A stretch of DNA of 64,000 bases. Origin: Verrucomicrobium spinosum DSM 4136 = JCM 18804 (GTDB taxonomy: Bacteria; Verrucomicrobiota; Verrucomicrobiia; Verrucomicrobiales; Verrucomicrobiaceae). Both the position numbers and the translations under genes were made by a program. Location of the stretch: contig NZ_ABIZ01000001.1 in the NCBI RefSeq assembly GCF_000172155.1, forward strand, positions 5,861,105 through 5,925,104. The letters are read 5' to 3'. Every line of letters starts with the position of its first letter. Within the stretch, counting starts at the first letter, position 1. The notes under the pieces were generated by a model. That model had not been told where the DNA came from. It was given only the letters and a program-made list of their open reading frames with translations, and ran no database searches. Below are positions 1-64,000 of the stretch, in pieces.

Positions 1-594
1 AACCTGCTGAAGGAGAAGGACGCCCACTGGTTCTGCTTCTACTACACGGTCAGCTTTGGCGGCTTCGTGGGTCTGGCCAGCTACTACGTGCTGTATTTCA
101 AGAGCGAGTTCGGCCTCACTGCGGTGCATGCGGGTGACTACGCAGCCGCCTGCACCTTCATCGGTGCCATCCTCCGGCCCGTGGGTGGTGGTCTGGCAGA
201 CCGGTTCGGCGGCATCCGCTCGCTCCTCGCCTTCTACTCCCTGGCGGCCGTCGGTCTGGTGGCAGCAGCTTTCACGCACCATGAATATGGCAACCTGGCC
301 CTCTTCCTGGTCATCAGCGGGGCGCTCGGTATGGCGAACGGTTCCGTGTTCCAGCTCCTGCCCCAGCGCTTTGGCAAGGACCTGGGCGTCATGACCGGCC
401 TCGTGGGCTGCGGCGGCGGGGTGGGCGGCTTCTACCTGGCCACCTCCCTGGGCTACGCGAAGAACGCCACCGGCTCCTGCAGCGTGGGCTTCCTGGTCTT
501 TGCCGGTCTTTGCGTGCTGGCCATCTGCGGCCTGGCTCTGGTGAAGAACCGCTGGCGCACCACCTGGGGTGCCCTCACCGAGGCCCGCATCTGA
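1..594 (+). CDS. narK: NarK/NasA-type nitrate/nitrite transporter, C-terminal part (5' end outside window)
   Basis: Major facilitator that would move nitrate or nitrite across the inner membrane to feed the reductases encoded downstream. The frame is open from base 1, so the start lies upstream of the window. About 197 residues remain, covering the last transmembrane helices. The stretch GMANGSVFQLLPQRFGKD followed by a glycine-rich helix (VGCGGGVGGFYL) matches the nitrate-signature region of NarK proteins, and the tail NRWRTTWGAL is also typical. The stop codon is 40 bases before the next gene, and five nitrate-assimilation genes follow on the same strand, which supports an assimilatory role. 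Uptake of nitrate versus exchange of nitrite cannot be decided from this fragment. Confidence 0.9.
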   Translation, partial: NLLKEKDAHWFCFYYTVSFGGFVGLASYYVLYFKSEFGLTAVHAGDYAAACTFIGAILRPVGGGLADRFGGIRSLLAFYSLAAVGLVAAAFTHHEYGNLALFLVISGALGMANGSVFQLLPQRFGKDLGVMTGLVGCGGGVGGFYLATSLGYAKNATGSCSVGFLVFAGLCVLAICGLALVKNRWRTTWGALTEARI

Positions 595-634
595 TTCTTA
601 TTTCCTAAGCCCCCTTTCTAAAACTCCGCCACTC

Positions 635-2266
635 ATGAAGATCCACCCCAGCATCTACGGCATGGCCCGGGAGAAGGACACCCCTTCCTCCGACGCCTTT
701 GCCGTGAAGACCTGGGGTGACACCGTCATCGCCGTGCTGGCGGATGGGGCTGGCACAGGTGAGCCCGCCCGGGAGGCGGCACAGCGGGCGGTGAGCTCCC
801 TGGTAAGCCACTACCAGGCCCGGCCGAAGTCCTGGGAGCCCGCGAGAGCGCTGGAGGAGTTCACGAAGCTGCTCAACCGCATGTTCTACCAGGAGTCCAT
901 GGCCCGCTTCGAGCGGCCGGAGATGGTCTCCACTCTGGCCGTGGCGGTGATCGAAGGCGACCGCCTCTATGGCGTGAACGTGGGTGACTCCCGCATCTGC
1001 CTGGGTCGCCAGGGCGGCATGCGGGTGCTTTCTGAAGATCATGTGGATGACGAGCGCCGCAATGTGCTGACGAAGGCCCTGGGCATGGCTCCGGAGCTGG
1101 ATCCGCATGTGTTTGAAACCGAGGTGCGGGACGGGGATGTGGCGTTCCTCTGCTCCGATGGTGTGAGCAACCACTATGAAGTGGCCGGTCTGGCCACCGC
1201 GCTGGAGGGTCGCAGCTCGGCCCGCAGCATTGTGAAGACGGCGCGCGCGGCCGCCAGCGATGAAACCCTCGATGACATGAGCGCCATTGTCATCGATATT
1301 GCCGAAACCGGAAAACTGCGAGCCATGAGTGAACGCAGCCTGACCATCCCGACCGCCCTTGCCAAAGGGGAAATGCTCGATGGCTACGAACTCCTCCGCC
1401 CGCTCCAGATCGGCGGACGCGTCTGGCTCGCAGAAAAGGATGGCACCCAGGTGGTGCTGAAGTTTGCGCCCGTGGAGGCACTGGAGAGTGAGCAGCACCT
1501 CAATGCCTATCTGCGCGAGGTGTGGAACGCCACCCGTATCAAGAACGACTTCTTTGTCCGCTCTGAGGAGCCCGCTGGGGCCACAGCCCGGTACTATGTG
1601 ATGGAATTTGTGAACGCGCCCAGCCTGGCGACGCTCCTCACCACCCGCCGTCTGCATGTGGACGAGGCGCTGGCGCTTGGTAGTTTCCTCTCCCGCTCCG
1701 CCGCCGCGCTGCTGAAGCTGGATCTCGTGCATGGCGACATCAAGCCGGAGAACGTGCTGGTGCTGCGTGAAGGCGATGCCCTGAGCTTCAAGCTCGTGGA
1801 TCTGGGCAGCGCCGCGGAGATCTTCTCCGTCACCTCCCGCGCCGGCACGGCCAGCTACCTGGCCCCGGAGCGCTTTCACGGTGGCCCGGTGAGCGAGCGC
1901 ACCGAGATCTTCGCCATGGGCGTGACACTCTACCAGGTGCTCACCGGCCGCCTGCCTTACGGCCGCATTGAGCGCTTCCAGACGCCGTCATTTAGCGCGC
2001 CCAAGTCCCCCACCCGGCTGAATGCCAACATCCCACCGTGGCTGGAGGCCATTGTCCTGCGCGCCATTTCCATCGATCCCGAGCGCCGCTACCAGCATTA
2101 CTCGGAGCTTACCTTTGACCTGACCCACCCTGTCAAGGTCGAGCCCTTTCATGAGCGCGGCACCTCCCTGCTGGAGCGCAACCCGCTCGGCTTCTACCGC
2201 ACCGGTTTCTTCATCCTGCTTTTCACCGTGGTCTGGCTCCTCCTGCAGCTCCTCTCCCGCCGCTGA
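635..2266 (+). CDS. PP2C-type phosphatase fused to a Ser/Thr protein kinase, membrane anchored
   Basis: A 543-residue two-domain signalling protein. The N-terminal PP2C domain (about 1-235) shows the metal-binding motifs VLADGAG, NVGDSR, LCSDGVSNH and DDMSAIV. The C-terminal kinase domain (about 250-500) has a Lys in VVLKFAP, a catalytic loop HGDIKPEN (G in place of the usual R), a DLG in place of DFG, and SYLAPERF. Its glycine-rich loop is weak. A hydrophobic helix (about 515-540, FFILLFTVVWLLLQLL) ends the protein and should hold it at the inner membrane. Fusions of this type are known next to nitrate transporter and nitrite reductase genes in Pseudomonas. ATG 635 was chosen because the conserved PP2C start follows directly; an upstream in-frame ATG at 569 overlaps the transporter. 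Likely regulator of nitrate transport or reduction; target unknown. Confidence 0.9.
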   Translation: MKIHPSIYGMAREKDTPSSDAFAVKTWGDTVIAVLADGAGTGEPAREAAQRAVSSLVSHYQARPKSWEPARALEEFTKLLNRMFYQESMARFERPEMVSTLAVAVIEGDRLYGVNVGDSRICLGRQGGMRVLSEDHVDDERRNVLTKALGMAPELDPHVFETEVRDGDVAFLCSDGVSNHYEVAGLATALEGRSSARSIVKTARAAASDETLDDMSAIVIDIAETGKLRAMSERSLTIPTALAKGEMLDGYELLRPLQIGGRVWLAEKDGTQVVLKFAPVEALESEQHLNAYLREVWNATRIKNDFFVRSEEPAGATARYYVMEFVNAPSLATLLTTRRLHVDEALALGSFLSRSAAALLKLDLVHGDIKPENVLVLREGDALSFKLVDLGSAAEIFSVTSRAGTASYLAPERFHGGPVSERTEIFAMGVTLYQVLTGRLPYGRIERFQTPSFSAPKSPTRLNANIPPWLEAIVLRAISIDPERRYQHYSELTFDLTHPVKVEPFHERGTSLLERNPLGFYRTGFFILLFTVVWLLLQLLSRR

Positions 2267-2343
2267 GATGAACTGACCGCCCCGTGCGCTTCCCCGCCTG
2301 CCGCCTCGAAGTTACCTCGAACCCTCAAGCTTTCCCGACCCAC

Positions 2344-4008
2344 ATGACCACCGTTCCCATCATTCCTGAGAGCGCCCCCTTCACCTCTGATCAACGAGCC
2401 TGGCTCAACGGCTTCCTGGCCGGCATCCTCAGCCAGGGGCAGAGCGGTGCCCCTGCACTGCGCAGCCCGGCTCCAGCCGTGGAGAAGCTCCCGCTCCTCA
2501 TCGCATTCGGCAGCCAGAGCGGCAATGCTGAGTCCCTTGCCAAGAAGCTGGTCAAGGAAGCCTCCGGTCGTGGCTTTGCCGCACGCGCAGCGGGTCTGGA
2601 CGCCCTGCAACCCGCGGGGCTGGCCGCAGAGAAGAACGTGCTCATCATCACCAGCACCTGGGGTGAAGGCGACATGCCGGACAATGCCGCGGGCTTCTGG
2701 GACGGACTCAATCAGAACGGCTCCTCCCCCAAGCTGGACGGCCTGCGCTACTCCGTGCTCGCCCTGGGGGATCTGAACTATGGCGACACGTTCTGCCTCG
2801 CAGGCCGCAAGCTGGACGAGCGCCTGGAGCAACTGGGTGCCGCCCGCATCCACCCGCGTGTGGACTGTGACGTCGAGTACGACGAACTGGCGAAGTCCTG
2901 GAGCGAGGGCGTCTTCAAGTCCCTGGAGTCCGCCGGTCCCGCCACCTCCGGTGCTGTGGTGGAAGCCCCCGCTCCCGCCGCCGCTCCTGCAAAGGAAGAG
3001 GCCACCGGACACTCGAAAAAGAACCCCTTCCCTGCCGCGCTCATCGGCAATCTGGAGCTCAATCAACAAGGCTCCTCCAAGGACACGCGCCACATCGCCT
3101 TCTCCCTGAAAGACAGCGGCCTGGTCTATGAGACCGGGGATGCCCTGGGCGTCTTCACCCAGAACTGCCCGGAAGTGGTCGCCACCATCATCGCCGCCCA
3201 CGGGTTGGACCCTGAAACTCCCGTCTCCCTCCCTGACGGCGGCGAGGCCCCGCTCAAGACAGCCCTGCAGACCGCGTATGAAGTGCGCAACCTCCTGGGC
3301 ATCACCCCGGAGAAGTCGCCTGCCGCCACGGACTTCGTCTCCGGGCTCCGCAAGCTGCAGCCCCGGCTCTACTCCATCGCCTCCAGCCCGAAGGCGCACC
3401 CGGATGAGGTGCACCTCTGCGTGGGTGCGGTGCGATATGAAAAAGACGGCGTGGCTCACAAGGGCGTCTGCTCCACCTTCCTGGCAGACCGTCTGGAAGT
3501 GGGTGCCACCACCGGCGTCTTCGTCCACACAGCCAAGCACTTCCGCGTGCCGGCCGATGCCTCCAAGCCGATGATCATGGTGGGCCCGGGCACGGGCATC
3601 GCCCCCTTCCGCGCCTTTCTTGAGGAGCGTGAAGCCACCGGGGCTCCAGGAAAGAACTGGCTCTTCTTCGGCGATCAGAAGGAGTCCACGGACTTCCTCT
3701 ACCGCAGCCAGATCCAGGCCTGGCACAAGAGCGGGTTCCTCACCCGCCTGGACCTGGCCTTCTCCCGTGATCAAACGGAGAAAATCTATGTGCAGACCCG
3801 GATGATCGAGCACGCTGCCGAGCTCTGGCGCTGGCTGGAGGAAGGCGCGCACTTCTACGTGTGTGGCGATGCCTCCCGCATGGCCAAGGACGTGGACGCC
3901 GCACTCCACACCATCATCCAGCAGCAGGGCGGCAAGTCCGCCGATGAAGCCGCGGCCTACGTGGCAGACCTGAAGAAAACCAAACGCTATGCCCGCGATG
4001 TTTACTGA
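2344..4008 (+). CDS. CysJ-like NADPH-dependent diflavin reductase, putative electron donor to nitrite reductase
   Basis: A 554-residue FMN/FAD oxidoreductase like the sulfite reductase flavoprotein. An N-terminal flavodoxin domain (LLIAFGSQSGNAESLAK near residues 52-69, then TSTWGEGDMPDN) is followed by a FAD domain (RLYSIASSPK near 340, GVCSTFLAD near 380), an NADP domain (GPGTGIAPFRAFLEER near 413-428) and the CysJ-type C-terminus RYARDVY. A short N-terminal segment (FTSDQRAWLNGFLAGIL) resembles one at the start of the next protein. Its stop lies inside the nitrite reductase gene (20-base overlap), which implies coupled translation and a stable pair. By context it should pass NADPH electrons to nitrite reductase; a role in sulfite reduction cannot be excluded. 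ATG 2344 is preferred over an upstream ATG/GTG region because the conserved sequence begins there. Confidence 0.9.
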   Translation: MTTVPIIPESAPFTSDQRAWLNGFLAGILSQGQSGAPALRSPAPAVEKLPLLIAFGSQSGNAESLAKKLVKEASGRGFAARAAGLDALQPAGLAAEKNVLIITSTWGEGDMPDNAAGFWDGLNQNGSSPKLDGLRYSVLALGDLNYGDTFCLAGRKLDERLEQLGAARIHPRVDCDVEYDELAKSWSEGVFKSLESAGPATSGAVVEAPAPAAAPAKEEATGHSKKNPFPAALIGNLELNQQGSSKDTRHIAFSLKDSGLVYETGDALGVFTQNCPEVVATIIAAHGLDPETPVSLPDGGEAPLKTALQTAYEVRNLLGITPEKSPAATDFVSGLRKLQPRLYSIASSPKAHPDEVHLCVGAVRYEKDGVAHKGVCSTFLADRLEVGATTGVFVHTAKHFRVPADASKPMIMVGPGTGIAPFRAFLEEREATGAPGKNWLFFGDQKESTDFLYRSQIQAWHKSGFLTRLDLAFSRDQTEKIYVQTRMIEHAAELWRWLEEGAHFYVCGDASRMAKDVDAALHTIIQQQGGKSADEAAAYVADLKKTKRYARDVY

Positions 4009-5770
4009 ACTTCTTCCCCCTCCCTCCCGCACCGTGGCTCCTGCAACCCAAGACTTCAGCACCGATCAGAAGCGCTACCTCGAAGGTTTCTTCGCCGCGC
4101 TCCAGGCCCGCGGCGTGAGCTTCGGCGACATGGCGCCCCTGCCCATGGCCCCGCCCTCCGCTGAGCCCAGAGTCAATCTGGAAGACCTCACGAAGGAAGA
4201 GCGCATCAAGCGTGATGTGCACCCCTTTGACGCCATCGAGCAGCTCATCATCGATGCCCGCTGGAACGCCGCCCCGGAACCCGAAAGCGTCTTCCGCAAC
4301 AAGTGGAACGGCCTCTTCTGGCTCTCCCCGGTAAAGGACGGCTACATGTGCCGCCTGCGCATTCCCGGTGGCATGGTGAAATCCTTCCAGCTCCGCGAGC
4401 TGGCCGCGATCTCCCGCGAGCTGACCACCGGCTACATCCAGATCACCACGCGGAACAACTTCCAGATCCGGCTCATCGAGCCGAAGAACTGCCCGGAAGT
4501 GTTGCGCCGCATTCAGTCCGTGGGGCTGCATTCCAAAGGGGCCGGCGGAGACAACATCCGCAATATTACCATGAACCCCTGCGCGGGCTATGACCCGTAC
4601 GAGCTCGTGGATGTGCGCCCCTATGTGAATGAATTGGCCACGCACATCATCGCCAGCAAGGAGTTCTACGACCTGCCGCGCAAGTTCAACATCGCCTATG
4701 ATGGAGGCGGTCTGGTGAGCAGCGTGGAGGACACGAACGACATTGGTGCCACCGCGGTGGAGATCGGCGCGAACGACCAGGGCATCGAGCCCGGCCTGTG
4801 GTTCCGCATCGGCCTGGGCGGGGTGACGGGTCACAAAACTTTTGCCAGTGACTGGGGCGTGCTCGTGAAGCCCGAGGAGCTGAACAAAGTCATTCTCGCC
4901 ATCGTGCGCGTCTTCATCCGCGATGGTGACCGGACCAACCGCAAGAAGGCCCGGCTGAAGTATTTGCTGGAGGGGCGGGGACTTGATGGCTTCCGCAATG
5001 ACGTGGAAGCGGTGCTGGGATACACTCTGCAAAGTCTGGCACCTGACTCGCCCCTCCAGTTGCCCCGTCGTTTCTCCCAGCAGGGTCACTCCCATGTAGG
5101 AGCGTACCCGCAGAAGCAGGAAGGCCTGCACTACATCGGCGCCAGCGTGCCCGTGGGCCAGCTCACGGCCCGGCAGCTGGAACGCATCGCGGACATCGCC
5201 GACAGCTACGGCACCGGCGAGATCCGCCTGACCGTCTGGCAGAATTTCATCGTACCGAATGTGCCCACCGCCTTCGTGGCCACGGCCAGCAAGGCGCTGC
5301 GCAAGCTGGGCTTCCCCACAGATCAGAGCCCGCTGCGCAATGGCTTCGTAGCATGCACCGGCAACCGCTACTGCAAATACGCAGCCAGCGACACCAAGGG
5401 CCACGCCATCGCCATGATGGACTACCTTGACAAGCGCGTGAAGCTGGACACTCCGGTGAACATCCACTTCACTGGCTGCGCGCACAGCTGCGCCCAGCAC
5501 TTCATGGGCGACATCGGCCTCCTCGGCACCAAGGCCAAGGGCGAGTCTGGCGAAGGCTATCACATCACTGTGGGTGGCGGATTCGGAGAGAACCGCATGG
5601 TCGGCCGCCAGATCTTCAGCGCCGTGCCCTATGAATCCCTCGGCACCACGCTGGAGGCGATGCTCAAGACCTACCTCGCCAAGCGCCAGCCGGAGGAGAG
5701 CTTTCACAAGTTCTGCAACCGGCACTCGGTGGGTGATCTGCAGGTGCTGTTCTCGGAAGCGATGGGTTGA
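3989..5770 (+). CDS. nirA: Siroheme/[4Fe-4S] nitrite reductase (NirA-type)
   Basis: A 593-residue member of the nitrite/sulfite reductase family that reduces nitrite to ammonium in the cytoplasm. Two ferredoxin-like plus siroheme-binding half-repeats are visible. The cluster and siroheme ligands are CTGNRYC (C456, C462) and CAHSC (C497, C501). The first half carries TGYIQITTRNNFQIR, typical of nitrite reductases. The protein belongs to the ferredoxin-type NirA class, yet its gene overlaps that of a CysJ-like flavoprotein, the usual partner of CysI. The N-terminus (FSTDQKRYLEGFFAAL) resembles that of the flavoprotein. Either ATG 3989 or ATG 3998 may be the start. The siroheme-type chelatase at 35811 could supply cofactor. 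Sulfite as substrate is possible, but the nitrate cluster argues for nitrite. Confidence 0.9.
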   Translation: MPAMFTELLPPPSRTVAPATQDFSTDQKRYLEGFFAALQARGVSFGDMAPLPMAPPSAEPRVNLEDLTKEERIKRDVHPFDAIEQLIIDARWNAAPEPESVFRNKWNGLFWLSPVKDGYMCRLRIPGGMVKSFQLRELAAISRELTTGYIQITTRNNFQIRLIEPKNCPEVLRRIQSVGLHSKGAGGDNIRNITMNPCAGYDPYELVDVRPYVNELATHIIASKEFYDLPRKFNIAYDGGGLVSSVEDTNDIGATAVEIGANDQGIEPGLWFRIGLGGVTGHKTFASDWGVLVKPEELNKVILAIVRVFIRDGDRTNRKKARLKYLLEGRGLDGFRNDVEAVLGYTLQSLAPDSPLQLPRRFSQQGHSHVGAYPQKQEGLHYIGASVPVGQLTARQLERIADIADSYGTGEIRLTVWQNFIVPNVPTAFVATASKALRKLGFPTDQSPLRNGFVACTGNRYCKYAASDTKGHAIAMMDYLDKRVKLDTPVNIHFTGCAHSCAQHFMGDIGLLGTKAKGESGEGYHITVGGGFGENRMVGRQIFSAVPYESLGTTLEAMLKTYLAKRQPEESFHKFCNRHSVGDLQVLFSEAMG

Positions 5771-5778
5771 AAGGCATC

Positions 5779-5846
5779 GGGTTCTGAGAAAGAACCCTTT
5801 CACCTCTAGAGACTTTTCACTTTTCACTCTTAACTTTTCACTTCAC
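5779..5846 (+). repeat. Hairpin followed by a 7-bp periodic array between nirA and the DmsBC gene
   Basis: A perfect 7-bp stem, GGGTTCT with AGAACCC and a 5-base loop, lies at 5779-5797. From 5812 to 5846 the sequence has exact 7-bp periodicity: three ACTTTTC units plus the variants ACTCTTA and ACTTCAC. The array ends directly before ATG 5849. No ribosome-binding site is evident between the array and the start codon. The hairpin lacks a T-run directly behind it, so attenuation or mRNA processing is as likely as termination. Confidence 0.6.
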
Positions 5847-5848
5847 CA

Positions 5849-7453
5849 ATGACCCTCGACCACCGCACCTCACTCGTGGACAAGCTCCTGGCCGAACAGC
5901 AGGACTTTTCCACCGCGGTGTCGAAGTTCTCTGAATGGCATGACCAGGCCCACGATGAGCCGCTCCAGGCGCGTTATTACAAGAACCTGATCCCCCTGAG
6001 CAAGCCGCTTAAAGGGGAGCAGTACGCGTTCGAGGTGAATCTGGACCAGTGCACCGGCTGCAAGGCCTGTGTGGCGGCCTGCCACTCCATGAACGGGCTG
6101 GATGAGCACGAGAGCTGGCGGGACATGGGGGCGCTGGCCGGCTGCCGGGACGAACCCTATGTCCAGACGGTCACCACGGCGTGCCACCACTGCACAGACC
6201 CGGCCTGCGCCGAGGGCTGCCCAGTACTGGCCTATGAAAAGGACGAGGAAACCGGCATTGTCCGCCATCTGGATGACCAGTGCATCGGCTGCTCGTACTG
6301 CATCCTGAAATGCCCGTACGATGTGCCCAAGTACAACCCCAAGCGCGGCATCGTGCGCAAGTGCGACATGTGCCAGCAGCGTCTGGCGGTGGGTGAGGCT
6401 CCCGCCTGTGTGCAGTCCTGCCCGAACGGCGCGATTGCCATCCGCATTGTGAAGATGGACGTGGTGAAGGAGGCCACCCGCAAGCCGGGCAAACGCCTGC
6501 TGCCTGGCGCGTTTGATTCCTCCTACACGCATCCCACCACGAGTTATGTTTCCTCGAAGCCAATTCCTGACTTCGCCCGCCCCCAGCATGACGGGGAGCT
6601 GCAACTGGAGGAGATGCACGCGCCCCTGGCCTGGATGCTGGTGCTGACCCAGATGGCCACGGGTATTTTCATCGCTGCCCTCTGCTCATGGGTGGAACCT
6701 GCGAAGATGCAGGCGCTGAGCCTGGCCGCACTGGTGGTGCTGGCGGCTGGTCTGGGCACCAGTGTGCTGCACCTCGGGCAACCCTTCCGCGCCTGGCGGG
6801 CTTTCCTGGGCTGGCGGAAGTCCTGGCTGAGCCGTGAGGTCATGGCCTTCGGTGGATTCTTCAAGATCGGCGCGCTTGCCTGGTGGTTCAATCATCCCGC
6901 CCTGGTCGGCCTCACCGTCGCGGCGGGTCTGGCCAGTGTCTTCTGCTCCTGCATGGTGTATGTGGACACGCGCCGCTCCTACTGGGCCGCACCCATCACC
7001 TTTGCCAAGTTCTTCGGCACCACGGTGCTGCTGGGCAGTGCCAGTGCGGCCGCCGTGCTGGGGTGGTTGCAGATGCTGGACCTGTGGCAGGGCGGGCCGG
7101 TGTATGCCACCCTCTTTGCGGCCGCCGCCGTGGTATTCCGCATTGGACTGTTCGTTTATGAGTGGTCGCTGCAATCCTCTGCCCTCGGCAACAGCCACCA
7201 CCCCTGCCATCGCTCTGCCAAGACACTGGCCACGCTGGCACAGAGCGCCCAGCAGGTGCGGGTGCTCCTCTTCATCATCTCCACCGTCTTCGGATTCCTG
7301 GCCATGGGCAATGTGGGCAGCCTCATTGCGGCTTGGGCCACCATCTCACTCGTAGCGACCTTCTCCTCCCAGGTGATCGAGCGTCATCTCTACTTCGCCG
7401 GCGGAGTCGCCACCCGGATGCCCGGGGTGCCGATGACTCCGCACCATCATTGA
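5849..7453 (+). CDS. Fused DmsB-type ferredoxin / DmsC-type membrane anchor subunit of a molybdoenzyme
   Basis: A 534-residue fusion. The N-terminal third (about 60-215) has 16 cysteines in four groups ([35 protein letters not shown] and CDMCQQ with CVQSC), as in DmsB/NarH-type proteins with four [4Fe-4S] clusters. The C-terminal part (about 250-530) has roughly eight hydrophobic helices and the DmsC features [16 protein letters not shown] and SWLSREV, consistent with a quinol-oxidising membrane anchor. No signal peptide or Tat motif is present, so the Fe-S domain faces the cytoplasm. The molybdenum catalytic subunit starts 17 bases after this stop, so the two probably form one complex in which quinol donates electrons to nitrate reductase. 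The protein ends in three histidines. Confidence 0.9.
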
Positions 7454-7469
7454 TTGCCCCCTCACTGGA

Positions 7470-9647
<2,178 letters not shown>

Positions 9648-9815
9648 AGAACTGGGGCAGGAAAAGTAGTGCAGAGCTTTAGCTCGTCAGTCGGGCTATT
9701 GAACGCTTCCAATACCGAGCCAAAGCTCAGGACTCCTTTGATCAGCGCATGCGGGATCGGTGTTGACAATCTCCTGGCAACATCCCGCTCCGGCCACTCA
9801 AAACATAGCTCGACT

Positions 9816-9838
9816 GAGCGGGGCTGGGAACCCCCGCC
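9816..9838 (-). repeat. Dispersed arm of the palindromic repeat arrayed at 25223-25660
   Basis: These 23 bases, beginning GAGCGGGGCTGGGAA and ending CCCCCGCC, are identical to the reverse complement of the right-hand arm of each 144-bp unit in the array 15 kb away. Only one arm is present here and the partner arm is missing, so this is a partial or decayed copy. It shows that the element is dispersed and not confined to the array. Confidence 0.75.
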
Positions 9839-9976
9839 ACCTTTTTATCCCGAGCCACCGTGCACGCGGCTGCGTAGGTTGCACCTCGTGGACTCCGGTG
9901 ACTGATGCAGATTGCCAATCGGCGGCACAGCAGATTGACAATCTGCGCTACGTTTCCGATCAGCCCATCACCTCAG

Positions 9977-10012
9977 GTCTTCTGTCTTTCGTCTTCCAGT
10001 CTTCTGTCTCAG
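9977..10012 (+). repeat. 36-bp heptad element, copy A
   Basis: The sequence reads GTCTTCT, GTCTTTC, GTCTTCC, a single A, then GTCTTCT, GTCTCAG: the form (GTCTNNN)3-A-(GTCTNNN)2. It ends 12 bases beyond the stop codon of the minus-strand thioesterase gene. Four other copies in the window share the same spacing and the same one-base slip after the third heptad. Confidence 0.8.
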
Positions 10013-10024
10013 ACTTCGTCGGCC

Positions 10025-10516
10025 TCAGATCTCCAGGCACGCACAGTGAGTTTCAGGAAACTGCACCACATCATCCTCCACCACCAGCGTCACCTCAGCC
10101 ACTGCCACCAGTGCCTCTTCACCGACCTCGGCCCCCTGGGAATAGATGTCCACCTCCACCACGGCGATGCTGCGCGAACACCGCAGCACATTCGCAACCG
10201 CCCTGACCGTCCGGCCGGTCGCTGTCTCAAGGTACTTGAGCTTGAAATCAAGCCGCACCACACTCGATTCCGGTGCCACCACTGACTTGACAGCGCTCTT
10301 CGCGGCATGATCTGCCAGGGAGGCCTGCACCACGGCATGCAAGGATTGTTGAGGCTTGCCCATCCATGCCGGCAACTCCACGCGAGCTTCGCACACACCC
10401 TCCTCATTTGTCAGTTCCTTCACACCCAGTTGGTTGATGAAGGCGGCATCCACAAAGAGGTTCGTGACCTTGGTCAGCGACACTTCTGGCTCGGGGGATT
10501 GGGCGGAGGATCTCAT
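10025..10516 (-). CDS. PaaI-like hotdog-fold thioesterase
   Basis: A 163-residue protein. The segment LHAVVQASLADHAAKSAV followed by SSVVRLDFKLKYLETATG and the strand pattern VRAVANVLRCSRSIAVVEVDIYS are typical of single-domain hotdog thioesterases of the PaaI/YbgC kind. These hydrolyse acyl-CoA or aryl-CoA esters in the cytoplasm. The substrate cannot be read from the sequence. The usual H-G-G/A motif is modified here (SLHAV...SLADHAA). It stands alone: the aldo/keto reductase gene upstream on the same strand is 227 bases away, and that gap has no obvious signal. Confidence 0.75.
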   Translation of the reverse strand: MRSSAQSPEPEVSLTKVTNLFVDAAFINQLGVKELTNEEGVCEARVELPAWMGKPQQSLHAVVQASLADHAAKSAVKSVVAPESSVVRLDFKLKYLETATGRTVRAVANVLRCSRSIAVVEVDIYSQGAEVGEEALVAVAEVTLVVEDDVVQFPETHCACLEI

Positions 10517-10743
10517 GGAGTTCTACCGGTAGGGGTTTTTGTGAACTCCCCGTCCGCACCGGAGTCTGATGCGGGCTGGGAATTCGGGTCCCATTCTCAC
10601 TCCGTGAGTCGTGCCCCGCGATGGGATTCACTGGCACTTTTGTCGGACTGACGGGTGTTTTTCCGGGGTGGCTGAAGCTTCTCCTTCTTGCCACCCCTCC
10701 GCACGCCATCTCCCTCATCAGGAAATACCCCAAACTTGCGCCC

Positions 10744-11769
10744 TCACGCCACTGGCGGCGGATTCCTTTCGAAGCCTTGTTGATGCCAGTACGGATAGAT
10801 CGCGGGAACCTTGCTGGCGGCATCGAGTTTAGCCACCTGTTCGGAGGTGAGATTCCAGCCCACTGCCCCCAGGTTTTGGCGAAGTTGCTCTTCGTTGCGC
10901 GCTCCAATGATCACGCTAGAGACGGTAGGACGTTGGAGAAGCCAGTTGATCGCCACCTGCGGGATGGACTTGCCTGTTTCCTGCGCCACGGCGTCCAGGG
11001 CATCCACTACGGTAAAAAGGTACTCGTCAGGCACTTGTGGCCCATACTGGGCGGTATCATGCAGGCGGCTGGTCTCAGGCAGCGGCTGGCCCCGGCGCAA
11101 TTTTCCAGTCAGTCGGCCCCACCCCAGGGGACTCCACACCATCGCACCCACTTTTTGATCCAGTCCCAGCGGCATCAGTTCCCATTCGTACTCACGCCCA
11201 ATCAGCGAATAGTAAGCCTGATTGGCCACATAGCGGGCAAGACCGTACCGGTCCGCAAGCGCCAGTGACTTCATGAGATGCCAGCCAGAAAAGTTGGAAC
11301 AGCCCAGATAGCGAATCTTGCCCGCCTTCACCAAATTATCGAGCGTGCTCAGTGTCTCATCGACAGGGGTCATGGCATCGAAACCATGAAGCTGGAAGAG
11401 ATCGATGTAGTCGGTGCCCAGGCGCTTCAGGCTGCCCTCGATGGAGCGGATCAAATGATGGCGAGAGGACCCGACGTCATTGGGACCGTCGCCTAGGCGA
11501 AACGTGGCTTTGGTCGAAATCAGCACCTGATCGCGGCGGCCTTCAATCGCCTTTCCGAGAATCTCCTCTGCCTGCCCGTCGGAGTACACATCAGCGGTGT
11601 CGAACATGTTCAACCCGGCCTCCAGACAGATGTCCACCATCTTCGTGGCCTCTGCCACATCACTGCCTCCCCAGGCCTTGAAGAAGGCGGTGCGCCCGCC
11701 CCATGTGCCGGTGCCAAAAGTCAATACCGGCACTTTGAGTCCGGACCCGCCAAGCAGTCTGTGTTCCAT
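10744..11769 (-). CDS. Aldo/keto reductase family oxidoreductase
   Basis: A 341-residue NAD(P)H-dependent (beta/alpha)8 barrel enzyme. It begins with the family signature MEHRLLGGSGLKVPVLTFGT. The catalytic tetrad is visible as D and Y in MFDTADVYSDGQAEEILGKA, K in VLISTKATF and H in IDLFQLHGFD. The motif GKIRYLGCSNFSGWHL and the cofactor-binding end IIGARNEEQLRQNLGA are also present. Length and motifs match the YghZ/YajO-type group that reduces aldehydes or ketones. The physiological substrate is unknown. The nearest gene upstream (HD hydrolase) is 105 bases away on the same strand. Confidence 0.92.
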   Translation of the reverse strand: MEHRLLGGSGLKVPVLTFGTGTWGGRTAFFKAWGGSDVAEATKMVDICLEAGLNMFDTADVYSDGQAEEILGKAIEGRRDQVLISTKATFRLGDGPNDVGSSRHHLIRSIEGSLKRLGTDYIDLFQLHGFDAMTPVDETLSTLDNLVKAGKIRYLGCSNFSGWHLMKSLALADRYGLARYVANQAYYSLIGREYEWELMPLGLDQKVGAMVWSPLGWGRLTGKLRRGQPLPETSRLHDTAQYGPQVPDEYLFTVVDALDAVAQETGKSIPQVAINWLLQRPTVSSVIIGARNEEQLRQNLGAVGWNLTSEQVAKLDAASKVPAIYPYWHQQGFERNPPPVA

Positions 11770-11874
11770 GAGAAATAAGTCGATGAAGCGTTGTGTTGAT
11801 GCGTCGCACGCTTCAATACGCTACCCACCCAAGATCAGCCGCACGATCCTTCCAGGAATGCCAACGGAACCCGG

Positions 11875-12519
11875 CTACAGGGAACCTCCGCCCTCAAATT
11901 TAGAGAGCGCGAGCTTTCTCGCCAAGTTCGACCGGGCCTGAGCCTCGTACTTCTCGCGGAACAGCCGGGTCCGGTAAATGAAGTTCCGCTGCAGAAACTT
12001 CCGCAGGACATCACGGCGCTTTTCCGCATAAAGTTCAGCCGGCACCCAGTCGTACTCCCGCCGGATGGCCCGGTCATATTCCTCGAACCTCGGCCAGAGC
12101 TGCCCCAGGATGGCCAGATCCACATCCACCATCACGGCTCCGTCGGTGTCCGGTTCCGCGTGATGAGTCTTGGTCAGCATTACCAGATCATGAACCTTTC
12201 TTGCCAGGTCATCCTGCCCGCGCCCCGCCTCCCGCAGACACTCCAGGGCCAGATCCGCACTGCGCTCCTCATTGTCTGTGGCGCGGGAGTCGTACACCGC
12301 ATCATGGAACCAGAGCGCAAACTCCACAGCGGGCGCATCTGTCACCAGATGGCGAGCCACATCGAGCCCCGCCAGGCACCCGGAGAGGTGCCGCGAATTG
12401 TGGTAGGCCCGGCCGATCTCGCCATACGCCGCCATCAACCGGTCAAACCAAGGCGCTGCCGCACCTTCCAATCCCAGTTCCGTCCACACCTTCTCAAACC
12501 TTGCCTTCGTCAAACGCAT
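11875..12519 (-). CDS. HD-domain metal-dependent phosphohydrolase (COG4339-like)
   Basis: A 214-residue protein with the HD-family metal ligands AYHNSRHL (first His), WFHDAVYD (His-Asp pair) and VMVDVDLAILG (distal Asp). The order and spacing match the COG4339 predicted HD phosphohydrolases. The substrate is unknown. ATG 12519 is chosen because GGAGG lies 8 bases upstream; a longer in-frame start at 12552 lacks such a site. The gene lies 64 bases after the stop of the third giant envelope gene on the same strand, so it could be transcribed with that operon, but its protein has no obvious link to the envelope. Confidence 0.88.
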   Translation of the reverse strand: MRLTKARFEKVWTELGLEGAAAPWFDRLMAAYGEIGRAYHNSRHLSGCLAGLDVARHLVTDAPAVEFALWFHDAVYDSRATDNEERSADLALECLREAGRGQDDLARKVHDLVMLTKTHHAEPDTDGAVMVDVDLAILGQLWPRFEEYDRAIRREYDWVPAELYAEKRRDVLRKFLQRNFIYRTRLFREKYEAQARSNLARKLALSKFEGGGSL

Positions 12520-12583
12520 CTCTATATCCTCCGTCCCCTTCTGGTCCTGCATTTTGTCCCCATCCTGATGCGTTGCGCAACTT

Positions 12584-15500
12584 CTATCGCATTCTTTTTC
12601 TTCTTGCCCGCAGCAGCGCCTCGATCGACACCAACCCTGCCAAGCCAGCCACCAGCGACCACAGTGATGCAGTGCGGGCAGGCTCCCATGGCCGGGAGAT
12701 CTCCATTTCCACCGTGGCATGATCCTTGAGCTTGCGGAAGTGATACACTGTCCCTGACAGCGGCACGTCCACCGGAAGCGAGAGACGACCCGCTGGCTTA
12801 AGTTGCTGAGACGGCGGTTGTTGTGGCGCAAATGGATCCTGCGGCGCGGTGCCAGAAGCAGTGGCGGCAAAGGGGTCTGCTGCTGCCGGGGCCGCGGGAA
12901 CAGGACTTTCCCAAACCCGGCTCACACCATTCAACATCTTGGCGCGTTGGTGATCACGCGTGGTGTCAAAATACTCGCCGTGTTTTTGCTCCGCACGTTC
13001 CATGCCCCGACGTGCCGCCGAGTTGTACTTGTCCAGCCGGAGGACATCCTGGAAGCTGCGGATGGCGGCATCGTAGTCCCCAATGTTGTAGTAGCTGTAG
13101 CCCCCCTGAAGAAGGCGCTCCCCTTCGGCAACAGGTGCATTCATTGGAACATCTGCAATGACTGGTGCGTTCGGTGGAGTCCCCTGCGGCATGGGCACCT
13201 GCGTTATCGAACCAGACACGACCGTTGCCATCTGCTGCGAGTCGGTGGAATTATTGTAGGCATTGGCCCTTCCCAGATTCGCCCCTTTTGAAGGAGTGGG
13301 TTTTGCCTCCGCATTTTTGGACGCCGCAGCCTCATCCTTGAATTCATTCTGCGGCTTGCCCGCTGCAAAGAACTTGTTGTCCACCGCCACGTTGTCATTC
13401 AGCACCGTGTTGTCCCCGAGTGCCACGGCTCCAAAGTCAGCAGTGGGAGCAAGAAGCTGCCTACCATCGGCCAAGCTGTTGGCTGTCCAACTGTTGCTGC
13501 TCACCCCTCCCTGGGGAATCTGGGGCGGGTCGAATTGTCCCTGCACAGCACCGTTGCCGTTCGTCCGATTCCCGAAGACCGGCACCTTGAGGCGGTTTTC
13601 ATCCAGAACGATGGATTGTTGCTGCAGTTGCTCCTCGATCTGCCGGTTGCTTTTGGACAAGGTAGCATCGTCATCCGCGAGAAATTCCTTCCCCTTCATC
13701 TTGGAAGGCTTGCGGTTGTAGGAACTGCTCTTCTTGTTCTGCTGGTACTGTTTGAGCTCCTTCAGTTGCTTCTCGGCATTCCCCAAGGCTTCTTGCGCGT
13801 CCGCCTGACTGATGTTGGCGGAGCTGGCCACACGATTCAGTCGCATCGCATCGCTCAGTTTCTGCTGGGCTTTTTCATCCTCATAGACTTCCTCAACGAC
13901 AGCTTCCATGTTCCCATCAACGGAGCCCAGATCGTATTTCTCCGGCACCCACACATTCCACAGAGTGCGCTCTGCAGAGAGGCCGACCAGTTCAGGATCA
14001 TCCAGCTTCGTACGCCCCTTCAACCCCTTTCGGTCCGAGGCATTCACACGATAGACCAGCTGCACCTGCTGGGACAGCTCACCGGGGCGCATCTGAATGA
14101 GCGGAATCAGAAACAGGGATTTCCCGTCACGCTCTCCCAGGTCCGCACGCACCCGCTCGCCACCCACTGTCACCGAAACCAGCTCTGCCCCTTCCGGCAG
14201 GCGCAGGGGCAGGAACTGCAGTGACCGGTTGGCCAGGGAGTACACCACTGTCTCCCACCGCTCACCATTCGGGCGCAGGGCGGAGGTGATGTCCGCGAGA
14301 GTGACGATGGCGGCATTCCCCGCAGTGGCCTCCGTGCGTGAGAAGCTGAGCTTCACATCTGCCTGGTCATTCCGCCCGAGGAAGTACTGGGCCTGCCCCA
14401 GTGCCGTCGGCAGATACGGCACATTCTGCGCGACCGTCTCGTCCACCCCTTGCAGGGAGGACTTCACCTCGCTGGCAGACGCATTGTCCACAATGAAAAA
14501 CCGGCGGGCTCGCGTTGCCCCGTCCACCCTCACCAGAGGGAGCGACTGATTTCCCTCCAGCGGCACTTCCCAATCGAGGGTCGCCGCCGCCGTGTTCAAG
14601 ACATCACTCTGGAATCCCACGGTGTACTCCCTCCGGTCTCCCACCACCTTCGACTGGGAATCCCGTAAATTGACTCCTCGCACCCTCGCCTCCGGCAGAG
14701 AGGCGGGCAGGCTCAGTTTCAATTCACGCAACATCCCCTGATCCATCTGCACTCCCACTTGTTGGGAGTAGAGCAGGCCCGCATCCGTCGCCTGGGCCAG
14801 GAGCACGGCATTAACACCGAATTTTGCAGGCTGCGGAAGCAGAGACACGGGTGGCAGATCCGACAATACGGACTCTCTCCCATCCAGGGACTCCCAGCGC
14901 AAGGCACGCTTCACCGTCTGCGGCTCCGTCACAGAGAACACGCTCCTTGACGTCGTGACATCAAACTCCCGCCACTTGGATTCTGGAGCCAAACCAATGC
15001 GCGTCTCCGTGGCAGCATGCGTGGCGAGATAGGCAACGGCCGTGAGTCCCAAGACGCCCTCCACATTCACCGCAGGCAGCGTCACCGCTGCCGCCGCAGT
15101 TCCCGGCGGACGCACCTGAGTCAGATTCAGCACGATCCGCACCTCTCTCAATCCGCTCGCGTCAAACTGGATGAAGACTCCCGTATCATCCCGCTGCCAG
15201 CTCTTGATGCCTGGCCCCGTAAGACTCTGCACCTCATACCCCTTGACGAGCGGCACATACGCCTCATGGAGCGGCAGCCGGCCTGCATGGAGCGTCAGGG
15301 CAGCGAGGATCTCCACCTTCTCCGCGCTCAACTGATAGACCGCTTCCACCTCGCCTGTGACGCCATTCGGTGCCGGCTCCACCTTGTACTTCAGAGTCGC
15401 CTGTCCCGGGGCAATCCAGTACCCAAGACCAACGGCACTGGCATCCGTCCGCCGCTCCAGTTCTGGTCCAGCCACAGGCGTCACGACCAGGGCCGGGGAG

Positions 15501-16591
15501 GCTCGCAGCCCCACCGCCCTCTCAAGCCTCGTCGCCAGGGCACCCACGTACGGCGCGATTCTCTCCCCCGCAGCGCCGGGTGCCGCACGGCTGAAATCAG
15601 CCGTGAAGGTGAACTCATCACGCACCGGGGCCGCTGTGGTAATTTCCGCAAACTTTCGCGCCCCATTTTCGCGAAGGACCACGGACCGGACGCCCGTAGC
15701 GGACCAGCGCAGCAGTTGCAGATCACGATCTACCTCCAGGGTGAACTGGCGGCGCTCGGCTCCGGGGAATCTGAACCGGGCCAAGACGTCCACCCTTTCC
15801 TGCAAAGGGCGCGCCGTCACATAGGATTGCACCTCCGCCACTGCTGGCAAGGCCATGCCGGTTGCCCGTCGGGCGGGTTCGCGCTGTAACTTGAGCTCCC
15901 GCACTCCGGCCAGGGCAAAGGTGAAGACACGACGTCCATCCCTCACCTCTTCAGATACCATTTGAGCCCCCACCCCTGCCCCCAGACCAGGCAAGCCATC
16001 CGTCAGCGGCACCATCACCCGCAGCACACTGGAGACCGCCACCGGGAGTTTGAGAGTCGTTTCCTGCCACCCCTGGGGCAGGGCACGGGAGGCCTTTCCG
16101 GCCAGCTCATGCGCCCCCGGTTTCTCAATGAGGACCGCTCCATCCTTCAGCGGCGCAGCATGGCCATCGAGCGTCCATTGACTGCCTGCCGAGTCCCCCA
16201 GGGCAAACTCAAGCGGCAGGGTTCGCCAATCGCCCTGAGTGGTCGCCTGCAGCCTGCTGCCCACCACCACCTCAGTCTCGCGCACCTCCACCTCATGCAG
16301 CGCCAGGTTCACCACCGCCGCCTCGCCCTTCAGCCCCTCCTGGTCCTTTTCCGGGCGACGGGCCTCCTTGGCCAGGTCCCACAGTTTTTGAAAGGCATCG
16401 TAGTCGAGGTAATAACGCTCCGGCTTCTGCCCCTGCAATGGCCGGGAGGCATCAAAGGGAACGATCACCGAATGCACCGCGGGGTCCGCGGGAAACTCCG
16501 GCTTCTCCTGTGCCCTCAAACCGTGGCTCAAGGCCAGACAAAGAGCCCCTCCGACCACCAGCTTTTGATGGTTGAGTGAGGAATGGTTCAT
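12584..16591 (-). CDS. Giant envelope protein 3: signal peptide, beta-rich ectodomain, TPR segment, single C-terminal anchor
   Basis: A 1335-residue protein of unknown function. A signal peptide (about 1-28, ending LRAQ) leads into a segment with SVIVPF and YYLDYDAFQKLW, equivalent to segments at the same place in the two upstream proteins. The long middle is beta-rich. The stretch LPLRLPEGAELVSVTV is the counterpart of RQFLxxxLPxGA in the others. A Gln/Asn-rich, partly coiled region (about 910-1140) follows, then a TPR-like segment (about 1150-1225: YYNIGDYDAAIRSFQDVL, then AARRGMERAEQ) like that preceding secretin domains in Verrucomicrobiota. A Pro-rich linker and a single helix (LWSLVAGLAGLVSIEALL) with a basic tail (RARRKRMR) end it. 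The start ATG overlaps the upstream stop as ATGA, so translation is coupled. Confidence 0.88.
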   Translation of the reverse strand: MNHSSLNHQKLVVGGALCLALSHGLRAQEKPEFPADPAVHSVIVPFDASRPLQGQKPERYYLDYDAFQKLWDLAKEARRPEKDQEGLKGEAAVVNLALHEVEVRETEVVVGSRLQATTQGDWRTLPLEFALGDSAGSQWTLDGHAAPLKDGAVLIEKPGAHELAGKASRALPQGWQETTLKLPVAVSSVLRVMVPLTDGLPGLGAGVGAQMVSEEVRDGRRVFTFALAGVRELKLQREPARRATGMALPAVAEVQSYVTARPLQERVDVLARFRFPGAERRQFTLEVDRDLQLLRWSATGVRSVVLRENGARKFAEITTAAPVRDEFTFTADFSRAAPGAAGERIAPYVGALATRLERAVGLRASPALVVTPVAGPELERRTDASAVGLGYWIAPGQATLKYKVEPAPNGVTGEVEAVYQLSAEKVEILAALTLHAGRLPLHEAYVPLVKGYEVQSLTGPGIKSWQRDDTGVFIQFDASGLREVRIVLNLTQVRPPGTAAAAVTLPAVNVEGVLGLTAVAYLATHAATETRIGLAPESKWREFDVTTSRSVFSVTEPQTVKRALRWESLDGRESVLSDLPPVSLLPQPAKFGVNAVLLAQATDAGLLYSQQVGVQMDQGMLRELKLSLPASLPEARVRGVNLRDSQSKVVGDRREYTVGFQSDVLNTAAATLDWEVPLEGNQSLPLVRVDGATRARRFFIVDNASASEVKSSLQGVDETVAQNVPYLPTALGQAQYFLGRNDQADVKLSFSRTEATAGNAAIVTLADITSALRPNGERWETVVYSLANRSLQFLPLRLPEGAELVSVTVGGERVRADLGERDGKSLFLIPLIQMRPGELSQQVQLVYRVNASDRKGLKGRTKLDDPELVGLSAERTLWNVWVPEKYDLGSVDGNMEAVVEEVYEDEKAQQKLSDAMRLNRVASSANISQADAQEALGNAEKQLKELKQYQQNKKSSSYNRKPSKMKGKEFLADDDATLSKSNRQIEEQLQQQSIVLDENRLKVPVFGNRTNGNGAVQGQFDPPQIPQGGVSSNSWTANSLADGRQLLAPTADFGAVALGDNTVLNDNVAVDNKFFAAGKPQNEFKDEAAASKNAEAKPTPSKGANLGRANAYNNSTDSQQMATVVSGSITQVPMPQGTPPNAPVIADVPMNAPVAEGERLLQGGYSYYNIGDYDAAIRSFQDVLRLDKYNSAARRGMERAEQKHGEYFDTTRDHQRAKMLNGVSRVWESPVPAAPAAADPFAATASGTAPQDPFAPQQPPSQQLKPAGRLSLPVDVPLSGTVYHFRKLKDHATVEMEISRPWEPARTASLWSLVAGLAGLVSIEALLRARRKRMR

Positions 16592-19500
16592 ACCGCGAAC
16601 TCCTTTCCGCGAATCTGCCGTGATGACGGGACCGGAGTGGACCAGAGCAGGAGTTTCCATAGAAGTCGAAGGCCAAAGCCCAGCAGCCAGCCCAACAGGA
16701 CGGCATTGCAAGAGGGCAACAAGTGGGGGAACAAAAGGGGCGGCACGAACGTGAGCAGCAGACAAAGGAAGAGAGTGGTCATCCAGGGGCGATCACGCCC
16801 GATCAATCGGAACGCCAGGGCTCCAAGGATCACCAGAAGACTGGTGCGGAACAATTGCCAGTCCCAGGAGACGTAGTGAATCACGAGCGGCTCTGCCTTT
16901 TGATGGCCGGAGAAGCCCAGGACTTGCCCAGCAGTCGGAAGGTCCAGCTCCACTGGCAGAATCCCGGCCTTGCTGGACTTGGCAAGTTTGGCTCGCATCC
17001 GCTTCAATGCCTCGGCAGTCATGGACTCAACATAAGCCTCGACCCGATCCAATTGAACCTGAGTTCCCCTGACGATCAGTTGGTTGGTCGACGCGACATA
17101 AACGGCGGACGAACCCTCTGGAAAACTCACCCCGCTGCTGGAGAGGATCTCCAGAGCAGTTCCTTTTCTCGTCAATGCAGAAGGAACTTCGCCCCGTCTC
17201 GCAAACGGATCCATCGGCTCAGTCCCACCCGCATTCATGGTAAGGAAGCCTGGAGGAACCTTGAAAGTTCGTGTGTACATCTCGGCCCCCACATCCGACA
17301 GAGGGACGATCACCACAGCGAATGGCTCTATCCTGTACTTCATTCCGGCCAACTCCGTCACATATCGCAAAGCCTCACTCATGGGCACATCCTTGAGATC
17401 CAGGCTGATCTGCGCCGTGCTGGGCGTGGAACCAGACTTCATAATCAGATTGATTCCCTTCCTTGAAGGATCTCTCTCCACCGTGTCAAAGTCGCGGCTT
17501 TTAATTCGCAGAAACTCAATGGCTTCCTCGATCGATGCTCCTTGGAACTGGACTTGGGGAAAGATGATCCTGTTCATCTTGCTCGTGTAGTAGCCACTGG
17601 CATCCGCCCCCCCCTGTCCTTTGTCGGACTTTTCCGCGAACTCCTCCATGTTCCATTCATCCACTGACGAGTATGCGCGCTGGAGGTCCTCCACAAAGGC
17701 CTCCACCTGATCCAGATTGGGCTGCGTATTGCGAGCCACCAACGCCTCCGTCTCCGCATCGTAGGCCGCATTCGCCCCATCGGGAAACGAGATGCCCTGG
17801 GCCTTCAGCAGATCCACCACTGAAACCAACCCTTTGGGCGGCAACTCACTCTTATGGCCGGTCGCCTTGCTCTGCAATTCCAGATAATGCCGCAGCAGAA
17901 GCTTGTAGCGCTGCGTGTACTGCTCCGTGCCCACATCAGACAAGGGCCCCACCACGATATGGTCTGTCTTGATGACGTATTTGCAGCCGGCCAGTTCTGT
18001 CACGTAGCGTAGGGCTTCAATGAGGGGCACATCTTTCAAATCCAAGCTTATCTGTGCGGTGCTAGGGGTGGATCCCCTTTGCACAACCATCCTCACCCCT
18101 TTCTTCTCCGGATCACTTTCAGCGGCCATCCTGTCGAGCGCACTCATCGCCACCTCCAACGAAACCCCCTCGAAATGCACTTTCGGCAAAATGATTCGAT
18201 TGAACTTCATCGTCAGCGCCTGGATGGCAGCGGCATTATCCGGGCGCTGACTTTCTATCCACCAGTCACTGTCACTCACCTTCGAATCGCCGCCGGGCGT
18301 GAACTCAACGGATGCTGCAACAGGGTACCCTGACGCCGGGCTCCAGTAAGGCCACGGAAGCTCATCCCAGAGAGTCGCCAACAAGCTTCGGGGCACATCT
18401 GCCTGTACTTCTCCCACTTCCAATCCACCGCCGCTGTGATGCAGGGCGTAGCCGTCTGGTGCATGCACCTTCCACTGTGAGCTCAACACCGGCACCCCGT
18501 CCAGCACTGCGGGCGGTTCCAGAGGGGTCTTGCCCCATGAGCCCCATGTGATCGGAGCTGTTTCATAGACCACCTTGGCCGATACAAAATCGGCTTCGGA
18601 GTTCAGCACAGGCAACGGCAACCGCAACTGGTCAGCACCCCCCGCCTGCACGGGCTTCACAGGCCGATCCTGCACCAGTGTGCTCAGCAGCACCGCCCCC
18701 TTGGGAAGCGCCAACGCGAGGAACTGCCGGCCATTGTGCCGTAGCGTGTACGTCACCTCGTGACGCACCGGACCGTTCTGGCCGATGATGCTCACCATGC
18801 GGGCCTGCAACACGAGAGCCCCTGCAAGAGCGGCCGGCTTGTGCCGTTTGGCCGTGATCTGGATGGAGTGTTCTCCACCTGTTGAACTGAAGGCAGCAAT
18901 CACCCGATGTCTCGGCTGATAGCCGGACACCGCTGGAGGCCGCAGCGAGTCCAGGGGCTGCACACCCTTTGTTTCGAACTCAATCTCCGTATCCGTATTC
19001 GCCTCCACCACCCAGGCCGTGGTACGACGTCGGGCTCCGGGCGTGCCGATGTCCGGCAAAGTGGAGTGCAGAGATTGGCCGTCACCGTCTGTCGCAGGCA
19101 GGCTCATCCGGAACCGGATGCTCTCCGCGCCCAGCACTTCCTTCCGTAGCGTGAAGTGCCAGACGCCTGAGGCATCATCCAGCACCTGCTCCGCCACCAG
19201 CGGAGACGTCACGCGGAACAAAGGCGCCAGCTTGGGATCCAGTTTTACATCGAACTTGCGCAGCGGCGCTCCGTTCACCAGCAGTTCGAGCTGCCCTTCG
19301 ATCTCCACCTGCCGTGCTCTCGGCAGTGCATAGACAGTCACTGCGACGTCGTGCACGGGCGCGCGGCGCGACACTTCGAACTGAAGCTGCCAGTCCTTCA
19401 GGCAATACCAGGCCATGCGGCCTTTCACCGGGGAGAGCCTGATGTCACGGGCCTCAAGGCCGGTCGTGGCAGTCACGTTCACCTTCCACGACTCATCAAA

Positions 19501-21264
19501 TGCCAGGGCGACATATCCCGTGGTCCGGGCTGAGCCAGGAACCTGAAGCCCGCTCAGGGCAATGGCTTCGGAGACCGCGCCTTCTGCAGCAGCCGTGCCG
19601 ATTTCCTTGCGAGTCCGCACCACAAAGATCGCATCGGTTCCAGCCGCCAACCCTCGGGGCCAAAACAACTCCAGAGCCTGGCCCACCTGTTTCCATTCCA
19701 GTGGAGCGGCCCCGGTTGACTGAGCCCCCAGGAAGGTTTCCCCGGCTGGCAGTGTCACCGAAGCCATTTCGGTAGTCCCCGCCTCACCATGAAGGGTGAG
19801 AGTCCGGGCAATCGCAGCCTCATGTGCGGACAGGGTGACACTCGTGTCCTGATCCACGCTGAATCGATCCGGTGCGCGGGCCACCGTGATGCCCGTCTTG
19901 GCTGGCGGTGCATCGAAGTCCATGGCCGCGACAAATTCCGGATGCTTGCGGATGTCATGGTGAAGAGCCGCCGCCGCCTTGGCGTCCAGGCCAAACACAT
20001 CCGCTGATTCGCGGAGCACCGCAGGCCAAGTACCATCCGACACCTCCTGCCCAGGTGGAGAACTGCTTCGGAAGAGTTCATCGAACCTCACGTCCACTCC
20101 GGAACTGGCAAGGAGCACACAGATCCAGCCATCAAACAGACTGCCTCGTTCGTCCTTGAAAACTGGCAGCGTCGCTTGTGTCGATCCCGAGAGAGGCAGA
20201 ACCAGGGGCTGCTCAAATCCGATCACGAGGCTCCGCACGGAACCAGGGAGTCCCGCCTCTTCCACCTCCAGACGGTTCCCCTCCACCTTCCACCGGTGCT
20301 GACCGATGTCTGACCTTATTCCTAACACCTGTACCCCGGCAGGCACTTGAATGTGCAACCGGCCTCCTTCCATCTCAGGCAGCAGGGCATAGGTCAGCAT
20401 CGTCACCCCCACCAGCTTGTCCGGGGTGATCTTGCAGATCATTCTTCCACGCACAGCGCTTTCCCGGCCATCCCGACGAGCGGAGTCCGCCCTCTTCCAC
20501 CCCACGGCGAACACCCGCAGCTTGGATTTCAGGGCGTCGTTTAAGTTAGCGGAAGGCACCGAATAGCGCCCGGCATTTTCAACTGCGCGAATTCCCGCTT
20601 TGACCACTTCCCCCTGATAGTTCACCGGCTGCCATCCCGAGGGTAGGTTCAATTTGACCACCGTGGACGATGCGGTTGCCAATGCCGCCACAGGATACGT
20701 CAAGTCAAATCCGGGATGCGGTGACGTCACCATAGCGAAGACGAACTTCAGCTCGTGCCGTCCTTCTCCCTCCGTGAGCACTCGCACACTCTCTTCATCG
20801 GCATGGATCATCACCGGTCGCTGCGACTTCACATCGACCAGCTTCATGCTTGCGCCATCGCGCACCGGCAGCGGAAGTTCGACCTCGCACCAGCCTTTGC
20901 CCAGATTGTTGAGCACATAGCGATACTCCACCTGCACGGTGGGCCCTTCAGACGGCACCGTCACCTCCACACGTGCGTCTTCAACGGCGGTGGTCACCGG
21001 CGGCTCCGCATTCTCAATGGGCTTCACCTTGCCTGCGTCGCGAATGAGGGCCTCGTACTGCTTGGCATCGAGCATCACGGCATTCGGATGCTTCTTGAGC
21101 ACTTCTTCCAGGTGCTTGGTCGGCACCCATAGCTCCACTCGCGTGGCCGGGGTCACCAGAGCCTCCTCTGCGGAAGCTCTCGTCCCCAGAAACGGGCTTG
21201 CAGGAAACAACGACGCCACCAGTGCGAGGCACCATGGACGCCGGAATGAATTCAGGCGGGTCAT
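16588..21264 (-). CDS. Giant envelope protein 2: signal peptide, beta-rich ectodomain, two secretin N-domain modules, C-terminal membrane helices
   Basis: A 1558-residue protein, the largest in the window. It has a signal peptide (about 1-32, ending TRASAEE), then RVELWVPTKHLEEVL and VMLDAKQYEALI, a long beta-rich region, and RQFLALALPKGAVLLSTLV in common with its neighbours. Residues about 1019-1205 and 1230-1420 form two related modules. Each has an NRIIxPxVxFxG start, the STN-like core STAQISLDLKDVP with EALRYVTELAG, xVxVPLSDVG, and a second half with GxSFPEG and a (V/I)V(A/R)(R/N) strand. These match the N-domains of verrucomicrobial secretins, yet no secretin barrel follows; the protein ends in two to four membrane helices (about 1465-1550). 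ATG 21264 has GGAGG 8 bases upstream; ATG 21279, overlapping the preceding stop, is the alternative. Confidence 0.9.
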   Translation of the reverse strand: MTRLNSFRRPWCLALVASLFPASPFLGTRASAEEALVTPATRVELWVPTKHLEEVLKKHPNAVMLDAKQYEALIRDAGKVKPIENAEPPVTTAVEDARVEVTVPSEGPTVQVEYRYVLNNLGKGWCEVELPLPVRDGASMKLVDVKSQRPVMIHADEESVRVLTEGEGRHELKFVFAMVTSPHPGFDLTYPVAALATASSTVVKLNLPSGWQPVNYQGEVVKAGIRAVENAGRYSVPSANLNDALKSKLRVFAVGWKRADSARRDGRESAVRGRMICKITPDKLVGVTMLTYALLPEMEGGRLHIQVPAGVQVLGIRSDIGQHRWKVEGNRLEVEEAGLPGSVRSLVIGFEQPLVLPLSGSTQATLPVFKDERGSLFDGWICVLLASSGVDVRFDELFRSSSPPGQEVSDGTWPAVLRESADVFGLDAKAAAALHHDIRKHPEFVAAMDFDAPPAKTGITVARAPDRFSVDQDTSVTLSAHEAAIARTLTLHGEAGTTEMASVTLPAGETFLGAQSTGAAPLEWKQVGQALELFWPRGLAAGTDAIFVVRTRKEIGTAAAEGAVSEAIALSGLQVPGSARTTGYVALAFDESWKVNVTATTGLEARDIRLSPVKGRMAWYCLKDWQLQFEVSRRAPVHDVAVTVYALPRARQVEIEGQLELLVNGAPLRKFDVKLDPKLAPLFRVTSPLVAEQVLDDASGVWHFTLRKEVLGAESIRFRMSLPATDGDGQSLHSTLPDIGTPGARRRTTAWVVEANTDTEIEFETKGVQPLDSLRPPAVSGYQPRHRVIAAFSSTGGEHSIQITAKRHKPAALAGALVLQARMVSIIGQNGPVRHEVTYTLRHNGRQFLALALPKGAVLLSTLVQDRPVKPVQAGGADQLRLPLPVLNSEADFVSAKVVYETAPITWGSWGKTPLEPPAVLDGVPVLSSQWKVHAPDGYALHHSGGGLEVGEVQADVPRSLLATLWDELPWPYWSPASGYPVAASVEFTPGGDSKVSDSDWWIESQRPDNAAAIQALTMKFNRIILPKVHFEGVSLEVAMSALDRMAAESDPEKKGVRMVVQRGSTPSTAQISLDLKDVPLIEALRYVTELAGCKYVIKTDHIVVGPLSDVGTEQYTQRYKLLLRHYLELQSKATGHKSELPPKGLVSVVDLLKAQGISFPDGANAAYDAETEALVARNTQPNLDQVEAFVEDLQRAYSSVDEWNMEEFAEKSDKGQGGADASGYYTSKMNRIIFPQVQFQGASIEEAIEFLRIKSRDFDTVERDPSRKGINLIMKSGSTPSTAQISLDLKDVPMSEALRYVTELAGMKYRIEPFAVVIVPLSDVGAEMYTRTFKVPPGFLTMNAGGTEPMDPFARRGEVPSALTRKGTALEILSSSGVSFPEGSSAVYVASTNQLIVRGTQVQLDRVEAYVESMTAEALKRMRAKLAKSSKAGILPVELDLPTAGQVLGFSGHQKAEPLVIHYVSWDWQLFRTSLLVILGALAFRLIGRDRPWMTTLFLCLLLTFVPPLLFPHLLPSCNAVLLGWLLGFGLRLLWKLLLWSTPVPSSRQIRGKEFAV

Positions 21265-21278
21265 TTCGGGGTCCTCCA

Positions 21279-24200
21279 TTAGGAGTTGCTCTTGCCATCA
21301 TTCTCCGGGCTGCTGCCCTGGCCAGACGGGGATGCAGGCTCCACCTTGGGGAGTTCCGGCGCGACAGTCTCAGACGCAGCCACCGACGGTGGCGTTGCCG
21401 GGGCAGACGTCACTGGCGCAGGCGTGGGGTTGCTGGCTGGAGGCACGACGGCGGGAGGACTCAGTCGCTTCTTGAACATCTGAGCCCGGGCCTTGATTCG
21501 CTGAATGACTCCACAGACGAACCACAAGACCGCCACCAAGATCGCCGCCAGCACAGCTCCCTTGGCCACCTGCGCATTCGCAGCGCTTACCAGACCGGTG
21601 ACGAGCAGACCTCCCAGCCCGAACAGCACCAGGAAACGCAGCTTGTCCGGCAACGGGTGATGCCAGCGGCGCAGCCCCAGCACGATGACGCCGAAAAACA
21701 CCACCGTCTCCAGGAAATAAGACCAGCCGCGCGAGCGGTAGGAGATGTCTGTGGCAGCCGGTGCCCCCAGTCGATGCAGCACAAAGTTGCGCCCTTGGGT
21801 CGGCACCTGGAAGTCGAAGGTGCTGCGATGTTCCGCAGGAATGGCCGGTGCCGGAGTCCAGTCACCGGAGCTCTGGGTGAACTGGGGACCAAAGGCTGGC
21901 ACCAGCGAGTTGACGATGCCGCGAAAACGGCCCCACCCACGCTCTTTCAGACTCAGGGTCATGGGTCCATTGAATTTCGTGTACTCATGGCTCTCCGGCA
22001 CATAGAGCGCCTGCTGGGTCTGGAGCACCACCGCCACATCCGCCAGCGTGGGTGGCACAATGGAAATGCCGCCCATCCACCCCATCTTCTCGCCCGCCTT
22101 CGGGCTGGGGATCTCATAGACGAACCGTACCGGGAAGGCCGTGTTGCGAGCCGCGGCACCCGAGGGGAGCCGCACCAGGAGATCATCTGAACCTTCCCGC
22201 TTCATAGGCCGCTGAGATTGCGTGGACACGAAGACATCACTGACAAGCTTGGCCCCCTTTGGCAGCTGTACGGTGAGGAACTGCCGGGCATTGTTCTTCA
22301 GCCAGTAGATGACCTCCGTGGTCTGCGCACGATCTGTGGCCACTGCGGTGGTCAACACGGCATGAGTCACCACGGTCTGGGGCACCTCGATATAAGCGTT
22401 GCGCGCCACATCCAGCTTCAAGCTGTGTGGCTGGGTCTTGTACTTGAACGCCAGAAACACGCCTGTCTGCTGGAGCTGATCATTCAGCTCTTTGGGGTCG
22501 ATCTCCTCAAGGTTCTCCGCCAACGGCTCGCGAATCTCCAGGCTGTCATCCTTCACCACGGCCACCTGGCCGGTCTCCTGGAATACCCCTGGCACATGCA
22601 CCTGCTGGAGCTCCACCTTGGCCGCCTCGCCGCCTGCACTGGGTTGCTCCAGGTTCAAGGTAATATTGAACACCCCCTGGCGTTCGTTGCGCAAGGTCAC
22701 CTCCCACAGGGCATAGGCTTCCAGATTGGGCAGCAGCGGGGCCGCCCCCGCCGCCGCTGCGGGCGACTGGTACTCCTTGTTCACCTCTTTCACCAGCGGA
22801 TCCACCAGACGAAGCTCAGCGACCGCAGCCTTGGGCACCGCGAGGACGAACTTGTCGATCGCGGCGTACGCCACATCAAAGGCCAGCGTCCATTGGTGCA
22901 GCGTGGACTGCTCGCGGATCTGCGCCAGCGTCAGCACCTGCACGTTCACCTGAGGCGGCCGCTGTTTGAAGCCCAAGGTGGCCTGGGTCTTGACCGCATC
23001 CCGGTGCCGGAAAGCCAGCGTCAGTTCCCGATTCTCCGCGGTGGCCTGTTTGAAGTTGAGCACATTGACGTCCTCCAGCCTCAGATCCCCGATCTGTTTC
23101 GTGGTGGCCTCCAGACTGGTGTGCACCACCACGCCGATCTTCGCCTCATACCGGTAGCCGGGCGTACTCAGGAAATAAGTCGGCACCCCCAGGTCCTCAG
23201 TGGGAGAGGTCCGCACCTTCTGGCCCTGCACGGTAAACTTGGCACTCCCCAGCGTCTGCGCGTCGAATCGCAGCACGAGGTGGTCTTTCTGCACCGCAGC
23301 ACCATTGACAGTGACCGCCTGCTTTTCCACACTCCATTTTTCCGGCGGCACTCCTACAACTTCCCAGCCAGTCCAGCCATCAGGCAAAGCCACGCGCGCC
23401 TCAAAGAGGCCCACTCGACGGATGTTGTAGGCGAACTCTGTCACCAGTTTCGAGCGATCCCGGTCCACCATGAAGCGGCTCACGCTCTCGACATCCACCT
23501 GGGCCACAGCAGGCACCACGCCCACCTGGAGCTTCGCGGGTTGTTTGAGATAACGGTAGGCAGCGACGTTCACCATGCCCTCCGCGCCAGCACCTGCGGC
23601 GGTCTGTTGAATGAGGCCCTCTCCTGGTTTTGGGGTGACGTCCAGTTGTGATTCGGCCAGGACGCCGATTTCTCCCCGATCCTGCACCGCTCCCTCCACC
23701 ACCACATCTGGAACTACCGCGTCCGCAGGCAGCTTGGGCAGGGGCGACTCGAGCGCCAGCGTGCCGCTCCACTTGTCCTTTACCGGAGCGTTCGTCGAAA
23801 CAATCAACAGCTGACGGTCGCCCTTGGCCTCCAGCTTCCATTCCCTGACATCCGTGCCCGTCACGTTCAGGATTTCCTGCCCGGCTGGCACGCTGAACTT
23901 CAACTCGCTCACGGGAGCCCGCAGGATGCGCAGATCCACGGCGGCCTTGGTGGCCACCGATCCGCCCCGCACCTCACTGGTCACCTTGGTCTGGGCCAGG
24001 ATCAGCGGGGCCAGGGCCGTAGCCGCCTCAGTCTTGCTCCAGGCCACGCCAAACTGGGTGCCGTTGCCAAAGAAGAAGGACAACTCTGTGTCCTCCCCCA
24101 CCGGACGGGAAGTAAAGGCTGCGGCAGGCTTCACCTCAAACTCCCACCCCTTGCCCGGCACCACCGCTGTGAACCGGGACACGGCCGCTGTCGGAAGCCC

Positions 24201-24863
24201 GAGCGGCACGGAGAACTTGCCTCCGGTCTTCGTCACCGGGGCGTAGAACTTGAGCTTCAGCTCATACACCCCTTTGTCCGGCACGATCACGTCATAGCCA
24301 TCTGGCTTGCTGGAGAGCACGGCCTTGCCCGCCTCAGCATCCCCCACGGCGGAAAGCTTGCCGCCCTTGGCCAGCGGAATGGTCAGCCAGCCTTTCTTGA
24401 ATGACTCCACGGTGATCTTTGCTTCCACGGCCAGGAGATCCCCTTCCACCTTGCCCGTGTACTCGGCCCGCGAAACAATTCCATCCTGCGGCGGCTTGGT
24501 CTCCTCCTCGGTCCGTTTGAGATTCAGTTCATTCCAGAGTTCGAGGAATTCCTTGTAAGGCAGGAAGACGCCCTTCCCGCCATCGGTGAACACCTTCTGC
24601 AACTCGGTGTACGGCACATAGATCGTGCGTTCACGCTCACGCACCGGCACCCCGGTGTTCTCTGGTGGCTTGGATGGGACGGGGGGCACCACCACCGGAG
24701 GGGGCGTCGGCACAGGCGCTGGTGCCGGCAGAGTCACGACCGGTGGAGGCACCGGCACCGTTGGCGGAACTGCCGGGCTCGGTGGAGCGGGATCTTGAGC
24801 CGTCAAAAGACGACCCATCGCAAATACTGCGATCAGGGCAGGGAGGATACGACGCGCATTCAT
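21279..24863 (-). CDS. Giant envelope protein 1: signal peptide, Pro-rich linker, beta-rich ectodomain, three C-terminal membrane helices
   Basis: A 1194-residue protein of unknown function, first gene of the three-gene operon. The signal peptide (about 1-22, ending LLTAQ) is followed by a Pro/Val-rich linker (about 25-65), then ERTIYVPYTELQKVF and GVFLPYKEFLELW, equivalent to the starts of the two downstream proteins. The beta-rich ectodomain runs to about residue 1040 and contains RQFLTVQLPKGAKLVSDVF. Three membrane helices (about 1043-1118) and a Pro/Ala-rich tail (about 1135-1194), probably cytoplasmic, end it. ATG 24863 is chosen because the signal peptide starts there; no ribosome-binding site is obvious. 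Its stop codon is 14 bases before the start chosen for the next gene. I do not recognise a named family. Confidence 0.88.
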   Translation of the reverse strand: MNARRILPALIAVFAMGRLLTAQDPAPPSPAVPPTVPVPPPVVTLPAPAPVPTPPPVVVPPVPSKPPENTGVPVRERERTIYVPYTELQKVFTDGGKGVFLPYKEFLELWNELNLKRTEEETKPPQDGIVSRAEYTGKVEGDLLAVEAKITVESFKKGWLTIPLAKGGKLSAVGDAEAGKAVLSSKPDGYDVIVPDKGVYELKLKFYAPVTKTGGKFSVPLGLPTAAVSRFTAVVPGKGWEFEVKPAAAFTSRPVGEDTELSFFFGNGTQFGVAWSKTEAATALAPLILAQTKVTSEVRGGSVATKAAVDLRILRAPVSELKFSVPAGQEILNVTGTDVREWKLEAKGDRQLLIVSTNAPVKDKWSGTLALESPLPKLPADAVVPDVVVEGAVQDRGEIGVLAESQLDVTPKPGEGLIQQTAAGAGAEGMVNVAAYRYLKQPAKLQVGVVPAVAQVDVESVSRFMVDRDRSKLVTEFAYNIRRVGLFEARVALPDGWTGWEVVGVPPEKWSVEKQAVTVNGAAVQKDHLVLRFDAQTLGSAKFTVQGQKVRTSPTEDLGVPTYFLSTPGYRYEAKIGVVVHTSLEATTKQIGDLRLEDVNVLNFKQATAENRELTLAFRHRDAVKTQATLGFKQRPPQVNVQVLTLAQIREQSTLHQWTLAFDVAYAAIDKFVLAVPKAAVAELRLVDPLVKEVNKEYQSPAAAAGAAPLLPNLEAYALWEVTLRNERQGVFNITLNLEQPSAGGEAAKVELQQVHVPGVFQETGQVAVVKDDSLEIREPLAENLEEIDPKELNDQLQQTGVFLAFKYKTQPHSLKLDVARNAYIEVPQTVVTHAVLTTAVATDRAQTTEVIYWLKNNARQFLTVQLPKGAKLVSDVFVSTQSQRPMKREGSDDLLVRLPSGAAARNTAFPVRFVYEIPSPKAGEKMGWMGGISIVPPTLADVAVVLQTQQALYVPESHEYTKFNGPMTLSLKERGWGRFRGIVNSLVPAFGPQFTQSSGDWTPAPAIPAEHRSTFDFQVPTQGRNFVLHRLGAPAATDISYRSRGWSYFLETVVFFGVIVLGLRRWHHPLPDKLRFLVLFGLGGLLVTGLVSAANAQVAKGAVLAAILVAVLWFVCGVIQRIKARAQMFKKRLSPPAVVPPASNPTPAPVTSAPATPPSVAASETVAPELPKVEPASPSGQGSSPENDGKSNS

Positions 24864-25222
24864 GAGGGGGTGGACGAGAGCGGCCGGCACTTGAAAATGC
24901 CAGGGCCCGCAAATTGGCTAAAAACCTACAAAAATCCCTGATATGTGACAAGGTTTTCGGAGAAGAACCGTCTGTCACACGTCATAGACCAGGACCGCCT
25001 GCATCACGTTGCCGCAGCCCTGCCCTTGGAAAAAACGCAGGTTTCCCATCATGCCGCGGTCTCAACCACCTGGAGTCAGCCCCTTGTCACATCTTTGTAA
25101 GGGTATTGTAAGCGGCGAAGTCATCCCTCCGCTTGGTCGCGGTTCACCAAACAATACTCCCAAGCGAGTCGTCCGGACATCTCCTTCGCCACACCTCTGG
25201 CGCAGTCCGGTTGTGCCAACCG
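24864..25222. other. Non-coding leader region upstream of the giant-protein operon
   Basis: About 360 bases without a supported gene. An AT-rich patch at 24910-24960 holds the candidate promoter for the minus-strand operon. The segments CTGTCACACGTCAT (near 24970) and CTTGTCACATCTTTG (near 25083) share a TGTCACA core, also seen near the candidate promoter as TTGTCACATAT on the minus strand. These could be operator-like repeats, but the evidence is only three short matches. Confidence 0.35.
24923..24951 (-). promoter_or_regulatory. Candidate sigma70-type promoter for the giant-protein operon
   Basis: On the minus strand TTGTCA (24951-24946) is followed after 17 bases by TAGGTT (24928-24923), about 60 bases upstream of ATG 24863. 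The -35 matches five of six consensus bases, the -10 only three. The surrounding AT-rich patch stands out in GC-rich DNA. This is a weak prediction from pattern alone. Confidence 0.3.
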
Positions 25223-25660
25223 GCTCACTCGCCATGCCTCCCTTGATCCCCTCCCTGCTCCGCCTACGCAGCAGACCGCGGGGCCGGAGACCCCGCCTCC
25301 TGTACTCTGCAGCCAAGTCACCTCGTCACTTGTTCGTGAGTACAGGAGGCGGGGGTTCCCAGCCCCGCTCACTTGCCAAGCCACGCTTGATCCCCTCCCT
25401 GCTCCGCCCACCCAATAGACCGCGGGGCCAGAGACCCCGCCTCCTTTATTCTGCGGCCAAGTCACCTCGTCACTTGTTCGTGAGTACAGGAGGCGGGGGT
25501 TCCCAGCCCCGCTCACTCACCAAGCGTCCCTTGATTGCTATCCCGCTCCGCCCACCCACAAGACCGCGGGGCCGGAGACCCCGCCTCCTGTATCCCGTGG
25601 CCGTCTGACTTTGTGACTTGTTCACGGGTAAAGGAGGCGGGGTTCCCAGCCCCGCTCAGT
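25223..25660. repeat. Tandem array of three 144-bp units, each with long imperfect inverted arms
   Basis: Units start at 25223, 25367 and 25511 with a spacing of 144, 144 and then 143 bases, followed by the start of a fourth. Within each unit a left arm (GCGGGGCCGGAGA then CCCCGCCTCCTGTA) pairs with a right arm (TACAGGAGGCGGGG then GTTCCCAGCCCCGCTC) around a spacer of about 30 bases containing CACCTCGTCACTTGTTCG. Arms are conserved better than the region between units. One arm recurs at 9816. The palindromic, dispersed nature resembles REP/BIME-like elements. Open frames run through the array on both strands only because 144 is divisible by three. Confidence 0.9.
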
Positions 25661-25717
25661 CGCACGTCCACTGAAGTGGACATGGGAGGGCGAGCCTAGC
25701 CATGCGCCAGCATTCAA

Positions 25718-25753
25718 GTCTGGCGTCTTGTGTCTTCTAGTCTGGAGTCTCCC
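25718..25753 (+). repeat. 36-bp heptad element, copy B
   Basis: GTCTGGC, GTCTTGT, GTCTTCT, A, GTCTGGA, GTCTCCC: the same (GTCTNNN)3-A-(GTCTNNN)2 arrangement. It lies 18 bases beyond the stop codon of the minus-strand DUF2917 gene and runs into a small palindrome, CCCGC-GCA-GCGGG. Confidence 0.8.
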
Positions 25754-25770
25754 GCGCAGCGGGCCTCATC

Positions 25771-26109
25771 TCACGACTCCTGCGCCGTGAGGCGGATCAG
25801 AGATGCATGCAACCCCTCCACCAGCACCGACCCGCGTGTCTGTGGCCTGAAGGTCTCACCCTGATGCAGCACGTAGTCCGTCGGATCCCCTTCCTGGGTG
25901 ATCCAGAGCACCCCCCGCACACAGGTGATCCTTGTCAGCCCCCCAGGCTGCTTAATCTTCACCAGTTCACCGCTCTCCACCTCCCGTTCGGGACAGTCGG
26001 CGCGCCAGCTTTTGGGCATGAACGGCAGCCGCGCCACCACGGCTTCCCACGCGCGGGGGAATCCAGAGACTTTGCCAAGTTGAATGGGGTGCGGGCGGCT
26101 TGCGTTCAT
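25771..26109 (-). CDS. DUF2917 family protein
   Basis: A 112-residue small protein. Its second half, LTRITCVRGVLWITQEGDPTDYVLHQGETF followed by a G-x-V-L-V-E-G strand, is the typical DUF2917 pattern of a small cupin-like beta domain. The function of this family is not known. It is divergent from the MocR-type regulator gene, with about 150 bases between the two starts, so the regulator may control it. ATG 26109 is preferred; an upstream in-frame start at 26190 would run through the shared promoter region. A heptad repeat element lies directly behind its stop codon. Confidence 0.75.
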   Translation of the reverse strand: MNASRPHPIQLGKVSGFPRAWEAVVARLPFMPKSWRADCPEREVESGELVKIKQPGGLTRITCVRGVLWITQEGDPTDYVLHQGETFRPQTRGSVLVEGLHASLIRLTAQES

Positions 26110-26258
26110 GGACCCAAGGTACCCCTCGCCAGCAATCAGCACAGATTCACCCCTTACTTTTCTGAACCGGTACAGTTCCCTCACCCTCAAACTGTGCTGG
26201 TGAACAATTCAATAAAGTGTTACTGTGATGCAGGCATCCAATGAGGCAGGTTTCTCCC

Positions 26259-27719
26259 ATGTCCGTGTCCCCCAAGTCTCCTCCTCTGGTTCCCCCAGAA
26301 GGCGTTGGTAATCTTTATGAGCGGGTGGCGGGACACATTCAGGATCTGATTGAAAAGGGCACCCTGCGCCCCGGAGAGCGCATCCCCTCTGTGCGTCGGC
26401 TGAGTGAGCAACAGGGCGTAAGCGTCTCCACCGTACTACAGGCTTACACACTCCTGGAAGACCGTGGCGTCATCGAGGCGCGCCCGCAATCTGGCTACTA
26501 TGTGCGGGTGCAATCTTGGAAGCCGCCGGCAGAACCCGAGATGTCCCGGCCCGCCACGCGCGCCACCCAGGTCACGGTTGGCGAGCTGGTCATGAAGGTG
26601 ATGAAGGCCATCCGCGATCCCGGCCTGGTAGCCTTGGGCGCAGCGATCCCCAGCCCCGAACTGCTGCCCACGCGGCAGCTGAATAGAGCCATGGCCGCGC
26701 TGGGACGGCGTTCCCCGGAGCTCGGCAGCAGCTATGACGTGCCCCCTGGCCTCACCGCCCTGCGCATTCAGATCGCCCGACGCGCCCTCGACGCCGGCTG
26801 CGCCCTGTCTCCAGATGAGATCGTGACCACTTGCGGTGGCATGGAAGCACTGCACCTATCCCTTAGCGCCGTGGCCAAGGCCGGCGACACCATCGCCATC
26901 GAGTCGCCTACATACTTCGGGATCCTTCAGTGCATCGAGTCTCTGGGCATGAAAGCGCTCGAGATTCCCACCCATCCGCGGGACGGCGTGAGTCTGGACG
27001 CACTCGCCTATGCTCTCGAGCACCAGCCCATCGCAGCATGCCTCTTCGTCCTGAACTTCAACAATCCACTGGGCAGCTGCATGCCGGATGAGAACAAGCG
27101 TCTCCTCGTGGAGATGCTGGCAGAGCGGGAGATCCCGCTCATCGAGGACGACATCTACGGGGACGTATCCTTCACCCCCCAACGCCCCAAGACCGCCAAA
27201 GCCTTCGACAAGAAGGGCCTCGTGCTGCTCTGCGACTCCTTTTCCAAAACCCTCGCTCCAGGCTACCGTGTAGGCTGGGTGGCTCCCGGACGGTTTCAGG
27301 AAAAAGTCGAACTGCTGAAGACCGTCAGCACCATCGCCACCGCCACCCTTCCCCAGATGGCCATTGCCGACTTCCTGGCCAATGGAGGCTATGCCCACCA
27401 TCTACGGCGGGTGCAGCGCGTGTACGCAGACCAGGTCAACCTGGTCAGCGAGGCCATTGCCAAGTATTTCCCCGAAGAGACAAAGCTCACCCGCCCCAGC
27501 GGCGGCCAGGTCCTCTGGGTTGAACTGCCCAGCCGCATCGATTCCCTCGAACTCTTCCACCGCGCCCTCTCAGAAAAGATCAGCATCGCCCCCGGCCCCA
27601 TTTTCTCAGCCAAACAGAAGTTCAAAAACTTCATCCGTCTCAATTGCGGCAATCCGTGGTCTAACACCATCGATCGAGCCCTCAAGACCCTGGGCCGGAT
27701 CGTGGCGACCATGCGGTAG
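26259..27719 (+). CDS. MocR-type GntR/aminotransferase transcriptional regulator
   Basis: A 486-residue two-domain protein. An N-terminal GntR winged helix-turn-helix (about 10-80: YERVAGHIQDLIEKGTLRPG, IPSVRRLSEQQGVSVSTVLQ) is joined to a class I aminotransferase-like domain (about 110-485). The latter holds FNNPLGSCMP, the Asp of LIEDDIYGDVSF and the PLP lysine in SFSKTLAPGYRVGW (about residue 330). Regulators of this kind use PLP to sense an amine or vitamin B6 vitamer; the effector here is unknown. It is divergently transcribed from the DUF2917 gene, its most likely target. ATG 26259 has an AGGCAGG-like site upstream; ATG 26241 in frame is the alternative. Confidence 0.92.
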   Translation: MSVSPKSPPLVPPEGVGNLYERVAGHIQDLIEKGTLRPGERIPSVRRLSEQQGVSVSTVLQAYTLLEDRGVIEARPQSGYYVRVQSWKPPAEPEMSRPATRATQVTVGELVMKVMKAIRDPGLVALGAAIPSPELLPTRQLNRAMAALGRRSPELGSSYDVPPGLTALRIQIARRALDAGCALSPDEIVTTCGGMEALHLSLSAVAKAGDTIAIESPTYFGILQCIESLGMKALEIPTHPRDGVSLDALAYALEHQPIAACLFVLNFNNPLGSCMPDENKRLLVEMLAEREIPLIEDDIYGDVSFTPQRPKTAKAFDKKGLVLLCDSFSKTLAPGYRVGWVAPGRFQEKVELLKTVSTIATATLPQMAIADFLANGGYAHHLRRVQRVYADQVNLVSEAIAKYFPEETKLTRPSGGQVLWVELPSRIDSLELFHRALSEKISIAPGPIFSAKQKFKNFIRLNCGNPWSNTIDRALKTLGRIVATMR

Positions 27720-27847
27720 GGGGGGGCGGCAGCCTCGTCCGTGGCAGAGATTTGCGACAACCGACTGCAACCAGTCAGAATGGTGAACCTGGGAAACGGA
27801 TCGCGCTCAGGACGGTGTTGACGAGCTTCCAGCGAGTGTACGCTGGG

Positions 27848-29107
27848 TCAACCAAAAGTGAATTGGCACTCCGGCGGTCTGGCCGCCCCTTCAGCGTCTG
27901 TGACGGACGGGGCACAATTTTCTGCTGCGGCTTCCGGAGACGGGAGCGGCGGCGGCACCGGCGCGACATCGTGACGATGGATCCACACACTCTGGACGAG
28001 TCCCATCATGAACATGCAAACGAGGAGATAGATGCCACCGCAACTGGTGAAAGGCAGAGACTGACCGGTGGTGGGAAACATGCAGATGTTCATCGCCATG
28101 TGCCGCAGAGCGCAGACAAACAACACTGCCACCACTCCCACGACCAGCATCCGCCCCAGTTCATCTCGGGCGGTGTAGGCGACATGAATGCAAAGCAGAA
28201 ACAGAAGCAAAAAGAGCGCCATCTGCAGCAGTCCACCCAAAAGGCCAAACTCCTCCACGATGACAGCAAAGATGAAGTCGTTGATCGCCTCCGTAGGAGT
28301 GAAAAAAGTCCGGTGCACCGAGCGCCCATCTACCTTGCTGGACAGCGGCCCCTTCCCTGCAAAGCCAGCCGATCCTACCGCCACCTTCACCTTGTCGCTC
28401 ATGTAGGCCTCTCCGCGCACCTCCATGCTCGGACTGGTCATCATCTGGACCATGACGTCCACCCGCTTTTTCTGGTAAGGCTTGAGTCCGAAATGGTACC
28501 ACAAGGGCACTAGGCATATCCCAGCAACCAGGAGTAGAACCAGATGCCGTCCCGGGATGCTGGCCACGAGCAGCATCAGGATAAGCACAAGACCAATAAT
28601 CAAAGCCGCCCCCACATCGGGTTGCTTCAGAAAGATCAGAATCGGAATGACTGCGATGCCAATCGCCGTGACGAGCCTCAGCGCGTGATGCCTGAGCAGA
28701 CGGGCGGAATGATGCAAATAGCCTAGCACAACGGCCAAGCCAACGACGGTCGAGACCATCGCGACAGGGGAAGGAGGAATCAAATAAAGCGGCCATAGAT
28801 CGATTGGCCTTGAGGAGCCATGTCTGCCGTGGACCAATTGGGGAAGGATCAACCAGATGACGCCACCCACGTACATCACCCATCCTCCCCATCGGACCCA
28901 CTTGTAGTCGATGAAGGCTGCAATAAAAAAGACGATCATCCCCACCACCGCCCACTGTAATTGAGTGCGCCACATGCCTGACAAATGGAGACCCTCTCTG
29001 AACGAGGACGCATTATAAATCGCCCACACGCCCCATGTGACCAAGGCGAACAGGATGATGACCAGCAGCCAATGGAGACGGCAGAACTTGCGAAGGAGGG
29101 TACGCAT
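27848..29107 (-). CDS. RodA/FtsW (SEDS) family protein, diverged second copy
   Basis: A 419-residue polytopic inner-membrane protein of the SEDS peptidoglycan glycosyltransferase family. It is closely similar to its neighbour at 29332 (shared WGVWAIYNASSFREG, DYKWVRWGGW, FGLKPYQKKRV, VDGRSVHRTFFTP). It keeps the catalytic-region Asp in INDFIFAVIVEEFG. The motif usually written QPSE, which is QPSQ in the neighbour, has become PPSP here, and PFTSYGG has become PFTSCGG. The C-terminal tail is longer, Pro/Ala-rich and unlike its neighbour. It may be a specialised or weakened paralogue. ATG 29107 is chosen by alignment with the other copy. The neighbour gene is 224 bases upstream. Confidence 0.88.
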   Translation of the reverse strand: MRTLLRKFCRLHWLLVIILFALVTWGVWAIYNASSFREGLHLSGMWRTQLQWAVVGMIVFFIAAFIDYKWVRWGGWVMYVGGVIWLILPQLVHGRHGSSRPIDLWPLYLIPPSPVAMVSTVVGLAVVLGYLHHSARLLRHHALRLVTAIGIAVIPILIFLKQPDVGAALIIGLVLILMLLVASIPGRHLVLLLVAGICLVPLWYHFGLKPYQKKRVDVMVQMMTSPSMEVRGEAYMSDKVKVAVGSAGFAGKGPLSSKVDGRSVHRTFFTPTEAINDFIFAVIVEEFGLLGGLLQMALFLLLFLLCIHVAYTARDELGRMLVVGVVAVLFVCALRHMAMNICMFPTTGQSLPFTSCGGIYLLVCMFMMGLVQSVWIHRHDVAPVPPPLPSPEAAAENCAPSVTDAEGAARPPECQFTFG

Positions 29108-29277
29108 GACGAACTCAGGACTGCGAATGATGATCCCACGCACCCCTGGACCAACTCAGACTCAAGCGCCTCGCGAACGCTCAATGCCAATTCACATCAG
29201 TCGAAAATGTCATGAGCGAGCCGCCCCCGCGAACCACATCGCCCCTCCCCGTCTTAAACGATCTTCTTTCAGTTTAA

Positions 29278-29327
29278 GTTTTCTGTCTTGCGTCTTGAAG
29301 TCTTCTGTCTCCCGGCGAAGCCGGGTC
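29278..29327 (+). repeat. 36-bp heptad element, copy C, plus adjoining palindrome
   Basis: GTTTTCT, GTCTTGC, GTCTTGA, A, GTCTTCT, GTCTCCC at 29278-29313. The first heptad has GTTT in place of GTCT. It runs into CCCGGC-GAA-GCCGGG (29311-29325), and the stop codon of the minus-strand RodA gene follows within a few bases. Confidence 0.8.
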
Positions 29328-29331
29328 AGGG

Positions 29332-30528
29332 TCAAAACTCATCCATTTCACCCTCGTCATCGCGCCGCCCCTTCTTCTTGACCGGGGAAATGTTGCGGTG
29401 GATCCAGACACTCTGAACCATGCCCATGAGGAACATGCATACGATCAGGAAGGTACCGCCATAGCTGGTGAAGGGCAGGGGCAGACCGGTGATAGGCATC
29501 ATGAGGATGTTCATCCCCATGTTCTGCATGGAGTGGGCAAAAAGCATGCCCACGATCCCGACCACAATGAGCCTGCCTAAATTGTCCCGGGCGTAGAAGG
29601 ACACAAAGATGCACTGTAACAACAACAGAGCCATGACCACAATCTGCAAGAGCCCCCCTCGAAACCCAAACTCCTCCACAATCACGGAATAAATGAAGTC
29701 GTTGATGGCTTCCGTAGGCGTGAAGAACGTGCGATGCACCGAGCGCCCGTCCACTTTGCTGGAGAGAGGCCCCTTCCCTTCGAAGCCCGCCGAGCCCACG
29801 GCTATCTTCACCTTGTCTGCCATGTAGGCATCCCCCAGCGTGTCCACCTTCTTGTTGGTGAGCATGTTGACGAACACCTCAACGCGCTTCTTCTGGTAGG
29901 GCTTGAGGCCAAAGAAATAGGCAACAGGAAGGATGCACATCACCCCCAAAAACAGGGTGATGAGGTATCGGAAAGGAATGCTGCCCACCAGCAGCATGGC
30001 CACTACCACCGGGCCGTAAACAGCAGCAGAGCCGAGGTCAGGCTCCTTTAGCACCATGAGCATGGGCACTCCTGCCAGGATGCCCGACACCCCGAGACGA
30101 AGCCAATGATGCCTGAAGACCGGCGCGATCCGGTGCAGATCCCCCAAGACGACGGCGATCGAAACGATGGTCGCCACAATGGCCAACTGGGACGGCTGAA
30201 CGTCCACAGGGCCCAGGTGAATCTTACTATGGGCACCTTTTTCGCCGAACCCGATGAACTTCACCAAGATCAACCCTGCGATGCCAGCAAGGTACATGAT
30301 CCACCCGCCCCATCGTACCCACTTATAATCGACCAACGCGGCCGCGCCGAATACTCCCAGGCCCAACACCGCCCACTGCACCTGGCTGCGCCAGACCGTG
30401 GAGAGATTCATCCCTTCCCGGAAGGAGGAAGCATTGTAGATCGCCCAAACACCCCACACGATCAATGCGATCATGTTGAGCGCCAGGATCCAGTTAAGAC
30501 CAAGAAATTTGCGAAAAAGGGGGGTCAT
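29332..30528 (-). CDS. rodA: RodA-like SEDS peptidoglycan polymerase
   Basis: A 398-residue polytopic inner-membrane protein that would polymerise glycan strands for side-wall growth together with a class B penicillin-binding protein. Family features are VDVQPSQLAIVATI (the QPSE-like motif), KEPDLGSA, INDFIYSVIVEEFGFRGG with the catalytic-region Asp, and GLPLPFTSYGGTFL. About nine to ten membrane helices are visible. It is the better-conserved member of a tandem pair. ATG 30528 gives the usual RodA N-terminus. Both ends of the gene are bordered by 36-bp heptad elements in opposite orientation. No mreBCD or PBP2 gene is in the window, so elongasome membership rests on family resemblance. Confidence 0.9.
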   Translation of the reverse strand: MTPLFRKFLGLNWILALNMIALIVWGVWAIYNASSFREGMNLSTVWRSQVQWAVLGLGVFGAAALVDYKWVRWGGWIMYLAGIAGLILVKFIGFGEKGAHSKIHLGPVDVQPSQLAIVATIVSIAVVLGDLHRIAPVFRHHWLRLGVSGILAGVPMLMVLKEPDLGSAAVYGPVVVAMLLVGSIPFRYLITLFLGVMCILPVAYFFGLKPYQKKRVEVFVNMLTNKKVDTLGDAYMADKVKIAVGSAGFEGKGPLSSKVDGRSVHRTFFTPTEAINDFIYSVIVEEFGFRGGLLQIVVMALLLLQCIFVSFYARDNLGRLIVVGIVGMLFAHSMQNMGMNILMMPITGLPLPFTSYGGTFLIVCMFLMGMVQSVWIHRNISPVKKKGRRDDEGEMDEF

Positions 30529-30529
30529 T

Positions 30530-30565
30530 GACAGACAGAAGACTAGAAGACCAAAGACCAAAGAC
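30530..30565 (-). repeat. 36-bp heptad element, copy D (inverted)
   Basis: Read on the minus strand: GTCTTTG, GTCTTTG, GTCTTCT, A, GTCTTCT, GTCTGTC, followed almost at once by the rodA start codon at 30528. With copy E at 30653 it forms an inverted pair about 90 bases apart between rodA and the OppF-like gene. A short palindrome, GGATTCGCC with GGCGAATCC, lies nearby near 30570-30592. Confidence 0.8.
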
Positions 30566-30652
30566 TTGATGGAGATTCGCCAGGCGAATCCAAGAAGACA
30601 TCTCCCACCACCTGCGTCCGAACTCTCAAACGCAGTCCGGCTCCGTGGTCAG

Positions 30653-30688
30653 GTCTTTTGTCTTCTGTCTTCAAGTCTTTCGTCTACA
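30653..30688 (+). repeat. 36-bp heptad element, copy E, overlapping a stop codon
   Basis: GTCTTTT, GTCTTCT, GTCTTCA, A, GTCTTTC, GTCTACA. The stop codon of the minus-strand OppF-like gene (30684-30686) lies inside the last heptad, so the element has become part of the gene end. Confidence 0.8.
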
Positions 30689-31472
30689 GAGAAGGTACCG
30701 CCGCGAGGAGCTTTTTAGTGTACTCGTGATGTGGATCTTCACAGACCTGCGCCGCGGTGCCCTGTTCGACAATTTTTCCGCGGTGCATCACAATGATTTC
30801 ATCGCTCATGTGCTCCACCACGGCGAGGTCGTGAGCGATGAAGAGATAGGTGAGTTTGAACTGCTCCTGCAGATCCTGCAGGAGATTGATGATCTGGGCC
30901 TGAACGCTCACGTCCAGGGCGCTGACCGGCTCGTCACACACCAGGAACTTGGGCTGCACGGCCAGGGCCCGCGCGATGCCAATACGCTGGCGCTGGCCAC
31001 CGCTGAATTCGTGTGGATAGCGCCACATCGCCTCTGCGGGCAGCCCCACGCGCTCCAGCAACGCGGCCACCGTGTCCCGGCGGCCTGCCTTGTCCAGATG
31101 GCGGAAGTGAATGCGCAGAGGTTCCGCGATGATCTGCTCAATGGTCATCCGGGGATTGAGCGAGCCAAACGGGTCCTGAAAGATCATCTGCATCTCCTTG
31201 CGGTAGGGGCGAAACTCGCCCTCGCTCAGCGGCAGGATGTTCTTGTCCCGGTAGATCACTTCCCCGCCTGTGGCGGGAATGAGCTTGAGCACCGCCCGGG
31301 CGATCGTGGACTTGCCACTGCCACTTTCCCCCACAAGGCCCAGGGTGCCCCCTTCAGGAATGGAAAAACTGACCTCGTCCACCGCGCGGATCTCATCCAC
31401 TTTACGGCGCAGGAACCCTGCATGCACAGGGAAGTGAATCTTGAGCTGGTTGACGCGAACGAGAGGTGTCAT
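30684..31472 (-). CDS. Oligopeptide/dipeptide ABC transporter ATP-binding protein, OppF-like and short
   Basis: A 262-residue cytoplasmic ATPase. It has Walker A ([15 protein letters not shown]), Q-loop ([14 protein letters not shown]), signature ([15 protein letters not shown]), Walker B ([12 protein letters not shown]) and the switch His ([11 protein letters not shown]). The sequence around the Q-loop and [20 protein letters not shown] is typical of OppF/DppF, which couples ATP hydrolysis to peptide import. Family members are usually about 320 residues long; this one stops at [13 protein letters not shown] and lacks the C-terminal Cys/Pro-rich oligopeptide-transporter extension. A heptad element supplies its stop codon, which raises the possibility that the end was truncated. 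No permease or binding-protein gene is adjacent. Confidence 0.9.
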
Positions 31473-31562
31473 AAGCCGGGCGGAGCGAGTGTAGCACATG
31501 CCCCCAACCGGGAAACTTCAAAAATCCAAAGTTCTTTTGCGCCGTAGTCCCCGCTCCACAGC

Positions 31563-34292
31563 CTAGCGCAACGGGCGGGTGATCCGCTTCCAGAAGAAAT
31601 CCAACTCACCGGCCAGAGAAGTCATCACGGCATGGAGGTCCCCACCCCCGGGAGCTGTCTCCGTGTCGGTGAGGATCTGATCCATGGCATAGAGACTGGC
31701 AAGGCTCCGGTTGTCCAGATGCACAACATCCAGATGCGTCCGCAGTGCGGCAGGGATGACATCCTGCTGGAGCAACCCCGCGAGCGGAGCGGCCTCCATA
31801 TCCCCTTTGAAAACCAACAGCTTGATCTGTGGCGAGGGCTGACCGATCTGGCTCGCTGCGGCGGTGAGTTCTGCCACACGACCCACCAGGAAACTCGTTA
31901 CCGTCTTCCAGTAGCGTTCATCACCAAAATCCTCGAGGCCAAAGATCATCTCAGCCCCCTGCAATCGCCAGCGGGAGAGAGACCGCCCGCCCAGGCCGGG
32001 CAACTCCAGCTCATCGTAGGTCACGACTGGGAATCGCTTCCCGGCCACACGCACGACATTGGCGATCATCGGCCAGTTCACCTTCAGAAGCTGGTCCCTA
32101 CCTAGAATCTGCTGACGGAGGGCGCTAAACTGTTGCGGGAGTTTGCCTTTAGCCTCCATCCCGATGCCATTGGGCTGCGCAGTTGCCGCTGTCGTCGCTG
32201 CCACGCCAGCGGGGCCGCCCGGGGGCATCAACCGATGCTTGGAAGGCGGCTCTTTGGCAGGGCTCGCCGGAACGATCCTGACCTTCTGCGGCGATTTCGA
32301 CGCCGCATCTGGCAAGACGGTGGGCTCAGCGGTTGCCCGCACCTTCGAGAGAAGTTGGCGGAGCCGCTCAAAGTTGTTTTCAGACGACTCAGCCTGGGGT
32401 GACGATGACGCGGAAGTCGGCGCAGACCCACCGGAAGGTCCTACACCTGCCGACGCACCGGATGGCGTCGAGTTCGCCTCATCCCGGGAGGGGGCTGGTG
32501 CGGGGGCAAAGCTGCTGCCAGACTGGCTGGCGCTCCCCGGCTCCGTTCCTGCCGATGGTGGCGGCGACGAGACGCTATCAGGCGGATGGGCAGCGATTGA
32601 GGGCGCCGATTCCGCCGGGGAAACCGGTGCAGGCACGCGTGTGTGCTGACTGTTGTCCGGTGTAAACGGCGAGAAGAATGCGGGCTTCATCGGAGGCCGC
32701 TCCATCGGCGGGGACGGAGAGGCAATGGGCGGGGCGGGCAGCTCTTCACTTGCTGAAGCGAGGCCTGATGGCGCAACCGACCCAGCCTCCGCAGCAAGTG
32801 CGGCAGACGAGCTCGCTGGCGGTTCCGCCAGTGGCAGGAAGGAGTTACCCGGTTTGATGGGTTGTTGAGGCAGGATGGGAGTGATGTCCCCCCCCATGGT
32901 GGGAGCAAGCGCAGGGGAGCCTGCCAAACTCACGACTTCACCCCCTTGGTCTTCTGCCAGGTGCTTGGCCAGGGCGGAGAGGTCTTCTTCCTCCTCCTCT
33001 TCAATCTCAGGGAGAAAGGGAGACATCGCGGAAGGAGCCTGCAGACTGGCCACCTCCTCCATGATCAGCGGCAGCGCATCGCCATCCGCCGGGCCGGGGG
33101 GGCCGGACTTGCCAGTCTCTGCAACCGCAGAACGCAGCCATTTGCGCCATGCCTGGGCAGCATGCCGCAGCATGCCACGGGTGGAGACACTGCCAGCAGG
33201 TCGCCCCAGGAAATAGCGGTCCAGGTCCAGATAACCAAGAAACTCCTCCCGATGGCGCTCCCCCACTCCGACCTTGGCCATCCGCAGTTCAATCAACTCG
33301 ATCGCCTCTCCCGCATTCAGACCTGCGAGCGAAACGTTGCGGGCGTTGAGCCGGTCCTCCAGTGCGCTCGGCAGCTGCCGGCCAAAGGTGGTGTCCCAGA
33401 GGTCCTGATTCATGCTCAGCACCACCCGCACACCAGGCAGAGAGGTGAGCTCCAGCGCCATACGCGCCACAGCTACCCCCGCCTCGGCATCACGATAGAG
33501 TCCATCCATGTGATCCGCCACCAGCACCACCGGCTTCCAAATCACCACCAGCTTCAGGAATCGCACGAGCTGCTCCGGCCCTGCCACATCCATGCCTGCC
33601 GCCAAGGTCGCAAGATTGGGAGCGGTGGGCTGCTCCACATAGTCAAACATGGCCCGCAACCAGTCCGCCACCTCCGCACGCCCTTCCAGGTAGGTCACCT
33701 CTGTAAGGGTCGTGTGCAACTGGTCGTAGTGTTTCCTGAACCACTCGCCGATGACTTTGGCGGGACCGCTGTCGGAAAACAGGTTCATCGGGTCCTGGGA
33801 CAGCACCCTCAGAGCCTGGCTGGGATCCGTGCTGGGGATCCGCCCCGTTTGAATGAGACGTTTGAGCAGGGCCGCATGCACCCCGCTGCACACACGCTGC
33901 AAAAGATTGGGCTTCACTCCCGAATAGGCGAGGTCTGCCACAATGCCCCGTCCACAGCCAGCCCAAGTCATACCATCTTCCGTCTGCCAGGGCAGGCTTG
34001 CCACCACGGCTTCGGCTTGCAACTTTTCCGCCACACGGCCGAGCAGGTGTGTTTTCCCGTGACCTGCCCGGGGAGCACTCAGCAAGATGACACGCCCCTC
34101 GTTTTCCAATGCCCGGAGCTCTTCGAGGGCTGTCTCATGAATGGCCACGGCTGGCTCCCCCTCTCCCTCATGCCAAGTCGCACAAATGTCATTACCGAAC
34201 GGTTGCAGATTGGCCAGCGCCACCCGATCAGGATGAATCGCAGCCTTCGCAGTCCCAATGGCCTCCGAATGTGGGTTATTGGCAGGAATCAT
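31563..34292 (-). CDS. Large P-loop ATPase with disordered linker, function unknown
   Basis: A 909-residue protein without signal peptide or membrane helices. The N-terminal part (about 20-390) is an AAA/STAND-like ATPase: Walker A SAPRAGHGKTHLL (Lys about 80), a Walker B-like strand PVVLVADHMDGLY and a sensor-like VRVVLSMNQDLW. Residues about 415-690 are a Pro/Ala/Ser-rich, probably disordered region. The last 200 residues form a separate globular domain (GKRFPVVTYDELELPGLGG, IKLLVFKGDMEAAPLAGLL) that I do not recognise. The gene stands alone, divergent from the coiled-coil protein at 34539 with a 246-base AT-rich gap. ATG 34292 starts the conserved-looking sequence; an in-frame ATG at 34340 is possible. 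Confidence 0.85.
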   Translation of the reverse strand: MIPANNPHSEAIGTAKAAIHPDRVALANLQPFGNDICATWHEGEGEPAVAIHETALEELRALENEGRVILLSAPRAGHGKTHLLGRVAEKLQAEAVVASLPWQTEDGMTWAGCGRGIVADLAYSGVKPNLLQRVCSGVHAALLKRLIQTGRIPSTDPSQALRVLSQDPMNLFSDSGPAKVIGEWFRKHYDQLHTTLTEVTYLEGRAEVADWLRAMFDYVEQPTAPNLATLAAGMDVAGPEQLVRFLKLVVIWKPVVLVADHMDGLYRDAEAGVAVARMALELTSLPGVRVVLSMNQDLWDTTFGRQLPSALEDRLNARNVSLAGLNAGEAIELIELRMAKVGVGERHREEFLGYLDLDRYFLGRPAGSVSTRGMLRHAAQAWRKWLRSAVAETGKSGPPGPADGDALPLIMEEVASLQAPSAMSPFLPEIEEEEEEDLSALAKHLAEDQGGEVVSLAGSPALAPTMGGDITPILPQQPIKPGNSFLPLAEPPASSSAALAAEAGSVAPSGLASASEELPAPPIASPSPPMERPPMKPAFFSPFTPDNSQHTRVPAPVSPAESAPSIAAHPPDSVSSPPPSAGTEPGSASQSGSSFAPAPAPSRDEANSTPSGASAGVGPSGGSAPTSASSSPQAESSENNFERLRQLLSKVRATAEPTVLPDAASKSPQKVRIVPASPAKEPPSKHRLMPPGGPAGVAATTAATAQPNGIGMEAKGKLPQQFSALRQQILGRDQLLKVNWPMIANVVRVAGKRFPVVTYDELELPGLGGRSLSRWRLQGAEMIFGLEDFGDERYWKTVTSFLVGRVAELTAAASQIGQPSPQIKLLVFKGDMEAAPLAGLLQQDVIPAALRTHLDVVHLDNRSLASLYAMDQILTDTETAPGGGDLHAVMTSLAGELDFFWKRITRPLR

Positions 34293-34538
34293 GTTAACCC
34301 GAAGTTCTAAATTGATTCGCAAAAGGGAGAGTTTCCGCATTCGCGGGATGAACGATCAATACTATATTTGCCATTCCACACAAGCCTGTTTTTACTAGAA
34401 TTTCCAGAAGTTGCAAGCAGCTTCCTAAGATTCTGACACTTTGCCAGTCACGAAGATCGAACCCTATTACATTACCGCAGCGTGAAGCATGCCTTTGCCC
34501 TTTGCCAAGGCTGCAACGTCGCTTAGATTCCTTATCCC

Positions 34539-35051
34539 ATGACCCTCCAACTTAATTATACCCACGCTTGGGCCTTTGGTATCGGCCTTTTCATTGGTCT
34601 GGCCCTCTTGTTCTCCGCTCTTCGGTCCCACTGGAAGACGGCCCGCGAGTTGCGCCGCTTTAAGAAGATGCTCAACGACAAAATGGATCTCGAATCCAAA
34701 CAGCAAAGTGAGCTGACCAAAGATCGCGACCGGCTGAAGGGGGAGAACGAAAACCTCCGCCTGCAAGTGGCCCGGCTCAATGACCGACAAGATAACCGTG
34801 CAAACCGCGAGCTTGAAATTTACGCCCGTGCGGAGAAGCAGATGAACATCAGCGCCCCGGGCTTCGCGCCCGCTTGGGAGATTGCCAAGGCCAACGCCCT
34901 GTCCTCCCTTACTGAAGAAGAAAAAGGCAACAGCTTCCCGCAGCGCATCTTCCGCAAGCTGGTGGGCGGCAACAACGCCGTCGCCCTGCCCGCAGAAGCA
35001 GCCTCCAAGGCGCAGAGCACCAATCACACGCAAGCGGAATCCGCTGCTTGA
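34539..35051 (+). CDS. Small membrane-anchored coiled-coil protein, unknown
   Basis: A 170-residue protein with one N-terminal membrane helix (about 11-29, AWAFGIGLFIGLALLFSAL). A charged, heptad-like coiled coil follows (about 33-100, RRFKKMLNDKMDLESKQQ and onwards), then a tail rich in Ala and polar residues. The layout suggests an inner-membrane protein with a cytoplasmic coiled coil. I do not recognise a family. A rho-independent terminator lies 55 bases behind the stop codon, so it is probably a single-gene unit. Its promoter must lie in the AT-rich gap shared with the divergent P-loop ATPase gene. Confidence 0.75.
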   Translation: MTLQLNYTHAWAFGIGLFIGLALLFSALRSHWKTARELRRFKKMLNDKMDLESKQQSELTKDRDRLKGENENLRLQVARLNDRQDNRANRELEIYARAEKQMNISAPGFAPAWEIAKANALSSLTEEEKGNSFPQRIFRKLVGGNNAVALPAEAASKAQSTNHTQAESAA

Positions 35052-35105
35052 TTTCGGGCCTGACCCGCGTCACAGAACGATCGGCCTTTGCGTCGATTTT
35101 TCCCG

Positions 35106-35132
35106 CCCTTCCGGCCCCCGGAAGGGCTTTTT
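35106..35132 (+). terminator. Rho-independent terminator after the coiled-coil protein gene
   Basis: A perfect 9-bp stem CCCTTCCGG / CCGGAAGGG with a 3-base loop is followed by CTTTTT. It separates the gene ending at 35051 from the HAD hydrolase gene starting at 35156. Confidence 0.9.
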
Positions 35133-35155
35133 GTTCGTAATCCTGAGCGACTCCC

Positions 35156-35746
35156 ATGCTGCAACTTCCTGACCGCAAGTTTTCCGCCTACATCTTCGAC
35201 TGCGACGGCACGCTCGTTGACTCCATGCCGCTCCATTATGTCTGCTGGATTGAGTCCCTCCGGCTCAACGGTGCGACCTATGCCTTTACGGAAGAGGAGT
35301 TTTACCACTTCGCCGGGGTGAAAGAGTACGACACCGTGGTGGTTCTGAACGGCTTGCACAAAGTCGATGTGGATCCCGATGCTGTGGTGCGGCTCAAGGC
35401 CGAGATGTTTGAGAAGCGCATCCCGGAAATCCAGCGGGTCAACCCGGTGGCGGATCTCGCCCTCTCCACCTTTGGCAAGCTCCCCATGGCGGTGGCCTCT
35501 GGCAGTGAGGAGCCGATCGTGCACGCCTGCCTGAAACACACCGGCCTTTTTCACCTTTTCCCCCACATCATCACCCCCATCAACGTGGAGCGGGGCAAAC
35601 CGGCTCCGGACATGTTCCTCCTCGCTGCAGAGCGCATGGGCGTGCCGCCGGAAGAGTGCCTGGTCTTTGAAGACGGGCGCAGCGGACTGGAGGCCGCCAA
35701 AGCCGCTGGCATGGAAGCGGTCTTTGTCCCGCGCACCCTCCGCTAA
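35156..35746 (+). CDS. HAD-superfamily hydrolase, beta-phosphoglucomutase/YqaB-like
   Basis: A 196-residue cytoplasmic phosphatase or phosphomutase. The four HAD motifs are present: FDCDGTLVDSMPLHY (nucleophile and acid/base Asp), AVASGSEEP, the Lys in NVERGKPAPDMFLLAAERMG, and ECLVFEDGRSGLEAAKAAGM. The cap is the small helical type inserted after motif I. The sequence is close to YqaB-like phosphatases and beta-phosphoglucomutases; the substrate cannot be read. ATG 35156 follows the terminator directly and CCTGAGCGACTCCC precedes it without a clear ribosome-binding site. Confidence 0.9.
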   Translation: MLQLPDRKFSAYIFDCDGTLVDSMPLHYVCWIESLRLNGATYAFTEEEFYHFAGVKEYDTVVVLNGLHKVDVDPDAVVRLKAEMFEKRIPEIQRVNPVADLALSTFGKLPMAVASGSEEPIVHACLKHTGLFHLFPHIITPINVERGKPAPDMFLLAAERMGVPPEECLVFEDGRSGLEAAKAAGMEAVFVPRTLR

Positions 35747-35810
35747 TCTGCTCCCTTTCAGGACGAATCCGGGGAGCCCCCGCGTTTCCGCACGTAATCT
35801 CTAATACTAT

Positions 35811-37292
35811 ATGATTCCCGACACAGACGCAGCATTGGTGATCGCGGGTCACGGTTCAACCCTGAACCCGGACTCCAGTGCGCCCACGCACCAACACGCC
35901 GATGAAATCCGCCGTCGTGGAATTTTTGCGGAGGTAGGCTGCGCCTTTTGGAAAGAAGAGCCCTCCATGCGGGAGGTGTTCTACCAGACCACGAAGCCGC
36001 TGGTTTACGTGGTGCCCAACTTCATCAGCGAAGGGTATTTCTGCCAGGAGGTGCTACCTCGTGAACTCCGGCTGACCGGCCCGGTAACGGTCCGTGAAGG
36101 CGTCACCTATGCCTACTGTGACCCCGTCGGGATTCACCCTTCCATGACCCGTCTGCTGCTGGCCCGCGCCGAGGAGGTGGCTCCCGGCGTGCCGCGCGAT
36201 CAGACCTGCCTCATCATTGTCGGCCACGGCACCAGCCTGAACGAGAACTCCCGCAAGGCGATCGAAGATCAGGTGAAACTCATCCGCGATGGTGGCTATG
36301 GTTTCGCCGAGGTGTTGGATGCCTACATGGAGGAGGAGCCTCTCGTCGCCAAATGGCACGAACTCAGCACCGCCCCTCATGTGGTGGTCGTGCCATTCTT
36401 TATTGCCGACGGCCTGCATAGCTATCAGGACATTCCGGTGCTGCTGGGCATGGAGAGCGAGCCCACCGCCGCCCTCAGTCAGAGCGAGGTCTTTCGCCAC
36501 AATCCCCACGCCCTCCACGGCCGCAGCCTGTACTACAGCAGCGCCATCGGAACGGAGGCCCTCATGGCCGAGGTGATTCTGGATCAAGTAAAGGATTTCA
36601 AAGCCAAGCATGGCTCGACCTTGGAGGCAGCATCGGGCAGGAGCAGCCCCCCTCCAGCGCTCCCACGCGTGCCCTTCAAGATAGGCCAAGTCTCCGTGTC
36701 CCCCGCAGAAGAAGGAACAGGCTGGATCCTCAGTCATGTCGATGACCTGGGAGCTGTGGACCTCAAGATTCACACTAACCCGATCGAAGCCCGTACTCTG
36801 AGCATCTATGATGATGCGGGGCAGTTCCGCCCTCTCAAGACAGCCCCCACCTTGCGCCACGGCTGGAAGCTTGTGCTTGAGGATGACGCCACCCTCCGGC
36901 TGGCGCTGGATTTCCTCTACCCTGCTGCGCTCGGCCTCTCCCGGCACCACGCAGCAGGCACCCTGGAGCCCGTGTCATTGCGCCAGACATTGGGACGCCA
37001 GACGGGGATGTATCGCTTTTCCAACAAGATCACCGACGAGCAGGCCCAGGAAATGGTTGCTTGCCATTGTGACGCAGAAACCAAGTGCATCCGACGCATC
37101 ACCTGGCAGCTCAATCTGGAACAGCCGCTGACACTCATCGAGGGCAACAAGCGGCCCGACACCGTGCCGGCGGGCGAGATCCCCTTGCTCTGCGTGGAGG
37201 CCTGCACCCACATTGTTTCCGCGGCCCGAGAGATCGCACGTGGCGGCAGCGTGGCCGGGGCCCATGCACATGGGCACAACCACAGTCATTGA
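35811..37292 (+). CDS. CbiX/DR2241-type chelatase with C-terminal Fe-S and His-rich tail
   Basis: A 493-residue protein. Two CbiX-type chelatase halves come first, with metal-binding His in VIAGHGST (His14) and IIVGHGTSLNENS (about 137), and VPNFISEGYF and VPFFIADGLHSY at equivalent places. Such enzymes insert Fe or Co into sirohydrochlorin. The C-terminal half resembles the extension of Deinococcus DR2241: CHCDAETKC and CVEAC (about 416-463) give four cysteines suited to a [4Fe-4S] cluster. The protein ends in an alternating His tail (HAHGHNHSH). By genome content it is the likely ferrochelatase for the siroheme of the nitrite reductase at 3989, although cobalamin synthesis is an alternative. 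No other tetrapyrrole gene lies nearby. Confidence 0.88.
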   Translation: MIPDTDAALVIAGHGSTLNPDSSAPTHQHADEIRRRGIFAEVGCAFWKEEPSMREVFYQTTKPLVYVVPNFISEGYFCQEVLPRELRLTGPVTVREGVTYAYCDPVGIHPSMTRLLLARAEEVAPGVPRDQTCLIIVGHGTSLNENSRKAIEDQVKLIRDGGYGFAEVLDAYMEEEPLVAKWHELSTAPHVVVVPFFIADGLHSYQDIPVLLGMESEPTAALSQSEVFRHNPHALHGRSLYYSSAIGTEALMAEVILDQVKDFKAKHGSTLEAASGRSSPPPALPRVPFKIGQVSVSPAEEGTGWILSHVDDLGAVDLKIHTNPIEARTLSIYDDAGQFRPLKTAPTLRHGWKLVLEDDATLRLALDFLYPAALGLSRHHAAGTLEPVSLRQTLGRQTGMYRFSNKITDEQAQEMVACHCDAETKCIRRITWQLNLEQPLTLIEGNKRPDTVPAGEIPLLCVEACTHIVSAAREIARGGSVAGAHAHGHNHSH

Positions 37293-37445
37293 GGACGCGA
37301 CTTTGCTGTGGAGCCGTGAATTCGGCTTAGAGTCATGCCACCAAACAAGCACGGGTTCGACAAAAAACATTCTGGGTGTGATGTTGCTTCACCCCGCCGG
37401 GACTACTAGGCTTAATGTTTGCCTGATCATTGACCGGCCTCTGCC

Positions 37446-37958
37446 ATGCCTGAACATCCCGCCCATCTCGATATGGAGCCGTTTCCCTTGCTGAAGTGGG
37501 ACAGCGACTGCTGGACCGGCGGGGAAGTCGATCTCGTTTCAGGCTGTGCGGGTCTCACCATTTTCCCTCCGGAAGATTTGCCTTCGCTCATGCCGACTGA
37601 GGCCCAGCGAGCCACCATGGCCTATCACTTGGAACATGGAGACGTGATACAGTCGGCGGTGCTTGCCGCGCTATGGCCTCACTACAAGTCCTTGAGGCCA
37701 CGATATGCTTCGTTCCTCGGTCATGAAGCAGACAAACTCATGCCTGCCGTTCATGCTCCTTCAGACTTGCTCGCCCTCGTTGACCTTCGACAGGTGTATC
37801 TGCATCCGTGGACCAAGGAAGGCGCAAGCTTTGTGGGTTTCCTCTTTGGCTGCACTTGGGATCAAGAGCACGGTCTGGGAGTGATCTTGGCAGGTGATCG
37901 CGTCATCGAGATCGGCGGTGCCGACATCTCCTTCTGCTTCCAGCCTCCCCCACCATGA
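37446..37958 (+). CDS. DUF6985-like protein (resembles immunity-type domains)
   Basis: A 170-residue soluble protein. It has a W-x-G pattern near the start (DCWTGGEVDL), TEAQRATMAYHLEHGDVIQSAVLAALWPHY in the middle, and ends with FLFGCTWDQEHGLGVILAGDRVIEIGGADISF. The last block, WDxEHGLGV followed by G-x-A-D, is characteristic of DUF6985-like domains, several of which occur beside toxin or repeat proteins. No toxin is visible here. The next gene starts within its stop codon (ATGA), so the two are translated together. The family assignment is from memory of the pattern and is not certain. Confidence 0.65.
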   Translation: MPEHPAHLDMEPFPLLKWDSDCWTGGEVDLVSGCAGLTIFPPEDLPSLMPTEAQRATMAYHLEHGDVIQSAVLAALWPHYKSLRPRYASFLGHEADKLMPAVHAPSDLLALVDLRQVYLHPWTKEGASFVGFLFGCTWDQEHGLGVILAGDRVIEIGGADISFCFQPPPP

Positions 37959-38341
37959 TCCGGCGCGGCAGAACCTTGCTGGCGCAGAAGCGCCGCCTGC
38001 AGCAGATGCAGCAGGCCGCCCGCGAGTATTTTCAGAAGCACTACCCTGCGGATCCCATTGTTTGGGTGGTGCTGGTGGAGGAACTCCCCATGGGCTCGGT
38101 CGTGGCTGTCGCCTACGGCTCTGATCAAATCCCGCCGCCTTGTCGATTTTTCAGAGTCGGCTCCAGCGGCCTTTCCATCACCCCGATGAGTCCTGGCTAT
38201 TTGCCCTCTTCGTGGGAATCCGCCGTTGGTCCAGGTCAGCCTCCTCCACAGGGGGAGAGAGACCTTTTCAAGATCGGATATACCTACGGATTGACGCCCA
38301 AACCAGACGATCAGAGCTCCCAGCGCAAAACGGCGCTGTGA
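37955..38341 (+). CDS. Small protein coupled to the DUF6985-like gene, unknown
   Basis: A 128-residue protein without signal peptide or membrane helix. A basic, helical N-terminus (RRGRTLLAQKRRLQQMQQAAREYFQ) is followed by a beta-like core (WVVLVEELPMGSVVAVAYG) and a Pro-rich C-terminal half. I do not recognise it. The start codon overlaps the previous stop as ATGA, so both products are probably made in similar amounts and may act together. A 314-base gap follows before smc. Confidence 0.65.
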   Translation: MIRRGRTLLAQKRRLQQMQQAAREYFQKHYPADPIVWVVLVEELPMGSVVAVAYGSDQIPPPCRFFRVGSSGLSITPMSPGYLPSSWESAVGPGQPPPQGERDLFKIGYTYGLTPKPDDQSSQRKTAL

Positions 38342-38655
38342 ACAACCCTGTCGGGATAAATGTGAATAACCCGGCTGTTGCGACGGAGGCGTTTCCCCTC
38401 TTTCCCCATTCCATCGGGACCGCAGCGTTTCGGACCAGTTTTCAAGCACTATTAAGCGTTTTTCGGGGTGAAAAATTCCCGCAAGACAGGGCTACATCTT
38501 GTGCTATATACGAAAGCGCACCCCTACAGCTTGTGCAATCACATCTTTCTTGCCCTTTTTGTCACCTGAGATTTAAGTTCCCCAAGTGATCTCTTGCCGC
38601 TTCCATCCGGCACCCGTTCACCGCTCAATTTCAACGCTCTGCTCCCGCTTCCGTC
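38342..38655. other. Non-coding region upstream of smc
   Basis: Contains no supported gene. It is richer in AT than its surroundings, especially 38430-38590, and must hold the smc promoter. TATATA occurs at 38505-38510, but no convincing -35 box stands 16-18 bases before it. No terminator for the preceding gene pair was found. Confidence 0.5.
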
Positions 38656-41600
38656 ATGTATCTCAAGTCCCTCGAAATCCACGGCTTCAAGTCATTTGCT
38701 GACAAGACGTTGTTTGAGTTCCACACGGGCGTCACCGGCATTGTAGGCCCCAATGGATGCGGCAAGTCAAACGTGGTGGACGCGATCCGCTGGGTGCTGG
38801 GGGAAACTTCCGCCAAGGCTCTCCGTGGCGCGGAAATGGCGGACGTTATCTTTAACGGGACGGACAAGCGCAAACCCGTGGGCATGGCGGAGGTCATCCT
38901 GACCCTGGCCGACTGTGAACAGGGCCTGGGTGTGGACTACAATGAGGTCGCCATGTGCCGCCGCGTCTTCCGTGACGGCCGCTCCGAATACCGCATCAAC
39001 GGCACCATCTGCCGCTTGAAGGACTTCCAGGAACTGCTGGCAGGGACGGGCATCGGCCGGTCAGCCTACTCCGTGATGGAACAGGGCAAGATCGACATGC
39101 TCATCAGCGCCAAGCCGGAAGACCGACGCTCTGTCTTCGAAGAAGCCGCAGGCATCACCAAGTTCAAAGGCCAGAAAAAGGAAGCCCTCCGCAAGCTGGA
39201 GTACACGGAGGCCAACCTCCTCCGCGTGGCGGACATCATCGCGGAAGTGAAGCGCCAGATGGGCACTCTGCACCGCCAGGCCCAGAAGGCCAAGCGCTAC
39301 CAAGTGGTGCACAAGGATCTGCGCATCCTGGACCTGCACCTTGGGCACAAGCATTTCACAGAATACACCGCGGAGAAGACCGAGTCGGAGAACCAGATCA
39401 TCTCCCTGATGACGGAGCTCAACGACCTGCATCAGCGCGTCCATGCGAAGGAACAGGAAGTCACTGAGACTCGTGAGATCTACCATCAGGTGGAGTCCAC
39501 CATCAACGGCCTGCGACAGCAATCCCAGGAGTTCCGCTCCAAGATTCAGGGTGCCGAGAGCAAGATCGAGTTCAATCGTGAGCGTGTGGAGGAGTTGGAG
39601 GGCCGCATCCGGCGCAATGAGGAGGATGCCACCAACAACCGGGACATGGTGGATCGGCAGCAGCGCGAACTGGCCGCCGCAGATGAACAGTTCTCCTCCA
39701 TCCGCAATGCAATCGAGAGCCGCCAGTACGCCCTAGAGGAGCACCAGATCACGCACAATGCGATCATCCCCGAGCGCCAGAAACTGGAGATGGAGCGCCG
39801 CACCCTGCGAGAAACCTTCCGCCGGCTGGAAGGCGAGGCCGCCACGGCCGATGCCAAAGCGCAGAGCCTGACCAACCAGATGGCCACAGACCGTCAGCGG
39901 CACGAAGCCCTGGCGCATGACAAGCAATCCGCGGTGCAGGCCCGCGAGGCCAGCCAGGTGGAGTTTGATCATCTCCAGCGTCAGATTGAGGAGCTGGAAA
40001 CCGTCCGTGCTGAACTGGAGCACAAGCTCAAGGAGCTGACCAACACCATCCAGGAACAGCGCCGCCAGCGTGACGCCGCCTCAGAGGAGCTTAATAACCT
40101 CCAACGCCAGCTCACCCAGCGTCGTTCACGCCTGGAGGTGCTGCAGCAGATCCTGGAAAAAGGCGAAGGCCTGGAACTGGGCACACAAAACATTCTGAAG
40201 GGCCTGGACGATCCCGACCGCATCAAGGGCGGCATCCGTGGTCTCGTGGCCTCAGCCATTGAGGTGGAGCCCCAGTTCATCTCCGCCATCGAAGCGGCCC
40301 TTCGCGATCATCTTCAAGCCATTGTGCTCAACCACACCTCCCTGGCGGATGAAGTGCTGCAAAAGCTCACCGACCAGCGCCTCGGGAAAGCGGCGGTGAT
40401 TCCGCAGGATCTGATGTTGCGCAACGGCGGCACGGAACGCCAGTTCATGCCCAATGGCGGTGTCGCCTGGGCGCTGGACAAGGTGAAGTCTCAGCCGCAT
40501 GTGCAGCCTCTGGTGGAACATGTGCTGCGAAATGTCCTGATCGTGGACGACCTGCAGACGGCCATGCGGCTGAAGCGCGATCACCCAGATCTTGCGTTTG
40601 TCACCCTGAAGGGAGAGGTCCTGACCGAGCATGGCGTGCTTCACGGTGGTGCAGGCAAAGAAGAGGCCGCCTCCACCCTGCGACGCGAAACCGAACTGCG
40701 GGAACTGCGGGTGCAAGTCGAGGCGCTCGACATCCAGGTCGTGGAGAAGGAGATGCTCATCGAGGACCTCCGCATGGCCTTGGAAGAGCAGCAGCGTGAG
40801 GAGGCCAACGCCCGTGATGCCTCCCAGATGAACCGCGAGGCCCTGAGCCAGTATCAGGGCAAAGTGAGCGTCGTTCAGCGGACCCTTCAGCAGGCGACCG
40901 CCAAACTCGACTCCCTCGAGTGGGAGCAGGGGCAAATCGCCCAACGCCTTTCTGCCGCTGAGGCCCAGATCCAGCAGCATCGCGAGGCCAACCAGGTTGC
41001 CCTCTACGAGATCGAGGAAACTCAGGAGCGGGAACGCGCCCTGGAGACCCAGATTGAATCCGTGATCCGCCGCGAGGTGGAGTCCACGGAGCGCCTGAAC
41101 GAACTCAAGACGGCCCTGGCCCTGGAACAAAATGCCCTCCAGAACGTGGAGCGTCAAAAGGCCCCGCTCGCCAGCCGTCTGGAGGAGCTTGAGTCCAGCA
41201 TCAGCCGCTATGAAAACGAATGCTTCATCTGGAGGCAGCGCATTGATTCCGCCGTCGGAGAGAATCGCCGCCTCGTGGAGGAGACGGAAGAAGCCCGCCG
41301 CTTGCTGACCAATGTTGACAATGAAGGCCGGGAATCTGTGGAGCGGCGCAACGCCGCTTTCGAGAGGGTGACCGCACTGGAGACGGAACTCAACACCATC
41401 CGCTCCCGCCACGGTGAGCTCAACGACCACCGCAGCCGCGCCGAGGTCCAGCAGACCCGCGTGGAGATGAAGCTGGAGAACCTGATCAAACACGTACAGG
41501 AGCGTTATCAGGTCAGTCTCGATGCCTTCGAGCCAGATCCTCACTCCCTGCTGCTTTCCATCTCCGAACAGAAGAAGTCCTTCGACCGCACCAGCAAGCG

Positions 41601-42642
41601 CCGGGCCACCCTGTCGTCCCGCAGCGACAGCACCGCCGACGATGATTCCGCTTCTGAGAGCGAGGGGTCTTCCACCGCAGAAGCCAGCTCCTCCTCTGAC
41701 GCTGAGATGGAGGGCAATCCCCTCTTCGACGCCGCTGCACTGGAGCGGGGACCGGATTGGGATCTGGTTCAGGAAATCGTCAATGACCTGCGCCAGCGTC
41801 TGGAAGGCATGGGCCCGGTAAACCTGGACGCCATCCAGGAGTTCGAGGAACTCGAACAACGCCACACCTTCCTCGAGACCCAGCACGGCGACCTTGTGAA
41901 GAGCAAGGAGGAACTGCTCCAGGTGATCGCAAAGATCAACGACACTACGCAGACCATGTTCACCGAGACCTTCATCCAGGTCCGGAACAACTTCCGTGAG
42001 AATTTCAAGGAACTCTTCGGCGCAGGCGGCCAGGCCGACCTCATGCTGCAAGACGAGAATGATCCTCTGGAGTGCGGCATCGAGATCATCGCCAAGCCCC
42101 CCGGCAAGAAGCTACAGAGCATCAGCCTGCTTTCCGGTGGTGAGCGTTCCATGACCGCCGTGGCCCTGCTGTTCTCCATCTTCATGGTCCGCCCCAGCCC
42201 CTTCTGCGTGCTGGACGAACTCGACGCGCCGCTGGACGAGTCCAACATCAAGCGCTTCCTCGCCATGCTGGACAAGTTCATCAACGCCAGCCAGTTCATC
42301 ATCGTGACGCACAACAAGCGCACCATGTCCAAAGCGGACGTGATCTACGGGGTGACCATGCAGGAGTTCGGCGTGAGCAAGCCAGTGGGCGTGCGCATGA
42401 CCAACGAGAAGGTGTCGCTGGAAGACAACGCCCCGACTGTGGCCGAGACCGTCCGCGGCGGTGCGGCCCATGCTATGGGCCTGACCCCGCCTTCCGCCCT
42501 GCCGAAGAAAACCCGCAGCAAAAAGGGCGCAGCCGCCGAAACCGCCGAGTCAACCGAGGCAGCTCCTACAGCCGAAGATGCTCCAGAGCCAGCACCCGAG
42601 GCCGCAGCAGAAGTTCCGGCCGAAGAGGTCCCGGTGATGTAG
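38656..42642 (+). CDS. smc: Chromosome partition protein SMC
   Basis: A 1328-residue structural-maintenance-of-chromosomes ATPase that dimerises, loads on DNA and drives chromosome organisation. Walker A is VGPNGCGKSNVVDAIRW (about 30-46). Two long coiled coils (about 170-500 and 680-1000) flank a hinge (about 520-665, with GGIRGLVASAIEVEPQ). The signature LSGGERSMTAVALL (about 1158) and Walker B CVLDELDAPLDESN close the head. It is longer than the usual 1150-1200 residues: an acidic Ser-rich insert sits near 990-1030 (DSTADDDSASESEGSS) and the C-terminus carries an Ala/Pro/Glu-rich tail of about 60 residues. A strong terminator follows. ScpA and ScpB are not in the window. Confidence 0.97.
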   Translation: MYLKSLEIHGFKSFADKTLFEFHTGVTGIVGPNGCGKSNVVDAIRWVLGETSAKALRGAEMADVIFNGTDKRKPVGMAEVILTLADCEQGLGVDYNEVAMCRRVFRDGRSEYRINGTICRLKDFQELLAGTGIGRSAYSVMEQGKIDMLISAKPEDRRSVFEEAAGITKFKGQKKEALRKLEYTEANLLRVADIIAEVKRQMGTLHRQAQKAKRYQVVHKDLRILDLHLGHKHFTEYTAEKTESENQIISLMTELNDLHQRVHAKEQEVTETREIYHQVESTINGLRQQSQEFRSKIQGAESKIEFNRERVEELEGRIRRNEEDATNNRDMVDRQQRELAAADEQFSSIRNAIESRQYALEEHQITHNAIIPERQKLEMERRTLRETFRRLEGEAATADAKAQSLTNQMATDRQRHEALAHDKQSAVQAREASQVEFDHLQRQIEELETVRAELEHKLKELTNTIQEQRRQRDAASEELNNLQRQLTQRRSRLEVLQQILEKGEGLELGTQNILKGLDDPDRIKGGIRGLVASAIEVEPQFISAIEAALRDHLQAIVLNHTSLADEVLQKLTDQRLGKAAVIPQDLMLRNGGTERQFMPNGGVAWALDKVKSQPHVQPLVEHVLRNVLIVDDLQTAMRLKRDHPDLAFVTLKGEVLTEHGVLHGGAGKEEAASTLRRETELRELRVQVEALDIQVVEKEMLIEDLRMALEEQQREEANARDASQMNREALSQYQGKVSVVQRTLQQATAKLDSLEWEQGQIAQRLSAAEAQIQQHREANQVALYEIEETQERERALETQIESVIRREVESTERLNELKTALALEQNALQNVERQKAPLASRLEELESSISRYENECFIWRQRIDSAVGENRRLVEETEEARRLLTNVDNEGRESVERRNAAFERVTALETELNTIRSRHGELNDHRSRAEVQQTRVEMKLENLIKHVQERYQVSLDAFEPDPHSLLLSISEQKKSFDRTSKRRATLSSRSDSTADDDSASESEGSSTAEASSSSDAEMEGNPLFDAAALERGPDWDLVQEIVNDLRQRLEGMGPVNLDAIQEFEELEQRHTFLETQHGDLVKSKEELLQVIAKINDTTQTMFTETFIQVRNNFRENFKELFGAGGQADLMLQDENDPLECGIEIIAKPPGKKLQSISLLSGGERSMTAVALLFSIFMVRPSPFCVLDELDAPLDESNIKRFLAMLDKFINASQFIIVTHNKRTMSKADVIYGVTMQEFGVSKPVGVRMTNEKVSLEDNAPTVAETVRGGAAHAMGLTPPSALPKKTRSKKGAAAETAESTEAAPTAEDAPEPAPEAAAEVPAEEVPVM

Positions 42643-42675
42643 CGCCAGACTCACGGACAACTCCGTCATTCAACA

Positions 42676-42706
42676 CCGCTGCCAGAACCCCTGGCAGCGG
42701 TTTTTT
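42676..42706 (+). terminator. Rho-independent terminator of smc
   Basis: A perfect 10-bp stem CCGCTGCCAG / CTGGCAGCGG with a 5-base loop is followed by six T. It ends 70 bases before the palindrome that borders the IS110 insertion. Confidence 0.93.
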
Positions 42707-42763
42707 GTTGTTCCGCCCTCAACTCTTCAGTCCCTCGCAATATTCCACCGTCCCAACGACCCC

Positions 42764-42778
42764 GAACCCGGAGGGTTC
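42764..42778. repeat. Palindrome with GGA triloop, left of the IS110 gene
   Basis: GAACCC-GGA-GGGTTC. The same palindrome in inverted context occurs at 44629. A related triloop hairpin with other arms (CTACCGC-GGA-GCGGTAG) is found at 44459 and 44546. Confidence 0.8.
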
Positions 42779-42864
42779 ACCATGAGTAGACGCCATGATG
42801 GCGGGATCAGCAAACATCAGGCAACATGCCTGGTGCCACGAGAAAGGCACTGACCCACACCATC

Positions 42865-44079
42865 ATGACCACCTATACTTTGCACACCCCCATCCCTTGT
42901 CACGCAGCGATCTGCAAGGCCCTCAACCTTGCTGGCCAGGAACGCCGTGTCACCCTGGGCCTGGATCTGGAGCTAAACACGCCCGCAGGTTCCCTGGTCG
43001 TCGCCGGAGGCCAGCCGCTCAATCTGGGCAAGCACCCTCGCAGCCTCTGGGTCGAACTGGTTGGCTGGCTCGTCAATCAAGGCTGTGAAGTCCACTGCGT
43101 CCAGGAGGCTTGTGGCTTTGGCTGGGAGTTTCACCGCGAGTTGGAAGGTGCTGGAGCTCATAGTGTGGTGGTTGCTCCCCAGGAACTCAGCGGCAAACGC
43201 AAGACCGACAAGCGTGACGCCCGCATGCTGGCCACCCTGCTCTGGGACTACGTGAGCCGGGGCAACCGAGCCTGCCTGCGCCCGGTCAGGGTCCCCACGG
43301 TGGAGAAGCAGCAGCAACGAGGGAGTCACCGCCGCCGAGAGCAGGTGATCAAGCTGCGTGGTCAGATTGCATCCCAGGGACGCAGCTTGCTATGGGACCA
43401 TGGCTGGTTGAGGGATCTCGACAGCTGGTGGGCACCCAAGAACTGGGAGCAGCTCAGAGCCGATCTGCTCGCCGCCGGCCGCACGTGGCTGGTGGACATG
43501 ATCGAGCCCATGCAGAGAATGTGCCTGCAATTAAATGGTTATAGCGAGGAGCTCAAAAAGAAGGCCATCAGCGAAGTCAAACCTCCGAAGACTGCCATCA
43601 AGAAGTCCGAACCAGGCTTGATCTTGAATGCAGCCGAGCCTCCCAGAGCGTCGGAGGAGGCCCCAGCAGCCCAGGTTCGGCCCAAAGGACTCGGCGAACT
43701 CAGCTATGCGATCATCGCCGCAGAGGTGGGTGACTGGAACCGGTTCAAGAACCGGGGACAGCCCGGCTCGTTCATCGGCTGCTGCCCCAGTGAGTACAGT
43801 AGCGGGGAAAAGCAAAAGCTTGGGCAGATTGACCGGATGGGCAGCTCGCGGATCCGCACGACGCTGGTGGAAGCGGCGTGGAGGATCTGCAGGCTCAATC
43901 CGAACTGGAGGGGGGTGAGGAAATATCCTGAGGAACTGGGGCCGCAAGGCACGGTCCGTGGAGCCAGGAAGCGCAAGGCCATCGTGGCCTGTGCCCGGAT
44001 GCTCATGGTTGATCTTTGGAGATTGCACATGGGGACGGCAACGTTGGAAGGCCTGGGCTTGGAGCCAGCCACCACCTAA
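42865..44079 (+). CDS. IS110-family transposase (DEDD recombinase)
   Basis: A 404-residue transposase. The N-terminal RuvC-like domain shows the acidic residues in LGLDLE, CVQEACGFGWEF and KTDKRDARMLA. The C-terminal Transposase_20-type domain shows LSYAIIAAEVGDWNRF, GSFIGCCPSEYSSGEK and GQIDRMGSSRIRTTLVEAAW, with the serine-containing region expected of this family. The reading frame is complete, so the element may be active. ATG 42865 begins the conserved part; an in-frame ATG at 42826 is the alternative. The longer non-coding stretch lies downstream of the gene. In the IS1111 group of this family that side can encode the bridge RNA. Confidence 0.92.
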   Translation: MTTYTLHTPIPCHAAICKALNLAGQERRVTLGLDLELNTPAGSLVVAGGQPLNLGKHPRSLWVELVGWLVNQGCEVHCVQEACGFGWEFHRELEGAGAHSVVVAPQELSGKRKTDKRDARMLATLLWDYVSRGNRACLRPVRVPTVEKQQQRGSHRRREQVIKLRGQIASQGRSLLWDHGWLRDLDSWWAPKNWEQLRADLLAAGRTWLVDMIEPMQRMCLQLNGYSEELKKKAISEVKPPKTAIKKSEPGLILNAAEPPRASEEAPAAQVRPKGLGELSYAIIAAEVGDWNRFKNRGQPGSFIGCCPSEYSSGEKQKLGQIDRMGSSRIRTTLVEAAWRICRLNPNWRGVRKYPEELGPQGTVRGARKRKAIVACARMLMVDLWRLHMGTATLEGLGLEPATT

Positions 44080-44404
44080 GACACCCCCTGTTGAAACACT
44101 TTCAGTCGGAGAATCTGATCGACCCATGGCTTGGCCGCCGCAAGGCTTAGCCCGCAGCAGTAGAATGATCGATTCCTGACTGATCCTTGTAGCCCGCAAG
44201 GGCGCGATGCACGGCCCTGAGGGCCTGTGCGGATAGGAGCATGAGAGCAGGAGTAAAGCTGCTCAACAGCGCGTGTCATAGACCGGGCTGCATCAAGGAT
44301 CAGACGACAGAAAGAATCACGACGAACCCTCCACCCTCAAAGAGCAGCAACGCCGAAGAAAACCGCAAGTCACCTCACAAACCAATTGACCCGCCTCATA
44401 GGAG
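44080..44404. other. Non-coding region behind the IS110 transposase
   Basis: No gene is supported here. Hairpin-forming motifs are dense: GCCC-GCAA-GGGC near 44193, GGCCC-TGA-GGGCC near 44213, and an inverted pair CTGATCCTT (near 44180) and AAGGATCAG (near 44296) enclosing about 110 bases. This could be the structured end of the IS110 element, possibly containing its guide RNA, but no match to a known bridge RNA was tested. Confidence 0.4.
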
Positions 44405-44617
44405 CCATGGGTGAAGCGAGCGTAGCGAGTGCAACCCATGGAAAACAGGATGGAAAATCCTACCGCGGAGCGGTAGGCCCATCGTGCCGCGAACCCCTCA
44501 CGAAATCCCGCCATACCACCCACTCAGACTTTGGCCGCCATCGGCCTACCGCTCCGCGGTAGCAACACCTTGTTCACCTTCCATGGGTAGTCCTCGCTCC
44601 ACTCGGCCGACCCATGG
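44405..44617. repeat. Mirrored set of four hairpins
   Basis: In order: CCATGGGT...ACCCATGG (44405-44441), CCTACCGC-GGA-GCGGTAGG (44459-44477), CCTACCGC-TCC-GCGGTAG (44545-44562), CCATGGGT...ACCCATGG (44581-44617). The second half repeats the first in reverse order, so the whole block is a large interrupted inverted repeat built from small palindromes. The function is unknown. It borders the presumed right end of the IS110 insertion. Confidence 0.8.
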
Positions 44618-44628
44618 CTACGCATGGC

Positions 44629-44643
44629 GAACCCTCCGGGTTC
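44629..44643. repeat. Palindrome with TCC triloop, right of the IS110 gene
   Basis: GAACCC-TCC-GGGTTC, reverse complement of the palindrome at 42764-42778. The similarity extends a further 11 bases inward with two mismatches. Confidence 0.8.
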
Positions 44644-44662
44644 ATGAGATAACTCGCAAATT

Positions 44663-44814
44663 GACGCACTGACGCACTGACGCACTGACGCACTGACGCA
44701 CTGACGCACTGACGCACTGACGCACTGACGCACTGACGCACTGACGCACTGACGCACTGACGCACTGACGCACTGACGCACTGACGCACTGACGCACTGA
44801 CGCACTGACGCACC
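44663..44814. repeat. Tandem repeat, 19 units of 8 bp (GACGCACT)
   Basis: Nineteen consecutive units of GACGCACT, perfect except the last (GACGCACC). It ends two bases before the stop codon of the IF-1-like gene on the minus strand. Because 8 is not divisible by three and the unit has no stop in any frame on the minus strand, loss or gain of units would leave spurious reading frames open. The perfection of the copies suggests recent expansion by slippage. Confidence 0.95.
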
Positions 44815-44816
44815 GC

Positions 44817-45071
44817 CTACCGCCTCCATGCCGGAATCACCGGATGACTCACCTGCACGCCCTTCATGTCCTCCGGAATCAACCGTCCTTCGTCGAAATC
44901 GCAAAGCGAAAGCAGCACATGGTAGCTGTCGCCCGAGTTCAGTGGCGGGATGCCATCCAACCCCTGCGCATAGGCGATGATTTCCTTGCCGTTGGGCAGG
45001 GTAGCGCGGTAGGTGCGGTGCGTCAGCACTTCACGAATGGTCACGGGTGCAAGCAGGCGGATGTCACTCAT
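44817..45071 (-). CDS. IF-1-like (S1/OB-fold) small protein
   Basis: An 84-residue protein. VLTHRTYRATLPNGKEIIAYA followed by LNSGDSYHVLLSLCDFDEGRLI has the strand pattern of translation initiation factor IF-1 (compare its NGKEVIAHISGK and GDRVLVELSPYD...GRI). It lacks the basic residues that IF-1 usually shows around that region, so it is more likely a paralogue than the main IF-1. Its start codon overlaps the stop of the upstream S41-like gene as ATGA, which implies coupling. The long 8-bp tandem repeat begins two bases beyond its stop codon. Confidence 0.8.
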   Translation of the reverse strand: MSDIRLLAPVTIREVLTHRTYRATLPNGKEIIAYAQGLDGIPPLNSGDSYHVLLSLCDFDEGRLIPEDMKGVQVSHPVIPAWRR

Positions 45072-46267
45072 CGGCTGGGAGTTTGAGAAGAAGCAGGAGT
45101 TGGCGTCGGGGGCTGGGGCGGGGATGGCACAATCGGCTTCGCAGGGACGGCCTTCGGGATGTCCTCGCCATCGGCTTGATCGCTCGGCGGAGTGACCTGA
45201 GCAGCGTCCACTTCCCACTTTAATTTGAAGCCCGAAAGCATCGTGCGAGAGCGAACGAGATCCAGGGCACGCTGCACCACCACCTCACGAAGCTGGCCTT
45301 CATCTCCCGGCAGAGGCTGCCCCTGACTCTTGCGAACGTAGGCATCCACCTCGGGATTGTCACCCGAGACGAGTGCAGCCTCGTTAAACCGGGGACGCAC
45401 ACGGTCCATGACAAATGGCTTCATGGACTTGCCCCGGCTACCGGCGAACACCTTGCGCTTGTCCTCGGTGGACCCCACCAAAAAGTAGTGGGGCTCCAGT
45501 CCTTTACGAAAAGTGGAGCTGTCATCGGGCAGCAACAGCTCGGCGCTTGCGTAGCGGAGCATGGTCGCGTCATCCAGGCGGACATCGGTAAAGCGCACCA
45601 TGGCACCACGAGTTTTGGAGCCCACCAGAACGCTCTGCCCTTTTGCTTTCAGGCACGCGGCTACTGCCTCCGCCGCAGGACACGCATCATCATCCACCAG
45701 CACAATCACCTCCTGCGTCCAGATGGGAGCGCGCTTGGAAATGAAAAACTCCGCCTCATTACGGCCCATCTGTTTCATCTTGAACATGAGCTGTCCTTCT
45801 GGGAGGAAGCACTGGAGCATGAGCGCTGCCTCGTCGAACACGCCCGCGGTGGTGGCAGAGCGAAGATCGAGGATGAGTTGCTTGGCCTGCTTTTCCACCA
45901 GGTCAGCGAGGGCTTTCTCGAACAACTGACCTTCGCCCGGAGCGAAGGTGTCGGGACGAAGATAGGCCACGTCGGGTGCCAGGAATTCCGAGTGCACATT
46001 CGGCTCAGTGGGCACATCATGTTGCACCACAGGCTGTAACGAGGCCCCAAAGTGCAGGCGCTCCAGCAAGCCCTGCAACGCGGCGCGATTGAGTTCCTCA
46101 AACGTGAGATCGTCACGACGGATATAGTCCCGCCGCAGGATCTGAAAGGCCGACTGCACCCCGTTCTGGGGCAACTGATCCAAAAGCGGCCCCGCCGTGA
46201 GAGATGGTCTCGCAGCGACAAACAAGCCACTACAGACCAGGAATTGGGCGGTTGAGGACAGGCGCAT
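45068..46267 (-). CDS. S41 peptidase-like protein lacking the catalytic serine
   Basis: A 399-residue exported protein. A signal peptide (about 1-24, MRLSSTAQFLVCSGLFVAA) is followed by a helical region and a C-terminal-processing-protease (S41) core: VAYLRPDTFAPGEGQLFEKAL, LILDLRSATTAGVFDEAALML and VIVLVDDDACPAAEAVAACLKAKGQ, with VLVGSKTRG. In active enzymes the third block reads like TASASEIVA with the nucleophilic Ser; here the positions are occupied by Pro and Ala. No PDZ domain is seen. The tail is Pro-rich. It is probably a non-catalytic relative. The start is uncertain among three nearby ATG codons (46267, 46273, 46279). The downstream IF-1-like gene overlaps its stop. Confidence 0.75.
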   Translation of the reverse strand: MRLSSTAQFLVCSGLFVAARPSLTAGPLLDQLPQNGVQSAFQILRRDYIRRDDLTFEELNRAALQGLLERLHFGASLQPVVQHDVPTEPNVHSEFLAPDVAYLRPDTFAPGEGQLFEKALADLVEKQAKQLILDLRSATTAGVFDEAALMLQCFLPEGQLMFKMKQMGRNEAEFFISKRAPIWTQEVIVLVDDDACPAAEAVAACLKAKGQSVLVGSKTRGAMVRFTDVRLDDATMLRYASAELLLPDDSSTFRKGLEPHYFLVGSTEDKRKVFAGSRGKSMKPFVMDRVRPRFNEAALVSGDNPEVDAYVRKSQGQPLPGDEGQLREVVVQRALDLVRSRTMLSGFKLKWEVDAAQVTPPSDQADGEDIPKAVPAKPIVPSPPQPPTPTPASSQTPSR

Positions 46268-46537
46268 GGGCATCGGCATGCGCCATGATACGCGACAGAG
46301 TCCAGCCTGCCAGCAGCGAGTTCCACAGGGAGAGCCTGACATCCGTGAAAGCGATCCACCGCCGCCACCGCTTCTCCAGGCGAATCCCTGCTGATGACGG
46401 CTCGGACGCTCTGCATCACGCGAGACGCTCCCCGCTACTCTTCACATTTCTTAATTTTCACATTTTCCGGTGAATGGGATGGATGCAAATTCCGCCTGTT
46501 CACGACCCCTTCTTGTCTCCCCACCCCTCCCCTCCTC

Positions 46538-47110
46538 ATGTATCGCATCCTTCGTCCTGTGATCAGCGTCTTGGCCCTCACGATGGCCTTGGTTTCCTGT
46601 GAGACACCCGACTATGCCGGCCCCGGCCCACGTCCCGCCCCGCGGGTGCTCATACCTTCTGGGTTGAGCCAGGACGAGGTACGCTTCATGCCGGAGATTG
46701 AGGACGCCCTCATCCGCGCTGGCTACCGGCCCACGCGAGATCGGTCGGCGGAGTACCAACTGGACTTCGACGTCGATGACGGTCCGGTGAACGCGGACAC
46801 CCATCTTGTCCTCTCGCACGAAGGTTCTGAGGTGGCTCGCTCTTACGCACGAGTGGGAGGACCGCGCATCATCTTGCACAGGCAGGAGTTCATCCGGCAG
46901 TCCTTCGACAAGTGCCTGCGTGACTTCGAGTCCCAACTTTCCCGCGCCAGCGGTGGAGGCTATGGCGAGTGGCAGCGGCCGTCTGGCTCCTATCGCCAGA
47001 CTGACCGTCAGGTGTATGAGGATCGCGGCTACGACCGCGGTGGCTATGACCAAGACCGCTATGACACCTACGGCGGCCCCAGCCAGGGAGGCTACGAACG
47101 CCCCTATTGA
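46538..47110 (+). CDS. Putative lipoprotein with Tyr/Gly/Asp-rich tail
   Basis: A 190-residue protein with a lipoprotein signal (MYRILRPVISVLALTMALVS before Cys21, then ETPD). Asp-free residues after the Cys favour outer-membrane sorting, by analogy with enterobacterial rules. A middle domain (PSGLSQDEVRFMPEIEDALI, AGYRPTRDRSAEYQLDFDVD) resembles small envelope lipoproteins of the DUF4136 kind, though this is not certain. From about residue 150 the sequence is rich in Tyr, Gly, Arg and Asp (YDRGGYDQDRYDTYGG), probably disordered. ATG 46538 is chosen because it gives the signal peptide. Convergent with thiD. Confidence 0.75.
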   Translation: MYRILRPVISVLALTMALVSCETPDYAGPGPRPAPRVLIPSGLSQDEVRFMPEIEDALIRAGYRPTRDRSAEYQLDFDVDDGPVNADTHLVLSHEGSEVARSYARVGGPRIILHRQEFIRQSFDKCLRDFESQLSRASGGGYGEWQRPSGSYRQTDRQVYEDRGYDRGGYDQDRYDTYGGPSQGGYERPY

Positions 47111-47125
47111 GAAGGGTCAGCTACA

Positions 47126-47160
47126 GCCCTGAATCACCCGCACTGCGCATGATTCAGGGC
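47126..47160. terminator. Hairpin between convergent lipoprotein and thiD genes
   Basis: A perfect 11-bp stem GCCCTGAATCA / TGATTCAGGGC with a 13-base loop. It overlaps the last codons and the stop of thiD (stop at 47134-47136). No T-run follows on either strand, so it may act as an mRNA-stabilising or weak bidirectional terminator hairpin. Confidence 0.5.
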
Positions 47161-47943
47161 GTCAATTTCGGCACCGTCATGCTGCCAGCGGAAGTGTTGG
47201 CGGATGGCGGCAGTCACGAACTTTTTGCCCAGGGCGACTGCCTCTTCCAGCCCAAGTCCACTCCCCAACCCAGCAGCGATGGCTGCCGAGTAGGTGCAAC
47301 CAGTGCCATGAGTATGCACTCCAGAGATTCGCTCTCCCTCATACCAACGCACGAGCGTGCCATCCACCAGTAGATCCGGCGCGGCATCCCCGGCCAGATG
47401 ACCGCCTTTCATGAGAACGGCGACCCCATGTATCTTCGCAAGGGTCTGCGCGGCGGAGAGCATTTCCCCCCTCGAAGTGATGGCAGCTCCCAGCAACACC
47501 GCAGCTTCGTCCAAGTTGGGCGTGATGACCCTGGCCAGCGGCAGCAGATGGCCAATGAGCGTTTCCTCCGCATCCCGCTCCAGCAGTCGCCCGCCACTGG
47601 TAGCCACCATCACCGGATCCACCACCAAGGGCACCTCTGCTTGAGCCATCGGCTGCCAGGCTTCCACCACCGCCTCAATCTGTTTGCGCCCCCCTAGCAT
47701 ACCCGTCTTGGCAGCCGCCAGGGGCATTCCTTTTGCGAGAACCCGGATCTGTGCCCCAATGATGTCCGGCTCCAGGAGTTGGATGGAATCCACCACCGCT
47801 GGAGTCTCCGCAACCACACTCGTGATGGCGGTCATGCCGTAACACCCCAGCGCGGTGAAGGTCTTCAAATCGGCTTGAATGCCAGCACCGCCCGAGCAGT
47901 CAGAGCCGGCGATAGAGAGAACCACAGGAAGAGAGAAAGCCAT
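47134..47943 (-). CDS. thiD: Hydroxymethylpyrimidine/phosphomethylpyrimidine kinase
   Basis: A 269-residue ribokinase-fold enzyme that phosphorylates HMP and HMP-phosphate in thiamine synthesis. Family motifs are VLSIAGSDCSGGAGIQADLKTFTALGCYGMTAITSV (read in parts), AAKTGMLGG, VVDPVMVATSGG, VITPNLDEAAVLLG, VLMKGGHL and the catalytic anion hole HTHGTGCTYSAAIAA with its conserved Cys/Gly. The length is standard. No other thiamine gene is near and no TPP riboswitch was recognised upstream. A hairpin overlaps its 3' end. It is divergent from apaG with about 90 bases between the starts. Confidence 0.96.
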   Translation of the reverse strand: MAFSLPVVLSIAGSDCSGGAGIQADLKTFTALGCYGMTAITSVVAETPAVVDSIQLLEPDIIGAQIRVLAKGMPLAAAKTGMLGGRKQIEAVVEAWQPMAQAEVPLVVDPVMVATSGGRLLERDAEETLIGHLLPLARVITPNLDEAAVLLGAAITSRGEMLSAAQTLAKIHGVAVLMKGGHLAGDAAPDLLVDGTLVRWYEGERISGVHTHGTGCTYSAAIAAGLGSGLGLEEAVALGKKFVTAAIRQHFRWQHDGAEIDALNHAQCG

Positions 47944-48034
47944 AGGGTGAAACGCTCAACATGTCTTGGTTGCCACGGTTGCCAACTTTAACTCGTTCCT
48001 TTGCTTCCCAGCCAAGTGTGTGACATCTTCGACG

Positions 48035-48412
48035 ATGTCGATGACGTTTGTGGAATTGCCGGGGCTGACAGTGACGGTGGATCAGGTGCTGTATCAGCCT
48101 GAGCTGACCGCCCCAGTGGACCGCCCCCACCCTTTTGCCTATCATCTTTCGATTCACAACGATTCCGACGAATCCCTCACCATCGTAGGCCGCAAGTGGA
48201 TCGTGACGGACTTGCACGGCGGAGTACTGGTCGTGGAAGGGGAAGGCGTGGTGGGACACAAACCCCACCTGGCCCCGGGTCAGTCCTTCAGCTACAACAG
48301 CTTTCACGTCGTGCGGGAGCCCAGCACCGCCTCCGGCACCTTCTTTGGCCAGACCGATCACGGGCAGCCCGTGTATGTGAGAGTGCCCGAATTTGAAATG
48401 ACACCCCCCTGA
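48035..48412 (+). CDS. apaG: ApaG domain protein
   Basis: A 125-residue immunoglobulin-like beta protein. PFAYHLSIHNDSDESLTIVGRKWIVTDLHG, followed by VEGEGVVGHKPHLAPGQSFSYNS and ASGTFFG, matches ApaG over its whole length, including the G-x-G-V-V-G-x-x-P-x-L-x-P-G signature. ApaG is linked in other bacteria to cobalt/magnesium homeostasis and diadenosine tetraphosphate metabolism, but its molecular role is not settled. ATG 48035 gives the normal N-terminus; an in-frame ATG at 47966 would add 23 unrelated residues. It converges on the 5-formyl-THF cyclo-ligase gene with 8 bases between stops. Confidence 0.9.
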   Translation: MSMTFVELPGLTVTVDQVLYQPELTAPVDRPHPFAYHLSIHNDSDESLTIVGRKWIVTDLHGGVLVVEGEGVVGHKPHLAPGQSFSYNSFHVVREPSTASGTFFGQTDHGQPVYVRVPEFEMTPP

Positions 48413-48420
48413 ACCAGGGA

Positions 48421-49026
48421 TCAGACGGACCTGCGTCCTCCAGGCACATGCCAACCCGCCTCTGTGACGATCTGGGGCAGCAGGATATCATGCTGCTCGC
48501 AGGGCACTGAATCCAGGTATTGGATCTGAAAAGCCACGCCTACGGGACTTCCACGGAAACCAGGATGCCCCAAGATCCGGTCGTAGTGCCCTTTCCCACG
48601 CCCAAGGCGACTTCCCAAGTCCGCTCCGAAGGCCAGGCCAGGCACCAGAACAGTCCCCAGTTCCTCCACTCGCACCTCGCTCTCTGGAGTCTGCCGGGGC
48701 TCCAGCACACCCAAGGGTCCCACGACCACGTCCTCCACCCCATGCACGCGGTAGGGGGCCATGGTCTGCCCTTGAATCCCAAAAAGGGCCACCATGTAGC
48801 CCCGCTCAACCAACCAGGGCAGAAGCCGCAAAATCTCGGGCTCGTACTTCATCCCGCCAAAAATCGCCACCACCCCACCTGAATCCACCCACGATTCATG
48901 GGTGATAAGGTGTTGATAGACTGCGTCGGACCACCGCTTCCGCTCTTCCTCGCCGGTGGCGCGAAGCGTATCCTTCATGCGACGGCGGAGTTCGCCCTTG
49001 GTTTGCTGGATCGTTTCTTCTTTCAC
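48421..49026 (-). CDS. 5-formyltetrahydrofolate cyclo-ligase
   Basis: A 201-residue enzyme that converts 5-formyl-THF to 5,10-methenyl-THF with ATP. The N-terminal RRRMKDTLRATGEEERKRWS helix and the C-terminal block VLVPGLAFGADLGSRLGRGKGHYDRIL, with the ATP-binding GRGKGHYD, are diagnostic. The segment VAIFGGMKYEPEI corresponds to the folate-binding strand. It is divergent from the MBL-fold gene and lies close to dihydrofolate reductase (50151), giving a loose folate neighbourhood. Confidence 0.94.
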   Translation of the reverse strand: MKEETIQQTKGELRRRMKDTLRATGEEERKRWSDAVYQHLITHESWVDSGGVVAIFGGMKYEPEILRLLPWLVERGYMVALFGIQGQTMAPYRVHGVEDVVVGPLGVLEPRQTPESEVRVEELGTVLVPGLAFGADLGSRLGRGKGHYDRILGHPGFRGSPVGVAFQIQYLDSVPCEQHDILLPQIVTEAGWHVPGGRRSV

Positions 49027-49131
49027 GGCACAGAAAATGCGTTCCCGGAGCTCAGTGTTGTCTTGTCATCTTTCCTCAGAAATCTAAACTTTTCAAACGA
49101 GGGACGTCTTTGGGCGTCCAATCCCCTGCCA

Positions 49132-50145
49132 ATGCTCCACGACCTCCGATTCAGAACCGTTAACCCGTCCTCCCGCGAGCGTTGGCTTCCACGGTTTCGG
49201 TTTGGCAAGGGCGAGAACGACCGGGACACAGGTTCCAATGCAAACGGGAATGGAAATACGGTAGGATTGCTTCCCAGCAAAGGCTGGCAACAACGCAACT
49301 TGCAATTCCTGAGCGACATCCTCATTCCAACTCTCCTTTCCCCAAGACAACCCAGTGCCAGTTCCTCGCTGGTGACACACCTGGAGAAGAATGAAACCGG
49401 GGTGACCTGGCTGGGGCATGCGGGATTCCTCCTGCAGATGGGCGGCAAAAACATCCTCGTGGATCCGAACTGGGCCCTCTGGCACGGCCCGGTGAAGAGG
49501 GTGCGTCACCCTACCCTGCTGGCACCGGCATTGCCATACATCGATCTGGTCCTGATCACCCACGCCCATTTTGACCACCTCCACATTCCCAGCCTGCGGT
49601 CCATCGCTGCGGGTCAGCCGGTGGTGGTGCCGGAAGGAGTGGGCAGCGTGGTAAAGAACTGCGCCTTCAGCAAGGTCATCGAACTGGACTACTGGAGTTC
49701 CTACGACTTCGGCGATCTCAAGGTGACCTTCACCCCCACCAAACACTGGGGAGCCCGCTACATCCACGACACCTACCGGAAATTTGGAGGCTATCTCATA
49801 GAGGGCAGCGGGCAGACCATCTTCCACTGCGGCGACAGCTCGATGTTCGATGGGTTTAAGGAAATCGGGAAACGGGCCGAGATCGACGTGGCACTCATGC
49901 CGATTGGAGCCTACCAGGCCCCCAGCGGAAGGCCTGTGCACATGAACCCCGAAGAAGCCATGGCAGCCATGGAGATGATGGGAGCCCAGCACCTCATCCC
50001 CATGCACTACGGGACTTTCCCACTTGGAGGAGAACCCATCGCGGAACCTTCGATCCGTCTGCTGGCCTCTGCCAAGCAGCTTGGGCGGGACAAGTTCGTC
50101 CACGTCATGGATGAAGGGCACCCGGCGGTGTTTTCGCTTGCTTGA
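49132..50145 (+). CDS. Metallo-beta-lactamase-fold hydrolase (NAPE-PLD/UlaG-like)
   Basis: A 337-residue zinc hydrolase. The core has VTWLGHAGFLLQMGGKNILVDP, the metal motif LITHAHFDHLHI (HxHxDH), PTKHWGARY, IFHCGDSSMFDGF with the bridging Asp, and the last ligand His in HLIPMHYGTFPL. The order matches the group containing N-acyl-phosphatidylethanolamine phospholipase D and UlaG. A variable N-terminal region (about 1-80, Arg/Asn-rich) precedes the fold. The substrate is unknown. ATG 49132 is chosen because earlier in-frame codons overlap the divergent cyclo-ligase gene. The dihydrofolate reductase gene begins within or just after its stop codon. Confidence 0.88.
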   Translation: MLHDLRFRTVNPSSRERWLPRFRFGKGENDRDTGSNANGNGNTVGLLPSKGWQQRNLQFLSDILIPTLLSPRQPSASSSLVTHLEKNETGVTWLGHAGFLLQMGGKNILVDPNWALWHGPVKRVRHPTLLAPALPYIDLVLITHAHFDHLHIPSLRSIAAGQPVVVPEGVGSVVKNCAFSKVIELDYWSSYDFGDLKVTFTPTKHWGARYIHDTYRKFGGYLIEGSGQTIFHCGDSSMFDGFKEIGKRAEIDVALMPIGAYQAPSGRPVHMNPEEAMAAMEMMGAQHLIPMHYGTFPLGGEPIAEPSIRLLASAKQLGRDKFVHVMDEGHPAVFSLA

Positions 50146-50150
50146 CCGGC

Positions 50151-50681
50151 GTGAAACCAGAACTCACGCTGATTGCCGCCGTTGACGAGAACCTTCTGCT
50201 GGCCACCGCACAGGGCATCCCTTGGAAGCTGCCGGATGATGTCGCTCACTTCCGGGCCTACTGCGCAGGAAAGTGGCTTCTGCTGGGGCGGCACACCTAC
50301 GAGGACATGACAGGCTGGTTCAAGCCGGACCAACACCCGCTGGTACTGACGTCCACCTGTGGCTATGAGCCCAACCCTGGTCGAGGCGTGGCCTCCGTAC
50401 CCCAGGCTCTGGCTCTCGCGGAAGCCGAAGGCCAGGAGGAACTGGTGTGCATCGGTGGTGGGCAGGTTTTTGCCACCGCCTTGCCGCACGCCACGCGGCT
50501 CGTGATCACCCATATCAAACACATCTTCGAGCCGGGCGACCAACCGGTGTATTTCCCTCCAATATCCGCCGATGCCTGGAGGGAAGAGCGTCGCCTCGAT
50601 CATGCAGTCGATGACCGACACGCGTGGCCGTTCACCTTTGTCGAGTATGTGCCCCGGGTGGAGGAGCAGCCAGAGGTCTAA
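50151..50681 (+). CDS. folA: Dihydrofolate reductase
   Basis: A 176-residue enzyme reducing dihydrofolate to tetrahydrofolate with NADPH. Motifs: LTLIAAVDENLLLATAQGIPWKLPDDVAHFRAYCAGK (read in parts; Trp, Pro and catalytic Asp present), LLLGRHTYEDM, and the NADPH-binding VCIGGGQVFATALPHATRLVITHI. GTG 50151 puts four residues before the conserved strand, the usual spacing; a TTG at 50142 that overlaps the preceding stop is the alternative. Translational coupling to the MBL gene is likely. Its stop overlaps that of the convergent Gre-like gene. Confidence 0.93.
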   Translation: MKPELTLIAAVDENLLLATAQGIPWKLPDDVAHFRAYCAGKWLLLGRHTYEDMTGWFKPDQHPLVLTSTCGYEPNPGRGVASVPQALALAEAEGQEELVCIGGGQVFATALPHATRLVITHIKHIFEPGDQPVYFPPISADAWREERRLDHAVDDRHAWPFTFVEYVPRVEEQPEV

Positions 50682-51157
50682 AGCACCGCCACCACCTGAC
50701 TCCTCTGGCCGGACCTTCCGCCAGGAAGAACGACCTGCGAGCCCACCTTTGCCCCTACAAGAAGCTGGCCCAGCGGGGAAGATGGAGTGATCACGAGGAT
50801 CTCCCTGCCTTCATGCTGCACTTCTGTTCCGCCCGCCGTGGGCCCTAGGAAATAGCAAGAGACGCCCTCTGGACCCGTGAGTTGGACAAGCGCCCCGAGG
50901 GCGGCAGGTTCGCCCGCTTCCAATGGCCGACACCTCAGGGCCCGATAGGCCACCAGCGCCTCCTCGGTCTCGGCCACCCGCATGGCCTGGCCCCGCGCAA
51001 GGTAGGAGGCTTCCAGACTGCGGGTGTCGTACTTGTTCTCGGCCCGGCTGCCTGGATCCGTCGCCGCAGCATAGGCATCCCGTGCGGCACGATGGTAGGC
51101 CTCCACCTGCGCGGTGAGCGCGGCAATGATTTCTTGAATGACGGCTTCTTTGTTCAC
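50678..51157 (-). CDS. GreA/GreB-family transcription factor-like protein
   Basis: A 159-residue protein. An N-terminal helical region (KEAVIQEIIAALTAQVEAYHRAARDAYAAA) carries ENKYDTRSLEASYLARGQA, a motif of the short Gre-like proteins. The C-terminal part (ALGALVQLTGPEGVSCYFLGPTAGG, SPLGQLLVGAKVGSQVVLPGG) has the GreA/GreB FKBP-like fold. Gre factors rescue backtracked RNA polymerase; whether this shorter relative does so is unknown. The only plausible start before the conserved helix is GTG 51157, without a clear ribosome-binding site. Its stop overlaps that of folA on the other strand. A CCCGGCA/TGCCGGG hairpin (51180-51201) lies just upstream. Confidence 0.8.
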   Translation of the reverse strand: MNKEAVIQEIIAALTAQVEAYHRAARDAYAAATDPGSRAENKYDTRSLEASYLARGQAMRVAETEEALVAYRALRCRPLEAGEPAALGALVQLTGPEGVSCYFLGPTAGGTEVQHEGREILVITPSSPLGQLLVGAKVGSQVVLPGGRSGQRSQVVAVL

Positions 51158-51264
51158 TTGAGAAGACGTGCCACATGATCCCGGCAGGAGCAAATGCCGG
51201 GAGGAGGCGGGGCCAAACAACCGGTCAGATTTGCCCCCTGTCCACAATTTGCCAGAGACACTCA

Positions 51265-52596
51265 CTACTGCATCGGCAGGGCAATCTCCGTGCGGCTGCC
51301 GTTGCGGGAAAGTTTTACCTGAACCCTGTCCCCCGGAAAACGGTTCTGCAGCAAATACCCCAGCAAAAGGCTCTCCGTCGTAAAAGAAGCCTTCCCGTCC
51401 ACTTCCAGAATGATGTCCCCCTTCTGGAAACCGGCGTTCTTCGCCGCGGCATGTTTTCCGTGGGCACCCAGCCCCTTGACCCGCAGAGCCATGCCTCCGG
51501 GTGCGAGCCCCAACTTCAAACGCTCCTCCGCCGGCAGCGTGTCCAGCGCCATCCCTCCCAATACCATGCCCCGCATGGGCCACGCACCCACACGACCAGA
51601 GATGTTGGCCTGGGCCCGCCAACCAGGGAAAAGCTTGAACTGTAGTGCCAGCTCCTGCCCGTTGCGACGAATCTCCATGGGCAACTCCACCGCGTCACCC
51701 GCCCCGTGCAGCACCCAGCTTACATCGGCGATCGACAGGATCGGCTGCCCGGCAAATTTCACCAAATCGTCTCCGGCCTGTAGACCAGCTTCAGCGGCGG
51801 ACGTCCCCGGAACAACCGTCTGCACTCTTGCAGCCTGATCCGGCGCGAGGAGAAAGCCCACCGTCTCTGCCGCAGGCATGGGGTAGATCCACTCTTCTGG
51901 CAGGGGCTTTTTCTGGTCCCGATGCCAGGCCCGGAAGGCATCTCCAATCTGATGGCAATGCACACAACTCTGCACCACTTTCCCCTGCCAGTTGAGATCG
52001 CGCTCATACCGGCCGGCGAGCAAAGGAATCTCCAGCGGAGATTTGAAGGGCAGCGGCTTGCCCTGTTTCCCCAGCAGACTGGCCTTGTTGGCCGGATACC
52101 CAGAGTGCAGCTTCAGTGCCCCCTCCAACATCCGCAAGTAGCCGGAAACGGAGCTGTCCGCAGCATCCTTCTGATGTGTCCACGATCCGTAGCGACCATA
52201 GAGCGTGCCGTCACCATTGAAGATCAGCGTGGAGAAAGAGAGATCGTAATCGAACTGGAACACCTGAAGATCCAAGGCGTTTGCATTGATCAGCCGCACA
52301 CAGACAAACTGGTCCAGCAAAGGCTGCAATTCCTGCTCATCCATCAGAACGCGGGCGTCCAGACCCGCACAGGCGAGACAGGGGATGCACCTGAGGACCA
52401 CCAGCAGAGGCTTGCCCGTGCGTTTTGCCTCCGCGAACCCGCGATCCAGGTCGTTGTAGATCCAGCGGCCATCGTTCTCCCAGGTGGCACGGTCTTTTCG
52501 CACCGCGCCTTCACGATCTTTGACGGCCTCAGCCCTCAATCCCACCGCCGCTGCAATCAGGGCGCCAAGCACAAAAAAATGGCGATGCAATTTCAT
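51265..52596 (-). CDS. Exported thioredoxin-like / CxxCH haem-site / double PDZ protein
   Basis: A 443-residue exported protein with an unusual domain order. The signal peptide (about 1-22, ending GLRAEA) is followed by a thioredoxin-like domain (about 40-165: RGFAEAKRTGKPLLVVLRC, cysteines C70, C73 and C76 in CIPCLAC). A covalent haem site C211-V-H-C214-H follows. Two PDZ domains lie at about 245-330 (AARVQTVVPGTSAAEAGLQAGDDL) and 360-440 (AAAKNAGFQKGDIILEVDG). No protease domain is present. It probably acts in the periplasm, perhaps in redox handling or quality control of envelope proteins, but this is inference. Neighbours do not help. Confidence 0.87.
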   Translation of the reverse strand: MKLHRHFFVLGALIAAAVGLRAEAVKDREGAVRKDRATWENDGRWIYNDLDRGFAEAKRTGKPLLVVLRCIPCLACAGLDARVLMDEQELQPLLDQFVCVRLINANALDLQVFQFDYDLSFSTLIFNGDGTLYGRYGSWTHQKDAADSSVSGYLRMLEGALKLHSGYPANKASLLGKQGKPLPFKSPLEIPLLAGRYERDLNWQGKVVQSCVHCHQIGDAFRAWHRDQKKPLPEEWIYPMPAAETVGFLLAPDQAARVQTVVPGTSAAEAGLQAGDDLVKFAGQPILSIADVSWVLHGAGDAVELPMEIRRNGQELALQFKLFPGWRAQANISGRVGAWPMRGMVLGGMALDTLPAEERLKLGLAPGGMALRVKGLGAHGKHAAAKNAGFQKGDIILEVDGKASFTTESLLLGYLLQNRFPGDRVQVKLSRNGSRTEIALPMQ

Positions 52597-52663
52597 GCAC
52601 CGCCATTTTGCTTAAATCGAAAGAATAGTGCAACCACCGTGTGAGGCGGTCAGCTACTGCCCC

Positions 52664-53857
52664 TTATTTCTTCTTGTCCCACTCCTTGGATTTCACCAGA
52701 GCGTCCACCTCACCCTTGGCGGCAAAGTCAGCCGGGAGGGCGTTTGCTTTGGCAAGATACTGTAGAGCGGCCTGGAAGCCTAGCACCTCCCCTTTCTTGC
52801 CCTCAAGCTTGTCCGCCGTGAGAGCTTTCAGAGAGGCCACGTACTCATCTGCCCCGGCCTTAACCAAAGCGGCAGTGGCTGACTCATTCTCATAGGCAAG
52901 GGACTCCATGAGCAAGAGGGTCTTGGCCTGACCTTCTGCCTTGGCCGCATTCTCCCGAATGCCTTTGGCGATCTCCTTGCGCTTGGCCGTGGTTGCAGCC
53001 TCAGTCTGCCTGCCATCCGTGCCTCCCTCAATCGAACGGGCAGGCAGCGGCCGATACCAAATGTTGCGATAGCGCACTGGGTTGCCGTGATCCTGGAGCT
53101 TGAGTGGCCCTTTCTCCGGGAAAGGACGGGGCTTGGACCGCCCTTTGTGCCCACCCCCGCCCTCAAGCGGAGTATGATCCTGCACCAGCACGCCATTAAT
53201 GAAGACGGTCAGTGACCCCGGGTCGAGTTCCTTGCCGTCTTTGAAGATGGGGCGGCGGAAGATGATGTCATAGGTCTGCCATTCGCCCGGCGCGAAAAGG
53301 GGATTGGCCATGGGCGGATTGACGCCATAGACAGAGCCGGCGAACCCATCCGCATAGGTAGGGTTGTTGTAGTTGTCCAGCACTTGAACTTCCACAGCGC
53401 CCATCAGGAAAACACCACTGTTACCGCGGCCCTGGCTATCCCCTTTTACTTCTTTTGGTGCCGACCACTCGATGTGGAGCTGGCAGTCACTGAACTCCTC
53501 CACGGAGCGGATGTATCCGGATCCCGGCACACACTGGAGCGCTCCGTCCTTCACGACCCATTTGGTCGGTTCAGCAGGGCTTTTGTCAGCCTGCCACTTG
53601 GAAATCTCCGCCTCCGTACCGCCAAAGAGAATACGGGCGTCTGACGGTGGTTTCCCGGGTTGATCCTGGGAGCCGAAGGTACCCGGCTCCACACGAGGAG
53701 GCTGGGGCCGGTTCCGATCATGGATGGCCCAAGGATGATTCGCATCTGGCGCATCGCCATAAAAGGCTGGGCCAACGGGATCTGCGGCTTGCAGGCTCGT
53801 CGTCAGGAGAGGCAGAGCGCAGAGGGCAGCCAGTGTGGAAGGTGAGGAGAGCTTCAT
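52664..53857 (-). CDS. DUF1080 (3-keto-disaccharide hydrolase-like) exported protein
   Basis: A 397-residue exported protein. The signal peptide (about 1-24, ending SLQAADP) is followed by a DUF1080 concanavalin-like domain (about 85-285). Its typical blocks are WVVKDGALQCVPGSGYIRS, DCQLHIEWSAP, RGNSGVFLMGAVEVQVLDNY, FAPGEWQTYDIIFRRP and GPLKLQDHGNPVRYRNIWYRPL. Members found experimentally act on 3-keto-glycosides, and many are merely annotated as sugar-binding. The last 110 residues form a helical Ala/Lys-rich region (about 290-397) outside the domain. The gene is divergent from the DUF1992 gene and stands alone. Involvement in polysaccharide turnover is probable. Confidence 0.9.
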   Translation of the reverse strand: MKLSSPSTLAALCALPLLTTSLQAADPVGPAFYGDAPDANHPWAIHDRNRPQPPRVEPGTFGSQDQPGKPPSDARILFGGTEAEISKWQADKSPAEPTKWVVKDGALQCVPGSGYIRSVEEFSDCQLHIEWSAPKEVKGDSQGRGNSGVFLMGAVEVQVLDNYNNPTYADGFAGSVYGVNPPMANPLFAPGEWQTYDIIFRRPIFKDGKELDPGSLTVFINGVLVQDHTPLEGGGGHKGRSKPRPFPEKGPLKLQDHGNPVRYRNIWYRPLPARSIEGGTDGRQTEAATTAKRKEIAKGIRENAAKAEGQAKTLLLMESLAYENESATAALVKAGADEYVASLKALTADKLEGKKGEVLGFQAALQYLAKANALPADFAAKGEVDALVKSKEWDKKK

Positions 53858-53956
53858 GGTATTTGAAAAAACATCACTGATGTCATGAGGGATGGCTGGT
53901 ACGTCCACGCCGGCTCCGCCCTTGCAAAGGCCCCTTTTATAGAGAATCTGAAAGGC

Positions 53957-54298
53957 ATGTCCTCGCCCTTCGCCCAACTCGCGGAAGCTCGCATCAAGGA
54001 GGCCATCGACGCTGGAGAATTCGATAATCTCTCTGGCAAGGGCCAACCGCTCGACATGGATGGCTATTTTTCCGCCCCTTCGTCTTTGCGGTCTGGATTT
54101 GGGTTGTTAAAGAGCGCTTCGGTAGTGCCGCCCGAAGTGACCGCCATGCTGGAGGTCGCCGGGCTGCGCCATCATTTGGAATCAGCCACTGGCGAACGGG
54201 CTGAACTTCTACGTAAACAGTTGCAAATGAAAGAAGTAGAGCTGACCATGGCTCTGGAAAGGGTCAAACGCGCATTGAAGGCAGATGTGATTGCCTGA
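53957..54298 (+). CDS. DUF1992 (DnaJ-subfamily C-like) protein
   Basis: A 113-residue soluble protein. AEARIKEAIDAGEFDNLSGKGQPLDMDGYF followed by FGLLKSASVVPPEVTAM is the DUF1992 pattern (E-x-R-I-x-E-A, G-E-F-D-N-L-x-G-x-G-x-P-L). In eukaryotes this segment is found in DNAJC28; the bacterial role is unknown. ATG 53957, preceded by GAAAGG, matches the usual N-terminus; an in-frame ATG at 53885 overlaps the divergent promoter region. It is followed by efp on the same strand after 116 bases. Confidence 0.85.
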   Translation: MSSPFAQLAEARIKEAIDAGEFDNLSGKGQPLDMDGYFSAPSSLRSGFGLLKSASVVPPEVTAMLEVAGLRHHLESATGERAELLRKQLQMKEVELTMALERVKRALKADVIA

Positions 54299-54414
54299 CA
54301 TCATCGGGATCCACGTGAGGGCTATACCCGCGGCAGAACTCTCCACCCAAGCGGTACGGACAGCGATTCTCCGTCCTTGCAATTTGACAAATCATCTCTA
54401 AGTAGCCCGCTCCC

Positions 54415-54981
54415 ATGGCTTCGACACCCGTCATCAACCTCCGCAAAGGACACGCTGTTCGTTACAACAACGACGTGTGCCTCGTCACCGGCACCGAACT
54501 CAAGACGCCGCCCCGCATGGCGTCATACGTGCAGATGTCGATCCGCAGCATCACTTCCGGCAAAGTTCACAACCTGCGCATGACCTCCAACGAGTCCCTG
54601 GACTCTGTGGTGCTCAACAAGGATGCGCACGAGTACAGCTACAAGGACGGCGACGGCTACCACTTCCTGCACCCCGAGTCCTTCGAAGATGTCACCCTGA
54701 GCGAAGATCTGGTGAAGGACGTGAAGGAGTACCTCATGGAAGGTCAAAAATACCTCATCATCTTCACAGACGACGTGGTCGCGGGCATCGAACTGCCGCC
54801 CTCGCTGGTGATGAATGTGGCCGAGGCCCCCGAAGGTGTGAAGGGCGACTCCGCCAACAACGTGTACAAGGCCGCAGTCATGGAAACCGGTCTCACCGTG
54901 CAGGTGCCCCTCTTCATCAACTCTGGCGACAAGATCAGCGTCAAGACCGAAGACGGATCCTACCTCGGCCGCGCAAACTAA
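54415..54981 (+). CDS. efp: Translation elongation factor P, arginine at the tip position
   Basis: A 188-residue ribosome-binding factor that relieves stalling at polyproline. All three OB-like domains are present (KGHAVRYNNDVCLVTGTEL; SYKDGDGYHFLHPESFEDV; VNVAEAPEGVKGDSANNVYK in domain III without its first residues). The loop that enters the peptidyl-transferase centre reads KTPPRMASYVQ, with Arg34 aligned to Lys34 of the E. coli factor. Arginine at this site is the rhamnosylated residue in EarP-containing bacteria; no earP gene is in the window. It is followed by a strong terminator. EF-P may matter here because several window proteins are rich in proline runs. Confidence 0.95.
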   Translation: MASTPVINLRKGHAVRYNNDVCLVTGTELKTPPRMASYVQMSIRSITSGKVHNLRMTSNESLDSVVLNKDAHEYSYKDGDGYHFLHPESFEDVTLSEDLVKDVKEYLMEGQKYLIIFTDDVVAGIELPPSLVMNVAEAPEGVKGDSANNVYKAAVMETGLTVQVPLFINSGDKISVKTEDGSYLGRAN

Positions 54982-55023
54982 GACCTGGGCTGGCTCACGC
55001 CATTCCGTCATCACTTATAAAAG

Positions 55024-55060
55024 AAGGCAGCGCGGCATCCGCGCTGCCTTCCCTGTTTTT
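55024..55060 (+). terminator. Rho-independent terminator of efp
   Basis: A perfect 12-bp stem AAGGCAGCGCGG / CCGCGCTGCCTT with a CAT loop is followed by CCCTGTTTTT. It may also help stop transcription of the convergent VOC gene. Confidence 0.9.
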
Positions 55061-55097
55061 GGGGAGGGTTTTAAATTGTTCTCATCACCCCGAAGGC

Positions 55098-55469
55098 TCA
55101 GGCCATGCTGTGCAGGCCGACGACGTTTCCTTCAGAATCCTGGAAGATGCCGATGAAACCGTGCGGCGGGATGTCCGTACGCCCCTTGAGCACCGTCCCA
55201 CCAGCAGCCGGAATGCGGGAAAGCACCCCATCAAGGTCGCCCTCCACATTCAGATAAATGATGGTGCCGCCCTCGCCGGGCTTCATCTCCTTCATCTTCG
55301 TGAGGGAACCACCCACGCCCTTCATCGGGTCATAGGGAAAAATGGCCATGGGCAGCGAAGAGCCGGCAACTTCCTCAAGCTTCTCATTGAGGATCGCTTC
55401 GTAAAATGCCTTGGCGCGCGGAAGGTCGTCAACAGCCAGTTCGAACCAGTTCAGGACATTGTCTTTCAT
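55098..55469 (-). CDS. VOC (glyoxalase-like) family protein
   Basis: A 123-residue protein of the vicinal-oxygen-chelate fold. NWFELAVDDLPRAKAFYEAIL, then GTIIYLNVEGDLDGVLSRIPAAGG, and the end block GFIGIFQDSEGNVVGLHS are the usual two beta-alpha-beta-beta-beta units. The substrate is unknown. A WYL-type regulator gene lies upstream on the same strand, an arrangement often seen for small VOC proteins and YafY-like regulators, so co-regulation is plausible. ATG 55469 is the usual start; codons upstream are in frame to 55541 but encode unrelated sequence. Confidence 0.88.
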   Translation of the reverse strand: MKDNVLNWFELAVDDLPRAKAFYEAILNEKLEEVAGSSLPMAIFPYDPMKGVGGSLTKMKEMKPGEGGTIIYLNVEGDLDGVLSRIPAAGGTVLKGRTDIPPHGFIGIFQDSEGNVVGLHSMA

Positions 55470-55595
55470 GATGTGCTTTGGGTGGTTTGGATTGTTTACT
55501 TCGTTCACCGGAATTGCCGGATAACGCTTCAACAAAACCACACCCTCATGACAACCCTATGTCAGGAGTCTTTTATAAAAGCGGCATCCACAGTC

Positions 55596-56552
55596 CTATG
55601 GCGCATAGAGGGTCACCAGATCAGAGGCCACGCGATGCAGTCGCCCACGAAGATCTGGTGGGTCAAGGGCCTCCGCTTCAGTCCCGAAGCCTATCAGCCA
55701 GCCTGAAAGCCAGTCAAGACACGGCACCAGGATCTCCACCTCTGTCCAGCCTTCCCGCACCCGGCTGGGCACCATGCTTGCGCAGCGCATCTCCCGCTTG
55801 ACCCGCTCCATCGCCCGAGCAGAAAAGCGGGCACGGACTGGCGTGAGCTCGTGTCGAGTGATGGCCTCTGCAAGGAACTCCTTCACAGAAAAACCTTCGT
55901 GACCTTCAAAAGAATCCGTCGTGACCTCCCACCGGGAAATCCGGTCGAGCCGGAAATCTCGGAAGTCCTGGCGCATGCGGCAGTAGGCGATGAGGTGCCA
56001 ATGCCGGGCATAGTACATGAGCCCCAGTGGCTCAACCTGACGGGTGGTTACCTCTCCACGAGCACCGGCATTGTAGTGCAACACAGCGCATCGCTTTCGC
56101 ACCACCGCCTGCTGTAGAGGCATGAGGCAGTCGGGACGCCCCGTCTCATCCTCCCCATCATGCAGACTTAGCCAGACGCCCACAGCAGGTTGCAAGCGAT
56201 TCAGGAAATCGTGCCGTTCCCTGGGCAGGACTGACCTTACCTTCAACAGGGCCGAACGCAGGGCCATTCGGAGGGAGTCGTCCGCCACCTGCTCCGTCAC
56301 CTCACCACTCACGAAGAGCGCAGCAGCTTCATCTTCGGTGAACATGACAGGAGGCATGTGGTAACCCCGCATGAGGCTGTACCCAACCCCGGCCTCCGCG
56401 ACTATCGGCACTCCCGCCTCCCCCAGAGCCGCAAGGTCGCGATAGACAGTCCGCACGCTGATCTCAAAGTGGTCAGCCACCCGCTCAGCGGTGATCACGC
56501 GATGACTCTGCAAAAGCAGGATCATTCCGGTAAGTCGGTCAATGCGGTTCAT
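55596..56552 (-). CDS. YafY-type WYL-domain transcriptional regulator
   Basis: A 318-residue regulator. An N-terminal winged helix-turn-helix (about 1-60: RLTGMILLLQSHRVITAERVADHFEISVRTVYRDLAALGEAGV, read in parts) is followed by a WYL domain (about 135-220) with VEPLGLMYYARHWHLIAYCR and FRLDRISRWEVT. The C-terminal WCX-like extension (VKREMRCAS and onwards) is present. WYL domains sense ligands, often nucleotides or oligonucleotides; the effector here is unknown. The probable target is its own operon, including the downstream VOC gene. A terminator at 56633 insulates it from the exopolysaccharide genes. Confidence 0.92.
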   Translation of the reverse strand: MNRIDRLTGMILLLQSHRVITAERVADHFEISVRTVYRDLAALGEAGVPIVAEAGVGYSLMRGYHMPPVMFTEDEAAALFVSGEVTEQVADDSLRMALRSALLKVRSVLPRERHDFLNRLQPAVGVWLSLHDGEDETGRPDCLMPLQQAVVRKRCAVLHYNAGARGEVTTRQVEPLGLMYYARHWHLIAYCRMRQDFRDFRLDRISRWEVTTDSFEGHEGFSVKEFLAEAITRHELTPVRARFSARAMERVKREMRCASMVPSRVREGWTEVEILVPCLDWLSGWLIGFGTEAEALDPPDLRGRLHRVASDLVTLYAP

Positions 56553-56632
56553 GAGTTGCGGGAGCGGACAGCTAGCACAGTGCTCTTGAACAGCAATAGC
56601 GATGCGCCGAGTTCGAAAAGGGACCCGGGCAC

Positions 56633-56667
56633 AAAAAAACCGGCCACCCGAAAATGGGTGGCCGGTT
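56633..56667 (-). terminator. Rho-independent terminator of the exopolysaccharide gene unit
   Basis: On the minus strand a perfect 12-bp stem AACCGGCCACCC / GGGTGGCCGGTT with a 6-base loop is followed by a run of T. It ends transcription coming from the tyrosine-kinase gene at 56698. Confidence 0.93.
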
Positions 56668-56697
56668 GCAAGTACTTTGCGCGGGAGGCCTGGAATC

Positions 56698-58881
56698 TTA
56701 GGCGTTGCCCTTGGCTTGCCCCTTCGTGCCTCCTACCGAGTAGTAGCTGGCATAGTTGTAGTAAGTGTATTCCTTGAGATTGGAGGCAGAGCGGTTCAGG
56801 ATGACGCCCCCCACATTGACCTGACGGTCATAAAGCAGGTCCATCGCCTTCGCGCTGAGACGAGCCATGGTCGAGGAGAGACGGACTACGAAAAGAACGG
56901 TGTCGAGCTTCGGAGCAAAGCTGGCCGTGTCATCTGCAACGAGCACCGGAGCGCTGTCGAAGATCACATAGTCGTACTCATCGCCCATTTCCTTGAGCAC
57001 CTCTTCCGTCAGGCGGGAGAGGAACAACTCAGAGGTCTGGTCAAACACTTCACCACGTGGCAGGACGTGCAGGCCCTTTGTGCCGCTTTCCAGCACCGCA
57101 TCACGCCAGTGGATGCCAGCCGTGAGAACGTTGCTGAAGCCGGGAGCCACCGGAAGCTTGAAGAGCTCATTCACCCCGCCACGACGAAGGTCACCGTCCA
57201 CCAGCAGCACACGTGAGCCGCCCAAAGCCATGGTGATGGCCAGGTTAGATACCGTGGTCGTCTTGCCCTCGTTGGGCACGGCGCTGGTCACGAGAATCAG
57301 CTTGGGAGGTTTGCCATCTTTCCAGTTCTTGAAGAGGATCGACGAGCGGAGGTTACGGAAAGCTTCCGCATACAGATGGCGGTCATCAGCAGGACGAATG
57401 AGGGTCACGTCTCCACGGCTGCGCTGTTCTGGCACCTGTCCCACGATCGGTTCGTTCGGGAAGAGCGCCTGGAACTCGCTAAAGGAGTTCATGCGGTCAT
57501 CCAGACGGTCGAAGAGCAGGAGGATGATGGATCCCGCGGCGAGACCAATAGCGAGAGCCACCAACAGCGGCACCACCAGTTCAAGTTTCACGGGCTGAGC
57601 ATCAGCAGGAGGCTCCATGATGGCCACAAGATCCGTGGTCAGGAAATTGTTGGAGTTCACACGCGTCAGAGCCTGGTCCCACTTTTCTTTGTCCGCCTTG
57701 GTCTGCTCCACCCGGTTTTTGTGCGACTGGTGAGTGACAATCTTCGCGTTGGCCTCGCGGGCCCGGTTTTCCCAAATCTTGACCTGATCATTCAGGTTGT
57801 CGATCTTGGTCTTGATGCCGTCGATGCGACGCTGCCACTCTTCCACACTGGCATCCTTGTGAATGGAAATCAACGAACTCTGTGTCTGCAGCTTGGTATC
57901 GAGCTCTTTGACGACCGGATGCTCCGGACGGAAGGTCTTCAAGAGCTGATCACGCTCCTTCATGAAAAGGTTATAGTCCGCAAGAGCCTTGAGATATTCC
58001 TGTTCAGAACGGGAGAGGCCCGTGAAGAGCTCGGTGCCCGTGGGGATGTCCAGCTTGGCCATCGCGCCCTCCCCTGAGCCAGAAGAGGAGGTCCCGGCAG
58101 CAGGAGCACCTGTTGGGCCGGCGCCCTGGCGATCTTTGTTTTTCAGGTAATCATCCAGGCCCATCTTCTCCATCAGCTTGAGCTCAGTCTCATACACGTT
58201 GAGACTCTGCTTCAGTTGAGCCAGGTAGAGGGCGGACTGATTGCGGTCTCCTTCAAAGATCACCACGTCATTGTCCTTAAGGAAGGTCTCAAGGTCCCCC
58301 TGAGCCTCCTTCACCTTCTTCTCATTCAGCAGCACTTGCTCGACGATGCTGTTCATCACCCTGCTGCTGGAGTCTTCGATCATCTCCTTGCGGAATGCGA
58401 TGTACTCCTGAAGCAAGGCCGTCGCGAATTCCTTCACGTACTTCCGCTCTCTGCCTGTGGCGATCACATTCAAAATGGAGGACCCCTTGGTCTGGACCAC
58501 CCGGATATCGACATCAATCTCCGGCAATTCAGGATGCCTGGTGCGTACCATCTGCAACGCACGCTTGCGGAGCTCGGGACCGTTCAGGATTTCGATCTGG
58601 GTGCCATAGAATTCTGCCAGGTTGAAGTTCACCAGCGTGCTGGAGTTCTGCGAGGCATTCGCATTGACCATGGTGCCGGCGTGAATGCGACCGATCGTGC
58701 GGAACTCGAGAGGTTTACCCGTGATTCGCAGCGTTTGCACACAAACTGCGATGGCAGCCGTGAGGAGCAAGAACCACCAGCGGCGGCGGAGCAGGATCTT
58801 ATACCGCTGGAACTTCGCCGAGGTCTCGTGAAACCGGTTGAGCGAGCTGGCGGGGTTCTGGAGGGTGTCGTAGGATTCCAT
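56698..58881 (-). CDS. Wzc-like polysaccharide co-polymerase / BY-type tyrosine kinase
   Basis: A 727-residue inner-membrane protein that controls chain length and export of a polysaccharide. It has an N-terminal helix (about 30-52, RWWFLLLTAAIAVCVQTL), a Wzz-type periplasmic domain, a long coiled coil (about 180-450) and a second helix (about 465-490, ELVVPLLVALAIGLAAGSIILLLF). The cytoplasmic kinase has Walker A SAVPNEGKTTTVSN, Walker A' VLLVDGDLRRGG and Walker B YDYVIFDSAPVL. The C-terminal tail is rich in Tyr (EYTYYNYASYY), the usual autophosphorylation cluster. ATG 58881 is preferred; it lies downstream of the other export genes on the same strand, and a terminator follows. Confidence 0.94.
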   Translation of the reverse strand: MESYDTLQNPASSLNRFHETSAKFQRYKILLRRRWWFLLLTAAIAVCVQTLRITGKPLEFRTIGRIHAGTMVNANASQNSSTLVNFNLAEFYGTQIEILNGPELRKRALQMVRTRHPELPEIDVDIRVVQTKGSSILNVIATGRERKYVKEFATALLQEYIAFRKEMIEDSSSRVMNSIVEQVLLNEKKVKEAQGDLETFLKDNDVVIFEGDRNQSALYLAQLKQSLNVYETELKLMEKMGLDDYLKNKDRQGAGPTGAPAAGTSSSGSGEGAMAKLDIPTGTELFTGLSRSEQEYLKALADYNLFMKERDQLLKTFRPEHPVVKELDTKLQTQSSLISIHKDASVEEWQRRIDGIKTKIDNLNDQVKIWENRAREANAKIVTHQSHKNRVEQTKADKEKWDQALTRVNSNNFLTTDLVAIMEPPADAQPVKLELVVPLLVALAIGLAAGSIILLLFDRLDDRMNSFSEFQALFPNEPIVGQVPEQRSRGDVTLIRPADDRHLYAEAFRNLRSSILFKNWKDGKPPKLILVTSAVPNEGKTTTVSNLAITMALGGSRVLLVDGDLRRGGVNELFKLPVAPGFSNVLTAGIHWRDAVLESGTKGLHVLPRGEVFDQTSELFLSRLTEEVLKEMGDEYDYVIFDSAPVLVADDTASFAPKLDTVLFVVRLSSTMARLSAKAMDLLYDRQVNVGGVILNRSASNLKEYTYYNYASYYSVGGTKGQAKGNA

Positions 58882-59069
58882 ACTTTGGATCTGACTGATG
58901 GATGGCAGTGGGGATTTTACCCGCCGCAAGGGCAATTAGGAAGCATTTTTTACAATGTACCTACGGCCCCTGGATTTGTGCCGATGACGTTTACGAAAAA
59001 GCTCCCGTTCCAGATATGGAAGGGAGCTGCGGTGACCTCTTTTGTAGAGAGAAAGTCCAAAATCGGGAC

Positions 59070-59834
59070 TTAGAAATTGATGAGTTTTTCGTCAACGATG
59101 ATGACATCGTTGGGACGGATCAGAATGTCTTTTTCCAAGCGTCCCTTGGTCATCACATCGTGTAGATTGATCTCGTAGGTGATGCTGTTCTGGCCTGGGC
59201 GCTTGCGGATCACCTTCACCTTCTTGGTCTTGGCAAACTGAGTGAAGCCTCCTGCGCGGAGAATGGCCTGACTGACGGTCAGCTCTTCTTCAGGGGCCAG
59301 CTCATATTTCCCCTGCCGCCCCACCTGTCCGTAGATGGTGACGTAGCCCATGTCATCCGGCACCATGTTCGGGCCGAACTTGCTGCGCACAGCCTTCTCC
59401 AAGGCGATAATGACCGTGGCTCTCTGGAAGTACTGCTCCTCAAGCTTGGACTTCATGGAAACCGCCACCTGTTTGCAGGTACGACCCGCCGCCTTCACCA
59501 ATCCAATATAGGGGGCCTGGATGTCACCCGAGTCCTGCACGTCCAAGCTCAGCACTTTCTCAGGATCTTCCACGATCTTGAGGCTGATGCGGTCTCCAAT
59601 CATCAGGGGCCGCACATCATCCAGCGATTGCATGGACATGATGCGAGACGCAGCCACAGAGGAGTCATCCCGGGTCGGAGCTGGAGCGGCTTCCGTGGAA
59701 TTCGTCTGAGCAGGGGTAGTTCTGCGACGGCTGCTGCTGGACTGCTCCGCAGGCCGGAAGGACGGATCTTGAGCAGGAAGGTACTCGGAGGCGAACAAGA
59801 CGGCAACAATGGCCACGAGTGCTTTTTTCATCAT
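59070..59834 (-). CDS. Wza-like polysaccharide export protein
   Basis: A 254-residue exported protein. The signal peptide (about 1-21, MMKKALVAIVAVLFASEYLPAQ cut near AQ) has no lipobox Cys. It is followed by a Ser/Thr/Pro-rich stretch, a Poly_export domain (about 78-165: IGDRISLKIVEDPEKVLSLDVQDSGDIQAPYIG, read in parts, then VKAAGRTCKQVA) and one SLBB domain (YVTIYGQVGRQGKYELAP, LRAGGFTQFAKTKKVKVIR). Wza-type proteins form the outer-membrane export channel. It is shorter than enterobacterial Wza and lacks the lipid anchor, so it may need the neighbouring outer-membrane protein. Confidence 0.93.
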   Translation of the reverse strand: MMKKALVAIVAVLFASEYLPAQDPSFRPAEQSSSSRRRTTPAQTNSTEAAPAPTRDDSSVAASRIMSMQSLDDVRPLMIGDRISLKIVEDPEKVLSLDVQDSGDIQAPYIGLVKAAGRTCKQVAVSMKSKLEEQYFQRATVIIALEKAVRSKFGPNMVPDDMGYVTIYGQVGRQGKYELAPEEELTVSQAILRAGGFTQFAKTKKVKVIRKRPGQNSITYEINLHDVMTKGRLEKDILIRPNDVIIVDEKLINF

Positions 59835-59887
59835 ACTGGGTGTGGTGAACAGCAGTGAGACAACTACTGATTGATCGCGTTCGAGAA

Positions 59888-61777
59888 TTAGAAGTTGTAG
59901 TTCACCGTCATAATCACCCGATTCTGGTCGAAGCTTTGCGCAGGGTCCTCAGCATCAGTGGTCCAGAAGCGGTATCCCAAGCCCAGATTAAGCTTGCGGT
60001 TCACTGCGTAATTCAGGTCCAGAGTGAACGCGTGCTGCGCATAATCACGACCTTCAAGATTGGAATCGGTGTTGCCGTAGTGGTATCCGAAGCCGAGGGT
60101 GACAGTGTTGGTCAAGCGATGGCTGAGGAAGGCATCAATGCCCCACTGTTCGGTGCTCTCCGCGAGACGACCACCGGAATCCTCAGCCTTCTCGTAGAAG
60201 GTCGCAAGGCTGATACGGCTGCCGCGCCAAGCGATGATACCCATCCCGTAGGTGATGTAGTCCGCGGTGATGAAGTTGGAAGTGGTGTTGAGGGACGACT
60301 CATGCCCGAACGAAAGCTGATGGGCGATGCGGGAGTTGAGCTGGTTGAAGAGCGTGACGTTGTAGTAGTAGTCGCTCAGGTCGTTTCCGTCGAAGGTGTG
60401 GCCGCTCTCGAAATCATCATCCGCCTGTTTCTGGATCTGCTGGGCAGCGAGGAGGTCAGAGAGCTGCTGGCGTTGTTGAGTGTAGGCTGCGGACTGGACC
60501 TTGGCTTCAGCAGGATCCGTGATGGAGGGCAAAGTGGCTGCGGCATTGGCGTCCAAAGCGGCGATTTGCGCCTGGGTCGAAGTGATGTCTGCATCACTGA
60601 CGGAGCGGGTGAAGCTCGGCGGATCATCAAATTCAAACACCTGCACCCCCCCAGCGGCCTTCAGCATGGTGCTGCGGGTGATTGGCATGACGAAGAACAC
60701 CCCGGCGGTGGCAGTGGTGCCATCGTTCTGGAAACTGTCTTTGTAGTTGATCCAGGAAAAGCTGCCTTCAAGACCGACCGTGAACGTGCCCGTAGGCGAC
60801 CAGGCAAGTGACCCCGAGATGGAATCAATCGTGCGATCATACCGCTCATCCTCATCTTCAAGAGCGAGAGAGTCAGAATGGTTGAAGTTGATGGACAGGT
60901 TCAGCTTTGAGTTGATGGCCCAGTTCATGGCCAGACCCACGTCGTTCTGGAACACCCCAAAGATGTCGTTGTCATCCAGTGTGAACTGGTCGTTTGTGGC
61001 AGGCCGCACGGAAACGCGGTCATAGAGCACGAAAAGAATATCCCCCACCTGGATGTCGAAAGCCAGGGAAGATCCGGGCAGCACGTTCAAGTTGAACTCA
61101 TTGCCATTGGCCGAGAGTTCAGGATGGTCAAAGTAGTGGTCAATCCCGATGCCCAAGGCAAGCGAGAGACGGTTGGACTCCGTAATGGGATAATTGGCGT
61201 CCACATTCAGGTACGCCCCCGCGATCATGTCGCTGATTTCATCCTTGGACGCCCGGGTAACGTTGTCGTTGTACTCAACGTTGGCCCCGAAACCGAGGCC
61301 GATGTTCACCGGACCGAGCTTGATGTTCCGCTTGCCTGCCAAAAAAGGGTCAGTGATGTAAGCAGGAGCAAAATAAGTGCTGGAAGAAGGATATGGACCG
61401 GCGGCCCCGCTGTAGTCCCCCACGTTACGACGGGAATACCCCAAGTATCCAGAGCGCGCACTGGGAGTGCCCAAGGCGCGAGAAATGTCTTCCGTACCCG
61501 CACGCTCTCCAAGAGCCCGCTCCTCCTCGATCACCGCCTCACCCGTGTACTCGCCGCGGCTGTAGTCGTAAACGCCCGAACTGGCAGTCGGAGCACTTTC
61601 ATCCACCGCGCCATTGCGAAAACTGAACGCCCGGTTGCGCAGATCGTCGAAGAAAAGACCCGTCTGCGATGGTGCCACGCCGCTCTGGCCATAGGCAGCA
61701 CCTCCGGCAACGGCGGAAATGACCATCGCGAGCGCAGCAAGATCTCTCGAGAATGGGGTCTTCGCTTTGAACGTCAT
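59888..61777 (-). CDS. Outer-membrane beta-barrel protein of the exopolysaccharide locus
   Basis: A 629-residue exported protein. The signal peptide (about 1-31, ending GGAAYGQ) is followed by a non-barrel region (about 35-130). A long series of amphipathic strands then follows with the pattern typical of barrel proteins (GFGANVEYNDNVTRASKDEI, LSLALGIGIDHYF, TFTVGLEGSFSWINYKD, TVTLGFGYHYGNT, KLNLGLGYRFW). It ends in a terminal Phe (MTVNYNF), the outer-membrane sorting signal. An Ala/Gln helical insert (about 400-460) interrupts the barrel. Barrel proteins of this sort accompany Wza/Wzc genes in exosortase-type exopolysaccharide loci. ATG 61777 gives the signal peptide. Confidence 0.88.
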   Translation of the reverse strand: MTFKAKTPFSRDLAALAMVISAVAGGAAYGQSGVAPSQTGLFFDDLRNRAFSFRNGAVDESAPTASSGVYDYSRGEYTGEAVIEEERALGERAGTEDISRALGTPSARSGYLGYSRRNVGDYSGAAGPYPSSSTYFAPAYITDPFLAGKRNIKLGPVNIGLGFGANVEYNDNVTRASKDEISDMIAGAYLNVDANYPITESNRLSLALGIGIDHYFDHPELSANGNEFNLNVLPGSSLAFDIQVGDILFVLYDRVSVRPATNDQFTLDDNDIFGVFQNDVGLAMNWAINSKLNLSINFNHSDSLALEDEDERYDRTIDSISGSLAWSPTGTFTVGLEGSFSWINYKDSFQNDGTTATAGVFFVMPITRSTMLKAAGGVQVFEFDDPPSFTRSVSDADITSTQAQIAALDANAAATLPSITDPAEAKVQSAAYTQQRQQLSDLLAAQQIQKQADDDFESGHTFDGNDLSDYYYNVTLFNQLNSRIAHQLSFGHESSLNTTSNFITADYITYGMGIIAWRGSRISLATFYEKAEDSGGRLAESTEQWGIDAFLSHRLTNTVTLGFGYHYGNTDSNLEGRDYAQHAFTLDLNYAVNRKLNLGLGYRFWTTDAEDPAQSFDQNRVIMTVNYNF

Positions 61778-62203
61778 ATGGAAATAAAGAGATTTGGGGT
61801 ACGAACTCGTCATGCAAGCAAAGCGGCTTCGCATTGTCGAGAGTAATTCGCGAGGAATTACAAATTTTCACGCCCTCAAATGCGCCAATTATGCCACCCG
61901 CCCGTGCAAGTTGGCCAATTTGCAGGAAAAGCTTGGAATTGAACACAAAATGAACAATTTCGGGCCTGCCGGGAAATGCTTTTTTTAACCCCCTTCGCCA
62001 AGGTCTGGCGAAGTGTCATTTCCGCCACTCAAATTCCAACTGAACCTCCCGACGCGGCGCACGAAAGCTCCGCGTGTCAGGCTCCAGATGACGGGGACGC
62101 ACGCGACGTGAAAACAACTGGATCATGCTGGCCAGAATTCCTTTGGAGCGCCTCTTCATGAGAGGAGGATTGTGTTCAAAAGAACAGACCAGTCAATGCT
62201 CAT
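61778..62203. other. Non-coding region between the glycosyltransferase and barrel genes
   Basis: No supported gene in 426 bases. It must contain the promoter of the minus-strand export genes: AT-rich 61800-61990 holds CATAAT on the minus strand near 61893 without a clear -35. A hairpin CTTCGCCA / TGGCGAAG lies at 61993-62013 without a T-run behind it on the minus strand, so it is not a standard terminator. Confidence 0.45.
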
Positions 62204-64000
62204 TTACCTCAATTTATACAAATAATGAGTAAATTGCCCCTCTTCCTGACCCCAAAGGATGGCAATTTTTTCAAATTCCCCTCCCCGCTCGATTCGTTTG
62301 AACATTTTTTCAAATTCAGGATCGGCTATTTTCCGACTGAAACTGATGTAGAAAACGCGATTTTCCTGACGAGCGCGGGCGATGAGCGGATCCAGTTCGG
62401 AAGTCTGCTCAATAATGGCCACCCCACGGTCATAGATATCCACATCCGAGTAAGCCGCCGCGTGGAAAGCCCCGGCAGGCACGGCTTGAGCGACACCGCG
62501 GAGATCCTCCTTGCCGAGATGGTGATAGCGAAGGCCCATCCAGAGCCATCCTGTCAACACCATGGTCAGGAGGAAACCCACTGCGGCACGCTGCCAGAGG
62601 TGTCGATTGCCGAAGCTGCCTGCCGCCCCCAGCACCACGCACCACCCGGTCAGGACGTGCAAAAGATACCAGAGGTGTATGAAATTCCCCTGCCGTCCCA
62701 TGGCAAGCCAGCCGCCTAAGACGGCAAGAGGCCCCGCCACAAGGATCACCCTGGCCACTCCTCCCGCCCGAACCAGGGCCACACTGCCCAAGGCAGCAAG
62801 CAACCCCACACTGCCAACACCCACCCAAATCCATGGCTGCTGAGAAAGGAAGCGTCCGAGAGCGAGGTTCACGGGATTTCCCGGATCAGAGTCCACCCAC
62901 CGGACGCCAGCCACCAGACAACCTGCCAGGTCCAGCCACCATCCCAACCCCATATGGCCGTGGATGCTGACGTTGTTTTGCAAGGCCTTCAGCAACTGGG
63001 GCAACATGGGCAACAGCAACGGCACGGCAAACATCGCCCCCACCACCATGCCAAACAGAGGCCCCCAAAGCTGGCCCCAACCCTGCCGGCCTTTCCAGAC
63101 ACGCCAAACCCAGCCGAGCAGGAAAAGGCCGTTGAAAGCAACCAGATAGTAGAGAGTCCCGGAAAAGCTCCACAAGGCGAAGAACTGGGCCAGCCCCATG
63201 CCCACCCACCAGCGCCAGCGATTCTCCTGCCACGCCCGCAGGGCGAAATAGAGACATAATGCCACCCCCAGCATCATGAAGGCATACCCCCTGGCCTCTG
63301 ATGAATAACGCACATGCCACGGATGCAGCCCCAGCAGGAGCATGCCCCACCAGCAGGCAGCGCTGCCAGGAAAAAGCCGCCGGAGCAAAATCCAAACCAC
63401 CACCAAGGTGACAAGCCCTGCCACCCAGGAGGGGAAACGCAGCCCCACCTCATGCACCGTACCCACCGGGGCCCCGGTGAGCCGGAGGGCCGCCGCATGA
63501 CTGAGCCGGGCCGACACGGAGAACGGCGTGGAGTTGTTCCCCACCTGGTTGAGCCAGAGGGTTTCGCCCCATGAAGGCTCCCGCCAGCGAGAGGTACCGT
63601 CAGTGCGCTGCTGAAAGTACCCGGAGAAATAACGTCTGAAGTTGTGCGCCTCGTCGTTGTAGAGGCTGAGATCCAGACGCAGCCAACGCACGGTGCCAGC
63701 CAGCACCAGGATCGTGAACAAAGCGACCCACCCGATGCGGGACAGGCGGGCGACCTTGACCGCCTGCCCTGGTCGAACGGCAGCGGCCCACCAGCGGGCC
63801 GTGGCCCCGAGACCAGTGCAGAGCACGGCATCAAGCAAGCATCCCCAATAAAGTCCCCAGTGCGCGTAGGCGATGACCCGGTCCTGCGACTTCACCTTTG
63901 CCTCGCCCTCCAGAATGTGGAGCGCATCGCGCCAGTCCTTCCCGGTGGCCAGGACCGCGATCCAGAACAAAAGAGCTGCTCCAGCGAGCATCCAAGTCAG
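62204..64000 (-). CDS. GT39-like membrane glycosyltransferase (runs off the window end)
   Basis: About 598 residues are visible. The frame is open at the window edge and an in-frame ATG at 63991 may not be the true start. There are at least ten hydrophobic helices. The first large loop has the PMT/ArnT-type acidic motif in LYNDEAHNFRRYF, then FPSWVAGLVTLVVVWILLRR and WHVRYSSEARGYAFMMLG. These match family 39 and related transferases that move a sugar from a lipid-phosphate donor. The soluble C-terminal part (GGEFEKIAILW) is small. Beside Wza/Wzc-type genes it probably adds sugar to a polysaccharide or protein. The acceptor cannot be told. Confidence 0.85.
   Translation of the reverse strand: MTWMLAGAALLFWIAVLATGKDWRDALHILEGEAKVKSQDRVIAYAHWGLYWGCLLDAVLCTGLGATARWWAAAVRPGQAVKVARLSRIGWVALFTILVLAGTVRWLRLDLSLYNDEAHNFRRYFSGYFQQRTDGTSRWREPSWGETLWLNQVGNNSTPFSVSARLSHAAALRLTGAPVGTVHEVGLRFPSWVAGLVTLVVVWILLRRLFPGSAACWWGMLLLGLHPWHVRYSSEARGYAFMMLGVALCLYFALRAWQENRWRWWVGMGLAQFFALWSFSGTLYYLVAFNGLFLLGWVWRVWKGRQGWGQLWGPLFGMVVGAMFAVPLLLPMLPQLLKALQNNVSIHGHMGLGWWLDLAGCLVAGVRWVDSDPGNPVNLALGRFLSQQPWIWVGVGSVGLLAALGSVALVRAGGVARVILVAGPLAVLGGWLAMGRQGNFIHLWYLLHVLTGWCVVLGAAGSFGNRHLWQRAAVGFLLTMVLTGWLWMGLRYHHLGKEDLRGVAQAVPAGAFHAAAYSDVDIYDRGVAIIEQTSELDPLIARARQENRVFYISFSRKIADPEFEKMFKRIERGGEFEKIAILWGQEEGQFTHYLYKLR

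What the first reader, a model, noticed from the sequence alone, without database searches (positions are those of the whole stretch)
12584..24863. Operon of three giant, mutually related envelope proteins of unknown function
Seen: three consecutive minus-strand genes (1194, 1558 and 1335 aa). The first two are 14 bases apart (or overlap if ATG 21279 is used), and the last two overlap as ATGA. All have signal peptides and C-terminal membrane segments. All three share an opening pattern (a VP strand, then LPYKEFLELW / LDAKQYEALI / LDYDAFQKLW) and a later RQFLxxxLPxGAxLxS-type motif, so they look like ancient paralogues. Inference: they form one very large periplasmic assembly, type I membrane proteins with 1000-residue ectodomains. 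I know of no named system with this composition.
Basis: partly seen in the sequence, partly recalled or inferred. Interest (0 to 1): 0.9.

Follow-up and report, generated by a model that had tools for sequence, protein, structure and literature searches.

The report
Giant envelope proteins carrying copied secretin pieces
A conserved three-gene operon of huge, related membrane-anchored proteins has repeatedly acquired copies of the inner part of the bacterium's own pilus-channel protein, which suggests an unknown envelope machine that plugs into the pilus channel.

Summary
The three genes are real and are paralogues: profile comparisons give E 3e-50, 3e-45 and 1e-33 over about 830 columns; reversed controls score 20-36.5 against 304-442. 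The operon is conserved: of 27 named loci, 13 have A-B-C, 7 have A and a fused B-C, 7 contigs end too early, none disagree. Ectodomain domains are predicted beta-saddles of the M1-aminopeptidase N-domain/ribophorin I fold.

Membrane-proximal STN (10 of 10) and TPR (8 of 8) modules resemble the same genome's own secretin more than any compared secretin or operon module of another genus; upstream STN modules do so less (4 of 7). One origin of the 10 is rejected (p-AU 3e-7). In other lineages sigma-linked vWA proteins carry own-secretin pieces too.

My reading: A, B and C form one inner-membrane-anchored assembly that docks to the pilus secretin apparatus through secretin look-alike modules. Paralogy, operon and capture are shown; complex and docking are inferred.

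The parts
21279..24863 (-). Gene A, 1194 aa: signal peptide (by eye), proline-rich linker, beta-saddle ectodomain, 3 TM segments, proline-rich tail
24534..24632 (-). A opening motif (residues 78-110, ERTIYVPY...LPYKEFLELW), shared with B and C
23502..24488 (-). A residues 126-454: predicted ribophorin I-like domain pair; residues 285-450 match the M1 aminopeptidase N-domain (Z about 12-12.6, rmsd 3.2-3.9)
   Evidence: repeat of 283-452 and 453-610 by profile E 2.5e-12
21939..22466 (-). A residues 800-975: best-conserved C-terminal ectodomain domain (RQFL..LPKGA..S motif)
   Evidence: E 2.1e-21 to B, 2.1e-15 to C
21504..21728 (-). A three TM segments (residues 1046-1120)
   Evidence: helices in model
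16588..21264 (-). Gene B, 1558 aa: signal peptide (by eye), ectodomain, two STN modules, 3 TM segments
17683..18237 (-). B STN module 1 (residues 1010-1194), upstream copy, 53% identical to own secretin L086
17020..17613 (-). B STN module 2 (residues 1218-1415), membrane-proximal, 75% identical to own secretin L086 (global; 69% by BLAST); no secretin pore follows
16645..16854 (-). B three TM segments (residues 1471-1540)
12584..16591 (-). Gene C, 1335 aa: signal peptide (by eye), ectodomain, helical linker, TPR module, 1 TM segment
15869..16336 (-). C residues 86-241: predicted M1 aminopeptidase N-domain fold (Z about 12, rmsd 3.2-4.0)
14831..15853 (-). C residues 247-587: predicted ribophorin I-like pair (Z about 13, multi-domain rmsd about 20)
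12890..13132 (-). C TPR module (residues 1154-1234), 78% identical to own secretin L086
12611..12667 (-). C single TM segment (residues 1309-1327)

Best explanation
A, B and C are paralogous, inner-membrane-anchored proteins whose ectodomains of about 900 residues are chains of M1-N/ribophorin-like beta-saddle domains. They probably assemble together in the periplasm. B and C carry TPR and STN modules copied from the cell's own Amuc_1098-type pilus secretin, without its pore. These modules probably let the assembly dock to the pilus secretin apparatus, either by joining the secretin's N-terminal ring or by binding the inner-membrane partners that normally hold the secretin. Shown: paralogy, conserved operon, B-C fusion, module identity and repeated acquisition from resident secretins. 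Predicted: fold and topology. Inferred: the complex, the docking, and that the modules are copied because they must match the resident partner.
For: Paralogy. Order A-B-C or A-(BC) in all 20 of 27 named loci with enough contig. Fold of A and C. NF042912 matches B (330 bits; stretches at profile 239-462 and 243-458) and C (101 bits, profile 151-239). Among 34 secretins and 25 operon modules, 10 of 10 membrane-proximal STN and 8 of 8 TPR modules are closer to the own genome's secretin than to any other-genus secretin or operon module (narrowest case 59 v 58%, TPR of G008). AU test rejects one clade for the 10 STN modules (dlnL 168, p 3.1e-7). All 10 fall with the main secretin class, none with the second class of 13 rows; the main-class copy L086 sits with Amuc_1101/PilM, Amuc_1100 and Amuc_1099 family genes. 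Outside the family, best six BLAST rows each: 90% own v 48% (G143) and 69% v 35% (G031) in sigma-linked vWA proteins, 59% v 29% in a protein at that position (G293), 68% own v 60% same genus in G055's giant. In Neisseria the secretin N0 domain is what inner-membrane PilP binds (PMC3441751, passages).
Against: No interaction was measured or modelled. Cassette-free members exist: B of G006, G033 and G016 has no STN, and A-BC loci L193-L197 show no STN or TPR hit. Upstream STN modules beat other-genus secretins in only 4 of 7 cases; against same-genus operon copies the own secretin wins in 3 of 7 membrane-proximal STN modules, loses in 3, ties in 1; G081's giant is 58% to its own and 59% to a same-genus secretin, and G047's fits none clearly. 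The other main-class secretin L087 is not beside known pilus families (two neighbours tested, no hit). The operon is not linked to pilus genes, and genomes with secretins can lack it (G010, G017). Models have pTM 0.40 and 0.42, so domain arrangement is unknown. Passive gene conversion could replace the matching logic.
Confidence: 0.5

Rival explanations
1. A, B and C form a self-contained structural scaffold or adhesive layer of the envelope. The STN and TPR modules only serve self-oligomerisation or act as spacers; resemblance to resident secretins is kept by passive gene conversion between similar DNA.
For: Cassette-free members exist; flanking genes are not conserved outside the genus; nucleotide tracts of about 66-81% identity to own secretins could recombine.
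Against: Cassettes sit at different sites and in different proteins (B, C, vWA protein, middle of a giant), so they were acquired anew and not only homogenised; all 10 membrane-proximal STN modules group with the main secretin class, never the second.
Confidence: 0.3
2. The family is the sensing part of an envelope-stress circuit. In other lineages a sigma factor, a membrane protein with vWA and YfbK_C domains, and the giant form one operon; in Verrucomicrobiaceae the signalling pair sits elsewhere, and A, B and C report secretin or envelope state to it.
For: Sigma gene beside the giant in 8 of 20 class loci (4 tested with Pfam, 4 by BLAST clustering; divergent and without vWA partner in L154 and L158) and vWA-YfbK_C protein in 9 of 20 (6 by Pfam, 3 by clustering); both also in L052 and L055 of the same order; own genome has an ECF-like sigma directly before a YfbK protein at 1.63 Mb; vWA-position proteins carry own-secretin cassettes.
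Against: A-B-C loci show no sigma or vWA neighbour. The own-genome YfbK is only 30-34% identical to the operon type, and YfbK also occurs in genomes without A (G010, G017). The anti-sigma role of the vWA protein's N-terminus is my reading; no Pfam anti-sigma model hit.
Confidence: 0.15
3. The assembly is a chaperone or presenting platform for exported or glycosylated proteins, as ribophorin I is thought to be for oligosaccharyltransferase (recalled).
For: Ribophorin I tops the VIA fold comparison for both A and C (Z about 13).
Against: The fold is also that of aminopeptidase N-domains and a TFIID chain; no flanking gene at all is conserved beyond the genus; a shared fold shows no function.
Confidence: 0.05

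Closest known systems
Amuc_1098-family pilus secretin (NF042912, PilQ of Akkermansia)
   Same: B STN modules and C TPR module are homologous pieces, up to 78% identical to the own genome's secretins in the window genome
   Different: No secretin pore; 330 and 101 bits against a cut-off of 750; pieces are grafted onto a membrane-anchored giant
Ribophorin I / OST1
   Same: Predicted fold of A 126-454 and C 247-587
   Different: No Pfam ribophorin hit, 9-13% identity over aligned parts, many more domains, secretin modules
M1 aminopeptidases (LTA4H, ERAP1, PepN), N-terminal domain
   Same: Single-domain match Z about 12, rmsd 3.2-4.0 over about 150 residues
   Different: No peptidase domain hit in Pfam
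ECF sigma / vWA-YfbK_C operons with a giant homologue (seen here in L159-L167 and others)
   Same: Giant with two A-like ectodomains; own-secretin cassette in the vWA-position protein of G031, G143 and G293
   Different: A-B-C loci show no sigma or vWA gene

Membership tests
Amuc_1098-family secretin | full-length match above NCBIfam cut-off (750 bits) | tested here: not met
   B 330.2, C 101.5 bits
Amuc_1098-family secretin | C-terminal secretin pore domain | tested here: not met
   no Pfam Secretin pore hit in A, B or C up to E 1; profile matches of B and C end at position 462 of 805
Amuc_1098-family secretin | N-terminal TPR and STN-type domains | tested here: met
   STN in B, TPR in C
Ribophorin I | sequence family match | tested here: not met
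   no Pfam hit; no PDB sequence match for A and B profiles, only TPR-type chains for C
Ribophorin I | ribophorin fold | tested here: inconclusive
   best VIA match for A and C, but rmsd about 20 over two domains, and low pTM
M1 aminopeptidase | zinc peptidase domain | tested here: not met
   no Peptidase_M1 hit
M1 aminopeptidase | N-terminal beta-saddle fold | tested here: met
   on predicted models only: A 285-450 Z about 12.5; C 86-241 Z about 12
ECF sigma / vWA-YfbK operon (type II) | sigma and vWA-YfbK genes adjacent to the giant | tested here: not met
   BLAST of 9 vWA proteins and 8 sigmas hits no neighbour of A-B-C in the window or the loci of the family; only the A-B-C proteins themselves through TPR and one short low-complexity match (its listing was cut at 6000 characters, so the last rows of the last sigma query were not seen)

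The most novel reading that the evidence does not exclude
Verrucomicrobiota have an undescribed class of giant beta-saddle envelope machines that stay matched to the cell's own pilus secretin by repeatedly copying its N-terminal TPR-STN segment, so that they plug into or read out the secretin. In the sigma-linked branch this would be a transcriptional sensor of secretin or pilus state.
Probability: 0.35. Interest if true: 0.92.

Novelty: categorically new. Interest (0 to 1): 0.78.

Why it matters
Secretins are the shared outer-membrane gates of pili and of type II and III secretion, and to my knowledge little is known of what holds them across the periplasm in the PVC phyla. A large protein family without any library model that repeatedly takes up the N-terminal part of the resident pilus secretin would point to a new partner of that gate. 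It gives a concrete set of proteins with which to test how verrucomicrobial pili are built or sensed, and a clear example of modules tracking their host's own copy.

Tried and rejected
Pfam, NCBIfam and PADLOC: no model reaches its cut-off on the ectodomains. PDB by sequence profile: nothing for A and B; designed TPR-type proteins and two weak SPINDLY chains, all at the TPR end of the profile, for C. Viral fold library: only poor multi-domain matches, no clear lead. Anti-phage defence: no PADLOC hit, dropped. Flanking genes as a functional clue: window neighbours recur only in the two same-genus loci; other hits are weak. Shared juxtamembrane hairpin of A, B and C: seen by eye before the TM segments, but profile comparison is not significant (2.4% and 0.5%), so not claimed. 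Integrins and alpha-2-macroglobulin-type chains in Foldseek: multi-domain beta matches at rmsd about 18-53, not followed. Literature: the listings of searches showed, and 73 and 74 returned, no paper on this operon or on capture of secretin N-domains; the held library lacks most subscription journals. That ribophorin I resembles aminopeptidase N-domains is recalled as published; one search found no paper on it.

Rows left out: one search kept only modules covering 80% of the query, so partial STN pieces (for example a second one in G013) are not counted; two over-cut-off secretins (one each in G004 and G008) got no locus and are not among the 34. In one search I left out 7 upstream STN rows after seeing the 51-row tree; the operon rows were named by gene, but the AU test's condition that the group be fixed beforehand is not fully met. 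All 17 STN rows are. Named loci L079 and L085 come from one isolate and may be two halves of one locus.
Full report
Observation. The three minus-strand ORFs are present as described. I call them A (21279-24863, 1194 aa), B (16588-21264, 1558 aa) and C (12584-16591, 1335 aa). A and B are 14 bases apart with a GGAGG 8 nt before B's ATG; B and C overlap as ATGA. The window lies in a single-contig genome of 8,220,857 bases; close relatives are Verrucomicrobium sp. BvORR106 and BvORR034. The size fits V. spinosum as I recall it; that name comes from no call.

Paralogy. Alignments of 13 A, 12 B and 9 C orthologues compared by profile give E 3.4e-50 (A x B), 3.4e-45 (A x C) and 1.2e-33 (B x C), each over about 830 columns from the opening motif to the last ectodomain domain. 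With one side reversed, six pairs score 20 to 36.5, against 304 to 442. Five ectodomain slices of A fall in the same order on B and C; A residues 283-452 and 453-610 are an internal repeat (E 2.5e-12).

Operon and spread. A is found in 22 of 38 related genomes at E 1e-3 or better, own genome included; 18 matches are strong and 4 weak (G030, G031, G035, G037). Of 27 named loci, 13 have A-B-C (C cut by the contig end in four), 7 have A followed by one B-C fusion of 2439-3380 aa, and 7 end before the question can be answered; none disagrees. L079 (cut short) and L085 (fused) come from one isolate and may be one locus. A matches in 25 of 141 class genomes and 31 of 194 phylum genomes, own genome included in both samples. 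In five of ten loci fetched (L193-L197, outside the class) A is followed by a 2386-2621 aa B-C-type ORF. Most other homologues are single giants of about 2090-2600 aa with two A-like ectodomains; L148 has ORFs of 522 and 1540 aa instead.

Sigma link. In 20 class loci, 8 have a sigma gene by the giant (4 confirmed with Pfam, 4 by BLAST clustering; in L154 and L158 it is divergent and no vWA partner was found) and 9 a long protein with vWA and YfbK_C domains (6 by Pfam, 3 by clustering). Two more cases, L052 and L055, are in the same order (BLAST). The window genome has a sigma-YfbK pair at another place (L188), 30-34% identical to the operon type. I read the N-terminus of the vWA protein as anti-sigma-like; no Pfam model confirms it.

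Fold. AlphaFold models of A 66-1135 (25 sequences; pLDDT 79, pTM 0.40) and C 36-975 (18 sequences; pLDDT 79, pTM 0.42) show tandem beta-sandwiches. Their best VIA matches are ribophorin I over two domains (Z about 13, rmsd about 20 because the linkage differs) and, for single domains, the M1 aminopeptidase N-domain (A 285-450: Z about 12.5; C 86-241: Z about 12; rmsd 3.2-4.0). Foldseek itself ranks an integrin first for C and ribophorin first for A. Two separate models agreeing makes the fold likely; it says nothing about function.

Secretin modules. NCBIfam's Amuc_1098 pilus secretin model matches B in two stretches and C in one, without the pore. The window genome has four long Amuc_1098-type proteins, three above the cut-off. 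The copy at L086 sits with Amuc_1101 (PilM-like), Amuc_1100 and Amuc_1099 family genes; two neighbours of L087 gave no hit. In Akkermansia this protein is the outer-membrane PilQ (PMC4960237, passages read). Identity to L086 in global alignment is 75% for B STN2 and 78% for C TPR; by BLAST 69% and 70%.

Own-genome rule. I compared 17 STN and 8 TPR modules from operons of the relatives with 34 secretins of 15 genomes. All 10 membrane-proximal STN modules and all 8 TPR modules are closer to their own genome's secretin than to any of these secretins or operon modules from another genus; the narrowest case is 59 against 58%. Against the same-genus operon copy the own secretin wins for G003, G004 and G014, loses for G000, G001 and G018 and ties for G011. 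The 7 upstream STN modules beat other-genus secretins in only 4 cases. In a tree of the 10 membrane-proximal STN modules and 34 secretins, holding the operon modules together costs 168 log units (p-AU 3.1e-7); at least 6 changes are forced by strongly supported branches, and all 10 lie with the main secretin class, none with the second class of 13 rows. The 7 upstream rows were dropped after the 51-row tree, which needs 6 changes, 5 of them forced. The TPR tree needs 6 changes but has only 81 columns.

Replication. In G031 a 347-residue piece of the vWA-YfbK protein is 69% identical to the own secretin and at most 35% to the other best rows; in G143 an 81-residue TPR is 90% against 48%; in G293 a protein at the vWA position (not tested with Pfam) is 59% against at most 29%. 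G055's giant is 68% to its own and 60% to a same-genus secretin; G081's is 58% to its own and 59% to a same-genus one; G047's fits no secretin clearly. Within the family, G022's B is 60% to its own against 52%. So the cassette entered different proteins and sites in several lineages.

Mechanism. Ectodomains with C-terminal membrane segments, and N-termini that look like signal peptides by eye, put A, B and C in the inner membrane facing the periplasm; the fusion of B with C and the fixed order suggest one complex. In Neisseria the N0 domain of PilQ is the site bound by inner-membrane PilP (PMC3441751, passages). A membrane-anchored giant with a secretin-type STN before its TM segments could join the secretin ring base or bind the same partners. 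The need to match that partner would explain why modules keep coming from the resident main-class secretin. This step is inference (confidence 0.5). Passive gene conversion and a sigma-linked sensing role are the main rivals.

Novelty. No library model reaches its cut-off on the ectodomains, and my paper searches listed nothing on this operon or on secretin N-domain capture, within an open-licence library. I rate it categorically new in composition, with the function unproven.

Noticed in passing
L038:2660-5745 (G000:C1 about 8.098-8.102 Mb): A short paralogue of A (591 aa, same opening motif, no TM segment flagged) lies next to a CreD-family membrane protein (PF06123, E 2e-6). A similar pair occurs in G030 (L054).
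   Followed up: partly
window 25220-25651: Three tandem 144-nt repeats with long GC-rich inverted repeats in the long gap upstream of gene A.
   Followed up: no
G000:C1 about 1.631-1.635 Mb (L188:6319-9635): ECF-like sigma gene directly before a 1039-aa YfbK-type protein in the window genome, 30-34% identical to the operon type of other lineages.
   Followed up: partly
window 27848-30561: Two adjacent FtsW/RodA-family genes.
   Followed up: no
window 31563-34340: 925-aa protein without a Pfam match at E 0.01, found also near the operon in two same-genus genomes.
   Followed up: no
L073:18006-22916 (Brevifollis, C): C of Brevifollis has a further STN-like piece near its N-terminus, before the ectodomain (B STN2 matches residues 157-216, E 8e-5).
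   Followed up: no
G000:C1:7582999-7584795 (L089): Short Amuc_1098-type protein (665-aa frame, 612 bits, below the 750 cut-off) in the window genome.
   Followed up: no
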